A stretch of DNA of 30,589 nucleotides from a virus. The first letter of the stretch is position 1. Each line of letters starts with the position of its first letter. This document shows, one piece after another, positions 1-30,589 of the stretch. The stretch is from the IMG/VR virus record IMGVR_UViG_3300006793_000154, positions 1-30,589 of that record, one strand, 5' to 3'. Below the pieces are notes generated by a model, which was not told the origin of the DNA, searched no databases, and saw only the letters and a list, made by a program, of their open reading frames with translations. A program made the translations under genes and the position numbers.

Positions 1-80
1 ACGGAGAACTTGATCGGCTCGAGCTTGATGAGCCCACCGTCAGTCCACAGGTTCCTCGACACGCGGTTGTATCTCTTCAT
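1..80 (-). CDS. Partial gene leaving the left edge; N-terminus only
   Basis: The first 26 codons are open with no stop and begin MKRYNRVSRNLWTDGG. The ATG is at 80-78 on the minus strand, with a GGAGAG ribosome-binding site at 93-88, seven bases upstream. The pattern of a basic start, then Arg-x-Trp and a Leu-x-Pro, is loosely like the N-termini of phage replication-initiator or helix-turn-helix proteins, but 26 residues are too few to name a family. It is the next gene of the leftward transcription unit, separated from its upstream neighbour by an unusually structured 208-base gap. Confidence 0.6.
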   Translation of the reverse strand, partial: MKRYNRVSRNLWTDGGLIKLEPIKFS

Positions 81-117
81 GGCGCAACTCTCCGATGCCG
101 TGAGACGGCAGGGTGCG

Positions 118-257
118 GCGAGAGACTTGTCTTCTCGCTCTTGGTGGTTCGGGCACTCTCTACCTCCCCCCTTGCCGTTTTCCGGGGATCAACCGGAGAC
201 AAGAGGGGAGGCTCAACCAAGAGCGACCCGAAGGACGTGGATGGACCTTAGTGGTCC
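118..257. other. Highly structured intergenic region with nested inverted repeats
   Basis: The 208 bases between the genes ending at 289 and starting at 80 hold no credible gene but several complementary arms. TCGCTCTTGGT (135-145) pairs perfectly with ACCAAGAGCGA (216-226). Inside it, 163-174 pairs with 200-211 (11 of 12), and inside that TTTCCGG (179-185) pairs with CCGGAGA (193-199, one G-T pair). A competing hairpin GCGAGA (118-123)/TCTCGC (133-138) overlaps the outer arm. A separate GGACC/GGTCC hairpin sits at 243-257. There is no T-tract typical of an intrinsic terminator. Possible roles are termination or processing of leftward mRNA, a leader RNA, or a protein or replication site. Confidence 0.5.
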
Positions 258-276
258 GCTGGGTTCGGGGTCAAGG
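248..276 (-). promoter_or_regulatory. Weak promoter candidate for leftward transcription
   Basis: On the minus strand TTGACC (276-271) is followed after 18 bases by TAAGGT (253-248). The -35 matches the sigma-70 consensus at five of six positions but the -10 is poor. It would drive the gene running off the left edge and would place the hairpins of 118-226 in its leader. A weak call. Confidence 0.2.
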
Positions 277-288
277 GTGTGGGTGAGA

Positions 289-624
289 TCATCTCATCGA
301 CTCCCAGGCTTCGGCCTGCTTCCGATTGCAATAGTGGACCATCCTCCAGTATGGGCCGTGCTCGTCGGTCCACTCATAGAGGCACTTCGACAAGATCCGA
401 TATCGGGGGTCGGACGAATCCTTCTCATGCAGACCATGCTTCTCGATGTACTCCCCGACCTGGGTCATGGAGACAATTTCCTTGTCCACGCAATACCTCT
501 GCATGCGGAAGTCATCCTCCCACTCCCCCACGCATCGAGACTTCATCAGGACTTCGGGGTCATCCCCAGCAGCGAGCGCCACGGGAAAGGAGAGAGCCAG
601 AGCTATCAACAGTCTTTTCATCAT
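289..624 (-). CDS. Small secreted or periplasmic hypothetical protein
   Basis: The 111-residue product begins MMKRLLIALALSFPVALAAG: two Lys/Arg-type residues, a hydrophobic core, and small residues at an Ala-x-Ala-like cleavage site, which is a signal peptide. The mature part has four Cys at roughly even spacing (in CVGEWEDDFRMQRYC and CLYEWTDEHG...YC), so disulfides are plausible after export. The start was chosen at 624 because AGGAGGT lies eight bases upstream and the ATG overlaps the stop of the preceding gene as ATGA; the longer frame to 663 would destroy the signal peptide. The stop lies within the palindrome TGAGAT-C-ATCTCA (284-296). The family is not recognised. Exported phage products can act in envelope modification or exclusion, but nothing here shows that. 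Confidence 0.75.
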   Translation of the reverse strand: MMKRLLIALALSFPVALAAGDDPEVLMKSRCVGEWEDDFRMQRYCVDKEIVSMTQVGEYIEKHGLHEKDSSDPRYRILSKCLYEWTDEHGPYWRMVHYCNRKQAEAWESMR

Positions 625-815
625 CGCTTCGACCTCCTGGTTGATTGTTCTCCATGCTTCCACGCCTCGCGGGCAAGGTCTGGCACCTCATCAGGGAGCG
701 GCTCTCCCCGTGCCCCCATGCCCCATGCATACCGCTCGACCACAAGGCACTCAGGACCGCATGCCGACCAGGGTCCGTAGAGGGTGGAGCGGACGACGCA
801 TGCTCGACAGTTCAT
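621..815 (-). CDS. Small Cys-rich hypothetical protein (64 aa)
   Basis: The product begins MNCRACVVRS and has C3-x2-C6 and C19-x3-C23, a spacing compatible with a small zinc-binding knuckle, followed by a charged C-terminus ending in STRRSKR. The ATG at 815 overlaps the upstream recombinase-like stop as ATGA, and its own stop overlaps the next start at 624 in the same way, so the three genes are probably translationally coupled. A longer frame to 914 would overlap the upstream gene by 100 bases and is rejected. No strong ribosome-binding site is visible, which fits coupling. Function unknown. Confidence 0.6.
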   Translation of the reverse strand: MNCRACVVRSTLYGPWSACGPECLVVERYAWGMGARGEPLPDEVPDLAREAWKHGEQSTRRSKR

Positions 816-1474
816 GGCTTGTCCGAGTGCGAATTGATGAGTCGCCGGACCCCCGTCGCGTACCACTGACCTCCGCTCTTCGGCCTGTACCCCAACTCCT
901 CCAGTCTCCGACATATCTTGTGCAGAGACATCCCCTTCGACCGCAGAGAGATAGCGTGAGCGATCCCCTCCTGCTCATGATCATCGACCATGAGAAAGCC
1001 GTTCTCGAGACGCTTTCCGTAGGGCACTCGGCCCCCCTGGAACACTCGGTCGTTGTCGATGACACGTCGAGCCTTGCTGACCGCTTCGGACACCCTCCGG
1101 TGGGTCTCCATGAGAGCAACCATGCCCGACATGGTCATGCTCACCTCAGCCTCCGGGGCGCCGTCTACGGGCTGAAGCGAGGCTCCAGAGCTTGTGATCA
1201 TCCCAGCGAACACTGACGCCTGCAGGGGGTCGTTTGACACATCCGACAGGGAGGCGAGGAAGACGGTGTCTCCCGCTCCGACTCGAGCCAGCAGGGACCG
1301 CACTGCCTTGCGAGACTCCAGCGGTGTCTCGATGGTCGATGTGTCCCTGATGGACTCGTCGAATGTTTGGTCCCTGTCTCTCCACGCCTCAGAGAGAAGG
1401 TCTGAATCGTACAGACAGTTGCTCTGATGGTGTCTCTCTGCTGCGGTTCCCCGCAGGTATGCGTACCTCGTCAT
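812..1474 (-). CDS. Serine-recombinase-like protein with degenerate catalytic site
   Basis: The 220-residue protein starts MTRYAYLRGTAAER, matching the resolvase/invertase N-terminal strand (usually Y-x-R-V-S-T) with R8 kept but the nucleophilic Ser replaced by T10. The later Asp-Arg-Leu-x-Arg active-site motif appears as SLSDVSND (about 76-81), lacking both arginines. The C-terminal part (about 147-213: GGRVPYGKRL, then DHEQEGIAHAISLRSKGMSLHKICRRLEELGY, then W-x-x-x-x-V-R-R-L) matches the recombinase domain that binds DNA in large serine recombinases, but the long zinc/coiled-coil extension is absent. It is therefore probably a DNA-binding protein without strand exchange, perhaps a regulator. 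The start at 1474 is supported by GGAGGA about ten bases upstream; the frame reaches 1561 but would overlap the neighbour. It forms an ATGA overlap with the next gene. Confidence 0.75.
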   Translation of the reverse strand: MTRYAYLRGTAAERHHQSNCLYDSDLLSEAWRDRDQTFDESIRDTSTIETPLESRKAVRSLLARVGAGDTVFLASLSDVSNDPLQASVFAGMITSSGASLQPVDGAPEAEVSMTMSGMVALMETHRRVSEAVSKARRVIDNDRVFQGGRVPYGKRLENGFLMVDDHEQEGIAHAISLRSKGMSLHKICRRLEELGYRPKSGGQWYATGVRRLINSHSDKP

Positions 1475-1496
1475 CGTCCTCGTCCTCCGTTGTGTG

Positions 1497-1709
1497 TTAT
1501 CGGCCTGTCTCGTCATTGCCAGCCCATGCCATGAGCATTGCTGCGATCCTCTCGTCATCACTCAGCGTCACGTCGTCACCGTCCTCACCGACGGCGTAGC
1601 GGACGGTCCACCGACCCTCGACCTCCATGAGTTCGACCGAGATGTCCTCCCAGCCTGTACCCGGTTTCTCAGACTCTCGCCCAACCGTCACGGTCACTGC
1701 CCGCGTCAT
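1497..1709 (-). CDS. Small acidic hypothetical protein (70 aa)
   Basis: The product begins MTRAVTVTVGRESEKPGTG and is acidic, with alternating hydrophobic strands (AVTVTV; DISVELMEVEGRWTVRYAV) followed by a short helix (SDDERIAAMLMAWAG). This suggests a small beta-beta-beta-alpha fold. The ATG at 1709 overlaps the upstream stop as ATGA, with GGTGAGG just upstream. It lies 22 bases before the recombinase-like gene in the same leftward unit. Not recognised. Confidence 0.65.
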   Translation of the reverse strand: MTRAVTVTVGRESEKPGTGWEDISVELMEVEGRWTVRYAVGEDGDDVTLSDDERIAAMLMAWAGNDETGR

Positions 1710-2056
1710 GCCTCACCCCCCAGGTCCATGCCGAACCCGTTGCTCATTGCCCGAAGAGCCTCGAGCGTCGTCGCACGGAACCTCTCACGGTCCATCGCGT
1801 CGTTGAGACTGTCGATGCCCATCCGCATCCTGTGCCACAGGTGCGAGACTCGCTCATCGTCCTGGTCGCCACCCATCTCGGTCAACTCATCCTCAGCCTC
1901 ATCGAGGCAGGTCAGAAGGCTCATCAGTCTGATTTGGGTGGAGCCCACGGGGGAGTCCATCCCGTAGAGCATGCTCTGCATCCTCGACACCGTCTCCATG
2001 TCCATCGTGCCCTCGCACAGGACCGTCTCCAGAGTCATCACGTCGTCCCTAGTCAT
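1706..2056 (-). CDS. Hypothetical Met/Asp-rich helical protein (116 aa)
   Basis: The product begins MTRDDVMTLETVL, is rich in Met, Asp and Glu, and appears almost wholly alpha-helical (for example MSLLTCLDEAEDELTEMGG and MRMGIDSLNDAMDRERFRATTLEALRAM). The start at 2056 has GGAGGAG about eight bases upstream, a much better signal than the longer frame to 2158. Its start lies inside the last codons of the 51-codon gene at 2049-2204, and its stop overlaps the next start as ATGA. Function not recognised. Confidence 0.7.
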   Translation of the reverse strand: MTRDDVMTLETVLCEGTMDMETVSRMQSMLYGMDSPVGSTQIRLMSLLTCLDEAEDELTEMGGDQDDERVSHLWHRMRMGIDSLNDAMDRERFRATTLEALRAMSNGFGMDLGGEA

Positions 2057-2204
2057 TGTCTCTCCTCCTCGATTTGTGCTTGGTCTTGCGAGACCTCCCC
2101 TTGCGGAGGTCCATCTCTCGGTTGGTGTGCGTCCCTGCGCCCGCCCCGCCACGGGCAATCAATGCCCGCAGCGAGACGAGTAGCTTTCGTTTGGGTTGGC
2201 TCAT
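2049..2204 (-). CDS. Short basic protein (51 aa) in a tight operon slot
   Basis: This short frame starts MSQPKRKLLVSLRALIARGG and ends KTKHKSRRRDND, with about a third of residues Arg, Lys or His and few acidic residues. Its ATG (2204) overlaps the upstream stop (2203-2201) as ATGA, and its TAG (2051-2049) overlaps the next gene's start by eight bases, so it fills an otherwise empty 140-base gap exactly. That fit, more than length, supports it as real. The charge suggests nucleic-acid binding, but no domain is recognised. Confidence 0.6.
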   Translation of the reverse strand: MSQPKRKLLVSLRALIARGGAGAGTHTNREMDLRKGRSRKTKHKSRRRDND

Positions 2205-2821
2205 CTGCTCCACTCCTCGCAGAATCGAATCATGTCGTCGAGGCTCTCGCGCAGCGTGGGGAGCACGTCGCTCTCAAGCGAGACCCGGACAGCCTCCTCG
2301 TAGGTCGGGTATGCCCACCCCTCTCCGATCATCTGGTCGAGGTCATGCTCGACCTCGTTGACAGCCTCGCTGAGTGCCTGGAGGAGGTCGCCCACCTCAT
2401 CTGCCCAGTCCTCGTCCGCGACATCGGGAGACGCCTCAGCGACACTCTCGTCAAGCCGGTTGGCCTCCGACTCGATGACTGCGAAGCCAGCCCACGTCTC
2501 GGAAAGGTCGCACAGGTCAAGCAACTCGACCTGACGACGAAGCGAGAGGGCGCCCGACCTGACGACCGAGACGAGTTCCCCCCTGCCCGCGTCGAGCAAC
2601 CCGTTCTCCCGGTCACTGTCGAGCGACCGCGCCGAGTGGCACGCCTCGCAGAAGAGGTCGCCGGCGTCGGTCTCGACGGTCGCGGTGGCGTCGCAGACGC
2701 GACGGCTATGGTAGCGCCCCTCGTGCCCGTCGCACGTCGGCGGGTCGTCGTCGGGGGTCATCGAGTCCCAGCGGTGCTGGGCTCGACTGAAGGCTCTCTG
2801 CTGTCTTCGGCTCATGGTCAT
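2201..2821 (-). CDS. Hypothetical protein with N-terminal Cys/His cluster
   Basis: The 206-residue product begins MTMSRRQQRAFSRAQ. C30, H33, C43, then C58-x2-C61-H62 form a probable zinc-ribbon-like site (CDGHEGRYHSRRVC...FCEACH). The rest (about 90-206) is acidic and helical. The start at 2821 was chosen because AGGAG lies five bases upstream. The frame can be extended to a TTG at 2881 that touches the methyltransferase stop, but that would add a Thr/Pro-rich stretch with no start signal. It follows the methyltransferase gene after 56 bases. The CxxC...CxxCH arrangement resembles small host-type zinc proteins of phage accessory regions. Function unknown. Confidence 0.7.
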   Translation of the reverse strand: MTMSRRQQRAFSRAQHRWDSMTPDDDPPTCDGHEGRYHSRRVCDATATVETDAGDLFCEACHSARSLDSDRENGLLDAGRGELVSVVRSGALSLRRQVELLDLCDLSETWAGFAVIESEANRLDESVAEASPDVADEDWADEVGDLLQALSEAVNEVEHDLDQMIGEGWAYPTYEEAVRVSLESDVLPTLRESLDDMIRFCEEWSR

Positions 2822-2877
2822 GGTGTCTCCTGGTTGTGTCGCTCGAGGAGCGACGGTAGGGGTTGGTTGTCGGTGTG

Positions 2878-4389
2878 TCAATCGCCCGTGTCAGCCTCAA
2901 GCACTGCACGCGTCAGGACGCGAGCAAGCGTCGGAGGAACTGCGTTTCCGACCTGCCGATATTGCGCGGTTTTCGTTCCTTTAAACGGGTAGCCCTCAGG
3001 AAAGTCCTGGAGAATCGCGCACTCCTCGACGGTCAGCCGTCTGCGTCCGGTCGAGAGCCAAAGAGCGTCTGAGGCTCTGCATGGCCCACCTTGAGCAGTC
3101 CAGCCGGTCGATTCCTTTCCGTTCGTGCCCTTCGCCTCCGTCGCACTGACAGCCGGCGACGGCATGTCTAGCAAACCGGGATGGCTGGCTTTCCTCCACT
3201 CGCCGCCAAAGCGCGAAGCAAGCATCGGTCGAGTGCTACCGCCCGCGCCCCCGCTAATCGACACGCTCGGCTCATCGACGCTGGTGTGCTCGTCGCTGGT
3301 GCCGCCGCCTGCGCCATCCCGCCCGCGCTGCATGACCATGCTCAGGTACTGGTTGCCCTTCCCCCCCACGGCGAAGATGGGCTCGTCGGTCGATTGCGGG
3401 CGTTCCTGAGTCGGGTTGGCCTCGGTGTTCCGACTGGCCTCAAGCGTCCCATGCCCGGTGAGCCAGTCCCACCCGTAGAGCCCGCCCAAAGCTTTTCCGC
3501 CCGCGACAGGTTGAATCCCTGGGTGGTCTGGGCTCTGCGGCTCCCCTGTGCGTGACGAGCGGCCGCTGAAGTTTGTTGCTGGAGAGATTGCGGCGAGCCC
3601 CAACGACTGACGCACCGTGCACCAGGGCTTGAGCCCAAAGCGAGGGGGAGCACCGAAGAGGCCCTGCTGACGATGCTCTGCGAGCCACCGCGTTTCCTGG
3701 GTGGATGGCTTGCCCGTCTTGCCTGCGCCGACGCTGCTCCAGTACTCCCCTGTCACCCACTTGCTCACGGCGAGGGCTTCGCCGCTATGGGTCGGCCTGG
3801 GCCACTCGATGGCGTGCGGACCCGCCGCGATGAACACGCGACGACGACGCTGCGGCACCCCAAAGTCTGCCGCGTCGAGGATGCGCCACTCAGCCCACGC
3901 AAAACGCTCTTTGAGCTGAGGCATGATAACCCCGTCCAGATAGCATCGCGGGCACGCCTCCGGGTCTGCCTGCTCCCGCCCGGTCCTCGTCGGGCAGTCC
4001 CCGACGTGCATGGTCAAGCCCCTCACGTTCTCGCACAGGAGCCAGCGCGGGCGAACCTTGTCGAGCACGTCAATCGTCCAGGGCCAGCCGTTGCGGTCAC
4101 TCTTCGCGCCCGCACGCTTGCCCGCTGTGGAAAAGTCCTGGCACGGGAACGAGGACCAGAGCAGGTCGATGCCCTCGACCCCCTCGTAAAGCTTGAGGTC
4201 TCGCACGTCTCCGGTCACGCACGGGAAACCCGCCGCGCGAGATGTTGCCGCCGCGCTTTCGTCCCACTCGACCGAGAGAGCGTGCTCGATGCCAGCGTCA
4301 GCGAGGCCAACGTCTGCGCCTCCTGCGCCTGCGAAAAGGGTGAGGCACCTCATGCGCTGGGTGATGTCGTCGATTGTGGAAAAGTTCAT
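2878..4389 (-). CDS. C5-cytosine-specific DNA methyltransferase
   Basis: The enzyme transfers a methyl group from S-adenosylmethionine to C5 of cytosine in a specific DNA site. All main motifs are present in order over 503 residues: motif [15 protein letters not shown] (16-29, cofactor), motif [12 protein letters not shown] (81-90, nucleophile C83), motif VI ENVRGL (120-125), motif [15 protein letters not shown] (180-190), motif [20 protein letters not shown] (about 452-469) and motif [10 protein letters not shown] (478-486). It therefore looks active. Between VIII and IX lies a long (about 250-residue) target-recognition region with Gly/Ser-rich segments, and C131/C146/C149 could form a small zinc site. 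No restriction endonuclease lies next to it, so it is an orphan enzyme, plausibly protecting phage DNA from host restriction. The ATG at 4389 follows a GGGAG site in the recurrent leader. Confidence 0.95.
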
Positions 4390-4408
4390 GTCTGGTCTCC
4401 CTGGTTGG
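4387..4408 (-). promoter_or_regulatory. Start-associated leader element, copy A (methyltransferase gene)
   Basis: On the minus strand CCAACCA-GGGAG-ACCAGAC runs directly into ATG. The 22 bases differ at one position from those at 5344-5365. It holds the ribosome-binding site of the methyltransferase gene, and its upstream CCAACC block recurs before most genes up to 8298. Confidence 0.6.
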
Positions 4409-4414
4409 TTCTTC

Positions 4415-4831
4415 TCAGACGACGAAGCAGGCGCGCCCGTCTACGTCGATGACTCCAGCCCCACCGTCAGTCTCTGCAGCCTTGCGTGAGGAGTGGAGTT
4501 CGGATGGGGTCGCGGGCCGGAGGACATCCCCGGTCCTGTAGTCGGTGAGTTCTCCGTACTGGCCTGAGGTCCAGGTGGGCTCTCCACAGGTCGCAGCCCA
4601 CTCCATCCACAGGGTCTCCCGCTCGGCGTCGGTCTCCGGTGCGTCGATGCGAGCCGACTCCGCTCGGATGGTTGGCCCGCTCGGACCACGGAGCGTGACC
4701 CCCGACTCTGAGGCGTCGTCGAGTATGAGGGTGCGGGGTGGGTCGAGCCTCTCCCCGTCGAGAGAGTGGACGTGGACCAGTCCACCCCTCAGGTCTCGGA
4801 GGCTCTCAAGGTTGCTGTCGATGCTGATCAT
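4415..4831 (-). CDS. Hypothetical protein with conserved-looking C-terminal motif
   Basis: The 138-residue product begins [17 protein letters not shown]. The N-terminal half looks beta-rich; the C-terminal part (about 98-138) reads [38 protein letters not shown], a pattern (R-P-A-T, then Ser..Ala..D-G-G-A-G-x-I-x-V-D-G-R-x-C-x-V) that I associate from memory with small uncharacterised proteins of phages and mobile elements. The start at 4831 is preceded by AAGGAG seven bases upstream and by GACC directly before the ATG. It sits 25 bases upstream of the methyltransferase gene, so the two are probably cotranscribed. No function is known to me. Confidence 0.7.
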
Positions 4832-4870
4832 GGTCTATCTCCTTCGAGGCTTCGTGCCCCTACGACCTCA

Positions 4871-4896
4871 ACCCCGACCGGGAGCCGGTACGGGGT
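4871..4896. other. Strong 11-bp hairpin in intergenic gap
   Basis: ACCCCG-ACCGG, loop GAG, CCGGT-A-CGGGGT forms eleven pairs with one bulged A. It lies in the 87-base gap between the genes starting at 5182 and 4831. No T-tract follows on either strand, so it is not a textbook intrinsic terminator. It could stabilise or punctuate the leftward transcript. Confidence 0.5.
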
Positions 4897-4918
4897 GGAG
4901 TGGGGTGGGGGTGGGGGC

Positions 4919-5182
4919 TCAGTCGAGCCAGAGAGTTCGGGCGAAGTGACCGAACTCAGCGTTCGCCTCGATGTTGGTGGCGTCGGCGTCGTGCTCGTCG
5001 GACCACACTCCGATCGCCCACTCGGTGAAGTCTGCGATCTCGCAGTCCTCGACGCCGTCGTAGAGGTAGCTCGTGCCGTCGTAGGAGACGAGCACTTGAT
5101 CGTCGGTGGGGATGGGCATCGGTCGTCCCTGTCCCTGTCGGTGGACGGCGATGCAGCGGGATGCGAAGGATGGGGCGCTCAT
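4919..5182 (-). CDS. Hypothetical acidic protein (87 aa)
   Basis: The product begins MSAPSFASRCIAVHRQ. Its middle, VLVSYDGTSYLYDGVEDCEIADFTEWAIGVWSDEHDADATNIEAN, contains YDGTSYLYDG and several Trp/Tyr residues, suggesting a compact alpha/beta domain. The start at 5182 is preceded by GGAGAG and by GACC directly before ATG; a longer Arg-rich frame to 5311 has no start signal and would cover the small membrane-protein gene. The ATG overlaps that upstream gene's stop as ATGA. Not recognised. Confidence 0.65.
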   Translation of the reverse strand: MSAPSFASRCIAVHRQGQGRPMPIPTDDQVLVSYDGTSYLYDGVEDCEIADFTEWAIGVWSDEHDADATNIEANAEFGHFARTLWLD

Positions 5183-5346
5183 GGTCTCTCTCCGTTGTCG
5201 TCTTGGTCTTGTGGGGGTGAGTTCGCCGCGAAGCCAGCGAGGATGCAGAGCAGCCCAGGTATCGCGACGTAGAGGTAGAGGATGGGCTCTGCGTCGTCGG
5301 GTGGGACGCACATCAGCAGGATGAGCCCAATGATGATCAACAGCAT
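5179..5346 (-). CDS. Small two-segment membrane protein (55 aa)
   Basis: The product begins MLLIIIGLILLMCVPPDDAE, a hydrophobic segment (2-14). It continues with a second segment (about 22-41, ILYLYVAIPGLLCILAGFAA) and a hydrophilic tail (NSPPQDQDDNGERP). A two-pass hairpin in the cytoplasmic membrane is likely. The start is supported by AAGGAG seven bases upstream in a copy of the recurrent leader (5344-5365), and the stop overlaps the next start as ATGA. Small holins can look like this, but no endolysin or spanin gene lies nearby and the position is in the accessory arm, so I only call it a membrane protein; superinfection exclusion is another possibility. Confidence 0.7.
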   Translation of the reverse strand: MLLIIIGLILLMCVPPDDAEPILYLYVAIPGLLCILAGFAANSPPQDQDDNGERP

Positions 5347-5567
5347 GTCTGGTCTCCTTGGTTGGGGGTGGGCAGTTCGTCGGCGGGGACGAGGATGGTC
5401 ATCCCATCCTCGTCAGTGTGGGTGCCGTCGCTGTGTTCGGTGAGCACGGGCTGCTCGCCAAAACACGCCTCGCACATGTCGAGGAACGCCTCCAGCGAGG
5501 CGTACTCAGCGTCCTGGGGATCGTATGCGTCATGGACGCAGAGGAGGGGGGTGGGTGTCTCAGTCAT
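5337..5567 (-). CDS. Small acidic hypothetical protein (76 aa)
   Basis: The product begins MTETPTPLLCVHDAYDPQDAEYASLEAFLDMCEACFGEQPVL, has a C-x2-C within DMCEACFG and ends DQTCC. It is strongly acidic. The start at 5567 overlaps the upstream stop by eight bases, and GGAG precedes it in a leader ending GACCATG; the longer frame to 5621 is less likely. Its 3' end overlaps the membrane-protein start by ten bases. The Cys pairs could bind metal. Not recognised. Confidence 0.65.
   Translation of the reverse strand: MTETPTPLLCVHDAYDPQDAEYASLEAFLDMCEACFGEQPVLTEHSDGTHTDEDGMTILVPADELPTPNQGDQTCC
5344..5365 (-). promoter_or_regulatory. Start-associated leader element, copy B (membrane-protein gene)
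   Basis: CCAACCA-AGGAG-ACCAGAC directly precedes the ATG at 5346 on the minus strand. It differs at one of 22 bases from the element at 4387-4408, though the coding sequences that follow are unrelated. This copy lies inside the 3' end of the upstream gene. Confidence 0.6.
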
Positions 5568-5856
5568 GGTCACAGTCTCCGGTTCGGATGTAGGCGCGGG
5601 CGTCGTCGCGAGACTTGCCATCGAGGAAGGCGGGGGTGCCGGTTCCGTTGATGTCGTCGCGCTTCAGCCACCCGGCGAACGGGCATAGGCGGTGGACGAA
5701 GAATCGGTCGAACGACTGCGGGTAGGTTCCGTCTCGACCGAAGAAACCCCGACCGATGGGGCAGCCGACGCCTCGCGGGTGCTCTGGGTAGTCGATGACG
5801 AACCCGGCAGCGCGGGCCTCGTCTAGGGTCAATTCGTTGGCGGGGTCGTGGGTCAT
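5560..5856 (-). CDS. Hypothetical protein (98 aa)
   Basis: The product begins MTHDPANELTLDEARAAGFVIDYPEHPRGVGCPIGRGFFG and contains several aromatic residues (SFDRFFVHRLCPFAGWLKRDD), a GTGTPAFLDGK stretch and a His/Asp-rich end (GDCDHD). The N-terminal LTLDEARAAGFVID resembles a short helical module. The start has GGAG five bases upstream and a CCAACCAA block before it. It follows the gene ending at 5882 after 25 bases and overlaps the next gene by eight bases. Not recognised. Confidence 0.65.
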   Translation of the reverse strand: MTHDPANELTLDEARAAGFVIDYPEHPRGVGCPIGRGFFGRDGTYPQSFDRFFVHRLCPFAGWLKRDDINGTGTPAFLDGKSRDDARAYIRTGDCDHD

Positions 5857-5881
5857 GGTCGCTCCGGTGTTGGTTGGTTGG

Positions 5882-6133
5882 TTATCGGTTGAGGGCGTGA
5901 AAGGTTCTGAGATCCCCGACCGGGGAGTGGATCCAGCGCATCATCGGTCCGATGGTCTCGGTGTGTCCGCAGGACGCGCAGCGCGCGACGACGGACCGAC
6001 CTTGGATGGCGTACCCCCAGATGCCCTCACCGTCTTTCACCGGCTCCCCATATTTGGGGGTGCTGCAGGGTTGCGATGGGCACGATGGCCCTATGTCGGT
6101 GCTTGCGAACGCCGGGTGCGGTGTGTGTCTCAT
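5882..6133 (-). CDS. Hypothetical protein with possible zinc ribbon (83 aa)
   Basis: The product begins MRHTPHPAFASTDIGPSCPSQPC. Two Cys pairs, C18-x4-C23 and CASCGHTETIG (C52-x2-C55), are arranged like a small zinc ribbon, and the second resembles the knuckle found in transcription-factor-like zinc proteins. The C-terminus ends in an amphipathic stretch MMRWIHSPVGDLRTFHALNR. GGAG lies five bases upstream of the start within the recurrent leader. It sits between two short genes of the leftward unit. Role unknown; nucleic-acid binding is an inference from the Cys pattern only. Confidence 0.65.
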   Translation of the reverse strand: MRHTPHPAFASTDIGPSCPSQPCSTPKYGEPVKDGEGIWGYAIQGRSVVARCASCGHTETIGPMMRWIHSPVGDLRTFHALNR

Positions 6134-6163
6134 GTCAGCTCCGTGGTTGGTTGGTTGGTGGGG

Positions 6164-6370
6164 TTATCGAGCGCTGGCAAGTTCGATAGCTTCGACGGCT
6201 TGGTCAATCAGGGCCTGAGCTGTAGCCAACGGATCTTTCATCGTAAGTTCCTGCGCGGCTGTCACGGTGTCTGGGTCGAATCCCGCGAGTCGCACCCGGT
6301 ACACCCACAGGTCAGTGGAGAGCGCTCGAAAATCTGCTTCAAGGTCGGTGTGGTCGTGTCGTTCGGTCAT
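6164..6370 (-). CDS. Small helical hypothetical protein (68 aa), MTERHD start
   Basis: The product begins MTERHDHTDLEADFRALS and seems mainly helical with a regular Ala/Leu pattern at the end (DPLATAQALIDQAVEAIELASAR). The first six codons and the bases before them are identical to those of the gene starting at 6976 (a 23-base exact repeat at 6353-6375 and 6958-6980), but the proteins diverge after that. GGAG lies five bases upstream and GACC precedes the ATG. Not recognised. Confidence 0.65.
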   Translation of the reverse strand: MTERHDHTDLEADFRALSTDLWVYRVRLAGFDPDTVTAAQELTMKDPLATAQALIDQAVEAIELASAR

Positions 6371-6375
6371 GGTCG
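6353..6375 (-). repeat. 23-bp direct repeat over a gene start, copy 1
   Basis: This segment, covering GACC-ATG and the first six codons (MTERHD) of the gene starting at 6370, is identical to 6958-6980 over the start of the next upstream gene. It indicates duplication or recombination of a start cassette rather than of a whole gene. Confidence 0.8.
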
Positions 6376-6415
6376 CTCCAAGGGTTGGTGGGGTGGTTGG
6401 TTGCTAGGTGGCGCA

Positions 6416-6976
6416 TCAGCGCCCGCAGCACTCGCACGGTGGGAAGGGGGTCGTTCGGATGACCATATTGTCGCCGTAGGTGGCGAGGTCAAAACGGGCG
6501 GGATAGGTGGACCACTCGTCGAGGATGTCGAGCAGAGAGCACTCGTCGTCCCCACCCCATCGGATGGGCTCCCAGAGATTTGAACTGTCGAACTCTGCGA
6601 GGAGTTCGATGATGTTCCCGACCCAGTCGTTCTCTGGGTCGCCGTCCCATCGAGCCCACAGGGCCGGCAGGGTGCGCTGCCAGCGGCGCATGGCAGCGAG
6701 ATAAAGGTGGGCATCCTCGACCCCGTCCCCCGTCCACTCGACAGGGATGGTCTCCGTGTAGGTGCCGTGCCCACCCTCGCCCTCTCTGAGGATGTTGACG
6801 GCGATGCCTTCGGCCCCCTCCGATTCCGGGGTGGCGTAGAAGCCGGTCTCCCGACCGTCTAGGGTCCAGAGGAGAAAGCCGGGGTGATCCCATGTGGCTG
6901 ACATGCCGGGGAGGGTGGCGCCGTCGATGGCGGCGAGGAAGTCGGGGTTCTCTGTCGGGTCGTGTCGTTCGGTCAT
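6416..6976 (-). CDS. Hypothetical protein (186 aa), MTERHD start
   Basis: The product begins MTERHDPTENPDFLAAIDGATLPGM, is acidic and aromatic-rich (several Trp: ATWDHPGFLLWTLDG, RRWQRTLPALWARWDG, SSNLWEPIRWGG) and ends in a Cys-rich tag PPCECCGR that could bind metal. The fold looks mixed alpha/beta. It shares only its first six residues with the gene starting at 6370. The start at 6976 is preceded by AAGGA, GACC and the long TTGGTGGG repeat (as C/A-rich sequence on the coding strand). I do not recognise a family. Confidence 0.7.
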   Translation of the reverse strand: MTERHDPTENPDFLAAIDGATLPGMSATWDHPGFLLWTLDGRETGFYATPESEGAEGIAVNILREGEGGHGTYTETIPVEWTGDGVEDAHLYLAAMRRWQRTLPALWARWDGDPENDWVGNIIELLAEFDSSNLWEPIRWGGDDECSLLDILDEWSTYPARFDLATYGDNMVIRTTPFPPCECCGR

Positions 6977-6980
6977 GGTC
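6958..6980 (-). repeat. 23-bp direct repeat over a gene start, copy 2
   Basis: Identical to 6353-6375; covers GACC-ATG and codons 1-6 of the 186-residue protein gene. Confidence 0.8.
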
Positions 6981-6989
6981 TGGGTGTCC

Positions 6990-7029
6990 TTGGTTGGTTG
7001 GTGGGTTGGTGGGTTGGTGGGTTGGTGGG
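6990..7029. repeat. Short tandem repeat (TTGG)2(TTGGTGGG)4
   Basis: On the plus strand two TTGG units (6990-6997) are followed by four perfect TTGGTGGG units (6998-7005, 7006-7013, 7014-7021, 7022-7029). The array fills the gap between the stop at 7030 and the leader of the gene starting at 6976. It is an expanded form of the CCAACC block seen before neighbouring genes. The G-runs could form a two-tier quadruplex on the plus (template) strand. Confidence 0.9.
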
Positions 7030-7386
7030 TCAGACGGACAGACCAGCCCGAAGGCTAGACATCTCACGCTCCCAGTCGGCGTAGGGGTGCAATGTGTTGC
7101 GGACCACGTAGCTGTTGAGGTATCGGCGTGTCACGGCTTCGGAGGCGTCAGCCCACTCACCGGGAGTCGGTGAGCGCTCGGTGACGTACTCACGCCCGTC
7201 GATGTCGGTGACGATCTCAAGGCCTGCAATTTCATCCTTGGAGAGGGTGGCGAACTCCGCGCCGGTGATTCGAGTGCGGTAGGTGTCAAACTCTGCAGCC
7301 CGGTAGGAGTCGAGTGCGGAGCGGTATCGGGCTCTCGGGTCTTCGGGAATGTGTCCGTCGCCCCAGCGGGGCAGAAAGTCGGTCAT
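7030..7386 (-). CDS. Hypothetical protein (118 aa)
   Basis: The product begins MTDFLPRWGDGHIPEDPRARYRSALDSYRAAEFDTYRTRITGAEF and is charged and mainly helical, with a short predicted strand pair around AGLEIVTDIDGREYVTE. The ATG at 7386 has GGAG nine bases upstream and GACC just before it; a GTG two codons earlier is too close to that site. The stop abuts the TTGGTGGG array. It lies second in the leftward unit, 43 bases downstream of the gp88-like gene. Not recognised. Confidence 0.65.
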   Translation of the reverse strand: MTDFLPRWGDGHIPEDPRARYRSALDSYRAAEFDTYRTRITGAEFATLSKDEIAGLEIVTDIDGREYVTERSPTPGEWADASEAVTRRYLNSYVVRNTLHPYADWEREMSSLRAGLSV

Positions 7387-7428
7387 GGTCACGGTCTCCG
7401 TTGGTGGGTGGGGTAGGTGTGGGGTGGG

Positions 7429-8298
7429 CTACCAGGCGAGCCGCTTGACGAACCCGCTCCGGTCCAGTAGAGCCCGACCCTTGGCATAGAGGACACTAAG
7501 GGTTCCCCGGTCGTCGGGCCGATAGTCGTGGGCGTCCCCATCGGTCGTGGGCATTCCCATCCATGACCCCGACTCGATAACGGTCTGTGCGGTCTCTTTC
7601 GCGCCCGACCGGGAGTCGTCGGCCCCTGCGACGACGACTGCCGCGCCTTGACCGGCTCTCACGTAATCGCGCGCATCATCGACGGATGAGGGGCGCTCGC
7701 TAACCGAGTAGGTGAGGGTGTAGTTGGGTACGCTGAGGTCTCGCGCGCCGCGAGGCGCCTTGGTGTAGTCGTACCAGACGACCCCAGGGGTGTAGTCCAT
7801 GAGCACACCGCGCCACCGTTCCCAGTCGAAGTCCGATGTGCCGTTGGGTCGGATAGCGGCGCGCTTCCCCATCCGCTCCGCGCGCTTATGCAGGGCGGTA
7901 GCTTCCTTCTGAAGCCCTGCGACGGCTTGCAAGGGGAACAAGTGAAGAAGAAGCGTCTTCCGGAGTCGTCCCCGACGAGATGAGGGCATTGACATCCGAC
8001 CCGTACCCTCACCTAGACATGACTCAATGCAGCCATCCGTCGCGAACGGGCACATGTTGGCTACGCCCGATGCCTTGAACGGTGACAGGTAGATGACGGA
8101 GGTAAGGACGCCGATGCCCTCTCCACGCTCAACCTTGGTCGAGGTTCCCAAGAAGCCGGTACCGCGCCCGACTGTGAGCAGCCTGTAGGCTTTCCCCCAG
8201 TCCTCAGCGCGCAAAGCTGCAGCTAGTCCGGGGATAGTGTCGTCTCCGCTGAGGTAGCGTCGGACGTATCGAGGATTCGGGGTGTCAAGAGTGATCAT
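7429..8298 (-). CDS. gp88/DUF7227-like phage protein of unknown function
   Basis: The 289-residue product matches, from memory, a phage family (DUF7227, related to mycobacteriophage gene 88 protein). Typical features in order are: YLSPFKASGVANMCPFATDGCIESC (70-94, with C83, C90, C94), an Arg-rich helix after it (SSRRGRLRKTLLL), IRPNGTSDFDWERW (149-162), VVWYDYTKAP (173-182), NYTLTYSVSERPSS (192-205) and a C-terminal AKGRALLDRSGFVKRLAW. The conserved Cys suggest metal binding. The catalytic role is not established. The start at 8298 follows AAAGGA and GACC; the frame reaches 8406 but that part lacks a start signal. It is the first gene of the leftward arm, so it is probably expressed first from a promoter in the 8299-8986 region. 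Confidence 0.7.
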   Translation of the reverse strand: MITLDTPNPRYVRRYLSGDDTIPGLAAALRAEDWGKAYRLLTVGRGTGFLGTSTKVERGEGIGVLTSVIYLSPFKASGVANMCPFATDGCIESCLGEGTGRMSMPSSRRGRLRKTLLLHLFPLQAVAGLQKEATALHKRAERMGKRAAIRPNGTSDFDWERWRGVLMDYTPGVVWYDYTKAPRGARDLSVPNYTLTYSVSERPSSVDDARDYVRAGQGAAVVVAGADDSRSGAKETAQTVIESGSWMGMPTTDGDAHDYRPDDRGTLSVLYAKGRALLDRSGFVKRLAW

Positions 8299-8400
8299 GG
8301 TCTGGGGTCCTTTGGTTGGTTGATTGATTTGATTGAGTAGCGAGGCGCCAACATACATATGACACAAGGGAACAGGGGGACACACTGACACGATAGTAAG

Positions 8401-8580
8401 GTGCACACGACCACTACCCTGGACAAGCGCTTGAAATCGCTAGGGAAAGCGAGATGTAAAATCTTCGGGGATGGCTGTGTCTCTGTATGGACCCGAGAAG
8501 GGGCAGGTGGGGAGGGGGCTCGCCCATTAGGTATCGAGTACCCACCCAGCGCAGATTCCCTAGTGTTTCCGCCAGGCTAA
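8401..8580 (+). CDS. Possible small protein (59 aa), weak support
   Basis: A GTG-started frame reads MHTTTTLDKRLKSLGKARCK (GTG as Met) and continues through a Trp/Gly-rich middle (VSVWTREGAGGEGARPLGIEY) to a TAA at 8578-8580. The charge pattern looks like other short phage proteins. Against it, there is no ribosome-binding site, it faces away from the adjacent leftward genes, and it covers the palindrome at 8424-8433. It could equally be chance. Confidence 0.25.
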   Translation: MHTTTTLDKRLKSLGKARCKIFGDGCVSVWTREGAGGEGARPLGIEYPPSADSLVFPPG

Positions 8581-8881
8581 CCTTCGTCGCTAGACTTAGG
8601 GCGAGAGGCTCGAGGTTTAGTTGAGCCTATGGGGGTTAAGTGCCTGGAAACGTTGAGGTTTCTGGCTGTGCTCAAGGTTGACCCTACCCCCCTCCCCCCA
8701 TTAGGTACCCCTCTTATTATTATGTCCCCTTCATCTATGCGAGAAGGCTTGTGTTCATCTCGACTGCGACCAGGGGTGGCTTGTCGTTAGGGGGTATAGG
8801 CCGGGGTGTTTTTCGAGAGGGTTTGGGTTTTCTGAGGGAGAGCAATGCGGAGCGTTGCTTGAGAGAAGAAGATAAGGAGGT

Positions 8882-8909
8882 ATGACGCGGGGGCAGTTTT
8901 TCCTATAAA
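8882..8909 (+). promoter_or_regulatory. Candidate promoter for the RHH regulator
   Basis: ATGACG (8882-8887, four of six -35 positions), a 16-base spacer and TATAAA (8904-8909, five of six -10 positions) would start transcription near 8916. The palindromes of 8927-8973 would then lie in the early transcribed region. An alternative -10, TATAGT (8971-8976), would give a nearly leaderless mRNA starting at about 8983 but has only a T-run in place of a -35. Confidence 0.35.
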
Positions 8910-8926
8910 ACCCGGCGATTTTGTTC

Positions 8927-8973
8927 CGAGATAGCCGGCTATTCGCTTTTTTTTTGAGCCGAATAGCCGGTAT
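8927..8973. promoter_or_regulatory. Paired palindromes and T9 tract: operator and/or terminator
   Basis: ATAGCCGGCTAT (8931-8942) is a perfect 12-bp palindrome. A related ATAGCCGGTAT lies at 8963-8973. CCGGCTATTCG (8935-8945) and CGAATAGCCGG (8960-8970) are perfect 11-bp inverted copies around a loop containing T9 (8947-8955). The first palindrome with flanking CGA/TCG also makes a short hairpin directly before the T9, like an intrinsic terminator. The site ends 14 bases before the start of a ribbon-helix-helix-like gene, and such proteins bind paired short palindromes, so an autoregulatory operator is likely. Confidence 0.55.
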
Positions 8974-8986
8974 AGTCTTCGTCGTT

Positions 8987-9301
8987 ATGGGTAGTCGTGT
9001 TGTTCGTCTCGAGTTGCGTTTGAGTGTTGAGGAGCGGGAGGTGGTTGTGGAGGCTGCTTCTTGTCGGGGTATGCCTGTTGCTCGTTATGCTCGGGAGTGC
9101 GTTGTTGCTTCTGCTCGGGGTCGTGTTGTTCCTTCGTCCTGGCTTGCGGATGCTCTTGACGGTCTTGAGGAGGTGCAGGCTCGGTTGCGGGGTGTTCGTG
9201 GGTTTATGCCGGACGGCTGGGAGGATGAGTTGTCGGGGCTTGTGGATGACATCATCCATGTAGGGAGTACTGCCTTGGACGGTGACGAGGGGGATGTTTG
9301 A
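8987..9301 (+). CDS. Ribbon-helix-helix-like DNA-binding regulator
   Basis: The 104-residue product begins MGSRVVRLELRLSVEEREVVVEAASCRGMPVARYARECVV. This is the usual arrangement of CopG/Arc/MobC-type proteins: a beta strand (RVVRLELRLS), a helix (EEREVVVEAASCRG), a turn (MPVARYA) and a second helix. The mobilisation-protein relatives share the R-x-S-x-x-E-x-x-x-L/V and S-x-x-x-Y-x-R-x-x pattern. The C-terminus is acidic. It should bind DNA as a dimer, probably at the palindromes just upstream. The ATG at 8987 has no ribosome-binding site and may be leaderless; an in-frame TTG at 8921 would translate through the palindromes and is less likely. Codons are T-rich at the start (TGTTGTTCG...), unlike the left arm. 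The next gene begins within its stop as TGATG. Confidence 0.7.
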   Translation: MGSRVVRLELRLSVEEREVVVEAASCRGMPVARYARECVVASARGRVVPSSWLADALDGLEEVQARLRGVRGFMPDGWEDELSGLVDDIIHVGSTALDGDEGDV

Positions 9302-9684
9302 TGTGGTGTCTTCGTATGATTCGGCAGATGAACGGCCCCTGGCCTGATTCGCCTGAGGGGATCGTTCAGTCTCTTCGGGAGAAGAACCCTGACGCCTTGC
9401 TTCTCGAGCCTCGCGAGTTTTACGACGCTGCGCTTCTCGGCATTACAGACTTCCCTCACGACAACTGGCCTCGAAAGCTGGGTGTGTGGGTTGCTGTTTA
9501 CGATGCGGACTTGTGCATCCAGGCGACCCTCGAGATGGGGGACTGCTCAGAGGAAGAGGCTATTGACTGGTTCTACACGAATACGAGCGGGGGATGGCTC
9601 GGTAGCGGCACACCTACGTTTCGGTGGACGGACCTCGATACCCCAAAACCGACACTACCCACCAGAGGGGGGTCTGGTGGGTAG
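9301..9684 (+). CDS. Hypothetical protein coupled to the RHH gene (127 aa)
   Basis: The product begins MWCLRMIRQMNGPWPDSPEG and has a mixed fold with LLLEPREFYDAALLGITDF, VWVAVYDADLCIQATLEMGD, CSEEEAIDWFYTNTSGGWLG and a Pro/Gly-rich end. The ATG overlaps the upstream stop (TGATG) and GAGGGGG lies about seven bases before, so it is translated with the regulator. The pairing of a small DNA-binding protein with an alpha/beta partner recalls toxin-antitoxin layout, but no toxin motif is seen and the partner is not a known toxin family to me. The last ten codons form one arm and loop of a perfect hairpin. Confidence 0.7.
   Translation: MWCLRMIRQMNGPWPDSPEGIVQSLREKNPDALLLEPREFYDAALLGITDFPHDNWPRKLGVWVAVYDADLCIQATLEMGDCSEEEAIDWFYTNTSGGWLGSGTPTFRWTDLDTPKPTLPTRGGSGG
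9655..9684. terminator. Perfect 12-bp hairpin at the end of the rightward unit
   Basis: CTACCCACCAGA (9655-9666), loop GGGGGG, TCTGGTGGGTAG (9673-9684) is a perfect inverted repeat that includes the stop codon. It lies where the rightward regulator unit meets the leftward gene at 9864-10187, so it is well placed to act for both directions. Neither strand has a long T-tract (only TTTT some bases after the leftward copy), so termination would be inefficient or factor-dependent. Confidence 0.5.
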
Positions 9685-9701
9685 GCGGGGGGCTGAGAGG
9701 G

Positions 9702-9800
9702 ATGGAGGATAGCCCCTGGACGTTCAGCGGGAGTCTACAGCAGTGTTTGCGTAAGTACGCAAGTATGGAGGATTTGTGCCCTGTGCTTTCCGAAGGCTAG
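9702..9800 (+). CDS. Possible 32-codon protein
   Basis: A short frame reads MEDSPWTFSGSLQQCLRKYA and ends after MEDLCPVLSEG. It starts with GAGAGGG directly before ATG, 17 bases after the preceding stop, and faces the same way. The composition looks protein-like, but the ribosome-binding site is too close to the start and the frame spans the palindrome at 9747-9762. Weak. Confidence 0.2.
   Translation: MEDSPWTFSGSLQQCLRKYASMEDLCPVLSEG
9747..9762. promoter_or_regulatory. Operator-like palindrome TTGCGTA-AG-TACGCAA
   Basis: Two perfect 7-bp arms are separated by two bases in the convergent gap between 9684 and 9864. The length and spacing suit a dimeric regulator. No promoter is visible around it, so its role is open. 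Confidence 0.4.
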
Positions 9801-9863
9801 CTTCCGCGCTGCGAGAGCTGTCTCGATTTGTGGAGCGTTGTGCCGACAGGCTCGACTCCTCGT

Positions 9864-10187
9864 CTACCACTTCACCTTGTCAGCCCAGTAAGCAGCGGAC
9901 ATCGGGCCTTTAGCGATGTTCTTCCGATGCCTCGCCTTGAAGGACTTCCTCTTCTTCTTCATGCGAAGGGGCTCTCCAGGCTTTGGCTTTCCTGCGGTCG
10001 AGGCGCCCTGCTCTCCAAAGCGGATTGTCTTTGTCTGCCCGTCTTTCTTTACGACAACGACGTGCGACTTCTTTGGGTGGCTGGGTGTCCTCTTCGGCTT
10101 GTTGTACGCAGAGACCCCTGCGCTAGCGAGCTTCGGGTCACGCTTTTTGACTTTCCTTTTCCTTAGCACTCGGCGCTTTTTGAGCAT
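9864..10187 (-). CDS. DUF6321-like small basic phage protein
   Basis: The 107-residue product is very basic and begins MLKKRRVLRKRKVKKRD. Its core reads VSAYNKPKRTPSHPKKSHVVVVKKDGQTKTIRFGEQG (24-60), then AGKPKPGEPLRMKKKRKSFKARHRKNIAKGPMSAAYWADKVKW at the end. This matches, from memory, the DUF6321 family common in marine and freshwater short-tailed and other phages, usually near packaging genes. The function is unknown; the charge and conserved end suggest nucleic-acid or virion binding. It lies on the minus strand, convergent with the regulator unit and divergent from the gene at 10242, 54 bases away. No strong ribosome-binding site is seen before its ATG. Confidence 0.8.
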   Translation of the reverse strand: MLKKRRVLRKRKVKKRDPKLASAGVSAYNKPKRTPSHPKKSHVVVVKKDGQTKTIRFGEQGASTAGKPKPGEPLRMKKKRKSFKARHRKNIAKGPMSAAYWADKVKW

Positions 10188-10241
10188 GTCGGGTCTTCTT
10201 TATTGCGATTGAGTTATGCCGAAAGGCGAGAAGGGATTGAG

Positions 10242-10553
10242 ATGTTTGAGATGAATGTAGCGAAAGGCAACGTCCGTATCGGTGACTTTGTGCGGGTGAA
10301 CTACTTCGGAGAGATTAGGGACGTGATGGTCACGGGCTGGCGTCACCAGAAGGACAAAGGTCTGGCCCAGCTCCAGCTTACTTCGGGCGCCCAGGAGTAC
10401 ACGCCAGAGCAGTTGTACCCTGGGGCAAAGCTCATGCGTGGCGTTCTCGTCGCAAAGGTGTGGCGATGGTCTGAAAAGCCAGTTACCGCAAAAAAAACGA
10501 CGAAGCGCCCGGTTGCTAAGAAAGCCGTGAAGAAGTCTGAGCCTGCGGACTAG
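10242..10553 (+). CDS. Small hypothetical protein with Lys/Ala-rich tail
   Basis: The 103-residue product begins MFEMNVAKGNVRIGDFVRVNYFGEIRDVMVTGW and looks like a small beta-barrel (alternating strands, GDFVRV, QLQLTSG). It is followed by an extended basic tail (TAKKTTKRPVAKKAVKKSEPAD) resembling histone-like tails. The ATG at 10242 follows AAGGG at a usable distance; the frame opens at a TTG at 10203 without a signal. The stop is followed two bases later by the GTG of the next gene. DNA binding is an inference from the tail. It opens the rightward packaging unit. Confidence 0.7.
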   Translation: MFEMNVAKGNVRIGDFVRVNYFGEIRDVMVTGWRHQKDKGLAQLQLTSGAQEYTPEQLYPGAKLMRGVLVAKVWRWSEKPVTAKKTTKRPVAKKAVKKSEPAD

Positions 10554-10555
10554 GT

Positions 10556-11449
10556 GTGTCGTGGTGGCTCAAGAATGAGACGAGTGAACTCTCTAAGGTC
10601 AAAGCGCATCGCTGGGACGTAAAGGGTTCGATGTGGGGGGCGGGGGATTGGACCAGGTTTGGTGATATCTCTCGCCCTGAGCGTCACATGCGGGAGTTTA
10701 AGGCTGCGATGCGTGGAGACGCTTCTCCTTACATGCGCTTTCCCGGCATGCAGAGGAGGCGTGTTGTCGGCTGTCCTATTCCAGAGAGCGCCATCGTTCT
10801 GGATTTGTGGAGCCCGATGATCAACATGTGGATAGCTTCACACACCACAGTGGTCTCAGACCTAGTCGCCTGCCTTGCTCTGGGTGTGCCTCTCATCTAC
10901 GTGCAGACGTACATGTCTTTGCTTGAAAGCGAGCGCATTGAACTTGTCACTCGAGGGCCAACTGCAGATAAAGAGTTTCGCACCATCTGGTTTCACCCAT
11001 ACGTTGTAAGTCAGATGCATGAAGACTTTGCCGACGCAGGAATCGAGATGACGCCTCCCCAGGCTTACGGAGAGCAGACGCTGCGCGGTCTTGCGAACTG
11101 GGTAGCGAGACACCACACAAAGAGCAGGATGGCTCTTTCAGACATTCAGTCTTTCAGCCGTGATTACCTGATGGGGTTGAACCCGATTACCGGCGAAAAG
11201 CTAAAGGAGAAGATATGGCACATGCCAAAGGGCGTTACGGCAAATCGGTTCCAGCCGATAGGGAGAATGAAAAGGGGGAAGATGGGGAGGATAGGTCGGC
11301 CCCTAAGGGATCGGCTGAAGCAGAACTCACTTCGGGACGCTACGTCGATTTCCCAGAGTTCGCTTCCGAACTACTACGAATACAGACGAAAGCTGGAACG
11401 TTCGAGTCGCTTGTTCTCAACCTTCCACAACGAATCCGATGGGAGTTGA
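10556..11449 (+). CDS. Unrecognised protein upstream of and overlapping terL
   Basis: The 297-residue product starts with GTG (read MSWWLKNETSELSKVKAHRWD). A central part (about 80-150) contains Trp/His-rich and hydrophobic stretches (VLDLWSPMINMWIASHTTVVSDLVACLALGVPLIYVQTYMSLLE), then FHPYVVSQMHEDFADAGIEMTPPQAYG and a basic end (MKRGKMGRIGRPLRDRLKQ). Its place directly before the large terminase gene is that of a small terminase or recognition protein, but no DNA-binding fold or match is evident. The last 78 codons are also read in another frame as the terminase N-terminus (235-base overlap). A GTG start without a clear ribosome-binding site is a weakness; ATGTGGGGG at 10631 is an alternative. 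Confidence 0.65.
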   Translation: MSWWLKNETSELSKVKAHRWDVKGSMWGAGDWTRFGDISRPERHMREFKAAMRGDASPYMRFPGMQRRRVVGCPIPESAIVLDLWSPMINMWIASHTTVVSDLVACLALGVPLIYVQTYMSLLESERIELVTRGPTADKEFRTIWFHPYVVSQMHEDFADAGIEMTPPQAYGEQTLRGLANWVARHHTKSRMALSDIQSFSRDYLMGLNPITGEKLKEKIWHMPKGVTANRFQPIGRMKRGKMGRIGRPLRDRLKQNSLRDATSISQSSLPNYYEYRRKLERSSRLFSTFHNESDGS

Positions 11450-13206
11450 TTAGCGGCATCCAGGCTGCAGGAGAGCCTGTTCGCGTATGGGAAGCGAAGG
11501 CCCGCCAGACAGGCTGCTCAACATTCGTCCAGGGCTACTGCTTTCACCAGTGCGTCACCCAGTTTGACGAGACGGCTTTGTTTGTCGCCCATACGGACAA
11601 GACGGTCCATGAGGTGTTTACGAAGTGCAAACTCTTCTACGAGCACCTTCCGAAGAGCCTTCAGCCAAAGCGTAAATACGACAACCGGACCGCTCTAGAC
11701 TTCCGGTCACCTCGAGGCGCAGAGGGTTTGCGTTCGCGTCTTAACGTGGTGCTTCCTCGCGGAGCTACAAGCGCAAACGGCATCACCGCTCGCAAGGTTC
11801 ACGTATCCGAGATTGCCCTCTACAACAACCCTCGCGAGTTCATGCTCAACATGATGCAGTCGGTGCCGGATACGCCCGACTCCTTTGTGTATGTCGAGTC
11901 AACGTGCGAGGGAGGCGGCGACTACCACCATGAGATGTACTCAAACGGCAGGGTCTTTGGCGGTGACATTCCGCCCTGGATGCCGCTGAAAGAGAAGTAC
12001 CCAGGCGACGAGAACAGTCAGTGGTACGTCATCTTCACTCCGTGGTTCCTGATGACGGAGTACCGAAAGCCTCTTAAGTCTTCAGAGGAGGACTTCAGAA
12101 AGACGCTGGCTCCTGATGAGCAAGACCTGCTCGACAGGTTTGGAGACTACGTTTCCCTCGAGGCTCTTCAGTGGCGCAGGGAAACCATCATGACGAAGTG
12201 TGGTGGAGACCAGGCCGGTTTCCGCCAGCAGTACCCGTCTACCGACGAAGAGGCTTTTGGGAGTACCGGTCGCCTTGTGTTCGACAAGAACGACATGGAC
12301 TATCAGGAGAAGGCTTTTGTGTGCGCCTGCGACATCTGTGCGCCATACGTCGGCTTCGACCCTGGTGAGTTCCACTCATGCCCAGAGCACAAGTGGTACG
12401 AGATAGTGGACTCCTCTCAGTGGTCTCCCGACAAGTATGAGCGGATGTGGACTACCTATAAGCCTGAGTTGATTGAGGCTATGCCGGGAGTCGGGCAATT
12501 CTCTGTGTGGAAGCATCCTGAGCCCCGCCGTCGATACCTTGTCGCGGCAGATGTGGCTGCTGGACACGACGATGGTGACTGGGACTCGGTCACGGTTGTA
12601 GACGAGGTTACGCTCGAGCAGGTTGCTGCGTGGAGGGGGAAGGTCGATCAGGTCCAGTACGCAGACGTTCTCCTGCTCATCTCCATTTACTACAACCGGG
12701 CAATCCTCGCGCCAGAGGCTACAGGTGCCGGTCACGGCTTAATCGCGATGCTCTATCACACGCGCTACTACAATCTGTACAGGCGGAAGGTAGTCAACCA
12801 AGTAGGCAACTCGCCTACTGCGCTCCTGGGGTGGAGTACTACCTCCTCGAGCAAGAACGCAGCGATCGGCCTCGCCATCAAAGCGTTCCGCGAGAAGTAC
12901 ATCAAGATTAGAAGCCGCAATGCGTTTGAAGAGCTACGTGCCCTTAGAGCAGCAACGGTGACAGCAGACTCAGAAGGCACTCGGATGTTGAAGATTAGTG
13001 CGCCATCCGGCATGCACGACGACGATGCGATGAGTGCAATAATCGCTTGCGCGATTACCCACTACATCGGTCGCCTTAACCAGCGCCCAGCAGAGGACGA
13101 GCCCAACCCGTGGGACGCCTCTACGTGGACGGAGGAGATGTGGGAGATTGCCGGTCAGGAGGCTGAAGACTTAAACGCCGCAGCCAGCGGGTACATCCAG
13201 CAGTAG
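11215..13206 (+). CDS. terL: Terminase large subunit
   Basis: This is the DNA-packaging motor (ATPase plus nuclease) that docks on the portal. Over 663 residues it shows: a modified Walker A KARQTGCST (95-103), a Walker B-like VHVSEIALY (195-203; E199), a coupling motif VYVESTCEG (225-233; ST at 229-230), and a nuclease with D446 (AADVAAG), E501 (APEATGAGHG) and HDDDAM (601-606). Between the domains C370-x-C-x2-C375...C389-x2-H392 could bind zinc. The first 40 residues are an extension before the conserved core at about 41-80 (GRYVDFPEF...LNLPQRIRWE). The start is set by AAAGGAG five bases upstream and there is no other Met before residue 210. The gene ends exactly where the minus-strand zinc-ribbon gene ends (13206/13207). 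Confidence 0.95.
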   Translation: MAHAKGRYGKSVPADRENEKGEDGEDRSAPKGSAEAELTSGRYVDFPEFASELLRIQTKAGTFESLVLNLPQRIRWELISGIQAAGEPVRVWEAKARQTGCSTFVQGYCFHQCVTQFDETALFVAHTDKTVHEVFTKCKLFYEHLPKSLQPKRKYDNRTALDFRSPRGAEGLRSRLNVVLPRGATSANGITARKVHVSEIALYNNPREFMLNMMQSVPDTPDSFVYVESTCEGGGDYHHEMYSNGRVFGGDIPPWMPLKEKYPGDENSQWYVIFTPWFLMTEYRKPLKSSEEDFRKTLAPDEQDLLDRFGDYVSLEALQWRRETIMTKCGGDQAGFRQQYPSTDEEAFGSTGRLVFDKNDMDYQEKAFVCACDICAPYVGFDPGEFHSCPEHKWYEIVDSSQWSPDKYERMWTTYKPELIEAMPGVGQFSVWKHPEPRRRYLVAADVAAGHDDGDWDSVTVVDEVTLEQVAAWRGKVDQVQYADVLLLISIYYNRAILAPEATGAGHGLIAMLYHTRYYNLYRRKVVNQVGNSPTALLGWSTTSSSKNAAIGLAIKAFREKYIKIRSRNAFEELRALRAATVTADSEGTRMLKISAPSGMHDDDAMSAIIACAITHYIGRLNQRPAEDEPNPWDASTWTEEMWEIAGQEAEDLNAAASGYIQQ

Positions 13207-13767
13207 CTAACTAGAAAGCTGAAACTCTCCAGGGGCAACCTTCGTCACGCCATCAAGCATCTTGACGATGGTGTAGACCCGGTTGTACGGAGCGTTAATC
13301 TCCTTTGCCAGGTTCTTCACCTTGAAGGAGACACCGGGCTTGATTGCTTTCTGCACGGCAGACTTCACGTCAATCGGACCTGTCGGTCGCTTCACGTCTT
13401 TCGCCTTGATGTGGACAGCCTGAGGGTTGAAAGGCTTGACCGTCTTGTCGCGGTCAACTTCACCGACGACGAAGTTGCTGCCCATGACTTCGCGGACCTG
13501 CTGCTCTTTCTCTCCCTTGCTTGTCCACGACCTGCCTACAAGCTCTTTCGGGGCTGTGCGGGGGTTCCACTCTCCGTAGTCCCTGTGGACTCGAGGTGTA
13601 GACATTGCCGTGTAGTGCCTCTTCGGGGCTTTCGTATCGCACATGGGGCACCTCACCTCGTAGAAGGGAGGGTCCATAGCCAATACCTTCTCGTATCGAG
13701 ATAGGGACATCGGCTCTTCAAACACACGCTTGCATGTGTACTTCTGGCATTTGAACTCGTAAAGCAC
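13207..13767 (-). CDS. Zinc-ribbon protein with possible C-terminal helix-turn-helix
   Basis: The 186-residue product begins, from a GTG, MLYEFKCQKYTCKRVFEEPMS; C7, C12, C40 and C43 (VRCPMCDTK) make an FmdB-like zinc ribbon. A Pro/Lys-rich linker follows, and the end (about 140-180, VQKAIKPGVSFKVKNLAKEINAPYNRVYTIVKML) looks like a helix-turn-helix. GGAGGAA upstream of the GTG lies in the portal gene's last codons, and the GTG is two bases after the portal stop, so it is cotranscribed with portal. Its stop abuts the terminase stop. The fold suggests nucleic-acid binding; it might regulate late genes or help packaging, but no experimental family is known to me. Confidence 0.75.
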   Translation of the reverse strand: MLYEFKCQKYTCKRVFEEPMSLSRYEKVLAMDPPFYEVRCPMCDTKAPKRHYTAMSTPRVHRDYGEWNPRTAPKELVGRSWTSKGEKEQQVREVMGSNFVVGEVDRDKTVKPFNPQAVHIKAKDVKRPTGPIDVKSAVQKAIKPGVSFKVKNLAKEINAPYNRVYTIVKMLDGVTKVAPGEFQLSS

Positions 13768-13769
13768 GT

Positions 13770-15743
13770 CTATTCCTCCACAATTTGTCCGGCTCCCGGT
13801 CTAGGCCCAGTGCCCGCCAGTCCCCCAGACATCCCTTGAAAACCCCCACCAAAACCTTGTCCGTTGATGCTCGCTGCTTGTACGTCTTCCCCTGCAGACG
13901 GCATCTCTTCTTCTGGGTTAGCCGGTCCCTGCGCTGCAATGTTTTGTTGCGATGCAATCGGGTTGGCTAGAGATGAAAGCGGGCCAATGAGCCTTCGGCT
14001 GTCCTGGCGCCAAAGCTCAAACGCTTTCCGTACGAAGTTGTTGATTGTGTCCTTCGGAAGAACCTGCGCCTGTACCAGGGGCATGATCGTCTGAATGGTG
14101 GCAGCAATCGTCTGAAGCAATCCGTTGAACGCCTGCAACTCATTTGTCTGCTCGTTCGGGTCGAACTCAGACACGCTTGCCGTGATGTCGAATGCGCCTC
14201 TCATGCGCTCTGAACTGACTTCGATAAACGAATCGTCTCCAGTGCCAGCTCCTCGAATCCAGTTTGTCTGTGTCCAGTATCGACGCATGCAGTCAAGGTA
14301 ACGACGAGCAACATCTTCGATGAACTGCTCGACAGCACGCTTTCGGATTTGCGCTCGGTTCTGGAAAGACTGACTTGCGACTGCGACCTCTGTTGCGGTG
14401 GTTCCCTTTCGAGCAACTCCTCCGCGCTGGAAGACATCGACGCCTCCGATTTCGTACATGAGTCGCTGCAGCGTCTGCAGCATGAACGGAACGTCTGGCG
14501 GCATCGGGGCGATGGGCACAAGTTGAAGAGCCTGCCTTACGTCGTTGAACTGAGACGGAAGCTCGGCAGCAGATAGGTCTCGCTCAGAGCGAAGTAGCTT
14601 TTCAAACTGGGAGTCACCTGAGAGAGCGCCAGGTGCGGCCACATACTTTTGCTTGCTGGCCTGCTTGTGATGCCGAAGCACAGCAGCAAGTTCAGCGTTA
14701 AGCCGGTCTGCGACTGGCTGGATTGTGGCGAGGTCGGCAATGTCTGGCTCGCACATCTTGCCGGGGTTTACGACAGTGCGAAGCATGACGAAGGGATAGC
14801 CGCGCATGCCGCTGTCGTCTTCGATGTGCCTGACGACGCGGTCAAAGCCTTGTGCGTTGGTGTTGTCGAGGATCCAGAGAATCCTTCGGACAAGCTTTCT
14901 CTTCTGCCGCACCCAGTAGTGAATTTCGTAAAGAGCGACAAAGCCTGGGTCAATATCTGCACCCGGCTGTCGCATGATGGCGGCTTCGAGAGTTCCTCCT
15001 GGCATATGAAGAGAGAGATTCTCTTTCGCCATAACGTGTGGCTTTACAGTAAAGCCTTCGTACATGCGGAGGTCATCGAGCTTGACCAGAAGTCGTTCTG
15101 CTACCCACGGACACTTGTTGATGTCGTCATGCCCCTCAGGGAACAAGAAGTTCCACGGAGCCACACGCTCGAGGGTTGGGATATCAATCCCGTCTCCCTC
15201 GATAAGCATGTTGAACCCTTCAGACTCCATCTCGTAGGCAATCTCTGAACCAATAGCCCCATCCAAAGCGTCTTCGTCGTGGTCGAGTTCGATCTCTGCA
15301 TCTTGGTCGTAGTGGATAACAGGGGTCACATTCCCTGCGGGGTTGTAGACAACCTTGCCGATACCCATCGAGAACTTTTCGCAGTCGAGAAGAACGTTGC
15401 GAGTAGCTGAGTTTGCTCGACCTGTTTTGTATGCGTAGTTCACAGAGGCTTCGGCAACGAAAGCGGCGTCTCTGTCTTTTGGGTCACGCGACTTGAACGT
15501 GATGTAGGGGTCTGTCGGCAAGACGCTAGGGATGATCGTGTTGGCTGTAGAGAGAATGAAGTTGAAGTTGACGGCGTTTCTATCGCCCATAACTCCATGA
15601 ATCTCTTCTGGCGATTTGCCCTGGTATGCAGCCTCGACTTTGTTCCACCGTGGTCGCCATTCCTCGTCAATGCGATGCTGAGAAGACCTCATATCACCGA
15701 GAAACTTGTCGATCATGTGGTCGCTTAGTTTGATACGCGCCAT
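13770..15743 (-). CDS. Portal protein, on the opposite strand to its neighbours
   Basis: The dodecameric portal forms the DNA gate at one capsid vertex. This 657-residue protein begins MARIKLSDHMIDKFLGDMRSS and has the usual portal features: an initial helical stem with WRPRWNKVEAAYQGKSP and MGDRNAVNFNFILSTANTIIPSVLPTDPYI (about 52-80), then NYAYKTGRANSATRNVLLDCEKFSMGIGKVVYNP, a middle GGVDVFQRGGVARKGTTATEVAVASQSFQNRAQIR segment, and a Gln/Gly-rich C-terminus. Length fits podovirus-like portals. AAGGG lies about eight bases before the ATG at 15743. The strand is opposite to terminase and capsid genes, which is unusual; the zinc-ribbon gene follows as its partner. Confidence 0.9.
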   Translation of the reverse strand: MARIKLSDHMIDKFLGDMRSSQHRIDEEWRPRWNKVEAAYQGKSPEEIHGVMGDRNAVNFNFILSTANTIIPSVLPTDPYITFKSRDPKDRDAAFVAEASVNYAYKTGRANSATRNVLLDCEKFSMGIGKVVYNPAGNVTPVIHYDQDAEIELDHDEDALDGAIGSEIAYEMESEGFNMLIEGDGIDIPTLERVAPWNFLFPEGHDDINKCPWVAERLLVKLDDLRMYEGFTVKPHVMAKENLSLHMPGGTLEAAIMRQPGADIDPGFVALYEIHYWVRQKRKLVRRILWILDNTNAQGFDRVVRHIEDDSGMRGYPFVMLRTVVNPGKMCEPDIADLATIQPVADRLNAELAAVLRHHKQASKQKYVAAPGALSGDSQFEKLLRSERDLSAAELPSQFNDVRQALQLVPIAPMPPDVPFMLQTLQRLMYEIGGVDVFQRGGVARKGTTATEVAVASQSFQNRAQIRKRAVEQFIEDVARRYLDCMRRYWTQTNWIRGAGTGDDSFIEVSSERMRGAFDITASVSEFDPNEQTNELQAFNGLLQTIAATIQTIMPLVQAQVLPKDTINNFVRKAFELWRQDSRRLIGPLSSLANPIASQQNIAAQGPANPEEEMPSAGEDVQAASINGQGFGGGFQGMSGGLAGTGPRPGAGQIVEE

Positions 15744-15795
15744 TTATAAATCCCTTGTTGACAATCGCATGAGGCTTGCTCAGGCTAGCACTAGC

Positions 15796-15826
15796 GTTTA
15801 CTCGTAAACCACAGTCCTTGTCTAAT
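15796..15826 (+). promoter_or_regulatory. Candidate promoter and operator for the scaffold-capsid unit
   Basis: TTTACT (15797-15802) and TCTAAT (15821-15826), 18 bases apart, match the sigma-70 -35 and -10 at four and five of six positions, and would start transcription near 15833, before the ATG at 15862. The perfect palindrome GTTTAC-TC-GTAAAC (15796-15809) overlaps the -35 and is well placed for a repressor. The region is divergent between portal and scaffold genes, so the palindrome could also affect the leftward portal promoter. A perfect TTGACA at 15758-15763 lacks a -10. Confidence 0.4.
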
Positions 15827-15861
15827 CCCGGTCTTGTGGCGCGAGAAACGATGGAGGAAAC

Positions 15862-16629
15862 ATGGACGAGCAGCAGACGGAAGAAGTTCTCGACTTCGCA
15901 AGCGGAGACCCTGGAGACGAAACACTCGCTGAAGAGAGTGTAGAGCAGGAACAGGTCGCCGCGCCGGAAACACCGGAAGTCGATCCAAACGTTATGGCTT
16001 TGCAAAAGCAAGTCGAAACTCTTCAGCACATGGTCATTGCCCAACAGCAAGCGGCCCAGCAGTACAACGACCAGGTCGAGTACGAGTACGAAGAGGTTCC
16101 TGAGCCTGACCCGCAGAGCACATCGCCATCCGACTACGTCAACTTTTACGTGTCACGCGCGGTAGACGCAGCAACGGCTCCTCTCCTCGAGAAGCTTCAA
16201 GAGTTGCAGAACGGAATCACGCCGATTCGTCGTCGAGAAGCGTTCACGTCTGCTTACCACCAAGTGGCAAGTCAGATGGGCGTAAACGGAAAGAGCCTTG
16301 GTCCCGCAGTTGGAAGTCTTCTTGAAGACCCAAACAACGCAGACCTTGTTCAGCTCGCAGACAGTCATCCACAGATTGCTGCTCGCCAGTTGATTCGACT
16401 TGCTCAGGCAAGTCAGGCTTCAGCAAAAGCGGCGCCCGCAAGGCGTCAACCAAATAAACGACCTAAGCCACGTCCTTCTGGTTACGCTGGCGCCGGTCGC
16501 GCACCTAGCAAGATTCCCATGTCGTTCGGTGAAGCATTTGCCGACACTTTTCTAGAGAAGGGCGTTCCAGCAGATGCTGCTGTTACGTTTACAACCGAAT
16601 GGGCCTCAGGCCCAGCAGGCGAAAGCTGA
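15862..16629 (+). CDS. Scaffold-like protein preceding the capsid gene
   Basis: Scaffolding proteins guide procapsid assembly and leave or are digested. The 255-residue product has an acidic N-terminus (MDEQQTEEVLDFASGDPGDE), a Gln-rich coiled-coil stretch (about 45-70, ALQKQVETLQHMVIAQQQ), an acidic middle (YEYEEVPEPDPQ), a helical core and a basic segment near the C-terminus (about 190-206, PARRQPNKRPKPRPSG), the usual site of capsid binding. The composition and its position six bases upstream of the major capsid gene support the call. GGAGG lies about six bases before the ATG at 15862. No protease domain is seen. It is the first gene of the rightward structural unit. Confidence 0.75.
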   Translation: MDEQQTEEVLDFASGDPGDETLAEESVEQEQVAAPETPEVDPNVMALQKQVETLQHMVIAQQQAAQQYNDQVEYEYEEVPEPDPQSTSPSDYVNFYVSRAVDAATAPLLEKLQELQNGITPIRRREAFTSAYHQVASQMGVNGKSLGPAVGSLLEDPNNADLVQLADSHPQIAARQLIRLAQASQASAKAAPARRQPNKRPKPRPSGYAGAGRAPSKIPMSFGEAFADTFLEKGVPADAAVTFTTEWASGPAGES

Positions 16630-16634
16630 AATAA

Positions 16635-17726
16635 ATGAGTAACACCGTTTCCATTGATCTGGTTGGAGTCGTTGCAGCGACTCTCCCAAAGATCAACCCG
16701 AAGGTCACGTATGACATTATGCGTGCCCACCCGCTTATGCTCCACTGCCTGCGTGGTGGCGCGTTCACGGTCGAGGACGGAGGTACCGAGGTTCGGTGTG
16801 CTGTTGTTCTCGAGGACTCGGTGAACACAGGCGCAATCGCGAAGTTTGAAAGCTTCTCGGTCACTCCTGAGAACACTCTCGAGCAGGCTCGTTACCAGGG
16901 CTGGCCGAAGTACCGCTTCTCGTGGACGATGGACCAGCAGGAAGTGGATGAGAACTCGGGCAAGTCCCGCGTCATCCGCCTTGCTGAGAGCAAGCAAAAC
17001 CAGGCTCTGCACACTTTCCTCGCGGACGTGAGTGCTGATCTGATGGGTGACGGAACTGCTCTTCCCGCAAAGCGGGTTGATGGTCTCGAGACCTTCATCG
17101 ACTTCTCGAGCATTACAGCGCAGCAGGCTGCGGGTCGTAGCCCCGGCGGATTGAGCAAGGCTTCTTACTCCAACTGGTGCAACCAGTACGGAGAGATTAG
17201 CCGTTTCGGTGTAGACGGTATCGACACCTGGAACGCAACCTACCGGGCTTGCTCGGGACAGGGTAAGCACCCTGACATCGCGATTATCGACGATGTGGTC
17301 TACGGGTTCTACGAGAAGGAGTTGGCCCCGAAGCAGCGCCTCTTCGATTCGACGATGGCTGACTACGGTTACGAGAACATGATGTTCAAGGAGATGCCCG
17401 TCGTCTACGATGCGGACAACCTGAGCGGCAGCGGCAAGTGCTTCTTCTTGACCACTACCGGCCAGACCGTGAAGGGTGGAATTAAGCCCGAAATGTTTAC
17501 GCTTCCCGGCTTGAACAACATGCCCCAGAACATGGGTGATGGTTTCGGTTTCCAGCTTCACTTCCTGCGTCAAAGCAACCGCAAGATCCTCCGCATCGAC
17601 GCCCCCCGCAAGCCTGTCAACCAGGATGCGTTTGTCGTCAACGGATACCTCAACCCATTGCTGGCTTGTTCCAGCCTCAAGCGTCAGGGCGCCGTCGATT
17701 TCGGCTCCAACGACCCCGTATACTAG
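16635..17726 (+). CDS. Major capsid protein
   Basis: The shell protein, 363 residues, begins MSNTVSIDLVGVVAATLPKI. It has the features of HK97-fold capsid proteins: an N-terminal arm, then VRCAVVLED...FESFSVTPENTLEQARYQGWPKYRFSWTMDQQEVDENSGK (53-110), an alpha-helix with LADLMGDGTALPAKRVDGLETFIDF (about 129-157; GDGT and GL-E motifs), and a C-terminal beta region (DAPRKPVNQDAFVVNGY). A major capsid protein is expected directly after a scaffold gene. There is no good ribosome-binding site before the ATG; translation is probably coupled to the scaffold gene six bases upstream. A long reading frame on the opposite strand is rejected. Confidence 0.9.
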   Translation: MSNTVSIDLVGVVAATLPKINPKVTYDIMRAHPLMLHCLRGGAFTVEDGGTEVRCAVVLEDSVNTGAIAKFESFSVTPENTLEQARYQGWPKYRFSWTMDQQEVDENSGKSRVIRLAESKQNQALHTFLADVSADLMGDGTALPAKRVDGLETFIDFSSITAQQAAGRSPGGLSKASYSNWCNQYGEISRFGVDGIDTWNATYRACSGQGKHPDIAIIDDVVYGFYEKELAPKQRLFDSTMADYGYENMMFKEMPVVYDADNLSGSGKCFFLTTTGQTVKGGIKPEMFTLPGLNNMPQNMGDGFGFQLHFLRQSNRKILRIDAPRKPVNQDAFVVNGYLNPLLACSSLKRQGAVDFGSNDPVY

Positions 17727-17735
17727 GAGTTAAGA

Positions 17736-18320
17736 ATGAGTGCTTCAGCACAGATTGGTGGCGCAGCGCCACAGGCAATCTTGTACGCAATGAACAAGAC
17801 GGGTGCGGCCATCAAGGCTGGCGCGTGCGTTCAGTACGATGTTGTTGACGGAGACGGAGACGGCTACGAGGTGACTGGTGTTGTGCTCGATGCAGCACTG
17901 CCAGAAAGCTTTGTTGCTCGTCGTGGCATTGTTCACGCAGCAGAAGGTCCGCTGCAGGCGTCAACGGAGTATCAGGATGGTGCGAACATTCCTCTCATTG
18001 TCGAGGGATTTAGCACGCTGGTGAACGTTGACGCTGCTGCTCCAAACCAAATCGCTGCTGGCGACATGCTGGTTGCGGTGAACGGTTCTGCAGACCTTGT
18101 GAAGTCTACGAACACAGACTTTGACGTGGCTGGCCTCACGTCTCCTGCAAGCTTCAACGCAACTTTTGCTTCTGCAGAAGCTGATGCTTTGCGTGCGGAT
18201 GTTGCCGCTTTGCGGGACAACATCCTTGCGCTCGTTGACCTTCGCAAGACGGTCGCGGTGGCTCATAAGGCTGCAACCGAAGACGACACGACTGTTTCCG
18301 CAACCATCATCAAGCTCTAA
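17736..18320 (+). CDS. Capsid decoration-like protein (194 aa)
   Basis: The product begins MSASAQIGGAAPQAILYAMNKTGAAIKAGACVQYDVVDGDGDGYEV and is Ala/Val-rich with alternating strands (IPLIVEGFSTLVNVDAAAPNQIAAGDMLVAVNG), a beta-sandwich pattern like DUF2190-type decoration proteins that bind the capsid outside. The C-terminus (ADALRADVAALRDNILALVDL) is a short heptad helix, suggesting oligomerisation. GGAG lies six bases before the ATG, which follows the capsid gene by nine bases. The fold-level similarity is an inference; another structural role is possible. Confidence 0.6.
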   Translation: MSASAQIGGAAPQAILYAMNKTGAAIKAGACVQYDVVDGDGDGYEVTGVVLDAALPESFVARRGIVHAAEGPLQASTEYQDGANIPLIVEGFSTLVNVDAAAPNQIAAGDMLVAVNGSADLVKSTNTDFDVAGLTSPASFNATFASAEADALRADVAALRDNILALVDLRKTVAVAHKAATEDDTTVSATIIKL

Positions 18321-18340
18321 CCAGCAAAAGGAGCCACCCA

Positions 18341-18778
18341 ATGGCTTTGCCCCCTCCCCTTTCAATGGGAACTAATGGGCCTCGTACTCTTGCTGGCCTG
18401 GTTCAGTATGCGGTGTCGGTGAACATTAGTGATACTGCTCTTGTTCCTGTCGCGTATGCGATTGATGGCGACCAGGTTATCGACAGGGTGTCCTTTATCC
18501 CTGACGCTGACCTTGCCGCAAACGGAACCGACTACTGGACGATTCAGCTTAAGAATGCTGGAACGGCTGGTACTGGCGATGCGGAAATGATGGCCGCAGT
18601 TGATACTCGCGCTTCGTCTCTTGACGGTTTGAGCGAGTTGGATGCTGAGGACTTCACGCTGACAGCCTCTTCCGTGAATAACGGAGAGGTTGCATTCTTT
18701 GATTGTGAAAAGTCAGCTAACCCGAATAACCTTTCGGGTCTGTTTGTCATCACGCTCAAGCGTGCCGTCACCTACTAA
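18341..18778 (+). CDS. Structural beta-protein (145 aa)
   Basis: The product begins MALPPPLSMGTNGPRTLAGLVQYAVSVNIS and is beta-rich: SVNISDTALVPVAYAIDGDQVIDRVSFIPD, DYWTIQLKN, FTLTASSVNNGEVAFFDC and LFVITLKRAVTY. The last strand ends in an aromatic/basic residue pair like the three proteins at 22167-24057. AAAGGAG is eight bases before the ATG. It lies between the decoration-like and connector-like genes, so a virion part (capsid fibre, decoration or vertex protein) is likely. Not matched to a family. Confidence 0.65.
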   Translation: MALPPPLSMGTNGPRTLAGLVQYAVSVNISDTALVPVAYAIDGDQVIDRVSFIPDADLAANGTDYWTIQLKNAGTAGTGDAEMMAAVDTRASSLDGLSELDAEDFTLTASSVNNGEVAFFDCEKSANPNNLSGLFVITLKRAVTY

Positions 18779-18800
18779 CCCCGCGTAAATCGGAGGCAAT

Positions 18801-20024
18801 ATGCGCCTCGCTGATGCGCGATCAGCGTTGAAGCGGAGACGTTCCGACCGGAGCTACTCCAACGCTGCGCTGAACGGGTTCTTGAACGACGCTCGCCGGG
18901 ACATTGAGTCTCGGAAGCGTTGGTCATGGCTGCGTCGTACTCATCGCTATGAGACCACGGCACAGGATTCGTCTTCCATCACAACGTTCGCCGCGACTCA
19001 GGGCAGCAGGATCGCAACGATCTCAAGCACTGGTCCGGTGACGTTGTGGGGGAAGCGACTCATTGTTGGGAGCAAAACCGTAAGAGTTGTGAACATCAAC
19101 TCAGCGGGTACGTCTCTCACGCTGGACGCGCCCTGGACGGGTCCGTCTGTCACGGGTCAAAAGCCCACCATTCTGTACGACGAGGTTGCTCTTCCTCTAG
19201 ATACAGATGCTGCTCTCCAGGTCTCTCTTCGTAGCTCAACAGGATATGCGAGTAGGCTGAATGCTTCAGCGCAGGACAGTGCTGCTCGATGGGATCCCAG
19301 CACCTCTGGAATGCCTTGCCACTACTGCGTCATCCGCCGAGAGCAAAACCCTTCACCAGTGTCAGCGCCTGAGGCTGTAGACGCTGGAGGAGGAACCGGA
19401 CCAGGCCCCGCGCATGGGCAGTACAAGTACTGGTGCTCGTACATCGACAAGCAAAGCGGAGCTGAGTCTGGCTTATCGCCATATGTGAGTTTCACTCAAC
19501 CCGGCCATTCGCCAACCCATGCTGTAACGGTGACTCCACCGTCCCGAAGAGACTTCCTAGTCCGCGTTTATCGAAGCCGTGCGAGCGGTGATGTCCCGTA
19601 CTTCCTTGGAGATGTGACCACATACGGTGGGGCGTTTACAGACGTATTGACTGACGAGTACCTGGGTGCTCGAGGACCAGAAAGCGGAACCGAAGCGTTC
19701 ATGCGTCTTTGGCCTGTTCCGGCTGGCGTCTACAGCATCGAGGTTACCTGCCTCAACCGGGGAGTTGACCTAGCGGATGACAACGACCGCCCCTTGTTCC
19801 CGGCAACGTTTGACAACGTTTGGCTCGACGGCGCAGAGATGCGGATGTTGGGCTCTGCAGACGAGCAGGGCAGAGCCGGTTCTGCACAACAGAGGTTTGA
19901 GAGAGGCATCGACTTGATGATGCGCCAGGACTCTGTTGAAGCATCAAAGGTTCTTGAGATTGGCGGAAGGTCTAACTTCGGCGGATTCGACACGGGTTGG
20001 CCCGACACCATCGTGAGCCCCTAG
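18801..20024 (+). CDS. Head-tail connector-like protein with an inserted Ig/FnIII-like module
   Basis: The 407-residue product starts with a helical part, MRLADARSALKRRRSDRSYS then NAALNGFLNDARRDIESRKRWSWLRR (21-46), matching the N-terminus of phage adaptor/connector proteins that bind under the portal. A beta-rich domain (50-170) follows. A module from about 185 to 295 is bounded by a Gly/Pro linker (GGGTGPGPAHG) and reads YKYWCSYIDKQSGAESGLSP...FLVRVYRSRASGDVPYFLGDVTTYGGAFTDVL, like Ig/fibronectin-type inserts. The protein resumes at MRLWPVPAGVYSIEVTCLNRG. GGAGG precedes the ATG. A homologous module occurs in the next gene. It is longer than a bare adaptor owing to this insert. The family call is from the N-terminal pattern. 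Confidence 0.7.
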   Translation: MRLADARSALKRRRSDRSYSNAALNGFLNDARRDIESRKRWSWLRRTHRYETTAQDSSSITTFAATQGSRIATISSTGPVTLWGKRLIVGSKTVRVVNINSAGTSLTLDAPWTGPSVTGQKPTILYDEVALPLDTDAALQVSLRSSTGYASRLNASAQDSAARWDPSTSGMPCHYCVIRREQNPSPVSAPEAVDAGGGTGPGPAHGQYKYWCSYIDKQSGAESGLSPYVSFTQPGHSPTHAVTVTPPSRRDFLVRVYRSRASGDVPYFLGDVTTYGGAFTDVLTDEYLGARGPESGTEAFMRLWPVPAGVYSIEVTCLNRGVDLADDNDRPLFPATFDNVWLDGAEMRMLGSADEQGRAGSAQQRFERGIDLMMRQDSVEASKVLEIGGRSNFGGFDTGWPDTIVSP

Positions 20025-21983
20025 ATGGCTGGCGCAAAGGGTAAGTCGCGTCGGTTTGAGCCGGTAAACGTATCTGGAATAGATACGCGAATCTGGCAAG
20101 AGAAGGGGTCTTCCAACGACACCGAGGGTGTTGTCTTCACGCTGCGCGGCGAAGTCGCAAAGGTGAAGGGCATCTCAAAGCTAGTTCAGTGGAGCGGTGG
20201 GGATGCAGACCCAGGCTTCTCTACGAACGGCGCTTTCGGCCTGTACCAGCTTCACCATCATGGAAGCACCGAGTTGCTTATTGCCTATGAAGACGAGGTA
20301 GCAGTCCTCGAGGGCAATACTCTGAATACGGTTGCCGATGGCTTTAGGTCTCAGCGCAGAAGCAGAGACGCTGTACGAGCCTGTCGGTATGCAGACATGC
20401 TGATGTTCTTCGACGGGCAAAACCAGAATGTCCGTTTTGACGGTCACCTCAAAGCGCCTTTAGGCGTGACTGCCCCACCCCCTCCTGTGCGTACTGCGGT
20501 CCTCAACACAAAGAGCGCAAGCACCCTGTTTAGCGAACTAGCTATTACAAAGGGGACGGTGGATGTGACTTACAGTTACGTCCAGACCTACATCAACGAC
20601 AGAGGACAAGAAAGCGAAGCGTCCTTCATTACCTCGACAAACGACTCCGGGGTATCAACAGACGACTTCTTCAATATCGCTGTCGTCTCAGACTGCACCC
20701 CACAGCAAGAGAACGTTGTCGCCCGTAACTTCTATCGCGCGACAGACGGCATTACCTACACCTTGATTCGCCGCCTTAACGGCATCAAGGGGCAGCTATT
20801 CATGGACTACATCGGGGCGGGCAACGAGCCTTCGACAGTGTCCTTGTTTGCCGAAGGTAGTAACTCTCCTCCTCCGGTATGCAAAAGCGCATTCGTGTTT
20901 CGCGGCAGGACTTACTACTGGGGCGTCAGCGACACCCCGTCTTTCCTGTACTACAGCAAGACTAACTCTCCAGAAGCAGTGCCCACACAGAACGTGCTCG
21001 ACGTTTCATCGTTTGATGGAGACGTGATTACCGGCGCATCTGTGGCAAACGACTACGCGCTCGTCTTCAAGAGGAACAGCATCTTCTTGTTGTCGCATGA
21101 CCGCGATGACAACCCGCTTCTTTCGCCTATCAGTCGAGGCGTGGGTGCGGTGTCTGACCTTGGCATTGTCCAGTTTGACGGTCGCGTGTACTTCCTTAGC
21201 GACGACGGTTTCTTCGTCACAGACGGCTCCCAGACAAAGCCACTGTCTCGAGAACTAGACGAGATGGTTCGCCTTCTCCCCCCTGCTTATCTGCAGGACT
21301 CTTTCGGGTGGGCAGACCGCTCAGGGAGAAGGGTTTACTTGTCGGTAAACGCTGGGGCTTCGGACTACAACAATGAGGTGTGGGCTATCCACATCGACAC
21401 GGGCGCCATCACCCGCCTTACTGGGTTCGTGTTAGGCGCTGCAATCAACTACAAGCAGGAGACTGTTGTCATATTCCAGTCGGAGTCTGGGGGCTCAAAG
21501 AAGTGGGAGCTGGGCCTTTGGGACGCTGACGACAACATCCGCGATACGGCATACAAGGGTCGTTGGGAGACTCGCTGGTTGGACATGGGAGACCCTGGTG
21601 CTGACAAAAGGTTCAGCCACGTCATGGTGTACTACGTTCAAGACGGCTCGCACAGCATCTCCATCGACTGGGCGTCGTCATGGGATGAGCGAACAGACGC
21701 GGGGACAGGATCTGCGACTCTTACTTACGTTGACCCTGACGGGAACAACGACGCTGTTCTTTGGGACTCAGGAAGTTGGGACACCTCGAGAAAGTGGGAC
21801 GGCGCACGTATTAGGTCTGTCCGGGTAGACATTACGAGCGACGATCAGGTCAGCGTCCTGGGCAAGTGCATTCGGTTTGGTTTCCAGACAACAGGGTCAA
21901 ACACGCCATTCCATATCGCTGGCTTCGAGGTCTTCTATGAGGACCACGGCTCGCGACAGGACGGCACCGATGCAACGTTCTGA
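20025..21983 (+). CDS. Tail nozzle / DNA-stabilisation-like protein
   Basis: The 652-residue product begins MAGAKGKSRRFEPVNVSGID and continues with repeated beta-blades (VVFTLRGEVAKVKGISKLVQW, LYQLHHHGSTELLIAYEDEVAVLEG, YADMLMFFDGQNQNVRFDG), then DYALVFKRNSIFLLSHD, GIVQFDGRVYFLSDDGFFVTDG and VWAIHIDTGAITRLTGFV. This looks like the beta-propeller that closes the tail tip in short-tailed phages. Residues about 179-265 (VTYSYVQTYINDRGQESEAS...VVARNFYRATDGITYTLIRRLNG) are an Ig-like insert similar to that of the upstream gene. The C-terminus (FHIAGFEVFYEDHG) resembles the lectin-like end of such proteins. The ATG directly follows the upstream TAG, so translation is probably coupled. Classification is by pattern only. 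Confidence 0.7.
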   Translation: MAGAKGKSRRFEPVNVSGIDTRIWQEKGSSNDTEGVVFTLRGEVAKVKGISKLVQWSGGDADPGFSTNGAFGLYQLHHHGSTELLIAYEDEVAVLEGNTLNTVADGFRSQRRSRDAVRACRYADMLMFFDGQNQNVRFDGHLKAPLGVTAPPPPVRTAVLNTKSASTLFSELAITKGTVDVTYSYVQTYINDRGQESEASFITSTNDSGVSTDDFFNIAVVSDCTPQQENVVARNFYRATDGITYTLIRRLNGIKGQLFMDYIGAGNEPSTVSLFAEGSNSPPPVCKSAFVFRGRTYYWGVSDTPSFLYYSKTNSPEAVPTQNVLDVSSFDGDVITGASVANDYALVFKRNSIFLLSHDRDDNPLLSPISRGVGAVSDLGIVQFDGRVYFLSDDGFFVTDGSQTKPLSRELDEMVRLLPPAYLQDSFGWADRSGRRVYLSVNAGASDYNNEVWAIHIDTGAITRLTGFVLGAAINYKQETVVIFQSESGGSKKWELGLWDADDNIRDTAYKGRWETRWLDMGDPGADKRFSHVMVYYVQDGSHSISIDWASSWDERTDAGTGSATLTYVDPDGNNDAVLWDSGSWDTSRKWDGARIRSVRVDITSDDQVSVLGKCIRFGFQTTGSNTPFHIAGFEVFYEDHGSRQDGTDATF

Positions 21984-22167
21984 GATATTACGAAGGATTG
22001 AAATTGCTATCAGGTCACTAGACGTTGGTGTAACTACAGGCCAGTTGAATGCGAACTTCCTTAACGGATTGAACATGGCTCTTCGCCAGATAGGCGCACC
22101 GACAGTTCCTAACCTTGACGATGAGGCGCCGCTGTTTCGCGCAATGATTCGACTGGAGGCTGAGTAA
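21970..22167 (+). CDS. Small helical hypothetical protein (65 aa)
   Basis: The product begins MQRSEILRRIEIAIRSLDVG and continues with NANFLNGLNMALRQIGAPTVPNLDDEAPLFRAMIRLEAE: three amphipathic helices. The start at 21970 overlaps the upstream gene by 14 bases and the stop overlaps the next start as TAATG. A longer frame from 21877 would lie in the upstream gene and is rejected. Position among tail-tip genes suggests a chaperone or small virion protein. Not recognised. Confidence 0.6.
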   Translation: MQRSEILRRIEIAIRSLDVGVTTGQLNANFLNGLNMALRQIGAPTVPNLDDEAPLFRAMIRLEAE

Positions 22168-22823
22168 TGCATTACAAGCCGAAGTTTGTTTTCCATAGCG
22201 GGTATGTGGCAAACGCAGACAGCCTCATGCGGGAGTTCCACCGGGCTCAAGAAGCAGTAAGCGATGTAGACCAAAACAATCTGAAAGACCTAGGTGTTGC
22301 AGGGATTCTTGCCCTCACTCCGTCTGGCAATCAGAACACCACAACGTTTACGCACGACACGTCTTTGCTCATTACAGACCCGAATCCGGGTAACCCAGAA
22401 GCAATGACAACGATTACTACGGGGTCGGTAAAGACAGCCCGTGGGGCGTGGATTCCGATTTACAACGGAGCGGGCTCATCAACGCCAGTATCCCTTGAGT
22501 TTACCGTTCAGAACGCGATGTTCATGGTCATCATCGGACAGGTCGAGTGGAAGGCTGCTGCGGGAACGCTTCCATTGACCCCGTATCGAGGTATTCGTCT
22601 AAGGCTTTTAATAGACGGAAAGCCATCAGATACGGTCATCACGGTGCCTGCAGAGCAAAACACAGGCTCTGACGCCTATTGGTCTGCGTGCGTAGAGGAG
22701 TGCATTTTCCTCCAACCTGGCCCACACATTATTCAGATGCAGGGGGCAGAGCTTAGGCAAAACGACAGCGAAATAGCCTACGTGAACAAGAGGACAATAC
22801 TTGCGATGGGCTTTGCTCGATGA
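22167..22823 (+). CDS. Virion protein, first of a three-gene paralogous set
   Basis: The 218-residue product begins MHYKPKFVFHSGYVANADSLMREFHRAQEAVSDVDQNNL, a helical start of about 45 residues, then a beta domain (VSLEFTVQNAMFMVIIGQVEWKAA, YRGIRLRLLIDGKPSDTVITVPAEQ, GPHIIQMQGAELRQ) ending TILAMGFAR. The following two genes repeat this plan: a short N-terminal part with F/L and Val-Asn residues, a beta sandwich, and a final hydrophobic strand plus Arg. Such proteins after the tail nozzle are good candidates for tail-tip or fibre parts, but no receptor-binding motif is visible. The ATG overlaps the upstream stop as TAATG. Confidence 0.65.
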   Translation: MHYKPKFVFHSGYVANADSLMREFHRAQEAVSDVDQNNLKDLGVAGILALTPSGNQNTTTFTHDTSLLITDPNPGNPEAMTTITTGSVKTARGAWIPIYNGAGSSTPVSLEFTVQNAMFMVIIGQVEWKAAAGTLPLTPYRGIRLRLLIDGKPSDTVITVPAEQNTGSDAYWSACVEECIFLQPGPHIIQMQGAELRQNDSEIAYVNKRTILAMGFAR

Positions 22824-23353
22824 GCTACACCTACCGAATCCGGCTGGGCGACGACCTTGACGCTGCAGATACGCAGAAGAACTTCAATGACCTGCGAGAC
22901 ATGGTCAACACTGGGGGTGTCGGACCAGAAGATGTTGAGTTTGGCGCAGTCCACACTCGCCATTGCGAGACAGCAACAGCCTGGAAAAGCTTAGAGACAA
23001 AGTCTGCTGCTGCCGGTGCGCTTACGGGTAGCTTTGTGGCTAGGATCGGGGCATCTCCAGCGACCTATACGACGTTTAACACCCAGGCTTTTCTTGTAAG
23101 AGCGTCTGTTGTCGTCGAGCCAACAAACACAGGTGCGTCGGTTGAGCTTCAGATTTCAATATCTGGGTCTGCGGTTGTCTCCCGCGTTTTTGACTTAATC
23201 GGAACGACCGCTCCGCTTGACAGCAAACAGGTAATCAAGATCGCCTGGATGGCGGTTGCTACTGCAGACACGATGGTCGTTGAGCTTGACGCCAAGGGCA
23301 CAAACGCACAAATCAACAGCGGGACGATGTCGGTCCTTGCGGTTCGGAGATAG
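22820..23353 (+). CDS. Virion protein, second of the paralogous set
   Basis: The 177-residue product begins MSYTYRIRLGDDLDAADTQKNFNDLRDMVNTGGVGPEDVEFGAVHTRHC, where the F-N-D-L-x-x-x-V-N segment matches FSDLGTAVN of the next gene. The rest is a beta sandwich (FLVRASVVVEPTNTGASVELQISISGSAVVSRVFDLIG, ADTMVVELDAKG) ending TMSVLAVRR. It overlaps the upstream gene as ATGA. Likely a virion surface or tail-tip component; no specific function is visible. Confidence 0.65.
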   Translation: MSYTYRIRLGDDLDAADTQKNFNDLRDMVNTGGVGPEDVEFGAVHTRHCETATAWKSLETKSAAAGALTGSFVARIGASPATYTTFNTQAFLVRASVVVEPTNTGASVELQISISGSAVVSRVFDLIGTTAPLDSKQVIKIAWMAVATADTMVVELDAKGTNAQINSGTMSVLAVRR

Positions 23354-23355
23354 CG

Positions 23356-24057
23356 ATGGCGACGTATTCCCCGCCGACTATCAATGATGGAGACTCGTTT
23401 GACTCGGCCACGGTAAACACCGGGTTTAGTGATTTGGGCACAGCGGTAAACGCTGCGGTTGATGTAAACAACATCGCGGCAAACACGCTCGATGCGACGT
23501 GTTTCCACAAGAACTCTCTTACAGAGGTTTGGTCTGTAGACAACCGTGGGCTGACGGCGTCTCTGCCTATCAGGTTTGCTGGCGCCGCTGACGCAGACAC
23601 GCTCATCATCCAGTCTGGAAGTTACTTCGACCTTCTTAATAGGTTCGACGTAGAGGACTTGTCCCTTCGCTTCTACATGAAGAACCAGGGAGACCTGAGC
23701 ATCAGTGCGACGGTAGATCTTCTGTACGCGAAGACTGCGATTTACACATCTTCCAACACGTTTACCCATGTCGTAAGCGCACAGTTGTATTTAGACGGGA
23801 CCGCAATCCTTACCCTTCCTCTTCAGCAAATTGAGGTTGGAGAAGACTCAACCCGATTGCCACTGCCTGTCCACCTAGACCATGTGGCGAGCAGTGTTTC
23901 TGCTGGTTGGCATGACCTCTGGGTACATTTGGACTTTCGCTCGAGCACAGTAAGCCCAGTCATCGGGGGAGGCGCTGCGCCCGCTGCTCAACAGGGTGGC
24001 TTTATCCAGTGGAAGTGCGGCGGTCGAAGTCTGAACGTAGTTGCCTTGTACCGTTGA
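23356..24057 (+). CDS. Virion protein, third of the paralogous set
   Basis: The 233-residue product begins MATYSPPTINDGDSFDSATVNTGFSDLGTAVNAAVDVNNI, a pattern seen at N-termini of small phage tail proteins that trimerise. The C-terminal domain (about 60-233) is beta-rich (PIRFAGAADADTLIIQSG, LSISATVDLLYAKTAIYTSSN, VSAQLYLDGTAILTLPLQQIEVG) and ends GGFIQWKCGGRSLNVVALYR, resembling the ends of the two upstream genes. GGAG precedes the start, two bases after the upstream stop. It is the longest of the three and may be the outermost part, which is an inference. Confidence 0.65.
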   Translation: MATYSPPTINDGDSFDSATVNTGFSDLGTAVNAAVDVNNIAANTLDATCFHKNSLTEVWSVDNRGLTASLPIRFAGAADADTLIIQSGSYFDLLNRFDVEDLSLRFYMKNQGDLSISATVDLLYAKTAIYTSSNTFTHVVSAQLYLDGTAILTLPLQQIEVGEDSTRLPLPVHLDHVASSVSAGWHDLWVHLDFRSSTVSPVIGGGAAPAAQQGGFIQWKCGGRSLNVVALYR

Positions 24058-24075
24058 CGGAGTACCCTAAAAACA

Positions 24076-24633
24076 ATGGCTAATAACTTCAGCAAGCCCA
24101 TGTTTCCAACGACCCCATTCCGCGATTTGGGGGAGCCGGAGTACATGCAGAGAACTTTTTCAGAGGCTCCGTTTCGCCAGCAGGCTCGACGAGAGCGTCA
24201 GCTCTCTATGCAGAGTGCTTTGTCCGGTGTCGGGCGAGCCCCAGGTGACATCCCTGTTCGTGCAACTTCTGCTGGTTTGCGCGGTGTAGACCTTGCCCAG
24301 GCTGGCGCTGCTCAACTGGACAGACAGCTTGTGCCTTCTGCTATCGGCCTGAGCGCAGACCTTATTGAGATGCAGCGTAAGAGGCGGCTTCTTGCTGAAG
24401 AGTCTATGCGGCGAGATGCTCTTCGTCGTTCAAGAGAGCAAGCGATAGGTCGTGCAGTTGGCTCTGGTGCCGAGTACGCTTCCGCGCTTTTGCAAAGGAA
24501 CCTTGGTCCGTTGGCGGATCGTTTCTTGTCCGGTCTTGATACTCAGCCTGTCGGAAGTCTTGACCTAGAGTCCGACACTACAAGAGTTCAGCTTCCCGGC
24601 GGAAGCACAGCAATGCTTGGGGAGATTGCGTAA
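24076..24633 (+). CDS. Presumed internal virion protein, small (185 aa)
   Basis: The product begins MANNFSKPMFPTTPFRDLGEPEYMQRTFSEAPFRQQARRERQLSMQ and is Arg/Gln/Ala-rich and mainly helical (LSADLIEMQRKRRLLAEESMRRDALRRSREQA). Such composition and position after tail genes is common in podovirus ejection proteins that enter the host with the DNA. No catalytic motif or membrane segment is evident. It overlaps the next gene as TAATG. The call rests on context and composition. Confidence 0.55.
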   Translation: MANNFSKPMFPTTPFRDLGEPEYMQRTFSEAPFRQQARRERQLSMQSALSGVGRAPGDIPVRATSAGLRGVDLAQAGAAQLDRQLVPSAIGLSADLIEMQRKRRLLAEESMRRDALRRSREQAIGRAVGSGAEYASALLQRNLGPLADRFLSGLDTQPVGSLDLESDTTRVQLPGGSTAMLGEIA

Positions 24634-25412
24634 TGGCTGTCGGGGATAGAATTGAGACTCAGGACGAACTGCTTCGCAGGCTTGAGGCTGGCCGCGCAAC
24701 TGAGAGGGCTGCTGGCAAAAACATCGGCCCAGGCAAGCGAATCACAGGCCAGGAGATTTACGACCGATTCATTCGCCCAGGCGAAGAGAAGGAGGTTCGT
24801 CAAATCATGGGTCGCCTTCAGCAGGGCCAGGGTCGAGGAAGGGCTCTTGCAGAGGCTTTGAATGAAGACCTGTCGAAGCGTATGGGTTTTGGCGGAACTG
24901 CGCTTGAGAACGCTCTCGGCTCTTCTATGGACCAGGTTATGGCGCGTCGTCAGTCTGAGGCTGCGGAGACAGCGAGAAAGCGACTGTCTCAGATGTCTCA
25001 AGACCCTGCTCGGTTTGACCTTCTTCGACGAGCAAACGAAGCAGTCGGAAGGCGGCTTGCTAGAGACGCGGCGGGTAACCAAGTCTGGTCGGTAATTGAC
25101 GCTGCAATAGGCACTGGCTTGCAGGCTGCTGGAGGTCCATTTGCCGGTCTCGGCGCTGCCATCCAGGCTATTGGCGCTGGTCGCTCGGCACACGCCTCTG
25201 GGATTATCGGCGCCGAAGGCGACATCCAGTCAAGGAACCTGAGCCCAGGAAACATTAACGCTTTGGACTTGTCCTCTCTGGCTAGCACTATTCCTAGTGC
25301 AGGTGGCGGAAGACAGGGTCAGTCCGCAACAGGATTCCAGGGGGCCGGAAGGCAACGGGCATCCGCATACCGTCGAGCCCTCGAGGACGACTACGGAGAC
25401 TTCTATGGCTGA
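24633..25412 (+). CDS. Presumed internal virion protein (259 aa)
   Basis: The product begins MAVGDRIETQDELLRRLEAG, is helical and Arg/Gln-rich for about 140 residues (MDQVMARRQSEAAETARKRLSQMS), then has a Gly/Ala-rich hydrophobic stretch (about 155-190, VIDAAIGTGLQAAGGPFAGLGAAIQAIGAG) that could be membrane-active, and a Gly/Gln-rich tail. Hydrophobic Gly/Ala stretches are known in ejection proteins that form transient channels; that is an analogy only. It overlaps the upstream stop by one base and the next start by eight. Confidence 0.55.
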   Translation: MAVGDRIETQDELLRRLEAGRATERAAGKNIGPGKRITGQEIYDRFIRPGEEKEVRQIMGRLQQGQGRGRALAEALNEDLSKRMGFGGTALENALGSSMDQVMARRQSEAAETARKRLSQMSQDPARFDLLRRANEAVGRRLARDAAGNQVWSVIDAAIGTGLQAAGGPFAGLGAAIQAIGAGRSAHASGIIGAEGDIQSRNLSPGNINALDLSSLASTIPSAGGGRQGQSATGFQGAGRQRASAYRRALEDDYGDFYG

Positions 25413-26451
25413 TTACAGCAACCCCGAAACAAAGGCGCTGTACGAGCGTTACATGTCACAGGGTCTCGAGCAGGGACTCAGCGCACCGGCAGCGTCTGCT
25501 ATCGCTCAGAGGACGGTAGAGGGGACGCTGGGGCAGTTGCGTCCTGGCGGGACTCAGGCTTCTATCTGGGGCTCAGGGCAAGACCAGTCAGAGGCGCGAA
25601 ACGCCGCTCTTGCTCGAGTAGCTCAAGAGGCTCCGTCTTCCGGTGGGTTCTTCGACCAGTTCGCCAAAGAGACTGTTCGTCCAGCCCCTGTTCGCAGGGC
25701 TGTAGCTCGAAGAAGGGTTGCGCCCCGTGGGATGGACATGGGTTTTCTTAACAACACAGAGGCTGACAACCGCGAGTTGATGAGAATGGCCCTCAATGCT
25801 GGAAACGACGAGCAGACTCTGAACCGCTTTCGTCAGCAGATCCAAAACCAAAAAATGGACCGACTGTCTGCCGACGGAGACAATCTTCGGAACTTTCGCC
25901 AGCAGCGCCAGCAGCGCCAGCAGAGGCAGATGGAAGACGACGAAGAGACCTTGCGTAGGTTTAGACAGCAGAGGCAGATGGAGGGTCTAATGCGCGCGGC
26001 CCAAAGAGAGACACCGCGTCAACCAGAGACTCTGGAGATTCCACCCACGCCGCCACTCAGCCCGAGAGCTTATGTGAGAATCAACACGCCCGATGAAAAC
26101 GCCCGACTACTGAGAATGGCCGAAAGAGATGCCAGCCTCAGCGACTATGTGAGAAGCAACACAAGGGCCGAAAACGATGCGTTGATGGATGCTTTCCCGC
26201 AAAGGAACATGCCACAAATGTCCCTCGACCTGATGGAAAGAGCCAGGCAGGATGCGACGGACAGAGAAGACGCAAGAGAGCGCCGCCGCAGGCTTGCTCA
26301 AGAGCTACAGGCTGAAGCAGAGTACGGGCAGTTCCTTGCGGACTCTCAAGCAGCGGCTGGCATGGGCCTATCTTCTGGAGAGCTTACTAGCGGTCAGCAG
26401 ATGTCCCGCGACCTGTACTCGTCGATGCGGCCAGGAATGGGAAGGCTCTAG
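25405..26451 (+). CDS. Gln/Arg-rich repeat protein, presumed internal virion protein
   Basis: The 348-residue product begins MADYSNPETKALYERYMSQG (start 25405, GGAG six bases upstream, within the upstream gene's end). Short repeats stand out: DEQTLNRFRQQIQ (135-147), GDNLRNFRQQRQ (158-169) and DEETLRRFRQQRQ (179-191); and NTEADNRELMRM (117-128), NTPDENARLLRM (227-238) and NTRAENDALMDA (252-263). The middle is almost wholly helical, with a Pro-rich break at 212-220. A 9-base DNA repeat (25897-25923) underlies the QQR run. It may be a long coiled-coil ejection protein. No catalytic domain is visible. Confidence 0.6.
   Translation: MADYSNPETKALYERYMSQGLEQGLSAPAASAIAQRTVEGTLGQLRPGGTQASIWGSGQDQSEARNAALARVAQEAPSSGGFFDQFAKETVRPAPVRRAVARRRVAPRGMDMGFLNNTEADNRELMRMALNAGNDEQTLNRFRQQIQNQKMDRLSADGDNLRNFRQQRQQRQQRQMEDDEETLRRFRQQRQMEGLMRAAQRETPRQPETLEIPPTPPLSPRAYVRINTPDENARLLRMAERDASLSDYVRSNTRAENDALMDAFPQRNMPQMSLDLMERARQDATDREDARERRRRLAQELQAEAEYGQFLADSQAAAGMGLSSGELTSGQQMSRDLYSSMRPGMGRL
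25897..25923 (+). repeat. Three tandem CGCCAGCAG units inside a gene
   Basis: Three perfect 9-base copies encode the Arg-Gln-Gln run in the 348-residue protein. Slippage-prone, so the copy number may vary between relatives. Confidence 0.85.
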
Positions 26452-26453
26452 GA

Positions 26454-28130
26454 ATGGCTCGCGCGAAATACACGGTTGACCCGGAAGCACTTTCGCTTGT
26501 TGGGCCAAACTCCTTTGCGGATGCGTTTTCATCCGCTTTGCGCGGGGCTCGCCTTGGCGATTCGATGGCGACCAGTGCGCTTAACCGTGAGCTTGGCCGT
26601 GAGCGGAATCGACGCATCGAAGACGACAGGAAGATTGCTGCGGCTATGTCGGTGAGCCCAGGGGGTGTTTCGGTAGCACCGACAGTGTCTTCTGGTAAGG
26701 GCAAGGCTTCTGCGGGCTCCGTTTCCTTTTCGCCTATTTCGATGTCTGACTGGCAAAGGCAAGCGGTTGGCGCTGCCAAAGCGGCTGAAATCCCAGACCT
26801 TAAGCTGCGACCGATGTTTGACGGTGACCCAGACATAATCTGGGGTACTCCAAAAACTAGTCGCCTCAACGTTCTAGCCAATGCGCCCGAAGGCTCTCCC
26901 GCAATGAGCGATGAAGAGCGCACGCTTTACGAGGCGGGGCTGGGCCTGACCGGGGGCGCCGCGTTAAGCGCAAATGAGTACTTCCGCCAGCAGCCGACAT
27001 CCGAGTCTCGGATAAGTCAGAAGGCTATGGAGCGAGTCCAGAGTGGCGAGCTTACTCCCAACCAGGCGGAAAGGTTTACGCAAGACGCTCTCGCGATGGA
27101 GAGAATGTCTCCGACGCGGGGCTTTGTCGATGTCCCCATGCAGAACCCTGCTGAGAGGGTTGGATACCGCTCCGACTACCTCCAGACTCCACAGGAGTTC
27201 CAGAGCTTTTTGCTTACGCGACGGGGAGACCTATCAAGAGCAGAGCTGGAAAAGACGCAACAGGACTACGAGAACTACTACGCGCAGCGAACAGGGATGT
27301 ACCGAGACGACATGTCTCTAATGCGTCGGGCTGCACAGATTGCTTCAGAGAGGGAGGCTCAAGAGGCCGCTCTTGCTGCGGAGGCTGCTGCAGACCAAAA
27401 GAGGAACAAACATCTTCCTGCGTACCGGGCTGTTCTTAAGCCAATACAGGCGAAGTTCAATTACAGCGACGAAGACATAGAAAACATAGCCTTCGCTGCA
27501 TACGAAAATGGCACTAACATCCTTGAATTCTCTAAGTTCACAGACAAAGCCGTCATGGACTCGCTTAAGGAGGAGGGGTTGGATTTGAGGAGCAAGAGGA
27601 CAACTGGGGTCGATGCAGAGAGGAATCGTCTCAGTAGGCAAAAGTACGAAGACACGGAAGCAAACCGCGTGGCGCTCGCGCAATCGGTATTCGGAGAAGT
27701 GTATAACGACTCAAAAGACAACCTGGGCCTCTCGGAGGATGAGTCTATCCAGCGTGCGGCGCTCGCATTCCGCGCTGTTGATGCAAATAAAGAAGGTGAT
27801 ATCTCAAAGGTCGTTCCTCGCTTTGGCGAGGCAGGTGGGGCTGAAATCGAAGGCGTTCCTGAGCGAGTTACTAAAGAGGATGCGCTCGTTTTTCTGCAAC
27901 CCCTTTCCGATAAGGGGGTTAGCTCGCAGATGATCAATTTGATGGCAGAAAGTTGGGCCAGAGGAGACCGTCAAGACGTAAGGCTCATGAGGCAACTGGT
28001 TGCCCCTGGCGCAAGCAAAGAGGACTTGGAGAGAGTCATAAAGAATTGGGAAAAGACCACGCAGAGTCAGGGCAGTAGCGCGGGTTCTTCTTCTGGGGAT
28101 AGCGAAATTATTTCGGTCGATCTGGGTTAA
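26454..28130 (+). CDS. Large presumed internal virion protein (558 aa)
   Basis: The product begins MARAKYTVDPEALSLVGPNSFADAFSSALRGARLGDSMATSALNRE. It has a Ser/Val/Gly-rich linker at about 65-95, a charged middle (SDEERTLYEAGLGLTGGAALSANEYFRQQP), an Ala/Glu-rich helix (AQIASEREAQEAALAAEAAADQKRNK) and a C-terminus with many Ser (SSAGSSSGDSEII). Several regions resemble the EF-hand-free helical modules of phage ejection proteins. AAGG lies about eight bases before the ATG, two bases after the upstream stop. The Ser/Gly tail may be a flexible linker. Unrecognised at family level. Confidence 0.6.
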   Translation: MARAKYTVDPEALSLVGPNSFADAFSSALRGARLGDSMATSALNRELGRERNRRIEDDRKIAAAMSVSPGGVSVAPTVSSGKGKASAGSVSFSPISMSDWQRQAVGAAKAAEIPDLKLRPMFDGDPDIIWGTPKTSRLNVLANAPEGSPAMSDEERTLYEAGLGLTGGAALSANEYFRQQPTSESRISQKAMERVQSGELTPNQAERFTQDALAMERMSPTRGFVDVPMQNPAERVGYRSDYLQTPQEFQSFLLTRRGDLSRAELEKTQQDYENYYAQRTGMYRDDMSLMRRAAQIASEREAQEAALAAEAAADQKRNKHLPAYRAVLKPIQAKFNYSDEDIENIAFAAYENGTNILEFSKFTDKAVMDSLKEEGLDLRSKRTTGVDAERNRLSRQKYEDTEANRVALAQSVFGEVYNDSKDNLGLSEDESIQRAALAFRAVDANKEGDISKVVPRFGEAGGAEIEGVPERVTKEDALVFLQPLSDKGVSSQMINLMAESWARGDRQDVRLMRQLVAPGASKEDLERVIKNWEKTTQSQGSSAGSSSGDSEIISVDLG

Positions 28131-28132
28131 CG

Positions 28133-30589
28133 GTGCGATACGAAATAGACAAAAAGCTCGCAGAGCAAATCTTTGATGGCGAAAAAGACACCTTCAGCCA
28201 AAGAGAAAAACTCGCAGACTATGTTGAGTCATATGGCGGAAAAGGCATTCGCCTAACAGAGTCAAGGACTGGAGAGTTCAATTCTCTATGGGGGCAGGAA
28301 ACCGACAAGGCTAAGAAAAAAGAACTTCTTACGAGCGCGTTTGCACAAAAACTTCGCACCCCAATCAAGTTCGACAAGCAGAAAGACCTTCAGCAAAAGA
28401 ACCGAATAGATAGCGGAGTCCGCTCAGACGCCAGCAAGGTCTTTGGGCTTTCTAAAAAGAAGATGGCTGAGATTCCTGCTCCCGTCACGCAACGCTTGGT
28501 AGAGGTGGCTGGGGCTGGCGCTGGAACTTTGGTAGCCCCGTCTAATGTCGAGAAGGTATTAGAGGAACGTAAGGCTCTACCCGGCCAAATGACCGGAGCC
28601 CAGAAGGTTGGAGATGTCGTAGACGCTGCTGTGGCTACCCCCCTCCTGTTTAAGTTTCTGGGCGGCGGAAAGGCAGCAGTCACAGGGGTATCAAGAACGC
28701 TTTTCAGCGGGTTTGACCAAGAGGCCGACATTGACGGGCTCGCGGGCATGAGCATTGAGAGGCGCAACGAGTTCGTTAACTCACTCGACGACGCCTATGC
28801 CACAAAGGATGTCTACAAAAGGATCGTCAAAGACCTCGATAAGTACGAAATCGAGCAGGGCTTCGATAAAGACAAGAGCCTTAGCGAGGAAGAGCGCGAG
28901 GGTCTTATCTCCTCTGCAGCCTCCTATAAAGACAGGGCCGCTCTAGCGTTTCAGTACTTCAAGCCAATGAACACGGCAGACCCTTATGGCGGCAATTCTC
29001 CGAGACCCTTCAAGGTTTCTGGGACAAGAGGAGACCTCGAGCAAACCCCTCGAGCCGTGGACGCAACAGACATTCTTCTTCGCGGAGCGTTTGGCCTAAG
29101 GGGGAAGGAGTTGGAAGATGCGCGGGCTAACGTCCAGCAAGTGTCTTCCTTTATCGGCGCAGGCCCCAGGGCAGTTTTGTCTGGGTACAAAGCCGCTGTT
29201 CTGGCTACAGAAGAGGCTGCGAGGAAAGACGCCGGAGGCTCAAACCTAGGAGGCTTGCGAACAGCGGGTCGTTTCTACAGAGAGTTTCCTGGCCTGTTCG
29301 CGTCTCAACTTGAGAGTGACGAGCTTGACCTAAGGGAGGCTATTCGCGCTGGTGACACATCCGCCGGAATGGGGATGGCTAACTTTGCGCTTACCATATC
29401 CCCAGACCTTGCGATGGACGCCATTAACCCGCGCGCAGTGGCAACAGTAGCTACCTCCATCGGCAAGATGACCAGGGTTGGTCAAAAAACGATGAGGGTC
29501 GAAAAGGGACAGCAGTACCTTAAAGCCGCAGACGAAGTGAGGCGGCAGACAGGTAAAAACCTCAGTGTCGAACAAGCGGTTCTGCTGAGGGGCTCTGTTG
29601 ACAATGGGGTCGAGGCCCTGTTCGCGGCAGCGAAAGAAAAGGCAGGCCCTAAGGTCGCAGCGGTCGATATCTCAGACGCCCTTAGCGTGCGTGTCGGAGA
29701 TGACGGCGGGATAAACGTCTCCCTTAACCCAGACAAAATAGTCGCACAGACCGCTAGCAAGAAGTCTCCTGCCTTCTTCCCTGAGCAGGCTCCGGTTGTT
29801 TCCGTGGCGAAGGCAGCAGGCAAGGGCTCGAGGAAAGTTGTCGGCGCCATGTCAGACATGTCTGGCGGGATACTCCCTTTGCTCGCTAATAAAACAGCTA
29901 GTGGGGCAGACCTAGCGCAGAGTGCATTTGGAAAGGGGCAGAGGCTTACTGTTGTTGACGCAAACGGGGTGACCAGGCCGCTCACTGCCTCGAGGCTTAT
30001 TGGCGACGAAAGATGGAAGCTGTTCCGGTACGTTACTGGCGCAAAGAAAAGAGCATCGCAGGCTGCGATGAATGCCGAAATAGACGAAGCCCTCAGGAAG
30101 GTACTTAGCGGCACTGCTGGACCTAAAGAGCGAGTCACTACGTCTAAGTATCTCGAGGTTCTTGGCCGACCGGTAGAGGACGTAATGAATGCCGGGGTCG
30201 TCTTCTCTGCAGTCGAAGGTGTGGTGAAAGAGGCCCTTCAGTTTGACCCAGAGCAGATTTACAAGCGGCTAGAAAAGAACACCTCTACTGCTGCTCAGTT
30301 CTTGTCAGGAAAAGCGAAGAGAGTTTTTGATGCGAAAACTGCTCGCGACCAGGCCGACGATGCGGCTACTGCTGTCATGAAGGAGCTGGAAGAACTTAGG
30401 AGCAGCGCCAACCCAGACAGGGTCTTGATTGACGCTAAAGAAAGCGAACTAGCCTCGTTTGAGAACTCGTACAACGTGGCTGACCGGCAATACCTAGAGG
30501 CCCTACAGCCCCAGTCTAATTTAGACCAAATGCTTCTGGACTCTCTTGATGAGCGCGGAGACCAACTAAGGCTTCTCGAGTCCGTAATG
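28133..30589 (+). CDS. Very large virion-associated protein, incomplete at right edge
   Basis: From a GTG at 28133 the frame stays open for 819 codons to the window end. It begins MRYEIDKKLAEQIFDGEKDT and is Lys/Glu-rich. Notable parts are a Gly/Val/Ala stretch (about residues 120-190, with VEVAGAGAGTLVAPSN and PLLFKFLGGGKAAVTG) that might be membrane-active, then charged helical regions with repeated Ala/Arg/Lys. At the end is a coiled-coil-like segment (AKTARDQADDAATAVMKELEELRSS). Such giant open frames at the end of a structural unit are typical of internal virion polyproteins, which may carry peptidase, lytic transglycosylase or polymerase domains further downstream; none is seen in this part. 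The GTG is two bases after the previous stop, without a clear ribosome-binding site. Confidence 0.8.
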   Translation, partial: MRYEIDKKLAEQIFDGEKDTFSQREKLADYVESYGGKGIRLTESRTGEFNSLWGQETDKAKKKELLTSAFAQKLRTPIKFDKQKDLQQKNRIDSGVRSDASKVFGLSKKKMAEIPAPVTQRLVEVAGAGAGTLVAPSNVEKVLEERKALPGQMTGAQKVGDVVDAAVATPLLFKFLGGGKAAVTGVSRTLFSGFDQEADIDGLAGMSIERRNEFVNSLDDAYATKDVYKRIVKDLDKYEIEQGFDKDKSLSEEEREGLISSAASYKDRAALAFQYFKPMNTADPYGGNSPRPFKVSGTRGDLEQTPRAVDATDILLRGAFGLRGKELEDARANVQQVSSFIGAGPRAVLSGYKAAVLATEEAARKDAGGSNLGGLRTAGRFYREFPGLFASQLESDELDLREAIRAGDTSAGMGMANFALTISPDLAMDAINPRAVATVATSIGKMTRVGQKTMRVEKGQQYLKAADEVRRQTGKNLSVEQAVLLRGSVDNGVEALFAAAKEKAGPKVAAVDISDALSVRVGDDGGINVSLNPDKIVAQTASKKSPAFFPEQAPVVSVAKAAGKGSRKVVGAMSDMSGGILPLLANKTASGADLAQSAFGKGQRLTVVDANGVTRPLTASRLIGDERWKLFRYVTGAKKRASQAAMNAEIDEALRKVLSGTAGPKERVTTSKYLEVLGRPVEDVMNAGVVFSAVEGVVKEALQFDPEQIYKRLEKNTSTAAQFLSGKAKRVFDAKTARDQADDAATAVMKELEELRSSANPDRVLIDAKESELASFENSYNVADRQYLEALQPQSNLDQMLLDSLDERGDQLRLLESVM

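What the first reader, a model, noticed from the sequence alone, without database searches (positions are those of the whole stretch)
4387..8325. A recurring start-associated leader before most left-arm genes
At least seven leftward starts (4389, 5346, 5856, 6133, 6370, 6976, 8298) carry variants of one upstream block: CCAACC(AA) repeats, then GGAG or AGGA, then the ATG; 7386 has a shorter form (CCACCCACCAACGGAG). GACC directly precedes the ATG at 4831, 5182, 5567, 5856, 6370, 6976, 7386 and 8298. Copies at 4387-4408 and 5344-5365 agree at 21 of 22 bases before unrelated proteins, so the leader rather than the gene is conserved. Established comparison: cluster K mycobacteriophages have start-associated sequences, but the sequence here differs. 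It may coordinate translation of the arm, bind a regulator or RNA, or promote recombination that shuffles genes between leaders.
Basis: partly seen in the sequence, partly recalled or inferred. Interest (0 to 1): 0.65.

Follow-up and report, generated by a model that had tools for sequence, protein, structure and literature searches.

The report
Repeated CCAA leader before phage genes
Most genes in one arm of this phage fragment are preceded by a stretch of only A and C, built from CCAA repeats and joined to the ribosome-binding site; unrelated phages have evolved the same device, most likely to keep the ribosome landing site free of RNA structure.

Summary
On the minus strand of 4387-8330, CCAACC occurs 16 times (2.0 in shuffles) and AACCAACC 8 times (0.08). 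Eight of eleven leftward starts carry the block, and every quoted coordinate and the 21/22 match check out. It is not cluster K SAS: that consensus is at chance level here. The block is a spacer of only A and C, filling the gap between a stop codon and the Shine-Dalgarno (SD) site.

It is not peculiar to this phage. A viral-contig scan found about ten mutually unrelated records with multi-copy CCAA leaders. They lie on the coding strand, at 8-58% of called starts against about 0.4% inside genes. Other phages use (CA)n in the same place. What the two dialects share is A/C-only, unpaired RNA. Predicted unpaired probability is 0.62 against 0.42 before the SD, and 0.58 against 0.46 at the SD and start.

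Best explanation: a cis-acting ribosome landing pad (standby site or enhancer), homogenised within each genome. Start blocks are also copied between unrelated genes here (23/23 nt through ATG and codons 2-6). A dialect-specific RNA or protein reader is not excluded. Function is inferred; no expression data exist. No paper in the searchable library describes it.

The parts
8299..8322 (-). CCAA leader + SD of the GP88-family gene (AACCAACCAAAGGACCCCAGACC)
7387..7428 (-). short-form A/C-only leader + CGGAG before gene 7030-7386; two A/C-only runs, 7400-7414 and 7416-7428
6977..7030 (-). longest leader: 41-nt A/C-only run with an 8-nt period (CCACCAAC) x4 then CCAACCAA, AGGA
6371..6403 (-). CCAA leader + GGAG before gene 6164-6370
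6134..6165 (-). CCAA leader + GGAG before gene 5882-6133; begins at the stop codon of the upstream gene
5857..5883 (-). CCAA leader + GGAG before gene 5560-5856; begins at the stop codon of the upstream gene
5347..5372 (-). leader CCCACCCCCAACCAAGGAG before gene 5179-5346
4390..4412 (-). leader AAGAACCAACCAGGGAG before the C5-cytosine methyltransferase gene 2878-4389
2822..2868 (-). weaker, interrupted form (AACCAACCCC ...
6352..6374 (-). 23-nt start block GACCATGACCGAACGACACGACC, copy 1
6958..6980 (-). 23-nt start block GACCATGACCGAACGACACGACC, copy 2, before an otherwise unrelated protein
7429..8298 (-). first gene of the arm, GP88 family (PF17338; phrog_1617)
2878..4389 (-). C5-cytosine DNA methyltransferase carrying a leader

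Best explanation
Each block is the 5' half of a translation-initiation region: an A/C-only spacer, built by tandem CCAA (sometimes CCACC) repeats, running from the upstream stop codon to the SD. A and C cannot pair with each other, so the RNA just before the SD stays single-stranded and gives the 30S subunit a landing (standby or enhancer) site, while the SD and AUG are kept open in an otherwise GC-rich, structured polycistronic mRNA. Repeat slippage and copying of whole start blocks between genes spread one dialect through one gene module. Shown here: position, strand bias, repeat unit, predicted single-strandedness, recurrence in unrelated phages, a second (CA)n dialect, and copied start blocks. 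Inferred: ribosome recruitment, raised translation, and slippage or recombination as the way it spreads.
For: (1) Far above chance and tied to starts on the coding strand. (2) Starts with the leader have unpaired probability 0.66 before the SD and 0.59 at SD/start in this window, against 0.46 and 0.48 for its other genes; over nine records 0.62 vs 0.42 (p=6e-17) and 0.58 vs 0.46 (p=5e-10). (3) In 120 viral loci picked by one (CCAA)3 site, the other CCAACCAA clusters lie 144:33 on the seed strand, with SD plus start at 80 against 7. (4) In about ten records sharing almost no proteins, 8-58% of called starts carry it, against about 0.4% of in-gene windows and about 0% antisense. (5) A composition-matched (CA)6 scan shows the same anatomy: 62 vs 5 extra SD-sites, several loci with 4-7 copies. 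CCAA repeats contain no ACA and (CA)n no CCAA, so what they share is A/C-only RNA. (6) It fills spacers: 4 of 160 starts with overlap or <15-nt gap have it, against 59 of 155 with a same-strand gap of 15 nt or more. (7) Precedent: C/A-rich elements just upstream of the SD are proven enhancers in enterobacteria, without strict spacing (PMC3879156).
Against: No expression data exist. Single-strandedness follows almost automatically from A/C-only composition, so it does not by itself prove selection for it. Genes without the leader in the same phages show no general A/C enrichment (0.48-0.57); a pure accessibility model would predict a gradient rather than all-or-none. Within one genome the unit is fixed (52 AACC against 1 AAAC), which may mean unit-specific recognition, although those records were chosen by CCAA. 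Twelve named phage records have none, so phages do well without it. Tested ACA enhancers depend on the ACA triplet, which CCAA lacks.
Confidence: 0.66

Rival explanations
1. The repeats are binding sites for a dialect-specific RNA or protein (phage- or host-encoded) that switches translation of the module on or off together, as GcvB sRNA silences C/A-rich enhancers.
For: The unit is fixed within a genome and present or absent per gene, with non-leader genes not A/C-rich. C/A-rich pre-SD elements are GcvB targets in enterobacteria. Leaders sit in non-structural modules, often on replication, recombination or methylation genes.
Against: Copy number (1 to 7 CCAACC), interruptions (CCACC, CCCAACC) and SD distance (mostly 0-12 nt) vary freely. 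Two different dialects have the same anatomy. No G/U-rich RNA gene was identified: Rfam gave nothing in the window, and AACCAACC is absent from the plus strand, so GGTTGGTT is absent from minus-strand RNA.
Confidence: 0.17
2. Recombination or duplication boundary: the block is a by-product, or a substrate, of start-region copying that lets new genes be captured behind a working start.
For: 6370 and 6976 share 23/23 nt through codon 7; 4389/5346 21/22; 5567/7386 18/19; 5856/6370 15/15; the null maximum score is 13 in 200 simulations. Similar copies occur in other records, e.g. 28/28 nt in G007. The 6370 and 6976 proteins align only over their first 16 residues.
Against: Recombination alone predicts no strand bias and no tie to the SD. 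Repeat arrays of 8-40 nt are short for homologous recombination. No related pair of genomes was found with a gene swapped at the leader.
Confidence: 0.1
3. Neutral microsatellite: CCAA repeats expand in intergenic spacers by slippage and have no function.
For: Blocks sit in spacers, and repeat number varies between orthologues (89% identical pair L240/L267).
Against: Neutral slippage predicts both strands equally. Observed: 8:0 AACCAACC in the arm, 80:7 SD-sites in CCAA loci, and 4:1 for the complementary TTGG control. The flanking sequence turns over while the leader is kept (L042/L061).
Confidence: 0.05
4. CCAACC pairs with GGUUGG next to the anti-SD at the 16S rRNA 3' end, extending mRNA-rRNA pairing.
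For: The 16S tail reads GGUUGGAUCACCUCC in many bacteria (own knowledge).
Against: Antiparallel pairing would need CCAACC downstream of GGAG, whereas it is always upstream. The (CA)n dialect cannot pair there.
Confidence: 0.02

Closest known systems
Start-Associated Sequences (SAS/ESAS) of cluster K mycobacteriophages (PMC3203893, PMC12699233)
   Same: Many near-identical copies in one orientation just upstream of starts of unrelated, mostly non-structural genes; include an SD core; function undetermined
   Different: SAS is a fixed 13-mer GGGATAGGAGCCC, half with 17-bp inverted repeats (ESAS). Here the constant part is a variable-length A/C-only repeat tract. SAS consensus is at chance level in the window, and Anaya (cluster K) has no CCAA leader
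C/A-rich (ACA) translational enhancers of enterobacterial GcvB targets such as yifK, dppA, gltI (PMC3879156)
   Same: C/A-rich tract directly upstream of the SD, no strict spacing, raises initiation; 30S or S1 anchoring proposed
   Different: Chromosomal transporter genes; depends on ACA triplets, which CCAA repeats lack; not a tandem repeat shared by a gene module
Ribosome standby sites / unstructured 5' tails (PMC7708055 and works it cites)
   Same: Single-stranded RNA upstream of the RBS captures the 30S subunit
   Different: tisB standby lies about 100 nt upstream and also needs a 5' structure; here the tract abuts the SD, between genes of what is probably one operon

Membership tests
Cluster K SAS/ESAS | Consensus GGGATAGGAGCCC with 2 or fewer mismatches upstream of starts | tested here: not met
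   none with 2 or fewer; five with 3 mismatches, 8.3 expected by chance
Cluster K SAS/ESAS | Multi-copy, mostly one orientation, immediately upstream of starts of different gene families | tested here: met
Cluster K SAS/ESAS | Imperfect 17-bp inverted repeat next to the element (ESAS) | tested here: not met
   perfect hairpins 5' of leaders at 19/101, against 42/309 before other genes; only short gene-specific stems, no shared inverted repeat
ACA (GcvB-target type) translational enhancer | ACA trinucleotides within a C/A-rich tract upstream of the SD | tested here: not met
   CCAACCAA contains no ACA (sequence); the (CA)n dialect in other phages does
ACA (GcvB-target type) translational enhancer | Mutation of the tract lowers translation | not testable with these tools
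   needs reporter assay
Ribosome standby site | Single-stranded region upstream of the RBS | tested here: met
   predicted only:
Ribosome standby site | 30S/S1 binds the region before the RBS opens | not testable with these tools
   needs toeprint or binding assay

The most novel reading that the evidence does not exclude
Unrelated phages each mark a whole set of non-structural genes with one private A/C repeat dialect, (CCAA)n or (CA)n, that is read by a phage-encoded or phage-altered translation factor. This would form a translation-level regulon that new genes join by copying the start block.
Probability: 0.15. Interest if true: 0.82.

Novelty: new variant of a known kind. Interest (0 to 1): 0.52.

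Why it matters
If right, many uncultivated phages share a convergent design rule for translating closely packed genes: an A/C-only repeat tract fused to the SD, in genome-specific dialects. That gives a ready marker for finding start codons and co-expressed modules in metagenomic phages, a natural source of compact translation enhancers, and a test of whether accessibility alone or a specific reader drives it. The start blocks copied through the ATG suggest a route by which new phage genes acquire expression.

Tried and rejected
Relatives of the arm: GP88 protein, methyltransferase (one 33% relative), six small proteins concatenated, DNA against phages and plasmids: no close relative of the arm. 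Hairpin immediately 5' of the leader looked recurrent by eye, but 19/101 against 42/309 for other genes is not a clear excess. 16S pairing: wrong order of elements. Phase-variable tetranucleotide repeat: the repeats lie outside the reading frames. Rho loading: C-rich and G-poor, but short, and the (CA)n dialect is poor in CC/UC steps; not pursued. Promoters and terminators in 1-9400: at chance level. Rfam and tRNA scans: nothing. Orthologue test without seed bias: too few pairs (3 keep, 16 differ, mostly at low identity).
Full report
WHAT THE WINDOW IS. The window is a 30,589-base virus record, a fragment. It encodes a terminase large subunit, an SU10/P22-like portal and a major head protein, so it is a tailed, podovirus-like phage. 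A 40.6-kb record, G001, is 91-99% identical over shared parts but stops exactly at window 2372 and 8748. The arm with the leaders is therefore missing from the only close relative; whether by assembly or in reality cannot be told. The arm has higher GC (about 0.64, against 0.55 for the rest).

OBSERVATION. Eight of eleven leftward starts between 4389 and 8298 carry the block; the exceptions are 4831, 5182 and 5567. Against 1000 dinucleotide shuffles, CCAACC is 16 vs 2.0, AACCAACC 8 vs 0.08, and the longest A/C-only run is 41 nt against a shuffle maximum of 29. AACCAACC is absent from the plus strand. The rightward genes of the same window show no A/C-only run of 12 or more upstream (0 of 17; left arm 8 of 15).

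ANATOMY. The block is an A/C-only spacer that runs from the upstream stop codon (e.g. GATAA|CCAACCAACC at 5883) to GGAG or AGGA, then 4-10 nt, often ending GACC, then ATG. Predicted unpaired probability at -45..-16 is 0.63 for the eleven left-arm starts, against 0.41 for right-arm starts and 0.42 for random left-arm positions. Blocks are also near-copies of each other across the start codon: 6370/6976 23 of 23 nt from -4 into codon 7; 4389/5346 21 of 22; 5567/7386 18 of 19; 5856/6370 15 of 15. The top scores for random in-frame sites reach at most 13 in 200 simulations, and the right-arm best is 7. The 6370 and 6976 proteins match only over residues 1-16.

IT IS NOT UNIQUE. The strand-complement control TTGG gave 68 in the complete collection. 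Counting only sites other than the one that selected each locus, CCAACCAA clusters lie 144 on the seed strand to 33 on the opposite, with SD plus start at 80 and 7; the TTGG control gives 4 and 1. Of the TTGG seeds 45% open an ORF of 40 codons or more, against 88% of the CCAA seeds. In whole records, a simple home-made gene caller finds the leader at 34% of starts in G007, 58% in G008, 16% in G009, 26% in G010, 32% in G011, 19% in G021 and 17% in G027, against about 0.4% of in-gene windows and about 0% antisense. These records share almost no proteins with each other or with the window, so the trait has arisen or spread many times. Leader-bearing genes there include integrase, annealing protein, exonuclease, primosomal protein, primase, helicase and methyltransferase, with one minor tail protein.

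BACKGROUND RATES. The composite AACCAACC-SD-ATG occurs 5 times in this 30.6-kb window. It occurs twice in 50 viral records of about 2.05 Mb picked by the TTGG control, never in twelve named phage records of 0.78 Mb, and about once per Mb in nine bacterial genomes (45 matches, against 8 for the reversed pattern; these genomes were themselves chosen because each had one strict match). Most CCAA-seeded records have only one site, so the multi-copy form is uncommon.

A SECOND DIALECT. A composition-matched control, (CA)6, was meant as a negative control. It instead showed the same anatomy: 62 extra SD-sites on the seed strand and 5 on the other, with several loci carrying 4-7 (CA)n leaders, e.g. 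L373, L284, L317, L306. Two homologous proteins (27% identity) have a CCAA leader in one phage (L269) and a (CA)n leader in another (L317). CCAA and CA repeats share A/C-only composition, not a common motif.

MECHANISM. Over nine records, leader starts are predicted more open before the SD (0.62 vs 0.42) and at the SD/start itself (0.58 vs 0.46) than other starts of the same phages. Leaders occupy spacers: 4 of 160 starts that overlap or nearly abut the upstream gene, but 59 of 155 with a same-strand gap of 15 nt or more. Together with the strand bias this points to a role in the RNA at initiation. C/A-rich tracts just upstream of the SD are experimentally proven enhancers that tolerate changes of spacing (PMC3879156), and single-stranded RNA upstream of the RBS can act as a standby site for the 30S subunit (PMC7708055). 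I therefore take the block as a landing pad, probability about two thirds. The chief doubt is that within a genome the unit is fixed and genes lacking it are not A/C-rich, which leaves room for a specific reader.

CONSERVATION. For this arm no orthologues could be found. Elsewhere, close orthologues usually keep the leader while flanking sequence or repeat number changes (at 75% identity or more, 9 pairs keep and 3 do not), but many of those pairs were found through the leader itself. Leaving such pairs out, 3 keep it and 16 differ, mostly at low identity. The leader thus turns over faster than the genes.

KNOWN OR NEW. It works like, but is not a member of, cluster K SAS (sequence tested and absent) or the ACA enhancers (no ACA). 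No paper in the open-access library shows this sequence as a phage feature; that library lacks most subscription journals. I rate it a new variant of a known kind, multi-copy start-associated translation elements, with the convergent repeat dialects as the new part.

LIMITS.

Noticed in passing
L373, L284, L317, L320, L306, L290 (viral contigs): Multi-copy (CA)n leaders directly before SD and start, the same anatomy as the CCAA leaders but another repeat unit; found in what was meant as a negative control.
   Followed up: partly
window 8935-8970: Perfect 11-bp inverted repeat CCGGCTATTCG/CGAATAGCCGG with a run of T between the arms, in the divergent region between the leftward arm and the rightward gene near 8988; operator or terminator candidate.
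   Followed up: no
window 8523-8533 and 8697-8707: Direct repeat CCCATTAGGTA in the non-coding 8300-8985 region upstream of the left arm.
   Followed up: no
window 7002-7030, plus strand: The template strand of the longest leader reads as four GGG tracts separated by TTGGT, a canonical G-quadruplex pattern.
   Followed up: no
window 13207-15743: The portal gene and a small neighbour lie on the minus strand between plus-strand terminase and major head protein genes, an unusual inversion.
   Followed up: no
L262, L259, L252 (records G007, G011, G009): Some leaders are immediately preceded by short perfect hairpins (e.g. GGGGCC-GCAA-GGCCCC); not clearly enriched overall.
   Followed up: yes
window 801-812 vs L132 1562-3088: The close relative G001 carries about 1.5 kb here that the window lacks.
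   Followed up: no
window 1-8300: The leftward arm has GC about 0.64 against 0.55 in the rest, suggesting a different origin of the module.
   Followed up: no
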